Assembly (NCBI GenBank): GCA_019454045.1
Contig: SKCR01035538.1
Coordinates: 1 to 64,000, forward strand
From: Zanthoxylum bungeanum
Taxonomy: Eukaryota > Streptophyta > Magnoliopsida > Sapindales > Rutaceae
Length of the DNA stretch: 64,000 bases
Reading direction: 5' to 3'
Shown here one piece after another: positions 1 to 64,000 of the stretch. Position numbers and translations under genes: made by a program. Under the pieces are notes generated by a model, which had not been told where the DNA came from, searched no databases, and saw only the letters and a list, made by a program, of their open reading frames with translations. Each line of letters starts with the position of its first letter. Within the stretch, counting starts at the first letter, position 1.

Positions 1-636
1 GAAATATCGAACCCGAACGCGTGAGTGCACGTGGGCCCACTTTCATTTGGAAACGTGTGGGGCCCACATGACACTTGTCATTATTTGCATTATTTAATCA
101 AGATGTATTGCATGAAGATAGTGTACAAAGCACTCAAGGGTATTACATGGAAATTGAGTGTTAGACACTCTAAGTCTTTGCATGGTTTGTGTCATAAGTA
201 TATTATTATTTAATATAATTATGACATAATATAAATTGATTTTTGAGACAAAAATCAAACCCTTCTCTCCCTCTCTAATTACCGAAACAGTAGCTCTCAA
301 GCTCTCTTCTCTCTCATTTCTTCATTTGTTTTGTGGCAAGACAAGAAGAAGTGTGCTTGTTGGGACTCTAACACACAACTTTGGCTAGCAACATCAAGGG
401 ATCATACAAGGTGTTATGGGAAACTCATCTTAGAGCTTGGAAGGATCAATTAAAGCTTGGAGCTTCTCTTTACTGCTTGGCCGAATCCTCCACTGCACAA
501 AGGAGCAACATTGTTTCATCCATTGCATCCACATTCCGTTTTTGTGAGTATTGTTTCCGCCATTACTTCAATATAGTCATTCTTATATATATTGCTTGTT
601 TTTGATCTTGGGGACATGGTTATTAGATTTCCAACA
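1..636 (+). mobile_element. K0: 3' part of a family-K copia LTR (window-edge partial)
   Basis: The first ~250 bases match the reverse complement of the K1 LTR near 4000-4245: the CpG-rich stretch around GAACGCGTGAG, GGGCCCAC motifs, then TGACAC and an AT-rich stretch. Similarity then becomes weaker but keeps the same order of blocks as in K1, K2 and K3. The LTR appears to end with CCAACA at 631-636. The next bases (CGTGGCTA) are not a tRNA-Met primer site, so this is more likely a 3' LTR or solo LTR running off the left window edge than a 5' LTR. Short ORFs inside it are not genes. Confidence 0.75.
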
Positions 637-1715
637 CGTGGCTACAATGAATAACCCTCAAATTCTTTACTGAGAGGTACTATCTCATCCTCGTTTCATA
701 AGATCTTCGCTTAGTACCCTTAACTACCATCATGTATCAAAGAAATATCATTTCTAAACCTCTAGTTATGCTCAACATTCCTTGTCTCAAAGAAATCCAT
801 TTTCTCTAGATCTCCAGTTATGCTCAACAATTTATTTGACTCGATCGGGTTCTTCTTAGCTGGTACTTTTGACTCTCTCCAGAAATACTAGTGTCTCAAT
901 GGTTAGGCTTCCTACGTTCTTATTCCGGGATAAATATGGTTACAAGAGTGATCTTTGTCATTATTAACAATGTTTAGACTCAATACTTCTTTAACTCCAC
1001 TTGCTCGACCTGATCTTAGTATACTTTCTCATATCTTAGTTGTATAACTCTCTATATTCTCCTTGTAAAACTTCAACTGCTTATAAGCTCCTTTCTTCAA
1101 GTTCTAATATCTATGTATATCTATGGGGCCTAGGGCTTCCTAGCTTATTGATGTTGTCTAACGATGACTTGTACTTAGGATGTTAATTCTGGGTAGTTTT
1201 TCTAGTGGTCCTCCTCAATTGTCTAAATATTCAGGCTTAATTGCAGGCACCTTTGTGCTAAAACCATATTCCCTACTTTTGACGTAGACGCTGGCGATTC
1301 GGTCCTGGCTAGAGTTCACGCCCTTTTATACTTTACTTTCGTTGTTACTATAAATTGGTTGTTCTTTCACTCCAACTCATTTTCCATACCTGGTTGCATG
1401 CTAGGATATCCCCTTTTTTATTGTTTCCATATTCTTGCTCTATCCAGTGTTATTAATCAGGTATACGCAAATATACAAAAACTTATAAATTTCATATTTA
1501 TTCGATGACCGTTTATGTAAATTTTACCTTGATAACTTACCCACTCCACTAAATTCAGCATTGTAGTAAACTTATCTTCTCGATTCCATACTACACTGTA
1601 CATCTACCAAAACACCCACATCTGTGGCTAAGGCCATCCCATACCCGTGGTGGTTAGGTCGACTTAAACTATTGCTGGTTACTTCACATTGATTACGTGA
1701 GTTAAGATGTAATAG
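637..1715. other. Decayed repeat-like DNA, no gene seen
   Basis: About 1.1 kb without a useful reading frame. The plus strand is pyrimidine-rich, in the same style as 14291-16605, so it may be another part of the same decayed Ty3/gypsy interior in minus orientation. I cannot recognise a protein domain. This assignment rests on composition only. Confidence 0.3.
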
Positions 1716-3576
1716 TGTTAGGGTTGGTGCTCGGAGTGCAAATCCGGATCGTATTTATGTCTGATTCATGAATACAGATAATGCTTTTTTCCCATAATAT
1801 TACTTATTTAATGGTACCACCTCTTGTCTTGTATACACATATTTTATCTAATTGCGATTAGACATCTAATTATGATTAGATTGAAACTAAATCTGATTTA
1901 GTGATACATGTATATTAGACAAAGACCCTTAGGATTTACAATACAGTGCGCAGTTACAACGTAGTTTGTAATTGACATTGGGAAGCCTCACAATAAGTTT
2001 TATATCTTTAAATAAAGTTCATGGTCAAGGTTTACTAACACGGGCCGGTTAGTAAAATCTGATGAGACCAGTACATGTCGTATATCGTGACTTGGTCCAA
2101 TGGTTCATCATAATGAACCATGAGCCTCAGGAGACTCGTATAAACATGTAGGTGTTTATTTGATAAACACTAAACGACTCACTAAACATTTCCTAATAGA
2201 TGGTACACCAACGTCAATAGGAATCTTCTCGAGTTGGCTAGCAAAGTGGTCCTTTGACTTGAGATACCACTGTGGATATATGAGTTATTCTACACACTTT
2301 GATGGCATTCACGTCACCGATCTATTTAGATCAGACCTCCGCCTGTTCATTGGGTGTGGACTGATGCTCATGATATCATGTGCGTTTCAAGATAGAATCC
2401 GTCAGTCTTGTGTACAGGGCATAGGTATCCTGCACGTTTGTGATATAGTAAATCCATGGCCATGGAAGCAAGTTCTGAGTGTTATTTAGAGATCATAAAT
2501 TTGATAGTCGACTATTTTATACCAAATGAATTTGACGTTCTTATCTATATCCCAGGTATAATATTGATAACTTGTGATAGAGGGATTATACGTATGCAAT
2601 GACCTCGACTTGCATAGTTTAGCGAGATTATCCGTGGTCGTTATAATTCATGAGTGTGTTAATTATGGACACGAAATTGGATTTCGTGACGGATAAACCT
2701 AAACTTAGAGTGTCCCACAATATAAAGTGTACTTATTGACCACTTGGGCAATGCGTTATGAATAATACAAATTATTCATAATACTTTACTGGATTAAATG
2801 AGTTAATTCGAATCGTTTAAACGGTTAAAAGAAAACACATGCATTAGGGGATTTTGGTCAATTCATAATTAATGTGTATTTGTATTTGATACAAATTTGA
2901 TTTGATACATATTAATATTTATCAAATGAGATTTTGACACATGCCATTAATATATGTATTTGCTATTTAATGTAAATAAAATAATATATGTATGTTAATT
3001 AATTTTTTAGTTCTTTAATATTAATAAATGAAAAATGAAAAAATTAAATATCTTATTCTTAGTCATAATTAGTATGATAAATGTGAGATTATTATTGGTA
3101 AACATTTGGCATGATTTAGTTAACTTTAGGTGTTGACAAAATTGATTTGCCAATATAAAGTTTGATTATTTAATTGAATTAAATTTGGAAAATGATACAC
3201 CAAATACCCCCTAAAGTCGGTCACACAAGAATTAAATGTGAACAAATTTTGTTGTCTCTTTGTTTCTTACACCCCATGGCCGAAAAATACACCAAAGAAA
3301 AGCTCTCAGTTGGTTTGAAGAAGGAAACCATGAGAAAGGAAGGAACAAAAAAACAAAGAAAAGCATAAGGATAATTGAGATTAAGGCAATCTTTATCATT
3401 CTTCAATTTCGAAAGTTGTTTTGGTTCTTGTGTTCTTAAATGTTCTAGGGTTTCTTTTACTTGTTGAAAAATTGGGCTTTGGTTTTGGTGGCTGATTTGA
3501 AGGCCTGGTTCAAGGTGATAGTTAGTAGGAATAATATTATTGTAATATTATTCCACTTTGATCATAGGATGACAAT
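1716..3576 (+). mobile_element. LTR-like sequence, copia type, interrupted by K1
   Basis: Begins TGTTAGGG at 1716, a typical copia LTR terminus, and has the composition of a long plant copia LTR: short direct repeats around ATTAGATT near 1855-1915, AT-rich stretches and no coding domain. No 3' end, primer site or TSD could be found. The right-hand continuation lies beyond K1, from 13460. The 109-codon frame at 2160-2489 has no recognisable domain and is not called as a gene. Confidence 0.35.
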
Positions 3577-3581
3577 GTTGC
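3577..3581. repeat. Left target-site duplication of K1 (GTTGC)
   Basis: GTTGC directly precedes the TG of the K1 left LTR and is repeated directly after the CA of the right LTR (13455-13459). Five bases is the normal copia integrase stagger. This fixes both ends of K1. Confidence 0.93.
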
Positions 3582-5607
3582 TGTTGGTTGGTTTATTCTA
3601 AGGTCCCAAGATCAAATCAAGACATGAAATAATGCGTGACACACCAACGGAGGTAGCGGAATACTCACATTGATCGGTTATGTCGATTTGGAGACGAATC
3701 AAGCCCAAAAACGCACTGCCTTGATCTCAACACTGCAACAGTCCACTGCCTACAAAAACAGAAAATGGAGTGAGTGAAGAAACGGAGCTCCTAGCTTCGT
3801 CGGATGGATCCCGTCTCATGGTCGAACCTCCCTACCACCTTCGCAAGACTTGTAAGTGTGCTAGCACTTGATTTTCACCATGAGAAAAACCACTCTTTGC
3901 TTCCCTTGTTCACGCCATTTCTGGTTCCAAAACAGTGAGAAGACATGGCTGTTTTGGCGTGAGAGAAGAGAGAAATGAGAGAGATGAAATTGTGTATTTA
4001 GTTAAAAATGATTTACCAAAAATCAATTTATATTTATGCCATAATTTTATTAAATTAATAATAAAATTATGACACAAACATGCAATGGCTTAGAGTGTCA
4101 AACACTCAAACCCATGCAATGACATTGAGTGCAATGTACACAATCTACATGCAAAGCATTAGAATGACATGTGTCATGTGGGCCCCACACGTTTCCAAAT
4201 GAAAGTGGGCCCACGTGCACTCACGCGTTCGGGTTCGATATTTCCGAAATACCGAGCTTACGTCGCGACGTTAATTCAATCGAATTTAAATAAATAATTG
4301 CGCTAGCGAAATTATTATTTACGTCGCTAACGAATTAATTCTAAATTAACTCGTTTGCCCGAATTAAAATCTAATTTTAATTCCGCGTCGAAATCTAATT
4401 TCGTTTAATATATCGAATATATTAATACATCGATTAATTCCAAATTAATCGTTCTCTCTCTTTAGACGACATTTTATCCCGGATAAAATATCTCCGTTAT
4501 TAATCCTAGATTAATTTCTCTCTCTTCTGTATAATCCCAGATTATTCAAGAGTGCGAGTTGTGCGTCATCGGTGGATTATCGGGAAGCGACCCATGAGAT
4601 CCCCGGATAATTGGCAGTAAATACGGTCGTCGGAGTATCCGAATCACGTACGTACCAAGTACTACGTTCTACCGATTTACGAGACAAGGTCGACTCCTAG
4701 CAAAGCACCAAGTCTACCAAGTTCTCCGGACATATTCATCAAAGAATATCAAAGATCTGTATCAAGCGTAGTATACTAATGTATTGTGCATATCGGCCCA
4801 GTATCGGATAATCACGTGCTAGGGCTGGGGCTGGATAAGTGTCTGCCCCGTCCGAAACACATATCGGATGTCTGGTAACTAGTCTCTATAATCGGATATT
4901 CATGACCTGGTCATAATATCACGATTGGATGCGCATCACTTAAGAGCACTAATACCGTATCCTGCGTGACATCATCTCCAATATGACTGGAAGTGATACT
5001 TCCGTCTTGACATCACATCCAATACACTACGATTCTCTGATAAACCCAGAAGTGGTGTACACAGAACCGTTAAAAGTCCCACCACCACCAAAACCAAAGT
5101 TTATCGATTGTCGTAAGTATTAGCGATGTAAGTCTCAGGTTAAGACTATACACACCTACCTTGATTTCGGCCTCCCATAGACACATAGTCATAATACCAA
5201 TGGGATTCCGAGGGGTCTATCCAGAGCGAAGCTGTTTCCCGTACCATCGGTGTGAAACACGACCTCCTATCGCACTTGCACAAGTATCCAATACTTATAT
5301 ATATGAGAACTATGCCGTTGTGCCCTCACAACGCGCACAAGTGCAATACTAGCCTATTCCGCATTATCGATGTCCAGTCTCGATAATACTACGGCTAGGG
5401 ATATTTAATGATTAATCCTTCGTGGACTGATACTGTCTCATATCATCTCAATCCAGGAACTAATCATAGGGACCTCTCTTCATTTATATATCTATGGTGA
5501 TCTAATCACAAATGATGAGAGTGCAATTTCCTTGTTACATAGTTAATTTGCTACAACAACACAATGATCTGTGCAAATAGTGACGCTATGGGTCATATTA
5601 TCCAACA
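3582..5607 (-). repeat. K1 3' LTR
   Basis: On the plus strand it runs from TGTTGGTTGG at 3582 to TCCAACA at 5607. It ends next to ATCTCCCACTTGG, the complement of the polypurine tract, which makes this the 3' LTR of a minus-strand element. It holds five consecutive hairpins with 3-nt loops (4330-4451) and one CGTCGCGACG palindrome (near 4263). Compared with the right LTR, the start carries a small insertion (an extra TTGG). Small ORFs within it (for example 5161-5352) are not genes. Confidence 0.92.
4330..4451. repeat. Five-hairpin cluster in K1 3' LTR
   Basis: Five inverted repeats, each with a 3-nt spacer, occur in 122 bp: 4330-4354 (11-bp stem, one mismatch), 4361-4383 (10-bp stem), 4389-4403 (6-bp), 4406-4424 (8-bp) and 4431-4451 (9-bp). 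Order, stem length and spacer length are the same as in the K3 LTR (42150-42271). Confidence 0.85.
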
Positions 5608-5620
5608 ATCTCCCACTTGG
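5608..5620 (-). other. K1 polypurine tract
   Basis: On the minus strand this reads CCAAGTGGGAGAT directly before the 3' LTR start TGTTGG. It is the usual copia plus-strand primer site. The same site is present in K2 and absent from the K3 array. Confidence 0.88.
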
Positions 5621-7010
5621 CACATAGCCAGTCACTCAAGTGTCCTACACCCGAACTATGTAGGTTCGCTCAAATTGCTGAGGAAAGGTTTTCGTCAGCG
5701 GATTTGTTCGATTATCGTTTGACGCGATTTATACGATCATCACATCGCCACGATGTATGATCCGAACGAATCAGATGATATAGAAGTATATATCTGGATC
5801 GTCGATGAGACCTTTAATTCCTTAGCCTGTGCTGACGCCTAGCTCAGCTGCTAACAGAACTATATCTAATCTAATTAGATTTACTTTCGACCCAAAAGAC
5901 TTCTATTGCTGCCTCAGCTGCAGCAATAATCCGCATTTGTTGTTTATTCGGCAACAGTTATCTTGCTTGGAAGATTTCCAGCTCACTGTCCCGTTATTCA
6001 AACTTTATAGTACCGCGTAGTATTTAATCGTTTGGAAACTTGCAGCAGTGATCCCAGTCACTTCAAGTTCTCCTTCTCCATAGTAGTAAAAGATAGCATC
6101 TTTAGTTCTCAGAGATACTAACAGATGTTCTTAACTTCAATCCAGTGACTATCACTTGGATTGACCCGATTGTGACTCCATATGCTCGAAGCGTATGAGA
6201 CACCAATACAAGTACATTTTAAATGTACAATTTCCCAGAGAGTGTTAACAACTCCAAATCTATCCCAGTAGATCTTTATTCCTTGAATAAAGGTTGTTAC
6301 TCCCCAGAATTCTACGGAGAATTTCTATTAAAGAATATCTATGAAAGCCAAGCTTTCACCAATTGCTTTATGGGAATTTCACTGTCAGTGCGCTCTCCCA
6401 CTAACCTCCTTATATACACAAGAATTATTTCGTTTTGAGTCAAATCATAAACCATTATGATTATTTCAAAACGACAGTTCCAAGAACCTTATGCTTGCAT
6501 TGATCCAAACATGGATCGAATAACCCGCAAACCTTGTTTGTCGGTTATACAAAATCGTCAGGATGTTGTAAACATCCTCCAAAAGGTTTCCTTTTCAGGA
6601 AAGCGATTTTGATTTATAACTGACATATTTCATAAATGAAATATACAGTTATTTTCAAGCATCTTCAAAATGGATTTACCATGGCAAAGGTAAAAGGTTG
6701 AACCGTTATTAACACAATGTTGATAACGATACCTTTCCGTCAAAAGCCTAGCTTTGTACGTTGGTATGTTGCCTTCCATGTATGTCTTCCTTGAAGACGT
6801 TTAATGTACCATAGGCACAATGCCTTGTGGTACAACAACTAGTATCCAAAATAGTTGTTATACATGGAATCCATTTCGGATTCATGGCACTTTGCCATAA
6901 CAGGGAGTCGATACCTCGTATCACTTCCTCATAACGTAGTCGGATGGTACACCTCCATAAGATTGACATCTTTATGAGGTGAGATCAGAAACCCATACCC
7001 TAGGTTTTTT
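5621..7010 (-). pseudogene. K1 reverse transcriptase and RNase H remnant
   Basis: Alignment by eye to the K3 pol (47540-49100) identifies RNase H at about 5640-6045 and RT at about 6050-7000. RNase H keeps the block matching the SHQRSKH and ADPLTK regions and the one around VSWKSSKQD. RT keeps the N-terminal block around YEEVIRGIDSLLWQSAM (near 6930) and the segment before and after the active site. The YVDD codons and flanking bases are missing at about 6378-6392: K3 has some 45-50 nt there, bounded by TGAC on both sides. Many stops and frameshifts follow. Not translatable, and RT activity in cis is excluded. Confidence 0.85.
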
Positions 7011-8400
7011 CTGACTCTATCCGATCTACTAGTTTCTTGTGTATTTGAAGATTAATGGTATAGTTTCATCATAGATGAACTATTTGTGTTCCATTAAGGA
7101 CTTCGTGCCTTGAACAGTATTACTCCGATTTTCATCGAGTATCACTATCCTCCCACTGACCACTGCATATCGGTATTCCTCTCAGGAAAACCGCATGGTG
7201 AGCAACAATACATTGTTCTCATGTGGGATTTATAAGTACTATACTTAAGGTTTCCCTTAGGATAACCTATATTGGCACTTATCCAATTGGGTCCTTAGTT
7301 TGGTATCATCCAAACGCTATGCCTGGCATACCCAAATTATCAGGAATGAGAAACCTCGTTTCTTCCCTGTTCATATCCTATATGATATCTGTCAAACAGA
7401 TTTATATGGAACCTTATTCTAAATAAGTTTTGCACTGTTAATACATATCCTGTTGAAGGAAATAGTAGCTCAGAGCGACTCGTGATAAACCTTATCATGT
7501 CCAACAAAATTCGGTTTTTAGTTCGGACACACCGTCTAACTGACGTGTCTCGGGAGGAGTCCTCATATGAAAGAATACCGTACTCTTTCATTATATATGA
7601 AACTTACTGCTTAAGTATTTTCCATTTCGGTCTTACCGTGGCGGAATAACACTATAGCCGATCTGTTTGTTTTCTTCGTGTCGAAACTTCAAAAGTTTCC
7701 GATCTGTGTTCTTCAAAAGAAACACATAACCACAACGTGATGCTACATCCGTTAAGGTCACGAAATATTCATGTTCACATCTAGCCTAGCTAGATATGGG
7801 CCCACTTACTTCACCATGAATAGGGCTAACAGATCGGTGGCCCTTTTACTATTACCAAGTAAATAGTATTTTAGGTATTTACCTAATAAACTAGATTCGT
7901 AGACCTTATTTGAATAGTCAAATCAGTCCTAGTACCCACTCTTCAAAAGTGTGGATATACGAGTCTTGTTTAATTGTGTCCTAGACAACAATGCCACAAA
8001 TAAGTCTCTATTGATCAAATCAATTTGAGCTATTTATTTGTCATTTTATATGTTTGAGATTTTATTTATATTCAAAATATAAATTCTGTTATTTACATCC
8101 AATGTATTTATCTCAGTATCATCTTTATATAATGAAACACTTTAGTGTTCTAGAATATAAAGGTTTTATCCGCAATGGATTAAACACTGATATAGAGATA
8201 ATGTCTCTAGTCAAACTAGTTACATTATAACATTTCCTAATTTAAGTACATACCCAAAGGGCAGTTCCTAAACTTAGGTATCTACGGTTGAAACAGCGAC
8301 TTTCGTCCCGTTTCCAATTCGCAGAGAAATCTCGGCTTGAAGCCAGTATCCAGCTCACAGCGGATTCTGAACGTCAATACATATATATTATGTACCACAC
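7011..8400 (-). pseudogene. K1 integrase, pre-integrase and protease remnant
   Basis: The integrase C-terminal core is recognisable in the frame 7340-7591: it starts KEYGILS and contains ILLDMIR, matching K3 integrase at 46900-47150. At the position of the third catalytic acid (Glu in SERRN of K3) K1 reads RTKN, so the acid is lost. The pre-integrase zinc region (WHC...LGH in K3) lies near 7930-8010. Protease-like sequence corresponding to K3 46100-46400 is traceable at 8030-8400, without an open frame or an intact DSG active site. Damage is shared with K2. Confidence 0.78.
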
Positions 8401-9190
8401 TAAGTATTTAAAATCCATTTCAATACTAGTAGTAAACATAACTTTGACAATATTTTAAAGTTAGAGCCTCGCCCTTTCTTTAATTCCTTCGTGTCTTCCA
8501 TATCCAAATGGTAGTCACTTTGGGATATGTCAATTATCCTTTTCAATATTTCACAAACCTTTGGCCAAGCCTTGGGTTTCGGAATATCGAAACGATGTGC
8601 ACCTTGTGCTACATGCCCAATTGCAAACTTTGACTTTTCTCCACTAGAATAGTCAATTAATTCTCCAAGAATTATTAATTGCAATTTTATACTTTAAATC
8701 TAAAGATAGATTTATATTAATTAAGCACTAAAGTCATCATCACATAAATCTTCCAAAGACTTTATGCTCTACTATTTGCTTAAATGGGCTTAGTCATAAT
8801 AAGTTATTTTATCAAATAAATTAACCTATTATTAATTCCCAATTGAAAATTAAATCATTTAAAACATTTAATCCAAGGATTATATATTTAAATATTCAAC
8901 TTTTCAATTCTTTTTGATTTAATAGTCCAACTATTTAATCAATTATTAAGGTACTATTTATTATAATGATTACAATAATCCAATTATTTAATCAACTATA
9001 ATTTTAATATTGATTACTATAATCCAATTATAAAATCAACTATCATTTAATTCAATTATATTGATTACTATAATCCAATTATAAAATCAACTATATATTG
9101 AATGAGTTTGTATATAGTCCAACTATATATATTTTTAAAACAACATAAATATTAGTCCAACTAATACTTTTGATTAATATGACGAGTAAA
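8401..9190 (-). pseudogene. K1 gag position, largely replaced by AT-rich sequence
   Basis: This is where gag should lie (K3 gag is 45212-45965). A 94-codon frame on the minus strand (8400-8684) has a basic tail KELKKGRGS but no CCHC knuckle, and I do not recognise it as gag. From about 8830 to 9180 the sequence is AT-rich, with near-repeats of TATAATCCAATTATAAAATC. K2 has the same sequence at 28850-29610. Gag function is lost in both. Confidence 0.55.
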
Positions 9191-11429
9191 ATAAATGAGC
9201 GTGTTTAGCGAGTATTCGAACGAATGTTGCAAATTCAATACTTGCCTCCCACTATTTTTCGTCGAGCCTCTAACCCTCTGTGGAGTACTCGGGAAACCGT
9301 GTTTCCTAGTGGGCTAGGATCCTATTAAATAACACACAACCCTGACTTTGGCCAATAAAAAGCTGTATGCTATTTAACTAGGTAGATCTCACAGATCAAT
9401 TGGATCTCATCCAATTCCTAGATCCGGTTAGGTGGACATCCAAGTCCGAAACATATGTATAATGTCAATGTATCCATACATTTTCCTAACCCTATCCTCT
9501 GAATCATCTAGGCCTTGGCTTTGGCCAAACAACAAACCTAATGATTCCAGTTAAGCGCGGACCCATTGACGAGGAAAGTTTCGTAATCAATGTCATTGGA
9601 CAAAAATGATCTGACTTTGGTCAATAAAAATCACGATTTGGACAAGACACCGATATGCAACAAAACTCTCATGATTCAAGTACATCCTTGATTGACAAAG
9701 GTCTTGACTTTGGTCAAAAACAAACCAATGCCAACTTCGGATCTTGAACAAGAATCATTCAATGGAAGGATATTTGCTTAATAAGAACGAGGGTTTTTCG
9801 CGTGCAAATTGGCTACCAATTTAATTATCTTTGTTAAGGTCTCATCATCATACACCCTTAAACATGCATTCTAAATACATAATAAAGCGAGTATGAAATA
9901 AAATAATAATGATATGCGGATGGATACTTAACACATTGATCCTAGATCAAATCTCTCCCTTTCTCACTCAAGCTAGCACTTGTACTACTTCTACCCGTTA
10001 CACTACACTTCTAAAGAAACCTCATATACATAGAGGGGAATAGGTGAGAAGAGAATACAAAGAGAAAGAAGGTGATAAGGCTGGACACGCAGGTCCAATT
10101 TAATAAATCGAATTTATTACAACAATTTCTAAAATTGCCCACCCGACTAATATCCATCCGATATACATTATTCATTCAACACAACCACGTATTCACACAC
10201 ATAAGCATGCTATCAATCAATCTAATCAAATTAATTAATCTGATAATTAAGTGATCATCCAATGTTCAAACAACGATTTGATTTTGTTCGAGTCAAACTC
10301 GTTTTTGCGAATAAGTACTCAAAGTACGAATTCATGAATTAAATTAAACTACATCATTAAATCCAATTTAACATGTATTTAATACTAATTCACTATTCAA
10401 TTCCCATTAAATATTACACTTTTATTTAATAAACCTTTTACGATTTAAATTCCAAATCTAATCGTAACGCGTCTCAAAGACCGATTAACGTCCAACGTCA
10501 ATCAATTAAAGTCCAATGGGCTTTATTATTTTTTTTTTTTTAAGGCGTGGACTTTTGGTCAACTCGGGTCAAACCGATAACCAAAGTCCAATCCGGGATT
10601 TACCCCATAAGCCCATAAATCAATCTTGGCCCATTAGGCCCAATTGAACATTAAAGGTTCATTAGTCGCAATTGGGCTTTATGGTTAAGGTTTTGGGCCC
10701 AATTGGATCCAATCCATTTGGCCTAAACCAAACTTGATAAATCAAGCCCAATAGGCCCAATTACAACAATTAAATCCAAATCCAATTTAGGCCTAAATAA
10801 TTAAATTACAAAAATCCAATTACCAATTTAATTACCTAAAGTGCATTATATGATTAATCAACTAAATCAACATTTCCAAAACACCAAATTAGTCCAATTA
10901 ATCATACTTAATTCATTATTACATGTCAAACACACATAATGAAAAATCAAACCCATATTACATGCTTCAGTCTCGGCCAAGGAAGGTTATTTGTCCGATT
11001 TGGTTTCAATCCGATTAATTACACAATCGACAACGTATTAACTTCCCGAATGATTTCATACACATCCAATGTTCATAAAATCAAAATTACCAAGACATTA
11101 AGGGCATTAACATTCGGCCAAGGTAAGAATTTGGGGATTTTTGTTCAATTCAAAATTCAATCCAATTGACTTCAAATTAACATCATCCTTATCATTATAA
11201 CTCATCCAATGAATTAAAATGAAAAAATTCCAAGAACTCCAAAATTACTTTACATTCGGCCACATCAATATTTTGGGGAAAATTATTCCAAATCAATTTT
11301 CAACAAATTGGTCCAACCAAAATGAATTAAACATGTTATAAGCATACTCAAACAAGCAATTTATTCAAATCATGCTCAAATCACATTTACCAAATTTTAA
11401 ACCCTACAAATTTCATGCTTGCAACATTA
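9191..11429 (-). other. K1 untranslated leader (between primer site and gag)
   Basis: About 2.2 kb, collinear with the leaders of K2 (29610-31860) and K3 (42992-45211). No ORF of interest. Four TTGGCCAA-type motifs lie at 9348, 9521, 9617 and 9710 (spacings 173, 96 and 93), each within a GACTTTGGYCAA-like context. The small frames at 10072-10254 and 10939-11169 are not supported as genes. Confidence 0.75.
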
Positions 11430-11442
11430 GCTCATGATGCCA
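11430..11442 (-). other. K1 primer-binding site, mutated
   Basis: The plus strand reads GCTCATGATGCCA. The intact K2 site reads GCTCTGATACCA, the complement of TGGTATCAGAGC (initiator tRNA-Met). K1 has an inserted A and a substitution. The site lies one base inside the 5' LTR. Confidence 0.82.
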
Positions 11443-11443
11443 T

Positions 11444-13454
11444 TGTTGGTTTATCTAAGGTCCCAAGATCAAATCAAGACATGAAATAATGTGTGAAACA
11501 TCAACGGAGGTAGCGGAATACTCACATTGATCGGTTATGTCGATTTGGAGACGATTCAAGCCCAAAAACGCACTGCCTTGATCTCAAACTGCAACAGCCA
11601 CTGCACAAAAAACAGAAAATTGAGTGAAGAAACGGAGCTCCTAGCTTCGTCGGATGGATCCCGTCTCATGGTCGAACCTCCCTACCACCTTCGCAAGACT
11701 TGTAAGTGTGCTAGCACTTGATTTTCACCATGAGAAACCACTCTTGCTTCCCTTTGTTCACGCCATTTCTGGTTCCAAACCAGTGAAGAACAGGCTGTTT
11801 TGGCGTGAGAGAAGAGAGGAAATGAGAGAGATGAATTGTTGTATTTAGTTTAAAAATGATTTACCAAAAATCAATTTATATTTATGCCATAATTTTTCAT
11901 TAAATTAATAATAAAATTATGACACATAACATGCAATGGCTTAGAGTGTCAAACACTCAACTCCATGCAATGACATTGAGTGCAATGTACACAATCTACA
12001 TGCAAAGCATTAGAATGACATGTGTCATGTGGGCCCCACACGTTTCCAAATGAAAGTGGGCCCACGTGCACTCACGCGTTCGGGTTCGATATTTCCGAAA
12101 TACCGAGCTTACGTCGCGACGTTAATTAAATCGAATTTAAATAAATAATTGCGCCTAGCGAAATTATTATTTACGTCGCTAACGAATTAATTCTAAATTA
12201 ACTCGTTTGCCCGAATTAAAATCTAATTTTAATTCCGCGTCGAAATCTAATTTCGTCTAATATATCGAATATATTAATACATCGATTAATTCCGAATTAA
12301 TCGTTCTCTCTCTTTAGACGACATTTTATCCCGGATAATAAAATATCTCCGTAATTAATCCTAGATTAATTCTCTCTCTTCTGTATAATCCCAGATTATT
12401 CAAGAGTGCGAGTTGTGCGTCATCGGTGGATTATCGGGAAGCGACCCATGAGATCCCCGGATAAGTTGGCAGTAAATACGGTCGTCGGAGTGCCCGAATC
12501 ACGTACGTACCAAGTACTACGTTCTACCGATTTACGAGACAAGGTCGACTCCTAGCAAAGCACCAAGTCTACCAAGTTCTCCGGACATATTCATCAAAGA
12601 ATATCAAAGATGTATCAAGCGTAGTATACAAATGTATTGTGCATATCGGTCCAGTATCGGATAATCACGTGCTAGGGCTGGGGCTGGATAAGTGTCTGCC
12701 CCGTCCGAAGCACATATCGGATGTCTGGTAACTAGTCTCTATAATCGGATATACATGACCTGGTCATAATATCACGATTGGCCGGCGCATCACTTAAGAG
12801 CACTAATACCGTATCCTGCGTGACATCATCTCCAATATGACTGAGTGATACTTCCGTCTTGACATCACATCCAATACTCTACGACTCTCTGATAAACCCA
12901 GAAGTGGTGTACACAGAACCCGTTTAAAGTCCCCCACCAAAGACCAAAGTTTATCGATTATCGTAAGTATTAGCGATGTAAGTCTCAGGTTAAGACCATA
13001 CACACCTACCTTGATTTCGGCCTCCCATAGACACATAGTCATAATACCAATGGGATTCCGAGGGGTCTATCCAGAGCGAAGCTGTTTCCCGTACCGTCGG
13101 TGAAACACGACCTCCTATCGCACTTGCATAAGTATCCAATACTTATATATATGAGAACTATGCCGTTGTGCCCTCACAACGCGCACAAGTGCAATACTAG
13201 CCTATTCCGCATTATCGATGTCCAGTCTCGATAATACTACGGCTAGGGATATTTAATGATTAACCTTCGGGGACTGATACTGTCTCATATCATCTCAGTC
13301 CAGGAACTAATCATAGGGACCTCTCTTCATTTATATATCTATGGTGATCTAATCACAAATGATGAGAGTGCAATTTTCTTGTCACATAGTTAATTTGCTA
13401 CAACAACACAATGATCTGTGCAAATAGTGACGCTATGGGTCATAATGTCCAACA
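11444..13454 (-). repeat. K1 5' LTR
   Basis: Plus-strand TGTTGG at 11444 to CCAACA at 13454, 2011 bp. Adjacent to the primer site, so it is the 5' LTR of a minus-strand element. Same block order as the left LTR, with small indels. It includes the five-hairpin cluster (near 12180-12303) and the CGTCGCGACG palindrome. Confidence 0.92.
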
Positions 13455-13459
13455 GTTGC
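13455..13459. repeat. Right target-site duplication of K1 (GTTGC)
   Basis: Identical to 3577-3581 and immediately follows the CA end of the right LTR. Confidence 0.93.
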
Positions 13460-13681
13460 CATTCTAGATGTTAGACCATCTGTAATGCCCTAGAGTTATC
13501 TTGGGTGCTTCAATTATGGATGGAATTGAAGGCATTGTGCATGTGTGAAGTAGTATTGAATAAAATTGTAATATTATTCAATTTGATCATTGATGATATG
13601 TTGCCATTCTATAATGTTATGAGCACTCTTGGAATGCCTATAATTGTTCTTGGGTGGCTTCAATTGTAGTGAATTGAGTTG
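13460..13681. repeat. Two-copy tandem repeat of ~140 bp interrupted by K1
   Basis: With K1 removed, 3523-3581 plus 13460-13550 forms one ~150-bp copy, and 13551-13681 forms a second. Shared blocks include TGTAATATTATTC, TTTGATCAT, GTTGCCATTCTA and CTTGGGTGGCTTCAATT. K1 therefore inserted inside the first copy. The identity of the host repeat is unknown. Confidence 0.65.
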
Positions 13682-14290
13682 TGTTGTTAAGATTAATTAG
13701 ATTATGTTGTGGAAAATTAGATTTTTAGCATGAAATTGATATATTTTTCTTATGGATCAGATCTGAAATACCATCATATGATGATGAAAATTATTCATAT
13801 AAATGTATTGGATGTATTTTGGGGTTGTGGAAACAATTTCCGGAAATTGTTTCGGAGTGTGAAATAAGTGAAAACGCGAAAAACGGTGTTATCAGGTGAC
13901 TTTTGAGCCAAACCGGGTGACGGCTGCCCAAACAGTAAATTTGTCACTATTCAGGCAACCCATGAAATGCCCTAATACTATTGGGGCTGACTTGGGCAGC
14001 CCTCATGTATATTGGGTTGTCGGTTTGGTCAAAAATGCATTTTATGCCATTTTACAGAAAAATGTTTTCGTAAAAGTTTCGTGACGTTTCTTAGTTATTT
14101 ATTGTCGTTATTTGATATCGAATAAATATATTTAGGTGAAATATGAATAAATTATTCATATTGAATAATTTATTCGGTAATTTTAAAAAGTTTTAAAATT
14201 ATGATTTCACCCGACCGCGAGCTCCACTGAGCCCGCGCCAAAACCACCCCAATAAATAGAACATTGGTTTCATTCCAATACCGAGAAATC
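13682..14290. other. Unclassified repeat flank
   Basis: No domain or RNA recognised. A GC-rich patch (14215-14260) is followed by AATAAATAGAAC, which could be a TATA-like box of an LTR. It is probably the continuation of the LTR-like sequence that starts at 1716, but no terminus or TSD was found. The 62-codon frame at 13896-14084 is not supported. Confidence 0.3.
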
Positions 14291-16590
14291 TTATGTTCCA
14301 CACTTATGTCATCATTTACTCAGTATTCTCTCCTATTGTCGCCACCGCCACCCCTCGACGGTTCAACTTCCAAACTTTTTACTTATTGTTCTTTCGTCTA
14401 CTTTCTTGTTTTATTCTATACTATCCTGCAACTTCAGTGATCTATGCCTTGGTATCCCTCCCGGATTCATCCGTTTTCTGAGAATGTCCTAGGGAAAACA
14501 ACGATATTCATTTTTTCTATTATTGTCTAACAAGGGTTGGGATGGTAGGGGTTGGTCCTGTAGTATTTCCGATTACGGTGATCTCACTAGCCACTTGTGC
14601 TATAGTTGCACATATTGCTTATCTATAAGCCTAGGACTCTCTTGTTTACATGTCTGGTGTTGGCTCCCACATTAGGGTACTACTGCTAGGAACTATCTAA
14701 ATTTCATGCTTCAACTTTACTGCTGATCCGTTTTCCAATTATCGATCATACTACCTGTTATTGTGAACATTTTCTAGGGTCATGCTCTCTAAAATACTCT
14801 ATCATGTTGCCTCTATACTTATTCCTACCAGTTTCTATTGCTTAACTGTCTTAAGTCGTTACTCTCTCTCAGAGTCTTATCATACTCCATTTGTTATTCC
14901 TTCTTATGAAGTTTACTCCGCTACTTAGATTTCCTTCTCATCTTAGTTCCTTGAACTCCTTATATCTTTACTCCCCTGGAAACTCCATCAACTTCGATTG
15001 TTTAGGACATCTTTACTAAATTTCTTGGTTCGAGTGTTTCTCTCATCTAATTCTTCTTTCTCAATACAATGAGATTCTTATGAGTTATATATTATATTCC
15101 TGAGAGCCGCTCTCTCTAGTCCTTTCGTACTTTGAGTCTTTACTCCCTTAAGAGTTTCCAATTCAATGATGGCTGCTCAATTTGGCTCGACTTATTATAA
15201 CTTTGAACTATTTTATCTCATGTTTTTTATCTATATTCCATTGAACTCATTGGTTTGGTTGTCCAGCCGTCTCATCATTCTTCATTATTTGTCAAATGAA
15301 TTTCTTCACTGGTCCGTCTGGCTATTTCCTAGATTTCTGCTCTCTGATGTTGCTATAAGTCACAGCTATGACACTCTGTCATACTGTTCATACTGGTACT
15401 CTTGTCACTCCTAAATATTTCCAACCTCACATGTCTATTCTTTTTTTTATACTTCCATGGATTCCTACTGGCATTGGTCTGATCTATGAGTTTCTAGTAT
15501 GTTTGGTTTATTCTGTGGACTTCTACAAATACTACAAGCCTCGTATTCTTGAACTATTCTGGGTTCTCTTTTTCTTAACTGTAGAGACTTTCTTGGACCT
15601 TTTATGAGTGATCTATCTCTTATGTTTTCTATTTCTGGCTTAGGATAAAATCTCCTCGGGCTTCTTACGGTTATCTTCATCCATGCTGGTAAAGGATGGG
15701 ACAAGAATTTACATCTCACATCTTAAAGGATATCGACGTCCTTGTTCTGGTACTCTATTTCGTGGTATAGCCTATTACTCATGTAAGGTAGATATGAAAT
15801 AGGCTCTGTCATGGCAGCTTCTTTAATCGGTATCACCAAAGGGTGAGACTCTGGGTAGCTCAGGGTCATATCTATATCGGGTTTCTTAGGATAAGGCAAC
15901 TAATCATTTCTACTATCTGTTCATCCTTTTTCACATCTCATGTCTATTGAAACTTCCATGACTAACCCTAATTTCTTGCTTCTTTTACCTTTCCGACTAT
16001 TCTTCATATTCGAGGAGCTCACCGTCTATAGGAGATACTCTAAGACTATTGATTCCGCTTGGGAGAATTGTCTGAGGTAGAAAGGAATCTTACTTGGAGG
16101 GAAGAAATCTTACTTAGGTTTACTCGACATTTCACTCTCGCTCAGGCTTATTCTATTTTCTTTCCTACTATGAGTGCTGGCACTTTCGTATCTATCTAAT
16201 TCTATATCTATACCTCTACTTACCTCAGGTTACTTAAGCATCTACACATCTTTCCTTATTTTTCTTCTAGCTTTCTTTTCTCCTTTTTACTCTATTGGGT
16301 ATATACTCTTGGATCTTTATTATCTAGTTTCATAGCTTGTTCTGAACTTCTGGAAGTAAACCATGATGATTACAGAATGATTCATAACTAGAGCAAGGGT
16401 TCTGGTTACTTTGTTAGGAAAAGAATTCAAATAGCTTTTGGAATGCTCACTAACCTGTCTATTGGACCTGAGAACGTACTCGAGGATTGGATACTGGAGA
16501 GGTAGTGCCTCGTATATGGGTATCTCGAACATACTGCGTATACAAGACCCCAACACTCTACCCAATGTAGTCACTGACTACCTAGACCAC
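14291..16590 (-). pseudogene. Decayed Ty3/gypsy interior (probable gag side of element G)
   Basis: The plus strand is markedly pyrimidine-rich, so the minus strand is purine-rich, as plant gag-pol usually is. It directly follows a probable primer site and the G LTR. Minus-strand frames at 15465-15719 and 16320-16574 are short. The first is basic and contains a C-x2-C...H-x4-C arrangement that could be a distorted gag zinc knuckle. No RT or integrase motif could be recognised. Assignment to G rests on position and composition. Confidence 0.4.
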
Positions 16591-16602
16591 GCTATGATAC
16601 AT
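16591..16602 (-). other. Possible primer-binding site of G
   Basis: On the minus strand ATGTATCATAGC matches 9 of 12 bases of TGGTATCAGAGC (initiator tRNA-Met) and lies 3 nt inside the LTR terminus at 16606. If correct, 16606-21389 is a 5' LTR and the G interior lies to its left. Confidence 0.5.
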
Positions 16603-17295
16603 CTTTGTAACATCCCCAATCCGTAGATGTTACAGGCAGGGAATAGGCCGTCATATCCCCATGAGCCTCTGACTCTCTGCAAACTGCTAATCTCACTTCG
16701 TATATAAACCCATGCATAAGACCATTTCCCAACTCTTCAACATAAATGCATAACACTTTTCATACTAAGTACTCAATTTTACTACATGTTGTAACATTTT
16801 CAATGAACACTTATAATGCAGTACATATGTAATTTTTACTATATAACATATATGATACATAACGTATCCTGACTCTGACTAAACTGAACTCTATCTCTGA
16901 CTTGACCTGATGGACCAACTCCCTAATGAATCCTCCGAGTAAACCTGCAAAACAAAGAAACTATGAGTAGGGGGTATATCATTTGAACGATCTAAGTGAG
17001 TGGACAGTTAAAATAAAATAAGAATTCAAATGCCCTTTTTTCCTTTTAAGATCCATGGTTCTAAAACAAGATTTATCTCAAGTAATTCTTTTTGAAATAT
17101 ATTAAATTATTTGAAACAACTTTCTTTCTGGAAATCTTTTCCGAAAACTACTTCTGTCTGAAATTTTTGAAAACTCTCATAACAAAGTTTCTTATGAAAT
17201 CTCTTTCTTGAAATCATCTTTTCTGTAAAGTTGTCTCTGAAAAATCTATTTCTGGAAAATCTTTATCTGGAAATCTACTAAAAACCTGACGCATG

Positions 17296-17540
17296 GGAGC
17301 GTTACGTATCATCGTCCCCCCATACGCCTAACTAGAGCCAGAAGTGCAAATTTATGATATTGGGTCGTTACGTATCGTCGTCCCCCAAAGCATACCACTA
17401 CATGTCATTGAACTAGCGTCTATGGGTGTTAGGTATCGCCATCCCCCTAGCCGTGATATATTGGGGTCTTGGGGCGTTACATATCACCATCTCGCAAGCC
17501 ACAAATCTAGAGCCAATGGTGCAGATCTATGCTACCCTCC
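17296..17540. repeat. Minisatellite in the G LTR (4 units)
   Basis: Four degenerate units start around the core GTTACGTATCRTCRTCCCCC at 17301, 17367, 17428 and 17476 (spacings 66, 61 and 48). Variants are GTTAGGTATC and GTTACATATC. A 113-codon frame crossing it (17344-17685) also crosses the Q boundary and is not a gene. Confidence 0.75.
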
Positions 17541-17562
17541 AACTATGAATCTAGGATCTAAA

Positions 17563-19320
17563 TGTTGGGATGTATGCCCTAGAGCTACATGTGATGTAAA
17601 CGGCTTCATGTGTTTAGAAATAAAAGGATGCATTATTCATTTATCTAATTATTTGTTCAATAGCGCATATTGTATATCTTCATAAATACCGTAGATTACT
17701 TATGTACCTTCAGACTTGGTGTATGAACGTCATGCACCAGAGGATTTAAGACTTAAGTTAGTAATCTTAAATAGTCCATAGAGAGCAAACAAACCGGATA
17801 CTTTGTTTGTGGTTTATCTATAGCTGCGGTCCATTCTATATTTGGATGACGATCTTAATCCGGATCGTCCATGTAGAAACATTAGAATGGAGGCACCTTA
17901 TATGATGTGATCATATAGGACTGGGCCAAGATAGAAATTACATTCTTATAATATCCGTTAAACAAAGAAAGTCATTTCGATCTACTTGATGGTCATACAT
18001 GGATTCATCTTAATCCTGAGTATACTACGAACTCCTGCATAACGGGTTGTGTCCTTTGATTTACAAAGGTGAGGTTGGTGTGTAGCAATCCCAACCAATA
18101 ACTACGTACTTTGGGGGCATAGTCTGTTATGTAGCTGGGAACGTCTTACATAGACATGGAATTCACTCTTTCTTGCGAGAAGTAGATGAATATCTCTCTT
18201 AAGGGTTGATTCGGTACTTGAACGATTAGAGCGCTCAAGTCTTTCTATTACGAATAGAAAGATTAATATTCATAACTGTTATGAATGAATCGTTCATTAG
18301 AGAATCAATGGTACTTAAGATATAATAATTAGAGGGGTATAATGGACATTATGACCCGGGTCTAATTACGAGATATTCGTGAAGGATCAATTCGTATGCA
18401 ATGACTATATCGGTGGACACCGACTTGGTTCGGCTTAATATTTCATCTATGGCAACGAGAGTGCAACTTCAAGTTTTTAGTCGAATAACCCGGAGTTAAT
18501 AATTCGGAATATTTAATTAAGAGCTTAATTAATTCGAGATTATTGGAGCTCAGAAACGTAGGTCCACTTGGTCCCCGTGCTAGCTCAATTTACTATAGCG
18601 GAGCTAATATAATTGGATGGTCCAATTATGTACTCACAAAAGGAATAAATATTATTAATATGATTAATAATAATTATATCACACATGAGACTTTATATTA
18701 AAAGTTAATATAAAGTAGTAATAATTATATATGATAAATATTAAATTAGAATATTAAATTATATATGATATAATTTAATAAGGCTAAGAATTATTACCAA
18801 GGTAGGATTCCTTATTGGATAAGGAATAGGATTTGTTTGTTTGGGAAACAAAATCAAATCCTAATTAAAACCCCTCCTTGGCCAAAATTCCTAGTATTTT
18901 ATTAGGAATAGGATTTGTTTGTTTAAGAAACAAAATCAAATCCTTATTACCCTACCATGGCCGAAAATTAAGAGACCAAATGGGAGTAGGATTTGTTTAT
19001 TTTTGGAAGCAAAAATCAAACAAGGAATCCTATACCCCTTGGCCGAATTCCATAGAGATTGGGAGACTAGTTGTTGATTTGTTTTATGAAACAAATTAAC
19101 CATAAGTATAAAAGATAAATTATGATTTATTTTTAATACACAAGTCATTAGAAACCCTAGCCTCCATCTCCTTCTCCAAGCTCTCAAGAGTTGAGAATTC
19201 TTTCCGGTGTGTGTGATTATTCTGTAAACCGTTTAGAGATTAATTTGTGAGTGTAGCCCACACTACCCACCGTTAGTGTCGAGACATGGTTCGGAAGACC
19301 TCGTGACGTTGAAAAACATC
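17563..19320 (+). mobile_element. Q: copia-type LTR nested in G (3' end uncertain)
   Basis: Starts TGTTGGGATGTATGCCCTAGAG at 17563, a characteristic plant copia LTR start. It runs through ~1.75 kb of LTR-like sequence with AT-rich stretches and, near the end, hairpin-bearing tandem repeats. Gypsy-LTR-like sequence seems to resume near 19320 (ACTCACGGCAACCAGCCCC follows). The preceding 5 bases are CTAAA; I could not find a second CTAAA after a CA terminus, so the right boundary is approximate. Probably a solo or truncated LTR. Confidence 0.55.
18825..19060. repeat. Tandem hairpin repeats in Q
   Basis: Three units spaced 82 and ~78 bp each hold an inverted repeat built from GGATTTGTTTGTTT and AAACAAAATCAAATCC: 18829-18861, 18911-18943 and about 18989-19025. 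Each is followed by a CCTTGGCC- or CCATGGCC-containing spacer. A weaker fourth copy may lie at about 19072-19096. Confidence 0.7.
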
Positions 19321-20287
19321 CCCAAATACTTAACATAACTCACGGCAACCAGCCCCTGGAATCCCTACAATTTGCGCAGATACAAGTTCTCAGGGAGCTC
19401 CGTTTTGTTTGGTTTTAATTCGGGATTTTAGGAAACACTTTAGGATAATTTTAGGGGTGGAGAAAAATCAGATCTGAAATTGAGCAGTGAGTGGCGCAAA
19501 TCGGACCTGAAACTGGGTGCAGTTCGCGCCCATAATGTGTCCAAAACAGTCTGTTATTTCACTGCAGTTCAAGGGCTGTTTGGGGACTGTTTCGGGGCTA
19601 TTCCGGAGCTGAGATTTTGTGTAAAACATCAGTGAATCAACTGGTGTGGTTCGGCCAAGCAAAGGGAAGAGCAGAAATTTTTTTCAAGTTCGATCCATGA
19701 GCCTAATCGCTTCCGCTGCGCGAGGGAAAGCGTTTCTTACACTAATGGCATCTGCATCCATAGTCCTGAATTACGTGTACACACGATATCTGAATCGTCA
19801 ATTCTATATCTGGGTCAAGTTAAATACAGAGGTGGGTTTTTCCCCCTTGCCTTTGACAAATCAAATCCATATCATACTTTTAAAACCATGATTTCACAAA
19901 GTACTTTCATTTAAAAATAATTGAAAATAAATTGGCTAACGCCCTAAGTGCTCAAAAGTAAGTCTTAACTCAAAACAAATCAGTAATTATCAGTTTGAGA
20001 AAATGGGTACACTCAAAGTTTTGAAATCTGGGTGAAATTACTAACTTCAGCGTAGGAGATTGCGGTTCCTGCAATGATATATAATTGGTAACATAATCAA
20101 AACACAAGTCTCGGATTATGCATTGAGACTATTGTCACTACATGACATATTATGCTTGTGACATGAAAAATTATGTGTAAAATTGTCGATATGAGACCCT
20201 AAGGATGGCCCTAACATCCTGAGATGGAATTGAAAACGCTGAACTAATTCCGAAAATTTGGCCTCGCGTCGTGACACGAGCCGTTTG

Positions 20288-20299
20288 GCGTCGCGACGC
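20288..20299. repeat. GCGTCGCGACGC palindrome in G LTR
   Basis: Perfect 12-bp palindrome. The same core occurs in the LTRs of the unrelated families K and T. Confidence 0.85.
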
Positions 20300-21389
20300 T
20301 CACTGATTCGGAACTGACGCAGAGCCTCTGTTTACTCTGTGTCATGACGCTACATTCTTAGCATTGCGACGTCCCCATATACGAACTCGAGGCAGAGAGC
20401 CTCTAATCACACGTGGTGCAATGCCGAAATCATATCATCGTGACACTAGCCAAAATCCAAGGCTTATCTAGCCCCTTCAATGACATAGCCCTAAGGCAAC
20501 CCAACTCCATCACTCCAACACTGTCACATAAGTAATTCTCTAAACCTCAACATTAGTTAAAACCCATCTTATATCATCAACTCAAATCCTAACCATTATC
20601 TAATATCATTAGTCACAATCATAATTTCCTAACACATCCATATACTTATAGACCTCATCCAATGCTAATACTATCATGACACTTCTAAAAATAAATGCCA
20701 ATAACTTTATTAGTACCAAATCAATCAATTTCCATTTCTAGGGTATACTAACTGTGAAATGAGGCTTTCCTTTTTCGAGCGTAAAATTGAAAAATGAGAT
20801 GGAAAGAGAAAAGGAATCTTACCAAGCTTGGAAACATGCTAGGATGGATCAAAATACCTTGAAAATGAAGACAAAATTGAGAGAAGAAAATCCCCCCATT
20901 TCCTTTGCTCTTCACGTTTTTTGGTATGTGAGGGAGAGAGTGAATAATGTTCTATTTATAGATAAAAAGGTCTGATTTTTGTGATGGAATAGGTGGTTAG
21001 GATTGTGCCACCTCACCTTAATCTAGACCATTCACGAATTCTACGTAGTATCCACGAAAATCTCAATTTGTGACATGCTTTTGATTTGAATTTGGAAAAA
21101 AATTTAACGTGAAAGTTGTTGGCTCGATCTTAGCTTTTCGACGATATAAAATGCATAAAAAATGGAGTTCGTATGAGAAAGTTATGGCCCAAATACCACT
21201 GGCTATTCGATTTTAACCTTGGAATGAATTTCGTATCAGATCTACGAGGAATTTTTGAATTGTCCAAAAAGTCCTTCCATGAGCACATTCATGCTTGAAT
21301 GTGATTTTCATCATGTATCATGTCTCCAATAACGTAATAGTTATCAGCCTCTGATAAAGTACATGCCGCTGGGGTTACCGGATGTTACA

Positions 21390-22180
21390 AATATAGATTT
21401 ATTCGTCAAGAAATCCATTTAGAAAAACCGTTTTGACATCCATCTGCCAAATCTCGTAATCATGATAAGCGGGAATAGACAATAAAATCCTTATTGATTT
21501 TAACATTGCTACTGGTGAAAAAGTTTCATCGTAGTTGACACTAGGTCGTTGCGTGTAACCTTTAGCTACCAGTCGGGCCTTAAAGGTTTCAACTTTTCCG
21601 TCAGGCCCGCGCTTCCTCTTGTAAACCCATTTATAACCGATAGGAACAATTCCTTCAAGAATTTGAACCAAGTCCCAAACTTGATTCAGATGCATAGAGT
21701 CTAACTCTGTTTTCATGGCCTCTTGCCACTTCATAGAGTCGATGTCCAACATCATTTCTCTATAGGTAAAAGGGTTAGTCTCTTCAACTAAGAGAACATT
21801 AAGACTTATTTCTTGTATCAAATACAAGCGTTTAGGAGGTCTCGATACCCTTTCGGACCTACAGAGTGTGGGTAATGAAGGTTCTTCATCTACTTGAACT
21901 TCAGGTTCCTCCGTTGGTTCGTTGGTCTCAGGTTGTACTTCATCAAGTTCAACCTGTCTATGATTACCTCCTTCAGTCAAAAATTCTACCACTAGAAATT
22001 TTCCGAAGGGAGTTACGAACACATTTTGATGCTCGGTATCATAGAACAAATTTCGTATTTGAAGGATATCCAACAAACCTAAAGTTTTTCCCTCAAGGTA
22101 AAAACTTATTCTGCAGAGCCACCATGACGTATGCAGGACAACCCCAAACCATAATATAATTATGATTTTATTTCCTACCG
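21390..22180 (-). pseudogene. M reverse transcriptase, N-terminal part
   Basis: The frame 21399-22211 (270 codons) holds an acidic linker (NEPTEEPEVQVDEEPS), a SERVSRPPKR block, then [57 protein letters not shown] and QMDVKTVFLNG. The last contains the first catalytic Asp. The frame ends at a stop just after NGFLDE, where intact elements continue toward the YVDD motif. A few bases later the G LTR begins, so YVDD and RNase H are absent. The first ~40 codons of the frame overlap decayed integrase C-terminal sequence. Confidence 0.87.
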
Positions 22181-22660
22181 GTCCATATCTCAAACGGAGT
22201 CGTAGGAACAACTTTAGAAGGATTTTTATTCAAAATATAAGCGGTAGTTAAAAGAGCATAACCCCATAAGTAATAGGATAAATCTATAAAACTCAACATA
22301 GATCGGATCATATCCAATAATGTCTGATTTCTCCTCTCTACTACTCCTTTATGTTGTGGAATACCAGGAGGAGTATATTGAGTGAGAATCTCATTTTTCT
22401 TCAAATTATCAGTGAACCTCAACTCATATATTCATCGCCTCGATCTAATCGAATGCATTTAATATATTGACCAGTTTATTTTTCTACTCTGTTTAAGAAT
22501 TCTTTGAACATTTTTAAAGGTTTCTGATTTTTGTTTCATCAGATAAACATAACCGTATCGTGACATATCATTGGTAAAAAGTAACAAAGTAGAAAAACCA
22601 CTGTGAGTAGTCTGACTCATGGTACCACATACAACAGAGTGTATGAGTTCCAATAAGTCA
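22168..22660 (-). pseudogene. M integrase core
   Basis: Two frames, 22459-22653 and 22168-22422, cover the copia integrase core. The first has SVVCGTMSQ at the first catalytic position (Asp expected before VCG, here Val) and FTNDMSRYGYVYLMKQKSETF around the second Asp. The second has PGIPQHKGVVERRNQTLLDM with the third catalytic residue (Glu of VERRN), then LWGYALLTTAYILN. A frame break and missing bases separate them at about 22423-22458. Non-functional. Confidence 0.83.
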
Positions 22661-22679
22661 GTGCATCAGTGTCCCACAC

Positions 22680-22830
22680 CCGAAAATGGGGCTTTGGTAA
22701 TTTTACCCCAAATGCAAGATTCACAGGTTGGATAAGGTTCAATGGTGAGATCCTGAATAAAACCATTCATAACCAACTGGGTTAGGCATTTCACGCCTAT
22801 ATGACCTAACCTCATATGCCAAAGTTCAGT
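22680..22830 (-). pseudogene. M pre-integrase zinc region
   Basis: Minus-strand translation reads LGHIGVKCLTQLV, then CESCIWGKITKAPF, matching the copia GAG-pre-integrase domain (HHCC). It lies between protease and integrase core as expected and is out of frame with both neighbours. Confidence 0.75.
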
Positions 22831-23327
22831 ATTATTTTTTTCAGATAGTTACGTTTATTAATTCCAGTATTCAAGATATCTCGAGAAGTGTGCAAAATAT
22901 AATGACCATGCTCATTTGGACAAACAAAGATCTGAATCTTATTTTTATCACAAAAATACAAGGAATAATTCTTAATATTTACATGATATCCCTCTGTATC
23001 AAATACAAAAAGTGATATAATATTTGCTACGCATCCCGGTACAACATAGCAGTCATGTAACAAAAGTCTCCCACTGGATAAATGAATCTCGCATAAGCCC
23101 ACTACAATCGCATCTAGAGAGTCACCACTCCCGAACCACAACTGCATCTCTCCAGTTTGTAGCAGTCTACTTTCCTTTAGCACCTGCAACGAATTGCAAA
23201 TGTGAATAGGACAAGCGAAATCTAAAATCCAAGTAGATGTGACAGCTTCACAAGCTAATGAGATATCAATAACAATAAAAAATAAAAGTACGTAATGTCG
23301 ATGCTCATTCCATCCTGATTTGGGCAA
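22812..23327 (-). pseudogene. M protease region
   Basis: The 171-codon frame contains STWILDFACPIHICNSL, the aspartic-protease active-site block. Copia elements normally have D-S/T-G here; this copy has D-F-A, so the catalytic triad is damaged. It is followed by LWFGSGDSLDAIVVGLCEI and VVPGCVANIISL, the usual copia protease flap and C-terminal blocks. The last codons (NKRNYLKKI) run into the pre-integrase linker. Confidence 0.8.
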
Positions 23328-23574
23328 GGTAGTCAGGATAGTTCCTCTTTGAGTGCCCGACCTTCTGGCAGTGGTGGCACTTGTCTTCAGAAGCTCTTTT
23401 GGGCTTCGCTATCTTAGCCTGCGGAGGAACATTGAAACCATTATTCATCTTACCATTTATCTTATTCCCTTTTGACTTGGAGTGGGAAGAAGCGGAAAAT
23501 GAAGTGGGTTTTGGAATGTGAGTCAGTACTCTCTTCCTTAAATCCTCCTCCGCTATAAGAAGCATCTTATGCAA
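23305..23574 (-). pseudogene. M gag C-terminus with CCHC knuckle
   Basis: The frame has a Ser/Lys/Asn-rich linker followed by CHHCQKVGHSKRNYPDYL. The CX2CX4HX4C pattern is complete except that the final Cys is Tyr. It binds RNA in intact gags. It follows the gag frame 23575-23865 directly, separated by a stop codon. Confidence 0.8.
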
Positions 23575-23996
23575 CTAATGATAAGTACATTGAATCCCAT
23601 TTATGTTGAAGTACATTACAAACTGGCGATACGACGCCGGGAGCGAATCAAGAATGACACTCCGTCGCAGAGTATCATTGAAAGGGAAATCACTAAGCCT
23701 CAGTTGCTCGATCAAATCGATCAAATGAAGAACATGTGTGCTCACAGCTTGTCCCTCGTTAAGTTGTAAATGGAACAGTTCCATTGCTACTATGTGAACC
23801 AAGACTTGTTCTTGATTCATGAATGATTCATGGAGTTGTGTGATCATGCTATAAGCATCAGACATCTCAAAATATTACCTCTTATTTCCGAAGCAAGTGA
23901 ACTGAGAATATATGATTTAACACTTAAATCATCATCTTTCAATTTCTGGAAAGTCTCAACTCTTCTGGTGATGCATCTGCAGATATATCAAGGGGT
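23575..23996 (-). pseudogene. M gag central region
   Basis: The frame 23575-23865 contains the gag blocks VLVHIVAMELFHLQLNEGQ, HVLHLIDLIEQL and ILDSLPASYRQFV, typical of the copia gag (UBN2-type) fold. Upstream gag sequence continues in decayed form to 23996, where K2 inserted. The N-terminus lies on the far side of K2 at 33906-34041. Confidence 0.8.
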
Positions 23997-24001
23997 AATG
24001 G
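23997..24001. repeat. Left target-site duplication of K2 (AATGG)
   Basis: AATGG directly precedes TGTTGAG of the K2 left LTR and recurs at 33901-33905 after its right LTR. It lies in M gag. Confidence 0.95.
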
Positions 24002-26021
24002 TGTTGAGTTTTATCTAAGGTCCCAAGATCAAATCAAGACATGAAAACATGCGTGAATACACCAATGAAGATAGCGGAATACTTACATTGATCGGTTATG
24101 TCGATTTGAAGACGAATCATGCCCAAAAACGCACTGCCTTGGTAAGCTTACTACTGCAACCAGTCCATGCTCACTGTCTTGGCAGTTTCGGGTCTCAAAA
24201 CGAAGCTCCAAACTCCATCGGATGAGTCCCGCCTCATGGTCGAACCTCCCTACCACCTTCGCAAGACTTGAAAGTGTGCTAGCACTTGAATTTTCACCAT
24301 GAAAATCCACTCTTTGCTTCCCTTTTGTGTCACGTTTTTCTGGTTCAAAACCAGTCCCCATTTCAAGCTTTGGGCGTGAGAGAAGAGAGAAAAATGAGAG
24401 AGAAGAAGTTTTGTATTAAGTTAAAATGATTTACCAAAAATCAATTTATATTTATGCCATAATTCTTATTAAATTAATAATAAAATTATGACACAAAACA
24501 TGCAATGGCTTAGAGTGTCAAACACTCAAACTCCATGCAATGACATTGAGTGCAATGTACACAATCTACATGCAAAGCATTAGAATGACATGTGTCATGT
24601 GGGCCCCACACGTTTCCAAATGAAAGTGGGCCCACGTGCACTCACGCGTTCGGGTTCGATATTTCCGAAATACCGAGCTTACGTCGCGACGTTAATTCAA
24701 TCGAATAATTGCGGCTACCGAAATTATTATTTACGTCGCTAACGAATTAATTCTAAATTAACTCGTTTGCCCGAATTAAAATCTAATTTTAATTCCGCGT
24801 CGAAATCTAATTTCATCTAATATATCGAATATATTAATACATCATCGATTAATTCCGAATTAATCGTTCTCTCTCTTTAGACGACATTTTATCCCGGATA
24901 AAATATCTCCGTTATTAATCCTAGATTAATTTTATCTCTCTCTTCTATATAATCCCAGATTATTCAAGAGTGCGAGTTGTGCGTCATCGGTGGATTATCG
25001 GGAAGCGACCCATGAGATCCCCGGATAATTTGGCAGTAAATACGGTCGTCGGAGTATCCGAATCACGTACGTACCAAGTACTACGTTCTACCGATTTACG
25101 AGACAAGGTCGACTCCTAGCAAAGTACCAAGTCTACCTAATTCTCCGGACATATCCATTAAAGAATATTAAGATCTGTATCAAGCGTAGTATACTAATGT
25201 ATTGTGCATATCGGCCCAGTATCGGATAATCACGTGCTAGGGCTGGGGCTGGATAAGTGTCTGCCCCGTCCGAAACACATATCGGATGTCTGGTAACTAG
25301 TCTCTATAATCGGATATTCATGACCTGGTCATAATATCACGATTGGATGCGCATCACTCAAGAGCACTAATACCGTATCCTGCGTGACATCATCTCCACT
25401 ATGACTGGAGTGATACTTCCGTCTTGACATCACATCCAATACACTACGATTCTCAATATACCCGGCATTGGCGTACACAGAACCGGTTAGAGTCCTAGAC
25501 GACCTCAACTAAAGTATATCGATTGTCGTAAGTATTAGCGATGTAAGTCTCAGGTTAAGACTATACACACCTACCTTGATTTCGGCCTCCCATAGACACA
25601 TATTCATAATACCAATGGGATTCCGAGGGGTCTATCCAGAGCGAAGCTGTTTCCCGTACCATCGGTGAAACACGACCTCCTATCGCACTTGCATAAGTAT
25701 CCAACACTTATATATATGAGAACTATGCCGTTGTGCCCTCACAACGTACACAAGTGCAATACTAGCCTATTCCGCATTATCGATGTCCAGTCTCGATAAT
25801 ACTACGGCTAGGGATATTTAATGATTAATCCTTCGGGGACTGATACTGTCTCATATCATTCTCAGTCCAGGTAACTAATCATAGGGACCTCTCTTCATTT
25901 ATTATCTATGGTGATCTAATCACAAATGATGAGAGTGCAATTTCCTTGTCACATAGTTAATTTGCTACAACAACACAATGATCTGTGCAAATAGTGACGC
26001 TATGGGTCATTTTGTCCAACA
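24002..26021 (-). repeat. K2 3' LTR
   Basis: TGTTGAG at 24002 to CCAACA at 26021, next to the complement of the polypurine tract. Contains the five-hairpin cluster (about 24735-24866) and the CGTCGCGACG palindrome. The minus-strand 92-codon frame at 24083-24361 is repeated in the 5' LTR (31955-32200) and is not regarded as a gene. Confidence 0.93.
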
Positions 26022-26034
26022 ATCTCCCACTTGG
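26022..26034 (-). other. K2 polypurine tract
   Basis: Minus strand CCAAGTGGGAGAT directly before the 3' LTR start. Confidence 0.88.
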
Positions 26035-27430
26035 CACATAGCCAGTCACTTGAGTGTCTAACACCCGAACTATGTACAATTCGCTCAAATTGCTGAGGAA
26101 AGGTTTTCGTCAGCGGATTTGCTTAATTATCGTCTGACGCGATTTATACGATCATCACATCGCCACGATGTATGATCCGAACGAATCAGATGATATAGAA
26201 GTATATATCTGGATCGTCAATGAGACCTTTAATTCCTTAGCTTTGTGCTGACGCCTAGCTCAGCTGCTAACAGAACTATATCTAATCTAATTAGATTTAT
26301 TATCGACCCAAAAGGCTTCTTTTGCTGCCTCAGCTGCAGCAATAATCCGCATTAGTTGTTTATTCGGCAACAGTTATCTTGCTAGGAAGATTTCCAGCTC
26401 ACTGTCCCGTTATTCAAACTTTATAGTACCACAGTATTTAATCGTTTGGAAACTTGCTGCAGTGATCCCAGTCACTTCAAGTTCTCCTCCTTCCATAGTT
26501 TAAGACAACATCTTTAGTTCTCTCAATACTAACAGATGTTCTTAACTTCAATCCAGTGACTATCACTTGGATTGACCCGATTGTGACTCCATATGCTCGA
26601 AGCGTATGAGACACCAATACAAGTACATTTTAAATGTACAATTTCCCAGAGAGTGTTAACTAACTACAAATCTATCCCAGTAGATCTTTATTCCCTGAAT
26701 AAAGGTTGTTACTCCCCAGAAGTCTACGGAGAATTTCTATTGAAAGAATATCTATGAAAGCCAAGCTTTCACCAATTGCTTTATGGGAATTTCATTGTCA
26801 GTGTCCACTCCCACTAACCTCCTTATATACACAAGAATTATTTCATTTTGAGTTAAATCATAAACCATTATGATTATTTCAAAACGTCAGTTCCAAGAAC
26901 CTTATGCTTGCATCAATCCAAACATGGATCGAATAACCCGCAAACCTGGTTTGTCGGTTATACAAAATCGTCAGGATGTTTTAAACATCCTCCAAAAGGT
27001 TTCCTTTTCAGGAAAGCGATTTTGATTTGTAACTGACATATTTCATAAATGAAATACACAGTTATCAACAAGCATCTTCAAAATGGATTTACCATGGCAA
27101 CAGGTAAAAGGTTGAACCGTTATTAACACAATGTTGATAACGATACCTTTTCATCAAAACCTTAGGTTTGCACGTTGGTATGTTGCCTTCCATGTATGTC
27201 TTCCTTGAAGACGTTTAATGTACCATAGGCACAATGCCTTGTGGTACAACAACTAGTATCCAAACATAGTTGTTATACATGGAATCCATTTCGGATTCAT
27301 GGCACTTTGCCATAATAGGGAGTCAATACATCGTATTACTTCCTCATAACGTAGTCGGATGGTACACCTCCATAAGATTGACATCTTTATGAGGTTAGAT
27401 CAGAAACCCATACCCTAGGTTGTTTTCTGA
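26035..27430 (-). pseudogene. K2 reverse transcriptase and RNase H remnant
   Basis: Collinear with K1 5621-7010. RNase H blocks are traceable at 26060-26450 and RT blocks from about 26480 to 27400. The RT active-site segment is deleted at about 26787-26800, at the same point as in K1. Riddled with stops on the minus strand. Confidence 0.83.
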
Positions 27431-28860
27431 CTCTATCCGATCTACTAGTTTCTTGTGTGTTTTGAAGATTAATGGTTTAGATTCATCCTAGATGAACTAT
27501 TGTGTTCCATTAAGGACTTCGTGCCTTGAACAGTATTACTCCGATTTTCATCGAGTATCACTATCCTCCCACTGACCACTGCATATCGGTATTCCTCTCA
27601 GGAAAACCGCATGGTGAGCAACAATCACATTGTTCTCATGTGGGATTTATAAGTACTATACTTATGGTTTCCCTTAGGATAACCTATATTGACACTAATC
27701 CAATTGGGGTCTTAGTTTGGTATCAACCAAACGTTATGCCTCGCATACCCAAATTATCAGGAATGAGAAACCTCGTTTCTTCCCTGTTCATATCCTATAT
27801 GATATCTGTCAAACAGATTTATATGGAACCTTATTCTAAATAAGTTTTGCACTGTTAATACATATCCTGTTTGAAGGAAATAGTAGCTCAGAGCGACTCG
27901 TGATAAACCTTATCATGTCCAACAAAATTCGGTTTTAGTTCGGACACACCGTCTAACTGACGTGTCTCGGGAGGAGTCCTCATATGAAAGAATATCGTAC
28001 TCTTTCATTTACATATGAAACTTACTGCTTAAGTATTTTCCAATACGGTCTTACCGTGGCGGCATAATACTACAGTCGATCTGTTTGTATACTTCGTGTC
28101 GAAACTCAAAGTTTCAGATTTGTGTTCTTCAAAAGAAACACATAACCATAACGTGATGCCACATCCGTTAAGGTCACGAAATATTCATGTTTACATCTAG
28201 CCAGCTAGATATGGGCCCACTTACTTCACCATGAATAGGGCTACAGATCGGTGGCCCTTTTACTATTACCAAGTGAATAGTATTTTAGGTTTTTAACCTA
28301 ATAAACTAGATTCGTAGACCTTATTTGAATAGTCAAATCAGTCCTAGTATCCACTCTTCAAAAGTATGGATATACGAGTCTTGTTTATTTGTGTCCTAGA
28401 CAACAATGCCACATATAAGTCTCTATTGATCAAATCAATTTGAGCTATTTATTTGTCATTTATATGTTTGAGATTTTATTTATATTCAAAATATAAATTA
28501 TGTTATTTACATCTAATGTATTTATCTCAGTATCATCTTTATATAATGAAACACTTTAGTGTTCTAGAATATAAAGGTTTTATCCGCATCGGATTAAACA
28601 CTGATATAGAGATAATGTCTCTAGTCAAACTAGTTACATTATAACATTTCCTAATTAAGTACATACCCTAAGGGTAGTTCCTAAACTTAGGTATCTACGG
28701 TCGAAACAGCGACTTTCGTCCCGTTTCCAATTCGCAGAGAAATCTCGGCTTGAAGCCAGTATCCAGCTCACAGCGGATTCTGAACGTCAATACATATATG
28801 TATTATGTACCACACTAAGTATTTAAAATCCAATTTCAATACTAGTAGTAAACATAACTT
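27431..28860 (-). pseudogene. K2 integrase, pre-integrase and protease remnant
   Basis: Collinear with K1 7011-8400 and nearly identical over long stretches, for example 27560-27650 versus 7145-7240. Integrase C-terminal core at about 27750-28010, pre-integrase near 28340-28450, protease-like sequence to 28860. No open frame. The 105-codon plus-strand frame 27526-27843 is antisense to integrase and not a gene. Confidence 0.78.
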
Positions 28861-29610
28861 TGACAAATATTTTTAAAGTTAGAGCCTCGCCCTATCTTTA
28901 ATTCCTTCGTGTCTTCCATATCCAAATGGTAGTCACTTTGGGATATGTCAATTATCTTTTCAATATTTCACAAACCTTTGGCCAAGCCTTGGGTTTTAGA
29001 ATATCAAAATGATATGCACCTTGTGCTACATGCCCAATTGCAAACTTTGACTTTTCTCCACTAGAATAGTCAATTAATTGCAACTTTAATACTTTTAAAT
29101 CTAAAGAGATTTATTATAAGTATATTAATTAAGCACTAAAGTCATCATCACATAAATCTTCCAAAGACTTTATGCTCTACTATTTGCTTAATAATGGGCT
29201 TAGTCATAATAAGTTATTTTATCAAATAAATTAACCTATTATTAATTCCCAATTGAAAATTAAATCATTTAAAGCATTTAATCCAATGATTATATATTTT
29301 AAATATTCAACTTTTCATCAATTGTTTTATTTCTTTCTTGATTTCAATAGTCCAACTATTTAATCAATTTAATAAGGTACTATTTATTATAATGATTACA
29401 ATAATCCAATTATTTAATCAACTATAATTTTAATATTGATTACTATAATCTAATTATAAAATCAACTATCATTTTAATTCAATTATATTGATTACTATAA
29501 TCCAATTATAAAATCAACTATATATTGAATGAGTTTGTATATAGTCCAACTATATATGTTTTAAAACAACATAAAATATTAGTCCAACTAATACTTTTGA
29601 TTAATATGAC
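28861..29610 (-). pseudogene. K2 gag position, AT-rich
   Basis: Equivalent of K1 8401-9190: no CCHC knuckle and no gag blocks, with AT-rich near-repeats of TATAATCYAATTATAAAATC at 29440-29530. Gag is absent or unrecognisable. Confidence 0.5.
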
Positions 29611-31860
29611 GAGTAAAATATAGATGAGCGCGTTTAGCGAGTATTCGAACGAATGTTGCAAATTCAATACTTGCCTCCCACTATTTTTCGTCGAGCCTCT
29701 AACCCTCTGTCGAGTACTCGGGAAACCGTGTTTCCTAGTGGGCTAGGATCCCGTTAAATATCACACAATCTTGACTTTGGCCAACAAATTGTATGATAAT
29801 TAACTAGGTAGATCTCGAAGATCAATTGGATCTCATCCAACTCCTAGATCCAGTAGGTGGACATCCAAGCCCCAAACATATATCTAATATATGCCTATAC
29901 ATCGAATGTATACCCTAACCTTTTTCCTCTGAATCAACTAGGCCTTGGCTTTGGCACAACAAACCTAATGATCCCAGTCAAGCGCGGACCCATTGACATG
30001 GAAGCTTCGTAATCAATGTCGTTGGACAAGAAGTGGTCTTGACTTTGGCCAACAAACCACAACTTGGACAAGACACCAATATGGAACAAAGCCTCGTGAT
30101 TAAAACACATCTTCGAAGGACAAGGGCTTGACTTTGGCCAACAACCCCTGCCAATCTAGGATCTTGAGTAAGAATCACTCAATGGAAGGAAAAAACGCAT
30201 GATATTTTATGAGGGTTTTTCGCGTGCAAATTGGCTACCAATTTAATTATCTTTGTTAGGTCTCATCATCATACACCCTTAAACATGCATTCTAAATACA
30301 TAATAAAGCGAGTATGAAAATAAATAATAATGATATGCGGATGGATACTTAACACATTGATCCTAGATCAAATCTCTCCCTTTCTCACTCAAGCTAGCAC
30401 TAGTATTACTTCTACCCGTTACACTACACTTCTAAAGAAACCTCATATACATAGAGGGGAATAGGTGAGAAGAGAATACAAAGAGAAAGAAGGTGATAAG
30501 GCTGGACACGCAGGTCCAATTTAATAAATCGAATTTATTACAACAATTTCTAAAATTGCCCACCCAACTAATATCCATCCGATATACATTATTCATTCAA
30601 CACAACCACGTATTCACACACATAAGCATGCTATCAATCAATCTAATCAAATTAATTAATCTGACAATTAAGTGATCATCCAATGTTCAAACAACGATTT
30701 GATTTTGTTCGAGTCAAACTCGTTTTTGCGAATAAGTACTTAAAGTACGAATTCATGAATTAAATTAAACTACATCATTAAATCTAATTTAACATGTATT
30801 TAATACTAATTCATTATTCAATTCCAAATTAAATATTACACTTTTATTCAATAAACCTTTTCGATTTAAATTCCAAATTTAATCGTAACGCGTCTCAAAG
30901 ACCGATTAACGTCCAACGTCAATTCAATTAAAGTCCAATGGGCTTTTGATTGATTTCTTAAGGCGTGGACTTTTGGTCAACTCGGGTCAAACCGATAACC
31001 AAAGTCCAATCCGGGATTTACCCCATAAGCCCATAAATCAATCTTGGCCCATTAGGCCCAATTGAACATTAAAGGTTCATTAGCCGCAATTGGGCTTTAT
31101 GGTTAAGGTTTTGGGCCCAATTGGATCCAATCCATTGGCCTAAACCAAACTTGATAAATCAAGCCCAATAGGCCCAATTACAATATTAAAGTCCAATTTC
31201 CAAAATTAGGCCCAATTAATTAAATAGACAAAATCCAATTTCATATTCAATTAAAATAAAGTGTATTACATGATTAATCAACTAAATCAATATTTCTAAA
31301 ACACCATATTAGTCCAATTAATCATGCTTAATTCATTATTACATGTCCAACACACAAAATGAAAAATCAAACCCATATTACATGCTTCTAAGCCTCGGCC
31401 AAGGAAGGTATTTTTGTCCGATTTGAATTCAATCCGATTAATTACACAATCGACAACGTATTAACTTCCCGAATGATTTCATATACATCCAATGTTCATA
31501 AAATCAAAATTACCAAGACATTAAAGGGCATTGTAGATTCGGCCACATAAGGAATTTAGGGGTTTTTTTCAATTAAAATTAAATCCAATTCAATCTTCAA
31601 ATTAACATCATTCTACTCCATTACAACTCATCCAATGAATTAAACAATGAAAAAATTCCAAGAACTCCAACATGACTTTACATTCGGCCAACATCAATAA
31701 ATTGGGGAAAATTATTCCAAATCAATTTTCATCAAATTAGTCCAACCAAATGAAATTTAAACATGTTATAAGCATACTCAAACAAGCAATTTATTCAAAT
31801 CATGCTCAACAAACATTTACCCAAATTTTAAGCCCTACATTTTTCATGCTTGCAACATTA
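29611..31860 (-). other. K2 untranslated leader
   Basis: About 2.2 kb collinear with the K1 leader. TTGGCCAA motifs at 29777, 30046 and 30135, plus a variant near 29950 (spacings about 173, 96 and 89). Short ORFs are not supported as genes. Confidence 0.75.
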
Positions 31861-31872
31861 GCTCTGATACCA
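31861..31872 (-). other. K2 primer-binding site (initiator tRNA-Met)
   Basis: Plus-strand GCTCTGATACCA is the exact complement of TGGTATCAGAGC, one base inside the 5' LTR. This is the usual copia minus-strand primer site. Confidence 0.95.
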
Positions 31873-31873
31873 T

Positions 31874-33900
31874 TGTTGAGTTTTATCTAAGGTCCCAAGA
31901 TCAAATCAAGACATGAAAACATGCGTGAATACACCAATGAAGATAGCGGAATACTTACATTGATCGGTTATGTCGATTTGAAGACGAATCATGCCCAAAA
32001 ACGCACTGCCTTGGTAAGCTTACTGCAACCAGTCCATGCTCACTGTCTTGGCAGTTTCGGGTCTCAAAACGAAGCTCCAAACTCCATCGGATGAGTCCCG
32101 CCTCATGGTCGAACCTCCCTACCACCTTCGCAAGACTTGAAAGTGTGCTAGCACTTGAATTTTCACCATGAAAATCCACTCTTTGCTTCCTTTGTGTCAC
32201 TTTGTGTCACGTTTTTCTGGTTCAAAACCAGTCCCCATTTCAAGCTTTGGGCGTGAGAGAAGAGAGAAAAATGAGAGAGAAGAAGTTTTGTATTAAGTTA
32301 AAATGATTTACCAAAAATCAATTTATATTTATGCCATAATTCTTATTAAATTAATAATAAAATTATGACACAAAACATGCAATGGCTTAGAGTGTCAAAC
32401 ACTCAAACTCCATGCAATGACATTGAGTGCAATGTACACAATCTACATGCAAAGCATTAGAATGACATGTGTCATGTGGGCCCACACACGTTTCCAAATG
32501 AAAGTGGGCCCACGCACTCACGCGTTCGGGTTCGATATTTCCGAAATACCGAGCTTACGTCGCGACGTTAATTCAATCGAATAATTGCGGCTACCGAAAT
32601 TATTATTTACGTCGCTAACGAATTAATTCTAAATTAACTCGTTTGCCCGAATTAAAATCTAATTTTAATTCCGCGTCGAAATCTAATTTCGTCTAATATA
32701 TCGAATATATTAATACATCGATTAATTCCGAATTAATCGTTCTCTCTCTTTAGACGACATTTTATCCCGGATAAAATATCTCCGTTATTAATCCTAGATT
32801 AATTTTCTCTCTCTTCTATATAATCCCAGATTATTCAAGAGTGCGAGTTGTGCGTCATCGGTGGATTATCGGGAAGCGACCCATGAGATCCCCGGATAAT
32901 TTGGCAGTAAACACGGTCGTCGGAGTATCCGAATCACGTACGTACCAAGTACTACGTTCTACGATTTAGATTACGAGACAAGGTCGACTCCTAGCAAAGC
33001 ACCAAGTCTACCTAATTCTCCGGACATATCCATTAAAGAATATTAAGATCCGTATCAAGCGTAGTATACTAATGTATTGTGCATATCGGCCCAGTATCGG
33101 ATAATCACGTGCTAGGGCTGGGGCTGGATAAGTGTCTGCCCCGTCCGAAACACATATCGGATGTCTGGTAACTAGTCTCTATAATCGGATATTCATGACC
33201 TGGTCATAATATCACGATTGGATGCGCATCACTCAAGAGCACTAATACCGTATCCTGCGTGACATCATCTCCACTATGACTGGAGTGATACTTCCGTCTT
33301 GACATCACATCCAATACACTACGATTCTCAATATACCCGGCATTGGCGTACACAGAACCGGTTAGAGTCCTAGACGACCTCAACTAAAGTATATCGATTG
33401 TCGTAAGTATTAGCGATGTAAGTCTCAGGTTAAGACTATACATACCTACCTTGATTTCGGCCTCCCATAGACACATATTCATAATACCAATGGGATTCCG
33501 AGGGGTCTATCCAGAGCGAAGCTGTTTCCCGTACCATCGGTGAAACACGACCTCCTATCGCACTTGCATAAGTATCCAACACTTATATATATGAGAACTA
33601 TGCCGTTGTGCCCTCACAACGTACACAAGTGCAATACTAGCCTATTCCGCATTATCGATGTCCAGTCTCGATAATACTACGGCTAGGGATATTTAATGAT
33701 TAAACCTTCGGGGACTGATACTGTCTCATATCATTCTCAGTCCAGGTACTAATCATAGGGACCTCTCTTCTTTCATTTATTTATCTATGGTGATCTAATC
33801 ACAAATGATGAGAGTGCAATTTCCTTGTCACATAGTTAATTTGCTACAACAACACAATGATCTGTGCAAATAGTGACGCTATGGGTCATTTGGTCCAACA
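31874..33900 (-). repeat. K2 5' LTR
   Basis: TGTTGAG at 31874 to CCAACA at 33900, 2027 bp, next to the primer site. Hairpin cluster at about 32600-32738; palindrome near 32559. Confidence 0.94.
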
Positions 33901-33905
33901 AATGG
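33901..33905. repeat. Right target-site duplication of K2 (AATGG)
   Basis: Same 5 bases as 23997-24001, directly after the CA of the right LTR. Confidence 0.95.
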
Positions 33906-34041
33906 ACCCTCCAATATAATCACAGCTTCTCGAATCAAAGGATAATCCTCAAATCCATATCCTAGTCAGTAAATTTCTCTGCGCCTTGAGCTTATTCGTA
34001 TCCAACATACGAGAAAAATGGTTGTTCGAAGAAGCCGCCAT
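33906..34041 (-). pseudogene. M gag N-terminus
   Basis: ATG at 34041 opens MAASSNNHFSRMLDTNKL, followed by a stop-containing continuation with gag-like spacing. It resumes M gag at 24001 once K2 and one TSD copy are removed. The start is chosen as the first ATG with this gag-like sequence. Confidence 0.72.
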
Positions 34042-34044
34042 CGT

Positions 34045-34956
34045 AAATCTATCACATAGATAGCGAACAATGGTTAATAGACAAAACAATTTCATATAAT
34101 ATCAAAAGCATTAAATAGATCATGGATTTTTAATCTAAAAATGGCCCTCTGACCGGCGTGATCAAACACGTATAACGCAAGCTCACGTATCGTTAAAGTA
34201 GTATAAATGTATAAATCCCATGAGGACTTAATATCTAAGCTATTAATTTATGAAGCCAAATGTTTACGAGTATCTAATAGATTGGATTTTTGATTGGATG
34301 ATGATTCTTAACTAAAGACGAATAAATAAAACAATGCGAAAGTAAGTAAGGGAAAATTAAATATTAAGAAACTATATAGGGTTGTGAATCCTTTCAATAT
34401 CTTTAAAAGATGAAGTGGTTATCTCATGTATGTGTAATATATTGGTTTACTAACCTGGAACAAGAAATTATGCAAACGCCTTTGTCGATGGTCAGATGCA
34501 CAAATCTAGCACATAGATATCGAACAATGGTTAACAGACAAAACAGTTTCATATAATATCAAAAGCATTAAATAGATCATGAATTTTTAATTTAAAAATG
34601 GCCCTCTGACCGGCGTGATCACACACGTATAACGCAAGCTCACGTATCGTTAAAGTAGTATAAATGTTAAATCCAAAGAGGACATAATATCTAAGCTATT
34701 AATTTATGAAGCCAAATGTTTACGAGTATCTAATAGATTGGATTTTTGATTGGATGATGATTCTTAACTGAAGACGAATAAATAAAACAATGCGAAAGTA
34801 AGTAAGGGAAAATTAAATATTAAGAAACTATATATGGTTGTGAATCCTTTCAATATATTTTAAAGATGAAGTGGTTATCTCATGTATGTGTAATATATTG
34901 GTTTACTAACCTAGAACAAGAAATTATGCAAACGCCTTTGTCGGTGGTCAGATGCA
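34045..34956. repeat. Direct tandem duplication, two units of ~456 bp
   Basis: 34045-34500 and 34501-34956 are about 95% alike by eye. Shared blocks include GAACAATGGTTAA, CCCTCTGACCGGCGTGATCA, CGTATAACGCAAGCTCACG, GATGATTCTTAACT and GGTCAGATGCA. A few small indels separate them (for example after TATAAATGT). The repeat lies between the M gag start and the T LTR. It may belong to the M leader or to the distal end of the T LTR. No coding potential. Confidence 0.88.
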
Positions 34957-36375
34957 AATACCCAGTGTAACCAAATTAATCAAATGTCTATGTCAACCAA
35001 GTTACCTGAATTCAATAAAATTAAGTTCCAACTGTGGCTACCCCGCCCGATAGGTATATGTCTATCCTGTAAGGAAATCTATTAAAGGGTTATTTATCCT
35101 CAAGGAAGATCATGGGGTATTAAGTCTAAGGTTGAAACCTAAAATTCCTTTGTCAAGTTTATTTTAAGTTTACCACATCAATCTTATTAATGGCCAGTTA
35201 ACAAGAAATATTAAGCTTAAGACTTAATAAATAAACTTTTATATTACCCAAACTAAAAAATAACCCCTTATAAACCGGTGATATAACGAGCTTAGTTACG
35301 ACACATATTTAAGACTAGTAAAAGCTTAAATAAAATAAAAGACATAAAGTAAATGCTTGGAAATTAAATAGGTAAAAATACAATAAAAGAAAATGCTGAG
35401 GTTAGAGAATCCACTTTTATTACAGCTTATTTTAGATATCTCCCTTATTATAATATATTAACTTTGCGTGATAATTACCAACCGACCATATAGGTGGCAT
35501 CCTGATTAAGTCAAATTTATAATTAATTCCAACCGAAAATACAGGCGGTATCCAGTTTAATCAGGTTAAAATCAATTTTATTAAGTCCAACCGACCATAA
35601 ATGCGGTTACCTCCAGCAGATGGGAGTTACCTCCTCATGCTGAATAGTAAAAACTGAAAAGTAAAGAAAAGAAAGTAAAATTGCGTAAGTAAATAAAATT
35701 AAATATAGAAAGCTATAAATAAACAAGCAAGATACAATCTTCTTTGTATTCTTAAGTAATTCTTTAGAAGAAAGTATGAATTTAAAAATGAAATTCGGCC
35801 TCAATTTATAGGGAAATTTTATGCCTTCGCGTCGCGACGCGTGCAACCTTGCGCGTCGCGACGCGCAGTTGATGTTGGCCGCGTGGCACGGGCTTCGCGG
35901 AGATGGTGACATATGGTGTCGGCTGAATTATTAGCTTGGCGTCGCGACGCTTAAGGGTTTGCGCATCGCAACGCTGATGTCAGCATGATGCAAGTAATGT
36001 CGGCAGCATGTGATGGTGACACATGTCCGGCGCACGTTAGCAGATTTGTTGTGATATTGACACGTGGCAGGCACATGATAGCACAACTTCTCTGATTGTG
36101 ACATGTGTCCAGTGCATGTTAGCAGTTCTCGGCTCACGTTAGCAGACGGCGTATTTTAGCATGGCTCATTTTAGCAAACGAAGCATTTTAGAAGTAAATT
36201 TACATTTTTGTCCGTTTTCCATTGTTTTGGCCCCGAATTTCCTCCAGAGAGTCCTGTTATTTTATTTATCTACAAAATAACACAAAACACATCAAAATAT
36301 TCATAAAACTCAAGAAACTATACAAAATATTAAGTCAAAGGGACGGTAAATATTGATATTTTTACCGTATTATCA
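34957..36375 (-). repeat. T: 3' LTR of Athila-like element (left end uncertain)
   Basis: The minus-strand LTR start is TGATAATACGG at 36375, immediately after a G-rich polypurine tract. The first bases form an inverted repeat (CGGTAAA...TTTACCG, 36348-36368). Downstream are three GCGTCGCGACGC palindromes. The left end is unclear: it may be near 34957 or include the 456-bp duplication. The small frames at 35607-35912 and 35931-36137 lie in the LTR and show no domain. Confidence 0.65.
35829..35950. repeat. Cluster of GCGTCGCGACGC palindromes in T LTR
   Basis: Perfect 12-bp palindromes at 35829-35840, 35853-35864 and 35939-35950, and a degenerate one (GCGCATCGCAACGC) near 35962. They stand out in otherwise AT-rich LTR DNA. 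Confidence 0.88.
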
Positions 36376-36388
36376 AACCCCCAAACCT
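36376..36388 (-). other. T polypurine tract
   Basis: Minus strand reads AGGTTTGGGGGTT immediately before the LTR start TGATAATA. A CTCGAGGACTAGCAAAATG-like block lies just upstream on the minus strand, as is common before the 3' LTR of Athila/Tat elements. Confidence 0.8.
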
Positions 36389-37682
36389 AACATTTTGCTA
36401 GTCCTCGAGCAAAACAACAAAATAACATAAACGTCTTTAAAATAAAATAAAATTAAACTAAGCCACTTTCGTAGGGATCACAGTTGCATTTAGCGTATGC
36501 AACAAGCTTTTAAACCCCTAGGTGTCCCTAGTGGACGAGTTGTAGTATCGTGAGGGTTTACAGTGACGATACCCATAAACGTCAATATAAAACTAATGCA
36601 CACAAAAGCAAAAAGACAAGAGTAAATAGAATAAACAAGTTAGTGACTAAACAAGTGAAACTTCTTATCCAAGTTAATAGTTGTTTTCTTTCTTTCTAAA
36701 TCACCAAATAAGTAAATTCTCCGATTAATTTTACCATTCTCAATATATACAAGCAACAAAGTATTAGTCAAGTCATTGTGCCTACAATATTCATAAGTGT
36801 AGTTGAAAAAAGAGTAATATTTTTGTCCTAAAGTTATATCATAATTCACACATTTTTTAGCAATGGAATATATTTTGATTTTTTTTATTGCATAATGTAA
36901 AATAAAGCAACATCTTAAATCCATGTAGCGAGCTTTGGGCCAGTGACTCCCAAACCAGTTGGCTTTAGGGCACTAGGTGTTAAGACACCCCTACAGACTT
37001 AATTACCCGGATTTCAAATATCTCTTTTTATTTTTATAATATCTTTGATCCATGTAGCGAGCTTTGGGTCTGTGACTCCCAAGCCAGTTGGCTTTAGGGC
37101 ACTAGGTGTTAAGACACCCTTACGAACTTAATATATCGGATCAGATATATATTTTTTTTAATTCCATCGCTTTTTTAGATGCTTCCTCCAATTAAACTAT
37201 AAAACTGAATATTATAAACTTTTTCAATTACAATTAATGTCCGTATTTTACCATGTATGGTGATAATACCTGTCAACTGAGCATATGAAGATCCATTTTA
37301 GTCAGTTTTATGGAGAATTCACAAATTAAATAATTCAAAAATGAAATAAACAAAATTCATTTGTTACGAAATAGGTTGAGGTACGTCTCAGGAGTGGAAA
37401 TTCTTTACACAGCTATCTCACACCAATTTCACCAGATTAGTCTAGTTAAAAACACAAAAACAGGAATAATTTTTAAATTTTTTTAAATATTTAAATTTTT
37501 TGAATTTTTTGAATATTTTTGACTAAGAATCAAATAAAAATAACACAATAACAGTAAGATACTAGTCAGCTATTCCCCTCCCCCAAACCTAAATGAGACA
37601 TTGTCCCCAACGTCTTAAAAAGTAGAAGAAGAATTTAGAAAACAATACCTGGTTAGCTGCAATTCTACATATAAAATGAAAA
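36389..37682 (-). other. T 3' untranslated region
   Basis: About 1.3 kb between the LONELY GUY-like ORF and the polypurine tract. AT-rich, with a duplicated block at 36920-37145. The minus-strand 94-codon frame at 36640-36924 is low-complexity and unsupported. No RNA gene recognised. Confidence 0.65.
36920..37145. repeat. Tandem repeat, two units, period 129 bp, in T 3' UTR
   Basis: Units start at 36920 and 37049 with TCCATGTAGCGAGCTTTGGG. The ~92-bp core includes CAGTTGGCTTTAGGGCACTA and GTGTTAAGACACCC, the last being a small hairpin. Cores differ at few positions; the linker is AT-rich. Confidence 0.9.
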
Positions 37683-38337
37683 TTAAAGGTTAAGATCCAG
37701 GTTTATCCGACGTTTTTTACCACGATCATTATCAGACCATTTTATCTTGAAAATAATAAGGTCAATTTGTGGTTCAAAAGCTAAGATTTGATCAATTAAA
37801 TCTTGGGCAGTTCTGGCAGTGAAGATGAGTTCTTTTACAGGTTTTGACATGAACTCATTTCTCCGGGCATCATCAAGAAACACACAAATGAAAATCATAA
37901 AATCCATCAACATTAAATAGTCCAATCAGTTTCTGGTGTATGTTCAAATTCGCCCAAGATATCACTGTAAAAAATTCCCCCATTGTGCCCAAGCCACCTG
38001 GCAAAGCAATAAAAGCATCAGCACAGTTAATCATTTCCACCAGTCGTTCAGACATACCTGGCACGATTAGTTCCTCTCCGTTTGATGGTCCTTTAGGATT
38101 TGCCTCCGCCAAGGATTTTGGGAGGATCCCTAGAACTTGACTGCCTCCATCCTGTACAACCCTTGAAATGATCCACATTAGTCCAAGATTGCAACCGCCA
38201 TATACTAAGTGCATATTCCTTTCAACTATGACTCGACCTAATTCTTGTGCTGCCGCAACGAATTCTGGCTTAGAACCAACACTAGTACCGCAAAACACAC
38301 AGATGTTTACAACTCGTCTTTTTGAAGTGGCTTCCAT
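37683..38337 (-). pseudogene. LONELY GUY-like cytokinin riboside-monophosphate phosphoribohydrolase ORF carried by T
   Basis: LOG enzymes release active cytokinin bases from nucleoside 5'-monophosphates in the cytosol. ATG at 38337 opens a 154-codon frame with NICVFCGTSVG (residues 11-21), HLVYGGCNLGLM (43-54), MSERLVEM (95-102), the family signature PGGLGTMGE (113-121, fitting PGGxGTxxE) and SWANLNIHQKLIGLFNVDGF (128-147). Arg98 and the signature Glu121 are present; the residue after Arg is Leu, where Lys is common. A single frameshift near 37890-37905 moves the C-terminus into the frame of 37925-37683 (FLDDARRNEFMSKPVKELIF, then a basic tail KKRRINLDLNL). Total about 217 codons, a normal LOG length. 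No intron is seen, although plant LOG genes usually have several. It lies in sense orientation between T pol and the T 3' LTR. It looks captured and is probably inactive because of the frameshift. Family assignment is firm; origin is inferred. Confidence 0.88.
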
Positions 38338-38567
38338 TTTTATTGTATTTCTTTCTCAAATCTGAAAGCCTTTAAGAGTGCAATGATGAGTTGAATTTAT
38401 AACACTTGAAAAAGGGTGAGTAATAATAGCACTAGTACCTGCGAAATGACAATTATTAGCTAAACAGGTAAATATTTCGTGAAAGTCAAAAAGTCTGGAT
38501 CCTATCGGGGAAAGTAAAAGAAAATAACAAAGTAAATAAAAGCATCAGCTTGAATGATGTCTATGCG
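38338..38567 (-). other. Spacer between the two accessory ORFs of T
   Basis: About 230 bp, AT-rich, with no recognised signal. On the minus strand it would be the leader of the LOG-like ORF. Confidence 0.6.
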
Positions 38568-39104
38568 TCATGGACAAGCTTCCCATCCAATTTTCTTATA
38601 AATTGGCAAACAGGGTATTTTAAAGTCAGATTCCTGAGACTTAGCTATTGTTGTTCTTTTCAGAATTGTGCATATGTGAATTGCATGATGCACATATCCA
38701 CTGGAATGCGTCTTAAGAGTCAATGATATGTCATCCAAAGACTTTTTACTCAAGCCATCCTTAATGAATTTAATTTTATCTTCACGATTATCAGACGTCA
38801 TTCCTAAAGAACGACAATGAGTATTACATGCCATGCGAGCACATTTATAGCAAACACCCATTCTTTTAGCTATTCTCTTTTTAGCATAGGTGTTTCTTCC
38901 TAAACCAGACAGATATGAAATAAAAGAGTCAGAAGTCTCACCTGCCAATCAGACTCGTGCTTCAATAATCCAACGAATGTCATTAGAAATACCTTTGATC
39001 ATCAGAAGTCTCATTCGTTCTAAGCGAGCTTTGTAGACTTTCATCAGAGAGTTTTGAGGGAGAGAAGGAAATTGCTTGTGAAGATTTGCGAGAACGTCTT
39101 CCAT
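38568..39104 (-). pseudogene. Unrecognised Cys-rich accessory ORF of T, one in-frame stop
   Basis: ATG at 39104 opens MEDVLANLHKQFPSLPQNSL and stays in one frame for 179 codons to 38568, interrupted only by TGA at codon 52 (38951-38949), a possible CGA to TGA transition. A Cys cluster, VCYKCARMACNTHC, spans codons 84-97: CX2CX4CX3C, which could bind zinc. A basic stretch (AKKRIAKRM) precedes it. No signal peptide or membrane segment, so it does not resemble an env-like protein. I do not recognise the family. It has the same orientation as T pol and the LOG-like ORF and begins ~175 nt after the pol stop. Confidence 0.6.
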
Positions 39105-39277
39105 CTTGAAATGTGACTTTACCTACACAAATGAAACACACAAAAATAAAATACACCAAATCTGAATATATACATAAATTGCATGGGTTGCCTCCCAGCT
39201 AGCGCTAAGTTTAACGACTTCAGCTAGACATGACTGCATGAATGTTAGGCTAGATCTGAAAGTGTGACACTTTTTTT
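39105..39277 (-). other. Spacer between T pol and accessory ORFs
   Basis: Contains GTTGCCTCCCAGCTAGCGCT on the plus strand (39188-39207), a block I associate with the region downstream of pol in Athila-type elements, and a T-rich run near 39271. No coding signal. Confidence 0.6.
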
Positions 39278-40457
39278 TTACTCAAATGATTCTCCCCAGT
39301 TGTGATTGACACACTAGCTATTAACTTTGAATGTTTCGTTGGTGTTGGGATCAAGTAACTCAACCGATTCATATGGTAAAACCTGAGTGATCACAAATGG
39401 ACCTGACCACCTTGATTTCAACTTTCCAGGGAAAAGTTTCAACCTTGAATTATATAACAACACATGTTGCCTTGGTTCCAGTTGTCGACGTACTATTTTT
39501 CAATCATGCCATTTCTTTGTCTTTTCTTTGTATAATCTGGCATTCTCATAAGCATGTAGGCGAAATTCCTCCAATTCGTTGAGTTGATAGAGTTGTTTCT
39601 CTCTTGCTGCTTGTGGATCAAGATTTAACTTCTTCAGTGCCCAGTACGTCTTGTGTTCAAGTTCCACTGGCAGATGGCACGCTTTCCCAAACACTATTCG
39701 ATATGGGACATACCAATGGGTGTTTTGTAAAATGTCTGATAGGCCCATAATGCGTCATCCAATTTTGTAGACCAGTCTCTCCTTGTTGATTCAATGGTTC
39801 TCTCCAAGATTCTTTTGATCTCCCTGTTTGAAACTTCAACCTGTCCATTTGACTGTGGATGGTAAGTAGTGGCAACTTTATGAGTAACTAAGTATTTGTA
39901 TAGTAGTGCATCAAAGTATCTGTTGTAGAAATGTGTGCCTCCATCACTAATAATCGCCCGAGGTGTTCCGAAGCGAGTGAAAAATTCTTTTCAAGGAATT
40001 TTATCACCAATTTTGAATCATTTGATGGCAGTGTTATTGCTTCAACCCATTTAGAGACGTAGTCTACTGCAACTAGTATGTACAGGTTTCCGAATGATGG
40101 AACAAAGGGTCCCATAAAATCAATTCCCCATACATCAAATAACTCAACTTCCAGAATGTTTTGCAAAGGTCTTTCACTTCTCCTTGATATATTTCCCGTT
40201 CTCTGGCACCTGTCACATTGAAGAGCGAATAAGTAAGCATCTTTAAAAAGGGTGGGCAAGAACAAACTTGACTGTAGGACTTTGGCTGCAGTTTTATTTC
40301 CGCTGAAGTGTCTGCCGTATGGTGATGAATGACAATGCTGCAGAACAATATTGACCTCCTCTTGTGGAACACAACGTCTCTGTAATTGATCAGCATATCG
40401 TTTGAATAGGTACGGCTCATCCCAAACATAATGTTTGACGTCTTTGAAGAATTTCTT
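39278..40457 (-). pseudogene. T integrase (Athila-like), broken
   Basis: Minus-strand blocks in order are an HHCC region ([11 protein letters not shown], then [13 protein letters not shown] near 40205), [11 protein letters not shown] with the first catalytic Asp (about 40120), then [12 protein letters not shown] frameshift follows and destroys the second Asp region. Further on are [12 protein letters not shown] sequence near 39840, [20 protein letters not shown] in one frame, FGKACHLPVELEHKTYWALK and LNELEEFRLHAYENARLYKE. The C-terminal tail continues past a stop at about 39500 through [17 protein letters not shown] and [15 protein letters not shown] to TAA at 39278-39280. These blocks are typical of the Athila lineage. 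At least two frameshifts and two stops. Confidence 0.87.
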
Positions 40458-41041
40458 TCATTGCTGTTGTGTCCATTGCAACGGCCATTTTCCCGATACT
40501 ATGTAGTTTACATAATCAACATACCAAGGGACATCTTGTTGTTTCATGGCAAACAAATGTTCATCTGGAAATGTTTCTTTGATTGTCAGTTCGTTGTCAG
40601 CTGTTTCTCCATTCTCAAGCCTCGATAATTGATCTGCCACTTGGTTTTCTGTTCCTTTCATGTCTCGAATCTCCACGTCAAATTCTTGCAGAAGAAGCAC
40701 CCAATGGATCAATCTGGGTTTGGCATCTTTCTTCGCGATCAGGTATTTAATTACTGAATGATCTGTGTAAACCACCACTTTGGGACCCAGCAGATAGGAG
40801 CAAAATTTATCGAAAGCTAACACAACTACGAGCAATTCCTTTTCATTGGTTGTGTAGTTGAGTTGAGCTTCATTCAGAGTTTTGCTGGAGTAGTAAATGG
40901 TGTGGAAATATTTTGCTTTGGGTTGTCCCAAAACTGCACCTACAACAAAATCACTAGCATTGCACATTACCTCAAATGAAAGAGTCCAGTCTGGTGCTAC
41001 TATGATAGGGGCAGAGACCAGCTTCTGTTTCAAGATCTCAA
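40458..41041 (-). pseudogene. T reverse transcriptase end and RNase H (Athila-like)
   Basis: One open frame of ~194 codons of T sequence, starting inside RT where K3 inserted. Blocks are [29 protein letters not shown] (first RNase H Asp), [20 protein letters not shown] (Glu), [20 protein letters not shown] (Asp) and [11 protein letters not shown]. This order and wording fit Athila Ty3/gypsy pol. The annotated frame runs 28 nt further into the K3 LTR by chance. The 5' part of T (LTR, gag, protease, most of RT) must lie beyond the right end of the K3 insertion, outside the window. Confidence 0.9.
41037..41041. repeat. Left target-site of K3 (CTCAA)
   Basis: The five bases before the K3 LTR start. 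If K3 is an ordinary insertion, CTCAA followed by T RT sequence should recur after the right end, which is outside the window. Confidence 0.6.
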
Positions 41042-41693
41042 TGTTAGACATTATGACCCATAGCGTCACTGTTTTGTAAATGATATTGTATTATTGTACA
41101 AAATTAACTATGTGATAATGAAATTGCCTTTTGCCGTTTTGTAAATTATTTACTTTGATATATTAATGGCAAAAGTCCATATGATTACTTCCGTATTGAG
41201 ATGATATGAGACAGTATCATATAAAAGGTTTAATCATTAAATATCCCTAGTCGGAGTATTATCGAGATCGGACATCGATAATGCGGAATAGACTGGTATT
41301 GCACGTGTGCACGTTGTGATGGCACAACGGCATAGTTCTCATATATTTAAGTATTGGATACTTATGCAAGTGCGATAGGAGGTTGTGTTTTACCGATGGT
41401 ACGGAAAACAGCTTCGCTCTGGATAGACCCCGCGGAATCCCATTGGTAGTATGTCTGCGTGTCTATGGGAGGCCGCATCAGGGTAGGTGTATATGGTCTT
41501 AACCTGAGACTTGCATCGCTAGTACTTGCGACAATCGGTAAACTTGGTTTGGTGGTTCGGGGCTTTAACCGGTTCTGGGTAAGCCTCTTCTGGGTTTATC
41601 GAGAATCGTAGTGTACTGGATGTGATGTCAAGATGGAAGTATCACTTCAGACATATGGAGATGATGATCACGTAGGATACAGAACTAGTACTC

Positions 41694-41700
41694 TATAAAA
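41694..41700 (+). promoter_or_regulatory. Probable TATA box of the K3 LTR
   Basis: CTCTATAAAAGG in the LTR, 653 bp from its start, a plausible core promoter marking the U3/R border. K1 and K2 have CTCTTAAGTGATG-type sequence at this position and lack it. The box is copied into every array unit. Confidence 0.6.
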
Positions 41701-42149
41701 GGTTGCAACCGTCGGGACAATATGACCAGGTCAGGATTGTCCGATTTAAAGAGACTAGTTGTTTGATGTCCGATATATGTTTCGTACGGGCAGACACATT
41801 TCCAGCCCCAGGCCTAACATGTGATCGTCCGATACTGGATCGATGTACGCGATACTACGGTATACTACGCTTGATAAAGATCTAATATTCCAATAAGAAT
41901 ATTTCTGGAGAATTGGGTAGGCATGGCGCTTTGCTAGAAGCCAACCTTGTCTTGTAAATCGGTAAAACGTAGTAGGAGGTACGTACGTGTTCGGATTATC
42001 CAACGACCGTATTTACTGCCAACATATCCGGAGATCTCTTGGGTCGCTTCCTGAATATTCACCTATGATGTTTGATTCGAACTTTATTAATCTTGGATTA
42101 ATTACGGAGAAACTTTACCTTGGATAAAATGCCTAATTAGGAGAGAGAA

Positions 42150-42271
42150 CGATTAATTTGGAATTAATCGATAAAATAATATATTCGATATATTAAACGA
42201 AATTAGATTTCGACGCGGAATTAAAATCGGATTTTAATTCGGGCAAACGAATTAATTTAGAATTAATTCGT
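42150..42271. repeat. Five-hairpin cluster in K3 5' LTR
   Basis: Perfect inverted repeats, each with a 3-nt spacer: 42150-42170 (9-bp stem, TGG), 42177-42195 (8-bp, TCG), 42198-42212 (6-bp, TAG), 42218-42240 (10-bp, CGG) and 42247-42271 (11-bp, TAG). They lie downstream of the TATA box, so they would be transcribed. Confidence 0.93.
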
Positions 42272-42979
42272 TAGCGATGTGAATAGTAATTTGCTAGGCA
42301 TAATTATTTAATTTATGTCGCGACGGAAATTCGTTAATTCGGAATTAGCGAAACCGAGCCCGAAAGTGTTTGCGAACACATTCGTATTTTGAAACGAGTG
42401 GGACCCACAAATCACATCGCGAAGTCTCATCACTTGACACGACTAGTTGATGGATGTATCTAGTCACCTTTATTGGATGATACATTGTCACTATTCTCAA
42501 TGTAAGTAGGTGAGGCCATTTAATGGCTTTTTGGGAGGGAAAACTTTTTCACGTTTTTTGAGGGATATTTACCAAATATTTTTTGGTAATTGTTATCTCA
42601 TCATTCACGGTTTTTGGATAACAGAAAGGAAAAGCAAAGGCATACCAAAAGCCTTCTCTCCCTTTTCTTCTTGCTCACGCCGTGAGCTTCATTTGGGCAA
42701 GAAAAATTGTTTTTCATTCTCTCCATTTGCTAGCACAATTAAGGATCAAAGGAGGTGTTAGGGAAACAACCTTGGAGCTTGGAATACTAAAAGTCTTAAA
42801 GCTTCTTCTTCATTTCTCCTTGGCCGAAAGTTTCCTCTTTGAAGACTCAAGGATTTTCTTCATCATTTTTCGTCACAAGCTTTGTAAGTATGATTCCGCC
42901 ATGCTTCAAGCTTTGCATGTATAAATCGTGTGTTTCATTGGCTTATACTTTCTTTGGGACTAATAATAGAAACCTACAA

Positions 42980-42991
42980 TGGTATCAGAGC
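42980..42991 (+). other. K3 primer-binding site (initiator tRNA-Met)
   Basis: TGGTATCAGAGC, one base after the LTR end CA at 42978. Confidence 0.96.
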
Positions 42992-45211
42992 CATGTTTAA
43001 GCATGAAATACATTAGGGTTAATTTGGGGAAAATTGATTGAAGCATGTTCTTGTGAAATTTGATGATAAAGTATGCTTATATGTATGTTATATGATATTA
43101 TACATGATCAATTTTGAGAAAAATGCATTGGATGATTTTTCCCTAAAATTGTTGCTTTGGCCGAATATGAATGTTCTTGCACTGGATTGTTTTTTTGTTT
43201 ACAAGTTCATTAGATGACTTAAAACAGATACGAGACTTAGATTAGTGATTCAATCGGATTGAAAAACAAATCGAACCAAAAAATCCCTCTTGGCCGAATG
43301 CAATATGGCATGTTAAAGGACTTGATTTTTTGTTCAAATAAATGTTGGACATGTGTTTTGAACAAGTGATGATTAATAAATTAAATTGGTGTTTTGGAAA
43401 TATTTGGTTTAATGAATTAATCATAGATTTACACTTTAATTAATTGAATTTTAAAATTTGGAATATTAAAATTTAATTAATGGGCTTAATTGTAAATTGG
43501 GCTTGTATTATTATATTTGGGCATAATGGGCTTGGTTGGGCCAAGTAGATTTGGGCCAAAAGGATTGGATCCAATTTGAGCTTAAAACACTCCATTAAGT
43601 CCAAATATAGTAAAATGGGCTTTATTGTTTAATTGGGCCTTATGGGCTTGAAATTGATTTTATGGCATTTAAGGGTGATTCCTTATTTGGGCTTGGTAAT
43701 TGGGTTTGACCCACATTGACCAAAGCCCAAGCCTTAATAAATCAATTGAAAGCCCATCAGACTTTAATTAAACAAACATTGGATGTTAGTTGGGCTTGGA
43801 GACCCAATTAGATTAGATTTAGAATCTAAGTCTTTAAAAGCACATTAAAAGTGTAAACATTTAATTTGGAATTAAATAAATTGAATTAGTATTGAATACG
43901 ACTTAAATTGGATTTAACGGGTAGTTCGATATAATTCGTGAATTCGTACCTAATGTACTTATTCTCAAACGAGTTAGACTCGCGCAAAATCAAACCGTTG
44001 TTTGAACATTGGATGATCACTTAAACAAAGACTAATTAATTGGATTGATTGGTTGTATAGCATGTCTTGATTGAATATATATGTATGTGATGAATGAATA
44101 GTGTATATTGGATGGATATTAGAAGGGAAAGGGTAATTTTAGAAATTATTGTAAATTTAGAATTTATAAATTGGACCTGCGTGTCCAGCCTTATCTTTTT
44201 TATCTCTTTGTATTCTCTTCTCACCTAATTCCCCTCAATGTAAATGAGGTTTCTCTTATTGTATTATGTAATTGGGTAGAAGTAGAATAATGCTAGTGGG
44301 GAGAGAAAGGGAGTGATTTGTTCTAGGAACAAGTTGTTTTATATATCCATCCGTATATCACTATTAATTTACTTTACGCACTTTATGATGTTTTAGAAGC
44401 ATGCTTAAGGGTGTGATGATGATGAGACCTAACAAAGATAATAAATTGGTTGCCAATTACGCAAAAATCCCTCAATTTATATTAAGTGATTATCCTTCCA
44501 TTGAATGATTCTTGTTCAAGATCCAAAATTGGCATTGGTTTGTTGGCCAAAGTCAAGACCTTTGTCAATTGAGGATGTACTTGAATCATGAGAGTTTTGT
44601 TCCACATCGGTGTCTTGTCCAAGTTGTGATTTGTTGGCCAAAGTCAAGATCACTTCTTGTCCAACGACATTGATTACGAAACTTTCCTTGTCAATGGGTC
44701 CCGCTTAACTGGAATCATTAGGTTTGTTGTGCCAAAGCCAAGTCCTAGATGATTCGGAGGATATGGTTAGGAAAATGTATTAGATACATTGGCATAAGTA
44801 ATATACATATGTTTTGGATTTGGATGTCCACCTAACCGGATCTAGGAATTGGATGGGATCCAATTGATCTTTGAGATCTACCTAGTTGAATAGCATACAA
44901 TTTGTTGGCCAAAGTCAAGGTTGTGTGTTATTTAACGGGATCCTAGCCCACTAGGAATAGGTTCCCGAGTTCTCGACAGAGGTTAGAGACTTGATGAAAA
45001 TAGTGGGAGGCTAGTATTGAATTTGCAATTTCTTTCAGATACTTAGCCTTACGCGTCTTTCAATATTATTTCGTCTATTTATTAAAATTAGTTGGACTAA
45101 TACATTGTTATTTTTTTTGTAACAGTTTGACTGTACCCATTTTATCGTTAACTAGATAGTTGGACTATCGTAGTTGAGATGGCAAGCAAGGGAAATGTCT
45201 GAGACATCATC
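42992..45211 (+). other. K3 untranslated leader
   Basis: About 2.2 kb, collinear with the reversed leaders of K1 and K2. TTGGCCAA motifs at 44543, 44634 and 44905, plus a TTGTGCCAA variant at ~44727 (spacings about 91, 93 and 178). Several short plus- and minus-strand frames show no domain. The block AATAGTGGGAGGCTAGTATTG (44998-45018) recurs in K1 and K2. Confidence 0.8.
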
Positions 45212-46020
45212 ATGGGTGACAATGTCTTTAAGGGCACAAACTTCGCTGATTGGGAAATGAACCTAAGGATAGTCCTTGGGGCTGAGAGGATGCTGTACAC
45301 TATACAGATACCTCTCCCGCCTAAGCCCACTGACCCACTTGAGCTGGAGTTATGGAAAACTCACAGCGATGATTGTGACACTGCTCAGGCTATTATGTTA
45401 GCTTCGATGACTCAGCACTTTCGTCGCCAGAATAAGGACTTGGATCCTTATAGTATGATGGCTAGACTGAGAGATCTCCACCGCACCAACAAGCGGATGG
45501 AGAGGTACGAGTTGGTGAAGAAACTCTTCCGCGCCCGAATGACTGAAGGCGCATCAGTTGAGGCCCACGGGGCTCAAATGATCGCCGATATTGATGAGTT
45601 GGCCAATATGGGAATAGTCTTGGAGGCTGAGCTGACCGTAGATTTGATCTTACAGTCACTTCCTGATTCTTGGAAACAAATCATAATCAACTATAAGTTG
45701 ATGGACATGGATGACTCTCTTGGAGAGCTGTTATCCATCTTGAAGGAGTCTGAAAAAGAACTCAAAAAGGGGTCAAGCGCGAGGCGCACTATGCATCGAC
45801 CTCTCAGAGGCCAAGGGCTGGGCCCAAAGCTACTGGAGGGGTGAGGAAGAAGAAAATAAGAAAAAGGGTAAAGGCAAGTTGACAAAAGCTTCTGGGAAGC
45901 CAATGGACAAGTCTCAAGATGTCTGCCTCAACTGCGGCAAGAAGGGTCACTGGAAACGTGACTGCCGAATGGGCAGGGACACAGGGAGGATATCAAGGCA
46001 GGCAAGGCACTAGCCTCTGG
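45212..46020 (+). pseudogene. K3 gag with CCHC knuckle
   Basis: ATG at 45212 opens a 210-codon frame: FKGTNFADWEMNLRIVLGAE (residues 6-25), DTAQAIMLASMTQHF, ERYELVKKLFRARM, VDLILQSLPDSWKQII and a C-terminal Lys/Glu/Ser-rich helix. This is the copia gag (UBN2-type) fold, which forms virus-like particles. A frameshift near 45840 separates the C-terminal CLNCGKKGHWKRDC (45924-45965), a perfect CX2CX4HX4C RNA-binding knuckle in another frame. Another shift precedes the protease frame. Upstream ATGs at about 45180-45200 give short frames only, so 45212 is the best start. Capsid part intact; the fusion to pol is broken. Confidence 0.87.
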
Positions 46021-46021
46021 T

Positions 46022-46351
46022 ATGTTTGTTATTGAGATAAATATGACTACTTCTAGTTTTAAAAATTGGATTTTTGATTCTGGTTGTGCTGCTCATATAT
46101 GTACTGATTTGCAGGATCTGCAGAATAGCAGGATGCTGGCTTCATGGGAGGTTGATCTACGAGTCGGAAATGGAACTCCAGTTGCTGTTTTGGCTATAGG
46201 GACTTTTGTTTTGGAATTGCCCTCGGGGCATGTGCTTAAACTTTTGAACTGTTTTTATATACCTAGTTTGACTAGGAATATCATATCTGTATCTTTGTTA
46301 ACCCAGCATGGGTACACTTTAGTATTTAGAAACACTGGGTGTTATTTATAA
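46022..46351 (+). pseudogene. K3 protease
   Basis: The 109-codon frame contains NWIFDSGCAAHIC, with the aspartic-protease DSG triad intact, then VDLRVGNGTPVAVLAIGTF, LLNCFYIPSLTRNIISVSLL and GYTLVF. It ends at an in-frame TAA (46349-46351). The same frame continues beyond the stop into the pre-integrase domain, so only one nonsense mutation separates them. Frameshifted relative to the gag knuckle. Confidence 0.87.
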
Positions 46352-47180
46352 AAAGATGATGCAGAAATTTGCACTGCTGTTGCAAATAATGGCCTTTATA
46401 TTTTGAATATAAATGAATCTCCTAAACATAAAATAACAAACAAAAGGCTCAAAAGGAGTAATCTAAAAGATGAAGCTTACATGTGGCATTGTCGTCTAGG
46501 ACACATTAACAAGACTCGCATATCCACACTTTCGAAGAGTGGGTACTTGGACGGATTTGATCCTAATTCATATGATGTCTGCGAATCTTGTCTTTTAGGC
46601 AAAATGCCTAAATCACCTTTTAGTAGTAAAGGTGAACGTGCCACAGAACTGTTAGCCCTCGTTCATAGCGACGTATGTGGGCCCATGTCTAGCCAGGCTA
46701 GAGGTGGATATCATTACTTCGTAACCTTTACGGATGATGCATCTCGTTATGGTTATGTGTATCTAATGAGACACAAGTCGGAAACTTTTGAGAAATTCAA
46801 AGAGTTTCGACACGAAGTAGAAAAACTAACAGGCAAGAGTATTAAGACATTGCGGTCGGACCATGGTGGCGAATACTTAAGTTATTAGTTTCAAGATTAC
46901 TTGAAAGAATATGGTATTCTTTCACAGTGGACTCCTCCTGGAACACCGCAATTAAACGGTGTGTCTGAACGGAGAAACCGTACCTTGTTAGACATGGTAA
47001 GGTCGATGATGAGTCGCACTGAGCTACCAATATCCTTCTGAAGATACGCATTAAACAGTGCAGTACTTATTTTGAATAAGGTTCCGTCAAAGTCTGTTGA
47101 ATAGACTCCATATGAGATATGGACAGGAGGAAACCAGGTTTCTCTTTCCTGAAGATTTGGGGATGCTGGGCATATGTTAA
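46352..47180 (+). pseudogene. K3 pre-integrase domain and integrase
   Basis: Continues the protease frame. The zinc region WHCRLGHINK, with VCESCLLGKM later, gives the HHCC set. The catalytic core has LVHSDVCGPM (Asp), TFTDDASRYGYVYLMRHKSE (Asp), LRSDHGGEYLSY and, after a TAG at 46886-46888, YGILSQWTPPGTPQLNGVS followed by ERRN (Glu). All three catalytic acids are therefore present in the DNA. Further in-frame stops follow (TGA near 47039, TAG near 47101) before ...TPYEIWTGG. It inserts copia cDNA when intact; this copy is not translatable end to end. Confidence 0.88.
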
Positions 47181-48172
47181 ACGTTTGGAAGGTACCAAAC
47201 TAGAACCCAAATAAGATAAATGCCTTTTCGTGGGATATCCTAGGGAAACCAAATGATATTACTTCTATCACCCACAAGAGAACAAAGTATTTGTTACTCT
47301 ACATGCATTTTTCCTTGAGAAGGAATTCCTAGATGCAGTGGTAAGTGGGAGGAAAGTGGAGCTCGATGAAAATCGTAGTGATACTGTTCCTGGCAATGAA
47401 TCAACGACGGAACATAAACAGACCATCCGGGATGAGTCTGTACCACAATCTTCATATACACAAGGACCGCGTAGGTCGGAGAGAGTCAGGAGAGTACTTG
47501 AGAGGTATGGGTTCCTGATCTCGCCTCATGTAGATATTAATCTTATTGAGGATAATGAACCGGCTACGTATGAGGAAGCAATACAGAATATTGATTCCGC
47601 TTTATGGCAAGAAGCCATGAAGTCCGAGATGGATTCCATGTACGCCAACCAAGTTTGGACACTGGTTGATGCAACAGAAGGCGTAAAGCCTATTGGATGC
47701 AGATGGATCTTCAAGAAGAAGACTGACATGGATGGCAACGTGCAAATGTACAAAGCTAGGCTTGTAGCAAAGGGTATCATCAACAATATGGTATTGATTA
47801 TGACGAAACTTTCTCACCCGTTGCCATGATTAAATCCATTCGGATAATGCTTGCAATAGCTGCATATTTCGATTACGAGATGGACGTTAAAACCGCTTTC
47901 CTTAACGGAAACCTTTTGGAGGATGTTTTATATGCAACAGCCTGACGGTTTTATCGTACCTAGACTTGCAAACAAGGTTTGTAAGTTAAATCGATCCATT
48001 TATGGATTGAAGCAAGCATCACGGTCATGGAATCAGCGTTTTGATGAGATCATAAAAAATATGATTTCGTGCAAAACGCTGATGACCTTGTGTATACAAG
48101 AAGGTTAGTGGGAGAGCACTGACTTTTATTATCCTTTATGTCGACGATGTATTGCTTATAGGCAATGACATT
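47181..48172 (+). pseudogene. K3 reverse transcriptase, N-terminal and catalytic part
   Basis: 47181-47337 is the integrase-RT linker. The frame 47338-47829 gives RRSERVRRVLERYG, YEEAIQNIDSALWQEAMKSE, NQVWTLVDA, GCRWIFKKK and [10 protein letters not shown] frameshift follows, then [31 protein letters not shown] (first Asp), KLNRSIYGLKQASRSW, and after another break LYVDDVLLIGND with the catalytic YVDD at 48137-48148. At least three frame breaks. Domain content is complete; K1 and K2 lack the YVDD part. The array repeat starts just 24 bp beyond YVDD. Confidence 0.9.
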
Positions 48173-49964
48173 CCCATGCTAACGTCGGTGAAAGCTTGGC
48201 TTTCAATAAAATTCTCCATGAAAGATCTGGGAGAAGCAGCCTTTATTCTGGGAATAAAGATCTACCGGGATAGATCTAGAAAGCTGCTTGGACTCTCTCA
48301 GAGCACATATATTGACAAAGTGTTGAAGCGATTCAACATGGATCAATCCAAGAGGGGATTGATGCCAATGTCACGTGGTATCCTTCTGTCTAAAGACATG
48401 TGTCCTAAGACTAAAGAAGAGAGAGATAACATGAGTCGGATACCGTTCGCCTCGGCAGTCGGATCGATCATGTATGCCATGATATGTACGCGACCTGATG
48501 TGTCATATGTTTGAGCATGTGCAGTCGCTATCAGGCCGATCCAGGTGAAGGTCACCGGATGGCAGTTAAGAATATCCTTAAGTATCTTAGACGAACTAAG
48601 GATGCTTTCTTAATATATGGAGGTGGAGAACTTGAGGTATCTGGGTACACCGATGCAAGTTTCCAAACCGACAAGGACAACTTCAAGTCGCAATCGGGGT
48701 ACATTTTTTGTTTAAATAACGGAGCAGTGAGCTGGAAATCTTCCAAGCAAGATACTGTTGCCGATTCAACAACAGAGCGGAGTATATCGCGCGCGTCGGA
48801 AGCAGCAAAGGAGGCAGTTTTGATCCGAAAATTCCTAATCGGATTAGGAGTAGTTCCGTTAGCAGCTGAGCCCGTGCCATTTTATTGTGACAATAATGGG
48901 CTATAGCACAAGCTAAGGAACCGAGGTCTCATCAACGATCAAGCATGTTCTTCGGCGTTACCATCTGATTCGGGAGATTATACATCATGGCGATGTAAAA
49001 GTCGAGAAGGTCGCATCGGATGACAACATTGCAGATCCGCTGACGAAAGCTGTTCTTCAGCATGTGTTTGAACGACATATATCATAGTTCAGGATGGATG
49101 TGATGTCAAGATGGAAGTATCACTTCAGACATATGGAGATGATGATCACGTAGGATACAGAACTAGTACTCTATAAAAGGTTGCAACCATCGGGACAATA
49201 TGACCAGGTCAGGATTGTCCGATTTAAAGAGACTAGTTGTTTGATGTCTGATATATGTTTCGTACGGGGCAGACACATTTCCAGCCCCAGGCCTAACATG
49301 TGATCGTCCGATACTGGATCGATATATGCGATACTACGGTATACTACGCTTGATAAAGATCTAATATTCCAATAAGAATATTTCTGGAGAATTGGGTAGG
49401 CATGGCGCTTTGCTAGAAGCCAACCTTGTCTTGTAAATCGGTAAAAACGTAGTACGAGGTACGTACATGTTCGGATTATCCAACGACCGTATTTACTGCC
49501 AACATATACGGAGATCTCTTGGGTCGCTTCCTGAAGATTCACCTATGATGTTTGATTCAAACTTTATTAATCTTGGATTAATTACGGAGAACTTTATCTT
49601 GGATAAAATGCCTAATTAGAGAGAGAACGATTAATTTGGAATTAATCGATAAAATAATATATTCGATATATTAAACGAAATTAGATTTCGACGCGGAATT
49701 AAAATCGGATTTTAATTCGGGCAAACGAATTAATTTAGAATTAATTCGTTAGCGATGTGAATAGTAATTTCGCTAGGCATAATATTTAATTTACGTCGCG
49801 ACGGAAATTCGTTAATTCGGAATTAGCGAAACCGAGCCCGAAAGTGTTTGCGGACACATTCGTATTTTGAAACGAGTGGGACCCGCAAATCACATCGCGA
49901 AGTCTCATCACTTGACACGACTAGTTGATGGATGTATCTAGTCACCTTTATTGGATGATACATT
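48173..49964 (+). repeat. Array unit 0 (contiguous with K3 pol)
   Basis: Pol part 48173-49100: FSMKDLGEAAFILGIKIYRD, a frame break at 48510 (a C lost in the VSYALSM block), then RNase H with GYTDASF (Asp), SSKQDTVADSTTE, YCDNNG (Asp) and DNIADPLTKAV (Asp). One base is missing in the TTEAEY block, as in all units, but an extra base a few codons later (CGCGCGCG) restores the frame here only. Another base is missing after AATGGG (48900). LTR part 49101-49964. Confidence 0.93.
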
Positions 49965-51775
49965 CCCATGCTAACGTCGGTGAAAGTTTGGCTTTCAATA
50001 AAATTCTCCATGAAAGATCTGGGAGAAGCAGCCTTTATTCTGGGAATAAAGATCTACCGGGATAGATCTAGAAAGCTGCTTGGACTCTCCCAGAGCACAT
50101 ATATTGACAAAGTGTTGAAGCGATTCAACATGGATCAATCCAAGAGGGGATTGATGCCAATGTCACGTGGTATTTTTCTGTCTAAAGACATGTGTCCTAA
50201 GACTAAAGAGAGAGAGATAACATGAGTCGGATACCGTTCGCCTCGGCAGTCGGATCGATCGATCATGTATGCCATGATATGTACGCGACCTGATGTGTCA
50301 TATGCTTTGAGCATGTGCAGTCGCTATCAGGCCGATCCAGGTGAAGGTCACTGGATGGCAGTTAAGAATATCCTTAAGTATCTTAGACGAACTAAGGATG
50401 CTTTCTTAATATATGGAGGTGGAGAACTTGAGGTATCTGGGTACACCGATGCAAGTTTCCAAACCGACAAGGACGACTTCAAGTCGCAATCGGGGTACAT
50501 TTTTTGTTTAAATAACGGAGCAGTGAGCTGGAAATCTTCCAAGCAAGATACTGTTGCCGATTCAACAACAGAGCGGAGTATATCGCTGCGTCGGAAGCAG
50601 CAAAGGAGGCAGTTTTGATCCGAAAATTCCTAATCGGATTAGGAGTAGTTCCGTTAGCAGCTGAGCCCGTGCCATTTTATTGTGACAATAATGGGGCTAT
50701 AGCACAAGCTAAGGAACCGAGGTCTCATCAACGATCCAAGCATGTTCTTCGGCGTTACCATCTGATTCGGGAGATTATACATCATGGCGATGTAAAAGTC
50801 GAGAAGGTCGCATCGGATGACAACATTGCAGATCCGCTGACGAAAGCTGTTCTTCAGCATGTGTTTGAACGACATATACATAGTTCAGGATGGATGTGAT
50901 GTCAAGATGGAAGTATCACTTCAGACATATGGAGATGATGATCACGTAGGATACAGAACTAGTACTCTATAAAAGGTTGCAACCATCGGGACAATATGAC
51001 CAGGTCAGGAGTGATCAGAGGTTGACGATTTAAAGAGACTAGTTGTTTGATGTCTGATATATGTTTCGTACGGGGCAGACACATTTCCAGCCCCAGGCCT
51101 AACATGTGATCGTCCGATACTGGATCGATGTATGCGATACTACGGTATATACTACGCTTGATAAAGATCTAATATTCCAATAAGAATATTTCTGGAGAAT
51201 TGGGTAGGCATGGCGCTTTGCTAGAAGCCAACCTTGTCTTGTAAATCGGTAAAAACGTAGTACGAGGTACGTACATGTTCGGATTATCCAACGACCGTAT
51301 TTACTGCCAACATATACGGAGATCTCTTGGGTCGCTTCCTGAAGATTCACCTATGATGTTTGATTCAAACTTTATTAATCTTGGATTAATTACGGAGAAA
51401 CTTTATCTTGGATAAAATGCCTAATTAGGAGAGAGAACGATTAATTTGGAATTAATCGATAAAATAATATATTCGATATATTAAACGAAATTAGATTTCG
51501 ACGCGGAATTAAAATCGGATTTTAATTCGGGCAAACGAATTAATTTAGAATTAATTCGTTAGCGATGTGAATAGTAATTTCGCTAGGCATAATTATTTAA
51601 TTTACGTCGCGACGGAAATTCGTTAATTCGGAATTAGCGAAACCGAGCCCGAAAGTGTTTGCGGACACATTCGTATTTTGAAACGAGTGGGACCCGCAAA
51701 TCACATCGCGAAGTCTCATCACTTGACACGACTAGTTGATGGATGTATCTAGTCACCTTTATTGGATGATACATT
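49965..51775 (+). repeat. Array unit 1
   Basis: 1811 bp. Frames 49968-50225, 50265-50618 and 50615-50899 cover the RT end and RNase H. It carries an extra GATC (CGGATCGATCGATCATG, 50252-50268) and a local rearrangement of the LTR part near 51008-51030. Variant state: ILGIK, CTRPDV, QADPG; LTR type a (CCAACCTTG). Confidence 0.92.
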
Positions 51776-53570
51776 CCCATGCTAACGTCGGTGAAAGTTT
51801 GGCTTTCAATAAAATTCTCCATGAAAGATCTGGGAGAAGCAGCTTTATTCTGGGAATAAAGATCTACCGGGATAGATCTAGAAAGCTGCTTGGACTCTCC
51901 CAGAGCACATATATTGACAAAGTGTTGAAGCGATTCAACATGGATCAATCCAATAGGGGATTGATGCCAATGTCACGTGGTATTTTTCTGTCTAAAGACA
52001 TGTGTCCTAAGACTAAAGAAGAGAGAGATAACATGAGTCGGATACCGTTCGCCTCGGCAGTCGGATCGATCATGTATGCCATGATATGTACGCGACCTGA
52101 TGTGTCATATGCTTTGAGCATGTGCAGTCGCTATCAGGCCGATCCAGGTGAAGGTCACTGGATGGCAGTTAAGAATATCCTTAAGTATCTTAGACGAACT
52201 AAGGATGCTTTCTTAATATATGGAGGTGGAGAACTTGAGGTATCTGGGTACACCGATGCAAGTTTCCAAACCGACAAGGACGACTTCAAGTCGCAATCGG
52301 GGTACATTTTTTGTTTAAATAACGGAGCAGTGAGCTGGAAATCTTCCAAGCAAGATACTGTTGCCGATTCAACAACAGAGCGGAGTATATCGCTGCGTCG
52401 GAAGCAGCAAAGGAGGCAGTTTTGATCCGAAAATTCCTAATCGGATTAGGAGTAGTTCCGTTAGCAGCTGAGCCCGTGCCATTTTATTGTGACAATAATG
52501 GGGCTATAGCACAAGCTAAGGAACCGAGGTCTCATCAACGATCCAAGCATGTTCTTCGGCGTTACCATCTGATTCGGGAGATTATACATCATGGCGATGT
52601 AAAAGTCGAGAAGGTCGCATCGGATGACAACATTGCAGATCCGCTGACGAAAGCTGTTCTTCAGCATGTGTTTGAACGACATATACATAGTTCAGGATGG
52701 ATGTGATGTCAAGATGGAAGTATCACTTCAGACATATGGAGATGATGATCACGTAGGATACAGAACTAGTACTCTATAAAAGGTTGCAACCATCGGGACA
52801 ATATGACCAGGTCAGGATTGTCCGATTTAAAGAGACTAGTTGTTTGATGTCCGATATATGTTTCATACGGGGCAGACACATTTCCAGCCCCAGGCCTAAC
52901 ATGTGATCGTCCGATACTGGATCGATGTACGTGATACTACGGTATACTACGCTTGATAAAGATCTAATATTCCAATAAGAATATTTCTGGAGAATTGGGT
53001 AGGCATGGCGCTTTGCTAGAAGCCAACATTGTCTTGTAAATCGGTAAAAACGTAGTACGAGGTACGTACGTGTTCGGATTATCCAACGACCGTATTTACT
53101 GCCAACATATCCGGAGATCTCTTGGGTCGCTTCCTGAAGATTCACCTATGATGTTTGATTCAAACTTTATTAATCTTGGATTAATTACGGAGAAACTTTA
53201 TCTTGGATAAAATGCCTAATTAGGAGAGAGAACAATTAATTTGGAATTAATCGATAAAATAATATATTCGATATATTAAACGAAATTAGATTTCGACGCG
53301 GAATTAAAATCGGATTTTAATTCGGGCAAACGAATTAATTTAGAATTAATTCGTTAGCGATGTGAATAGTAATTTCGCTAGGCATAATTATTTAATTTAC
53401 GTCGCGACGGAAATTCGTTAATTCGGAATTAGCGAAACCAAGCCCGAAAGTGTTTGCGGACACATTCGTATTTTGAAACGAGTGGGACCCGCAAATCACA
53501 TCGCAAAGTCTCATCACTTGACACGACTAGTTGATGGATGTATCTAGTCACCTTTATTGGATGATACATT
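51776..53570 (+). repeat. Array unit 2, with 229-codon fused LTR/pol frame
   Basis: A one-base loss in AGCAGCTTTATT shifts the preceding out-of-frame part into register. The frame 51736-52425 therefore runs from LTR sequence (MMDVSSHLYW) into RT and RNase H (to TTERSISLRRKQ, where the shared frameshift garbles it). Variant state: ILGIK, SNRG, TRPDV; LTR type b (CCAACATTG, GAGAACAATT). RNase H C-terminus at 52422-52706. Confidence 0.92.
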
Positions 53571-55367
53571 CCCATGCTAACGTCGGTGAAAGTTTGGCTT
53601 TCAATAAAATTCTCCATGAAAGATCTGGGAGAAGCAGCCTTTATTATGGGAATAAAGATCTACCGGGATAGATCTAGAAAGCTGCTTGGACTCTCCCAGA
53701 GCACATATATTGACAAAGTGTTGAAGCGATTCAACATGGATCAATCCAAGAGGGGATTGATGCCAATGTCACGTGGTATTTTTCTGTCTAAAGACATGTG
53801 TCCTAAGACTAAAAAGAGAGAGAGATAACATGAGTCGGATACCGTTCGCCTCGGCAGTCGGATCGATCATGTATGCCATGATATGTATGCGACCTGATGT
53901 GTCATATGCTTTGAGCATGTGCAGTCGCTATCAGGTCGATCCAGGTGAAGGTCACTGGATGGCAGTTAAGAATATCCTTAAGTATCTTAGACGAACTAAG
54001 GATGCTTTCTTAATATATGGAGGTGGAGAACTTGAGGTATCTGGGTACACGGATGCAAGTTTCCAAACCGACAAGGACGACTTCAAGTCGCAATCGGGGT
54101 ACATTTTTTGTTTAAATAACGGAGCAGTGAGCTGGAAATCTTCCAAGCAAGATACTGTTGCCGATTCAACAATAGAGCGGAGTATATCGCTGCGTCGGAA
54201 GCAGCAAAGGAGGCAGTTTTGATCCGAAAATTCCTAATCGGATTAGGAGTAGTTCCGTTAGCAGCTGAGCCCGTGCCATTTTATTGTGACAATAATGGGG
54301 CTATAGCACAAGCTAAGGAACCGAGGTCTCATCAACGATCCAAGCATGTTCTTCGGCGTTACCATCTGATTCGGGAGATTATACATCATGGCGATGTAAA
54401 AGTCGAGAAGGTCGCATCGGATGACAACATTGCAGATCCGCTGACGAAAGCTGTTCTTCAGCATGTGTTTGAACGACATATACATAGTTCAGGATGGATG
54501 TGATGTCAAGATGGAAGTATCACTTCAGACATATGGAGATGATGATCACGTAGGATACAGAACTAGTACTCTATAAAAGGTTGCAACCATCGGGACAATA
54601 TGACCAGGTCAGGATTGTCCGATTTAAAGAGACTAGTTGTTTGATGTCTGATATATGTTTCGTACGGGGCAGACACATTTCCAGCCCCAGGCCTAACATG
54701 TGATCGTCCGATACTGGATCGATGTATGCGATACTACGGTATACTACGCTTGATAAAGATCTAATATTCCAATAAGAATATTTCTGGAGAATTGGGTAGG
54801 CATGGCGCTTTGCTAGAAGCCAACCTTGTCTTGTAAATCGGTAAAAACGTAGTACGAGGTACGTACATGTTCGGATTATCCAACGACCGTATTTACTGCC
54901 AACATATACGGAGATCTCTTGGGTCGCTTCCTGAAGATTCACCTATGATGTTTGATTCAAACTTTATTAATCTTGGATTAATTACGGAGAAACTTTATCT
55001 TGGATAAAATGCCTAATTAGGAGAGAGAACGATTAATTTGGAATTAATCGATAAAATAATATATTCGATATATTAAACGAAATTAGATTTCGACGCGGAA
55101 TTAAAATCGGATTTTAATTCGGGCAAACGAATTAATTTAGAATTAATTCGTTAGCGATGTGAATAGTAATTTCGCTAGGCATAATTATTTAATTTACGTC
55201 GCGACGGAAATTCGTTAATTCGGAATTAGCGAAACCGAGCCCGAAAGTGTTTGCGGACACATTCGTATTTTGAAACGAGTGGGACCCGCAAATCACATCG
55301 CGAAGTCTCATCACTTGACACGACTAGTTGATGGATGTATCTAGTCACCTTTATTGGATGATACATT
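53571..55367 (+). repeat. Array unit 3
   Basis: Pol variant type b: IMGIK, CMRPDV, QVDPG, CAATAGAG in the TTE block. LTR part type a. Frames 53574-53828, 53773-54222 and 54219-54503; one frame break in the AAAAGAGAG stretch (53812-53820). Confidence 0.92.
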
Positions 55368-57164
55368 CCCATGCTAACGTCGTGTGAAAGTTTGGCTTTC
55401 AATAAAATTCTCCATGAAAGATCTGGGAGAAGCAGCCTTTATTCTGGGAATAAAGATCTACCGGGATAGATCTAGAAAGCTGCTTGGACTCTCCCAGAGC
55501 ACATATATTGACAAAGTGTTGAAGCGATTCAACATGGATCAATCCAATAGGGGATTGATGCCAATGTCACGTGGTATTTTTCTGTCTAAAGACATGTGTC
55601 CTAAGACTAAAGAAGAGAGAGATAACATGAGTCGGATACCGTTCGCCTCGGCAGTCGGATCGATCATGTATGCCATGATATGTACGCGACCTGATGTGTC
55701 ATATGCTTTGAGCATGTGCAGTCGCTATCAGGCCGATCCAGGTGAAGGTCACTGGATGGCAGTTAAGAATATCCTTAAGTATCTTAGACGAACTAAGGAT
55801 GCTTTCTTAATATATGGAGGTGGAGAACTTGAGGTATCTGGGTACACCGATGCAAGTTTCCAAACCGACAAGGACGACTTCAAGTCGCAATCGGGGTACA
55901 TTTTTTGTTTAAATAACGGAGCAGTGAGCTGGAAATCTTCCAAGCAAGATACTGTTGCCGATTCAACAACAGAGCGGAGTATATCGCTGCGTCGGAAGCA
56001 GCAAAGGAGGCAGTTTTGATCCGAAAATTCCTAATCGGATTAGGAGTAGTTCCGTTAGCAGCTGAGCCCGTGCCATTTTATTGTGACAATAATGGGGCTA
56101 TAGCACAAGCTAAGGAACCGAGGTCTCATCAACGATCCAAGCATGTTCTTCGGCGTTACCATCTGATTCAGGAGATTATACATCATGGCGATGTAAAAGT
56201 CGAGAAGGTCGCATCGGATGACAACATTGCAGATCCGCTGACGAAAGCTGTTCTTCAGCATGTGTTTGAACGACATATACATAGTTCAGGATGGATGTGA
56301 TGTCAAGATGGAAGTATAACTTCAGACATATGGAGATGATGATCACGTAGGATACAAAACTAGTACTCTATAAAAGGTTGCAACCATCGGGACAATATGA
56401 CCAGGTCAGGATTGTCCGATTTAAAGAGACTAGTTGTTTGATGTCCGATATATGTTTCATACGGGGCAGACACATTTCCAGCCCCAGGCCTAACATGTGA
56501 TCGTCCGATACTGGATCGATGTACGTGATACTACGGTATACTACGCTTGATAAAGATCTAATATTCCAATAAGAATATTTCTGGAGAATTGGGTAGGCAT
56601 GGCGCTTTGCTAGAAGCCAACATTGTCTTGTAAATCGGTAAAAACGTAGTACGAGGTACGTACGTGTTCGGATTATCCAACGACCGTATTTACTGCCAAC
56701 ATATCCGGAGATCTCTTGGGTCGCTTCCTGAAGATTCACCTATGATGTTTGATTCAAACTTTATTAATCTTGGATTAATTACGGAGAAACTTTATCTTGG
56801 ATAAAATGCCTAATTAGGAGAGAGAACAATTAATTTGGAATTAATCGATAAAATAATATATTCGATATATTAAACGAAATTAGATTTCGACGCGGAATTA
56901 AAATCGGATTTTAATTCGGGCAAACGAATTAATTTAGAATTAATTCGTTAGCGATGTGAATAGTAATTTCGCTAGGCATAATTATTTAATTTACGTCGCG
57001 ACGGAAATTCGTTAATTCGGAATTAGCGAAACCAAGCCCGAAAGTGTTTGCGGACACATTCGTATTTTGAAACGAGTGGGACCCGCAAATCACATCGCAA
57101 AGTCTCATCACTTGACACGACTAGTTGATGGATGTATCTAGTCACCTTTATTGGATGATACATT
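55368..57164 (+). repeat. Array unit 4
   Basis: Pol type a with the SNRG variant shared only with unit 2; LTR type b. A small change at the junction (CGTCGTGTGAAAG) lets the frame 55384-56019 (211 codons) run unbroken from the RT end through most of RNase H. The C-terminal RNase H frame is 56016-56300. Confidence 0.92.
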
Positions 57165-58949
57165 CCCATGCTAACGTCGGTGAAAGTTTGGCTTTCAATA
57201 AAATTCTCCATGAAAGATCTGGGAGAAGCAGCCTTTATTATGGGAATAAAGATCTACCGGGATAGATCTAGAAAGCTGCTTGGACTCTCCCAGAGCACAT
57301 ATATTGACAAAGTGTTGAAGCGATTCAACATGGATCAATCCAAGAGGGGATTGATGCCAATGTCACGTGGTATTTTTCTGTCTAAAGACATGTGTCCTAA
57401 GACTAAAGAAGAGAGAGATAACATGAGTCGGATACCGTTCGCCTCGGCAGTCGGATCGATCATGTATGCCATGATATGTATGCGACCTGATGTGTCATAT
57501 GCTTTGAGCATGTGCAGTCGCTATCAGGTCGATCCAGGTGAAGGTCACTGGATGGCAGTTAAGAATATCCTTAAGTATCTTAGACGAACTAAGGATGCTT
57601 TCTTAATATATGGAGGTGGAGAACTTGAGGTATCTGGGTACACGGATGCAAGTTTCCAAACCGACAAGGACGACTTCAAGTCGCAATCGGGGTACATTTT
57701 TTGTTAAATAACGGAGCAGTGAGCTGGAAATCTTCCAAGCAAGATACTGTTGCCGATTCAACAATAGAGCGGAGTATATCGCTGCGTCGGAAGTAGCAAA
57801 GGAGGCAGTTTTGATCCGAAAATTCCTAATCGGATTAGGAGTAGTTCCGTTAGCAGCTGAGCCCGTGCCATTTTATTGTGACAATAATGGGGCTATAGCA
57901 CAAGCTAAGGAACCGAGGTCTCATCAACGATCCAAGCATGTTCTTCGGCGTTACCATCTGATTCGGGAGATTATACATCATGGCGATGTAAAAGTCGAGA
58001 AGGTCGCATCGGATGACAACATTGCAGATCCGCTGACGAAAGCTGTTCTTCAGCATGTGTTTGAACGACATATACATAGTTCAGGATGGATGTGATGTCA
58101 AGATGGAAGTATCACTTCAGACATATGGAGATGATGATCACGTAGGATACAGAACTAGTACTCTATAAAAGGTTGCAACCATCGGACAATATGACCAGGT
58201 CAGGATTGTCGATTTAAGAGATAGTTGTTTGATGTCCGATATATGTTTCGTACGGGGCAGACACATTTCCAGCCCCAGGCCTAACAGTGATCGTCCGATA
58301 CTGGATCGATGTACGCGATACTACGTATACTACGCTTGATAAGATCTAATATTCCAATAAGAATATTTCTGGAGAATTGGGTAGGCATGGCGCTTTGCTA
58401 GAAGCCAACCTTGTCTTGTAAATCGGTAAAAACGTAGTAACGAGGTACGTACTGTTCGGATTATCCAACGACCGTATTTACTGCCAACATATACGGAGAT
58501 CTCTTGGGTCGCTTCCTGAAGATTCACCTATGATGTTTGATTCAAACTTTATTAATCTTGGATTAATTACGGAGAAACTTTATCTTGGATAAAATGCCTA
58601 ATTAGGAGAGAGAACGATTAATTTGGAATTAATCGATAAAATAATATATTCGATATATTAAACGAAATTAGATTTCGACGCGGAATTAAAATCGGATTTT
58701 AATTCGGGCAAACGAATTAATTTAGAATTAATTCGTTAGCGATGTGAATAGTAATTCGCTAGGCATAATTATTTAATTACGTCGCGACGGAAATTCGTTA
58801 ATTCGGAATTAGCGAAACCGAGCCGAAAGTGTTTGCGGACACATTCGTATTTTGAAACGAGTGGGACCCGCAAATCACATCGTGAAGTCTCATCACTTGA
58901 CACGACTAGTTGATGGATGTATCTAGTCACCTTTATTGGATGATACATT
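57165..58949 (+). repeat. Array unit 5
   Basis: Pol type b, as unit 3 (IMGIK, CMRPDV, QVDPG); LTR type a with several single-base losses (58180-58330, 58750-58830). A T lost in TTTTTGTTAAATAACGG and a TAG in GAAGTAGCAAAGG are shared with unit 6. Frames 57168-57707 and 57811-58095. Confidence 0.92.
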
Positions 58950-60743
58950 CCCATGCTAACGTCGGTGAAAGTTTGGCTTTCAATAAAATTCTCCATGAAA
59001 GATCTGGGAGAAGCAGCCTTTATTCTGGGAATAAAGATCTACCGGGATAGATCTAGAAAGCTGCTTGGACTCTCCCAGAGCACATATATTGACAAAGTGT
59101 TGAAGCGATTCAACATGGATCAATCCAAGAGGGGATTGATGCCAATGTCACGTGGTATTTTTCTGTCTAAAGACATGTGTCCTAAGACTAAAGAGAGAGA
59201 GATAACATGAGTCGGATACCGTTCGCCTCGGCAGTCGGATCGATCATGTATGCCATGATATGTACGCGACCTGATGTGTCATATGCTTTGAGCATGTGCA
59301 GTCGCTATCAGGCCGATCCAGGTGAAGGTCACACTGGATGGCAGTTAAGAATATCCTTAAGTATCTTAGACGAACTAAGGATGCTTTCTTAATATATGGA
59401 GGTGGAGAACTTGAGGTATCTGGGTACACCGATGCAAGTTTCCAAACCGACAAGGATGACTTCAAGTCGCAATCGGGGTACATTTTTTGTTAAATAACGG
59501 AGCAGTGAGCTGGAAATCTTCCAAGCAAGATACTGTTGCCGATTCAACAACAGAGCGGAGTATATCGCTGCGTCGGAAGTAGCAAAGGAGGCAGTTTTGA
59601 TCCGAAAATTCCTAATCGGATTAGGAGTAGTTCCGTTAGCAGCTGAGCCCGTGCCATTTTATTGTGACAATAATGGGGCTATAGCACAAGCTAAGGAACC
59701 GAGGTCTCATCAACGATCCAAGCATGTTCTTCGGCGTTACCATCTGATTCGGGAGATTATACATCATGGCGATGTAAAAGTCGAGAAGGTCGCATCGGAT
59801 GACAACATTGCAGATCCGCTGACGAAAGCTGTTCTTCAGCATGTGTTTGAACGACATATACATAGTTCAGGATGGATGTGATGTCAAGATGGAAGTATCA
59901 CTTCAGACATATGGAGATGATGATCACGTAGGATACAGAACTAGTACTCTATAAAAGGTGCAACCATCGGGACAATATGACCAGGTCAGGATTGTCCGAT
60001 TTAAAGAGACTAGTTGTTTGATGTCCGATATATGTTTCGTACGGGGCAGACACATTTCCAGCCCCAGGCCTAACATTTGATCGTCCGATACTGGATCGAT
60101 GTACGTGATACTACGGTATACTACGCTTGATAAAGATCTAATATTCCAATAAGAATATTTCTGGAGAATTGGGTAGGCATGGCGCTTTGCTAGAAGCCAA
60201 CATTGTCTTGTAAATCGGTAAAAACGTAGTACGAGGTACGTACGTGTTCGGATTATCCAACGACCGTATTTACTGCCAACATATCCGGAGATCTCTTGGG
60301 TCGCTTCCTGAAGATTCACCTATGATGTTTGATTCAAACTTTATTAATCTTGGATTAATTACGGAGAAACTTTATCTTGGATAAAATGCCTAATTAGGAG
60401 AGAGAACAATTAATTTGGAATTAATCGATAAAATAATATATTCGATATATTAAACGAAATTAGATTTCGACGCGGAATTAAAATCGGATTTTAATTCGGG
60501 CAAACGAATTAATTTAGAATTAATTCGTTAGCGATGTGAATAGTAATTTCGCTAGGCATAATTATTTAATTTACGTCGCGACGGAAATTCGTTAATTCGG
60601 AATTAGCGAAACCAAGCCCGAAAGTGTTTGCGGACACATTCGTATTTTGAAACGAGTGGGACCCGCAAATCACATCGCGAAGTCTCATCACTTGACACGA
60701 CTAGTTGATGGATGTATTAGTCACCTTTATTGGATGATACATT
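58950..60743 (+). repeat. Array unit 6
   Basis: Pol type a (CTRPDV, QADPG) with an inserted CA at GGTCACACTGG (~59330); shares the two unit-5 changes near 59490 and 59580. LTR part type b. Frames 58953-59210, 59207-59392 and 59597-59881. Confidence 0.92.
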
Positions 60744-62540
60744 CCCATGCTAACGTCGGTGAAAGTTTGGCTTTCAATAAAATTCTCCATGAAAGATCTG
60801 GGAGAAGCAGCCTTTATTCTGGGAATAAAGATCTACCGGGATAGATCTAGAAAGCTGCTTGGACTCTCCCAGAGCAATATATTGACAAAGTGTTGAAGCG
60901 ATTCAACATGGATCAATCCAAGAGGGGATTGATGCCAATGTCACGTGGTATTTTTCTGTCTAAAGACATGTGTCCTAAGACTAAAGAAGAGAGAGATAAC
61001 ATGAGTCGGATACCGTTCGCCTCGGCAGTCGGATCGATCATGTATGCCATGATATGTATGCGACCTGATGTGTCATATGCTTTGAGCATGTGCAGTCGCT
61101 ATCAGGTCGATCCAGGTGAAGGTCACTGGATGGCAGTTAAGAATCCTTAAGTATCTTAGACGAACTAAGGATGCTTTCTTAATATATGGAGGTGGAGAAC
61201 TTGAGGTATCTGGGTACACGGATGCAAGTTTCCAAACCGACAAGGACGACTTCAAGTCGCAATCGGGGTACATTTTTTGTTTAAATAACGGAGCAGTGAG
61301 CTGGAAATCTTCCAAGCAAGATACTGTTGCCGATTCAACAATAGAGCGGAGTATATCGCTGCGTCGGAAGCAGCAAAGGAGGCAGTTTTGATCCGAAAAT
61401 TCCTAATCGGATTAGGATTGGAGTAGTTCCGTTAGCAGCTGAGCCCGTACCATTTTATTGTGTCAATAATGGGGCTATAGCACAAGCTAAGGAACCGAGG
61501 TCTCATCAACGATCCAAGCATGTTCTTTGGCGTTACCATCTGATTCGGGAGATTATAAATCATGGCGATGTAAAAGTCGAGAAGGTCGCATCGGATGACA
61601 ACATTGCAGATCCGCTGACGAAAGCTGTTCTTCAGCATGTGTTTGAACGACATATACATAGTTCAGGATGGATGTGATGTCAAGATGGAAGTATCACTTC
61701 AGACATATGGAGATGATGATCACGTAGGATACAGAACTAGTACTCTATAAAAGGTTGCAACCGTCGGGACAATATGACCAGGTCAGGATTGTTTGATTTA
61801 AAGAGACTAGTTGTTTGATGTCCGATATATGTTTCGTACGGGGCAGACACATTTCCAGCCCCAGGCCTAACATGTGATCGTCCGATACTGGATCGATGTA
61901 CGCGATACTATGGTATACTACGCTTGATAAAGATCTAATATTCCAATAAGAATATTTCTGGAGAATTGGGTAGGCATGGCGCTTTGCTAGAAGCCAACCT
62001 TGTCTTGTAAATCGGTAAAAACGTAGTACGAGGTACGTACGTGTTCGGATTATCCAACGACCGTATTTCCTGCCAACATATCCGGAGATCTCTTGGGTCG
62101 CTTCCTGAAGATTCACCTATGATGTTTGATTCAAACTTTATTAATCTTGGATTAATTACGGAGAAACTTTATCTTGGATAAAATGCCTAATTAGGAGAGA
62201 GAACGATAATTTGTAATTAATCGATAAAATAATATATTCGATATATTAAACGAAATTAGATTTCGACGCGGAATTAAAATCGGATTTTAATTCGGGCAAA
62301 CGAATTAATTTAGAATTAATTCGTTAGCGATGTGAATAGTAAGTTCGCTAGGCATAATTATTTAATTTACGTCGCGACGGAAATTCGTTAATTCGGAATT
62401 AGCGAAACCAAGCCCGAAAGTGTTTGCGGACACATTCGTATTTTGAAACGAGTGGGACCCGCAAATCACATCGCGAAGTCTCATCACTTGACACGACTAG
62501 TTGATGGATGTATCTAGTCACCTTTATTGGATGATACATT
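60744..62540 (+). repeat. Array unit 7
   Basis: Pol mostly type b (CMRPDV, QVDPG, CAATAGAG) but ILGIK. Shares with unit 8 the changes GTACCATTTT, TGTGTCAATAAT (Asp to Val in the RNase H CDNNG block), TTATAAATCATGG, GATTGTTTGATTT, TACTATGG and TTTCCTGCC. Private changes include loss of CA in AGAGCAATATATT and a duplicated GGATT near 61415. Confidence 0.92.
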
Positions 62541-64000
62541 CCCATGCTAACGTCGGTGAAAGTTTGGCTTTCAATAAAATTCTCCATGAAAGATCTGGGA
62601 GAAGCAGCCTTTATTCTGGGAATAAAGATCTACCGGGATAGATCTAGAAAGCTGCTTGGACTCTCCCAGAGCACATATATTGACAAAGTGTTGAAGCGAT
62701 TCAACATGGATCAATCCAAGAGGGGATTGATGCCAATGTCACGTGGTATTTTTCTGTCTAAAGACATGTGTCCTAAGACTAAAGAAGAGAGAGATAACAT
62801 GAGTCGGATACCGTTCGCCTCGGCAGTCGGATCGATCATGTATGCCATGATATGTATGCGACCTGATGTGTCATATGCTTTGAGCATGTGCAGTCGCTAT
62901 CAGGTCGATCCAGGTGAAGGTCACTGGATGGCAGTTAAGAATATCCTTAAGTATCTTAGACGAACTAAGGATGCTTTCTTAATATATGGAGGTGGAGAAC
63001 TTGAGGTATCTGGGTACACGGATGCAAGTTTCCAACCGACAAGGACGACTTCAAGTCGCAATCGGGGTACATTTTTTGTTTAAATAACGGAGCAGTGAGC
63101 TGGAAATCTTCCAAGCAAGATACTGTTGCTGATTCAACAATAGAGCGGAGTATATCGCTGCGTCGGAAGCAGCAAAGGAGGCAGTTTTGATCCGAAAATT
63201 CCTAATCGGATTAGGAGTAGTTCCGTTAGCAGCTGAGCCCGTACCATTTTATTGTGTCAATAATGGGGCTATAGCACAAGCTAAGGAACCGAGGTCTCAT
63301 CAACGATCCAAGCATGTTCTTCGGCGTTACCATCTGATTCGGGAGATTATAAATCATGGCGATGTAAAAGTCGAGAAGGTCGCATCGGATGACAACATTG
63401 CAGATCCGCTGACGAAAGCTGTTCTTCAGCATGTGTTTGAACGACATATACATAGTTCAGGATGGATGTGATGTCAAGATGGAAGTATCACTTCAGACAT
63501 ATGGAGATGATGATCACGTAGGATACAGAACTAGTACTCTATAAAAGGTTGCAACCGTCGGGACAATATGACCAGGTCAGGATTGTTTGATTTAAAGAGA
63601 CTAGTTGTTTGATGTCCGATATATGTTTCGTACGGGGCAGACACATTTCCAGCCCCAGGCCTAACATGTGATCGTCCGATACTGGATCGATGTACGCGAT
63701 ACTATGGTATACTACGCTTGATAAAGATCTAATATTCCAATAAGAATATTTCTGGAGAATTGGGTAGGCATGGCGCTTTGCTAGAAGCCAACCTTGTCTT
63801 GTAAATCGGTAAAAACGTAGTACGAGGTACGTACGTGTTCGGATTATCCAACGACCGTATTTCCTGCCAACATATCCGGAGATCTCTTGGGTCGCTTCCT
63901 GAAGATTCACCTATGATGTTTGATTCAAACTTTATTAATCTTGGATTAATTACGGAGAAACTTTATCTTGGATAAAATGCCTAATTAGGAGAGAGAACGA
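62541..64000 (+). repeat. Array unit 8 (cut by window end)
   Basis: Near-identical to unit 7 in pol and LTR parts, with one A lost near 63034 (CCAACCGACAAGG) that shifts the frame 62544-63083. RNase H C-terminus at 63187-63471. The sequence ends inside the LTR part just before the hairpin cluster. Confidence 0.92.

Follow-up and report, generated by a model that had tools for sequence, protein, structure and literature searches.

The K3 Retrotransposon and Its Insertion Site

The window, i.e., the whole 64,000-nucleotide stretch of Zanthoxylum bungeanum DNA analyzed here, contains a Ty1/copia LTR retrotransposon, K3, on the plus strand. It begins with an undeleted 5' LTR of 1,937 bp (41042..42978), followed by the primer-binding site TGGTATCAGAGC (42980..42991), which we take to be of the initiator methionine tRNA type. 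A Pfam search with 10 stop-free frames as input recovered the domain order of Ty1/copia elements on the plus strand, with gag and integrase preceding an RVT_2-type reverse transcriptase (RT): a copia gag fragment in an open frame (45203..45841; PF14223, E = 1.6e-14), a fragment of the Pol beta-barrel domain (Pol_BBD, 45962..46348; PF22936, E = 6.5e-16), the pre-integrase with part of the integrase core (46352..46885; PF13976, E = 5.4e-18, and PF00665, E = 1e-05, the latter at 26.2 bits and thus under its cut-off of 32.6), and the start of the copia RT (47257..47826; PF07727 (RVT_2) positions 1-44, E = 1.1e-09). The open reading frames and Pfam matches rule out a minus-strand orientation like that of K1 and K2; the stop-free frame at 42622-42921, upstream of the array described below, gave no Pfam match.

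The 3' LTR of K3 lacks its first 575 bp and ends at 64830 of the contig, with 63463-64830 matching 41617-42978 of the 5' LTR at 98.2%. The element is bounded by a 5-bp target-site duplication, CTCAA (41037..41041 on the left and contig 64831-64835, outside the window, on the right). The polypurine tract expected ahead of the 3' LTR is deleted in all nine units of the array; this is a later loss in this copy of K3 and no argument against its membership in Ty1/copia. On either side of K3 lie an RNase H domain (40461..41039; PF17917, E = 3.9e-30) and an RT domain (contig 64904-65665; PF00078, E = 7.2e-26), both on the minus strand and ordered as one split pol, which we read from its domains as that of a Ty3-type retroelement. 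Since K3 carries the CTCAA duplication and interrupts another pol, the array sits within one insertion.

A Nine-Unit Tandem Array within K3

Comparison of the window with itself revealed direct repeats that start at 48168, continue to the end of the window and are spaced at multiples of ~1.8 kb, with 97.6-98.8% identity. Extended to the whole 83,338-bp contig, the comparison resolved nine head-to-tail units of 1,785-1,811 bp each at 48168-64330, all on the plus strand: unit 1 at 48168..49959, unit 2 at 49960..51770, unit 3 at 51771..53565, unit 4 at 53566..55362, unit 5 at 55363..57159, unit 6 at 57160..58944, unit 7 at 58945..60738, unit 8 at 60739..62535 and unit 9 from 62536 to 64000 in the window and on to contig 64330. 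Thus, the at least 8.8 copies claimed in an earlier note, made from the window alone, become nine in the assembly. That note also proposed that the array directly continues the K3 pol, and the left edge of unit 1 is indeed continuous with the parental pol. The look beyond position 64000 that it called for places the right end of the array at 64330-64335, ~330 bp past the window edge, where the last unit passes unbroken into what is left of the 3' LTR. On the window, the Tandem Repeats Finder (TRF) output lacked the 1.8-kb array, the longest period reported being 500, and Rfam at gathering thresholds gave no matches.

Copy number in tandem arrays is frequently misassembled, and surplus units might have been built from reads that derive from only one or two copies. 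We consider such an artefact very unlikely here: all 36 pairs of units are distinct, differing by 3-29 substitutions, with both private and shared variants in the pol and LTR parts alike, and the array is linked on each side to a half of the same interrupted pol.

Composition of the Unit and Its Two Junctions

Each unit consists of the end of pol joined through a deletion to LTR positions 576-1445. In the eight units with a full-length LTR part inside the window, this part matches 41617-42486 of the K3 5' LTR at 96.8-98.3%. The pol part of unit 1 matches RVT_2 positions 180-242, and the frame that follows it (48499-48903) matched no Pfam family; its position at the pol end, together with an end motif that we presume to be that of RNase H, suggests that the unit includes RNase H. 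Thus, the RT end and the LTR fragment of the unit composition previously put forward are backed by Pfam and the LTR match, while Pfam is silent on its RNase H component.

Two junctions define the unit. First, at the deletion junction, CAGG/A/TGG (first at 49093..49095), the pol end reaches 49093, a lone A follows at 49094, and the LTR resumes from its position 576 at 49095; the junction recurs with its last G at 50889, 52696, 54493, 56290, 58085, 59871, 61667 and 63461. Lost in the deletion are the 3' UTR end, the polypurine tract and the 3' LTR up to its position 575; the corresponding 575 bp are still present in the 5' LTR. Second, the duplication junction is formed by ACATT (first at 49960..49964), common to LTR 42482-42486 and pol 48168-48172, and recurs at 51771, 53566, 55363, 57160, 58945, 60739 and 62536. 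The deletion junctions number nine and the duplication junctions only eight, since unit 9 has none on its right. The earlier claim that every unit bears the same two junctions accordingly holds in nine of nine units for the deletion but stops short of the right side of unit 9 for the duplication. Likewise, the single founding rearrangement it envisaged survives as one founder with fixed junctions, although two rearrangements, a deletion and a tandem duplication, define the unit.

Distribution of the Junctions in the Genome

A 1,901-base query across the units was compared with the plant's own genome, with 39 of 14,453 candidates scored and the K3 contig absent among the matches listed. As this search was non-exhaustive, counting relied on short patterns run against the 3.96-Gb assembly, which gave complete counts at up to 3 mismatches for the junctions. 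The deletion junction had 9 matches and the duplication junction 8, all on the K3 contig (C31941), and backward-read controls of both patterns gave 0 matches each in the whole assembly. By comparison, a 31-base pattern of the LTR uninterrupted at the junction point had 2,957 matches (1,515 + 1,442), including two in K3 itself. Of 39 places where pol matched, 30 family loci were fetched, and all 30 keep the 3' UTR and polypurine tract.

These counts bear on three questions. First, no dispersed copies of the junctions, which the earlier note had named as counter-evidence, occur in the assembly; a dispersed chimeric element is rejected, and the view that the units are not separate insertions of the element stands. 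Second, a dispersed satellite family with the K3 array as one member would be compatible with the unit size and homogeneity, but with every junction match in the assembly on one contig it is highly improbable. The head-to-tail homogeneous monomers are those of satellite DNA, whereas the extent is not: satellites form arrays of tens of kb up to Mb, occupy many loci, or both, and the genome-wide search returned a single array of ~16 kb. The label of satellite DNA in its usual sense is hence not supported; the confinement of both junctions to this locus in the assembly makes it a single-locus proto-satellite, neither a dispersed satellite nor a transposing chimera. Third, the array might have formed before integration, in reverse transcription or cDNA recombination, with K3 inserting as a 24-kb element. 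Reverse transcription gives both LTRs an identical U3; a complete 5' LTR facing a 3' LTR that has lost 575 bp at its start along with the polypurine tract is unexpected on this account, and neither junction was found at another place in the assembly. Even though strand transfer has been hypothesized for tandem repeats within Ogre elements in the part of PMC7004042 consulted, we regard this origin as highly unlikely.

Variation among the Units

In a four-combination test of 276 pairs of informative sites, 43 showed all four combinations, 30 of these being among the 140 pol-LTR pairs. The units are mosaics of one another, which points to unequal exchange or conversion in several rounds. An alternative that differs in the growth step only is rolling-circle copying of a unit that was excised as a circle and reinserted by homology; it predicts head-to-tail copies and is among the general mechanisms named in the portion of PMC3648361 compared. 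A single burst, however, predicts near-identical units with star-like differences, whereas the observed groups are nested and mosaic. As the sole mode of growth it is thus quite improbable, though it is possible as one round among several.

In unit 6, the LTR part bears a cluster of changes seen in no other unit. In units 2-7, a subset picked post hoc with the distances already seen, the mean distance between next neighbours exceeds that between second neighbours by 10.65 substitutions (exact permutation p = 0.011); over all nine units a two-unit period is not significant (p = 0.197). At 3 pol sites unit 1 alone has the family state and units 2-9 share a change, as expected from the position of unit 1 at the array edge.

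The 5' and 3' LTRs of K3 differ by a K2P distance of 0.0164. In the LTR parts, 1 change is common to all units but missing from the 5' LTR, compared with 6 changes private to the 5' LTR, and the pol parts have 8 changes in 917 columns common to all units; from the latter, the first duplication may have come later. As the LTR and pol counts conflict on its time, we claim no date.

A Model for the Origin of the Array

We favor, with a probability of roughly 0.8, an origin in situ after insertion followed by growth through exchange. K3 integrated into the pol of another retroelement, making the CTCAA duplication. A deletion, probably post-integration, took the 3' UTR end, the polypurine tract and 575 bp of the 3' LTR and left an additional A where the ends were joined. 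The same lineage also underwent a tandem duplication, apparently mediated by the 5-bp microhomology ACATT, of the stretch running from the RT end of pol through LTR position 1445. The resulting 1.8-kb direct repeat then probably fed unequal sister-chromatid exchange and/or conversion over several rounds, perhaps also shifting two units per step. The nine units retain the edges of their founder, with the parental pol to the left and the rest of the 3' LTR to the right. Judged from its sequence, the array is best described as a proto-satellite, with no sign of function seen.

The founding duplication was probably direct. The alternative departs from this only at the founding step, so that the two readings overlap: unequal recombination between the LTRs of K3 would yield LTR-internal-LTR-internal-LTR, and a deletion across ACATT would remove the end of the middle LTR, the primer site, gag and half of pol, giving the same duplication junction and then the same growth. 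Tandem elements from LTR-LTR exchange are described in the part of PMC7215508 consulted, and the product would presumably be identical in sequence. Yet one extra step is needed, the deletion of the LTR start in all nine units must precede it or spread afterwards, and the array contains no complete internal copy; we hold this route to be rather unlikely. A bolder version of the in situ origin, which we offer as a doubtful conjecture, is that a single replication-based repair event, shortly after the insertion of K3, produced both the deletion with its added base and the microhomology duplication, and that the array has since evolved like a small-scale satellite, showing edge effects and a higher-order period of two units. 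If so, a fresh insertion would itself have triggered the birth of a tandem array.

Significance and Comparison with Known Systems

The beginnings of satellites are mostly inferred from arrays whose founder is lost. In K3 the source element, insertion site, breakpoints, array edges and an LTR clock all lie within less than 24 kb, such that the order of insertion, deletion, duplication and growth is testable at this locus; the family's other LTR places (2,957 matches, with 30 loci used) could provide ancestral states. Retrotransposon-derived tandem arrays are already known, as the parts of the literature consulted on CRM1TR/CRM4TR, Ogre-derived satellites and Sobo attest, and the K3 array is a good case study of a known kind of thing. 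What is unusual is that the founder, both junctions and both edges are preserved together. Our literature search, which covered its sources in part and is no proof of absence from print, found no copia pol-LTR array within one insertion.

A close parallel is CRM1TR/CRM4TR of maize. In the text of PMC3648361 compared, these are tandem repeats wholly from LTR retrotransposons, with an LTR part and an internal part meeting at an illegitimate junction, and with growth by conversion or unequal exchange proposed. The K3 unit is likewise wholly element-derived, combining LTR and internal sequence at fixed junctions. The maize repeats, in contrast, are Ty3/gypsy centromeric and join LTR to UTR rather than pol to LTR, and 187 full-length CRM1TR monomers were extracted against the nine units here. 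A founder LTR-UTR~LTR was proposed for them, the text compared not showing it to survive with its target site, whereas the K3 founder survives.

The Ogre-derived satellites of Lathyrus sativus also grew inside LTR retrotransposons and are found at various stages of expansion; in the part of PMC7004042 consulted, they start from short 3' UTR tandem repeats in many dispersed elements, whereas in the K3 family the 3' UTR and polypurine tract are undisturbed in the 30 fetched loci and the duplication, in one copy, spans coding sequence and LTR. The Cassandra arrays are head-to-tail retroelement sequence too, with LTR-LTR recombination discussed as their start, but comprise whole small elements in many plant species, and the portion of PMC7215508 compared describes no rearranged chimeric unit. 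Finally, Sobo of wild potato, as presented in papers that cite it, resembles the K3 array in its kilobase-scale LTR-related monomer confined to one chromosomal region, and differs in having a 4.7-kb monomer that includes other sequences and extends over ~360 kb.

Structure of the array and of its parent element

Self-comparison of the window revealed a head-to-tail repetition with a period near 1.8 kb starting at 48168, and comparison of the full contig (C31941, 83,338 bp, with the window as its first 64,000 bases) placed its right end at 64330–64335. Cut at the duplication junction, where LTR is joined to pol, the array comprises nine units, U1 to U9 from left to right (1,792, 1,811, 1,795, 1,797, 1,797, 1,785, 1,794, 1,797 and 1,795 bp), which bears out an earlier note that counted at least 8.8 such copies. 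The LTR part of U6 (57160–58944) carries five private base changes and a private 3-bp gap within 14 columns (alignment columns 1078–1091), perhaps reflecting one local repair or template-switch event, or an alignment or sequence error.

The parent element, the Ty1/copia retrotransposon K3, occupies 41042–64830 on the plus strand. Upstream of the array it displays a 5′ LTR of 1,937 bp (41042–42978), the primer site TGGTATCAGAGC and frames with Pfam matches to copia gag, Pol_BBD, pre-integrase, integrase (below the cut-off) and the start of RVT_2. U1 continues this pol with a match to RVT_2 positions 180–242; the following frame (48499–48903) matched no Pfam family, and its terminal position in pol suggests that it holds RNase H. 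At the opposite end, U9 passes unbroken at 64330–64335 into the remaining LTR, which ends at 64830, with 63463–64830 matching 41617–42978 at 98.2% over 1,368 columns. The motif CTCAA abuts both ends of K3 (41037–41041 and 64831–64835), and the flanks code for an RNase H domain on the left and an RVT_1 domain on the right, both on the minus strand and ordered as one pol split in two, which we read as Ty3-type. Together, the CTCAA copies and the order of the flanking domains argue for K3 being one insertion of 23,789 bp with the array inside it.

The window also harbors two related minus-strand elements, K1 (3582–13454) and K2 (24002–33900), which are 92.8% alike and have LTRs of about 2 kb, 5-bp target-site duplications (GTTGC and AATGG, respectively) and LTR K2P distances of 0.027 and 0.007. 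K3 is more distantly related to them (internal pieces 73–80%, LTR pieces about 78–90%). Adjoining K2 is a 456-bp direct tandem duplication (34045–34956) with copies 96.3% identical. A two-copy direct repeat lies at 36909–37159 (85.7% over 126 columns), and positions 8915–9094 contain an overlapping self-match with an offset of ~52 bases (81% over 137 columns). Past the window, contig positions 68003–83338 contain further related LTR and internal pieces in both orientations, making up a nest of elements.

Junctions in the array

At the deletion junction, pol extends up to CATAGTTCAGG and is followed by one A and then LTR position 576. A search of the assembly (3.956 Gb, 51,709 contigs) with 1,901 bases across units listed 39 places with a pol match, 30 of which were fetched. 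In all 30, the 3′ UTR and polypurine tract come after CATAGTTCAGG, with small differences in two (L013 and L015), and the LTR-side motif is exact in 28. Among the matches listed, those to pol end at query base 1290 in 38 of 39 cases (1302 in the other), and those to the following LTR part start at 1292 in 18 of 19 (1293 in the other). The bases of the junction at 49090–49100 are also readable as a GGAT repeat (CAGGAT/GGATG), a reading that would fit a short templated insert rather than a single free A.

At the duplication junction, LTR ending in GGATGAT/ACATT meets pol beginning with ACATT/CCCATGC, with ACATT found in both parents. Among the matches listed, pol begins at query base 361 in 39 of 39 and the LTR stops at 365 in 18 of 19 (354 in one), an overlap of five bases corresponding to ACATT. 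LTR sequence uninterrupted through this point has 2,957 matches in the assembly, two of them K3's own. Allowing up to three mismatches, the assembly yielded nine matches to the deletion junction and eight to the duplication junction, all in the K3 array, and none to either pattern read backwards. Dispersed copies of the junctions, which the earlier note had named as a finding that would refute its reading, were thus not found in the assembly.

Order and timing of events

The 5′ LTR is complete, whereas the opening 575 bp of the 3′ LTR and the polypurine tract are gone. Since the two LTRs receive identical U3 regions during reverse transcription, yet only the 3′ LTR is truncated, the deletion is later than the integration of K3. 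As it is present in all nine units, it would have arisen before or together with the duplication, or have spread among the units by conversion.

The 5′ and terminal 3′ LTRs differ by 22 substitutions in 1,362 sites (MAFFT; K2P 0.0164), or 19 mismatches by BLAST. At the grass LTR rate of 1.3 × 10−8 per site and year, which may not be that of the host, this amounts to ~0.6 My, as an order of magnitude only. Within the LTR part, all units share one change that the 5′ LTR lacks, against six seen in the 5′ LTR alone, an imbalance that would point to an early duplication. Within the pol part, eight changes from the commonest family base recur in every unit; some of these may predate the insertion because the single-copy pol just upstream of the array has 16 in 1,453 columns. 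All that we claim is that the duplication came after the insertion and before most of the between-unit divergence.

Variation among the units

The 36 unit pairs are 3 to 29 substitutions apart. Derived changes were scored against the commonest family base, using the 917 pol and 841 LTR columns in which agreement reached 90% or more. The pol part supports U4+U6+U8+U9 (four sites), U2–U9 (three), U8+U9 (three) and three single-site groups; the LTR part supports U8+U9 (four), U1+U2+U4 (three), U3+U5+U7 (three), U3+U5 (two) and five single-site groups. These groupings conflict, with all four combinations seen in 43 of 276 pairs of informative sites (30 of 140 pol–LTR, 8 of 91 within the LTR and 5 of 45 within pol). 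Such contradictions suggest that parts of units have been exchanged, though recurrent mutation could explain some of them.

Mean distance is 16.1 between next neighbors, 13.3 between second neighbors, 18–21 up to six units apart, and 25 and 29 beyond that. Alternate units are closer than neighbors within U2–U7 (exact p = 0.011), a subset picked after the fact; over all nine units, p = 0.197. The pol part of U1 retains the family state at three places changed in every other unit; divergent array edges are a prediction of unequal exchange. Comparison of derived LTR states gave no sign of conversion between the 5′ LTR and single units, as the sole such state they have in common occurs in all nine.

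Function and relationship to known tandem repeats

Nothing in the sequence or Pfam evidence indicates a function for the array: among five unit frames compared with Pfam (two from U1, the others beginning near U3, U5 and U6, respectively), three match the RVT_2 tail only and two match nothing. Each unit has one TATAAAA, equivalent to position 653 of K3's 5′ LTR, hinting at a candidate promoter-like sequence.

The earlier note had called the array satellite DNA. In the assembly, both junctions were found only in the K3 array; as this falls short of long or multiple arrays, that name should not be applied yet. Tandem repeats derived from LTR retrotransposons are well known, as described for CRM1TR/CRM4TR (PMC3648361), nine Ogre-derived satellites (PMC7004042) and Cassandra arrays (PMC7215508), and are covered in reviews (PMC9659126, PMC12628747), the latter presenting a two-stage model in which a few copies arise in tandem before the array expands. 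The K3 array belongs to these retrotransposon-derived tandem repeats and is seen here while its copy number is small and the founder still encloses it.
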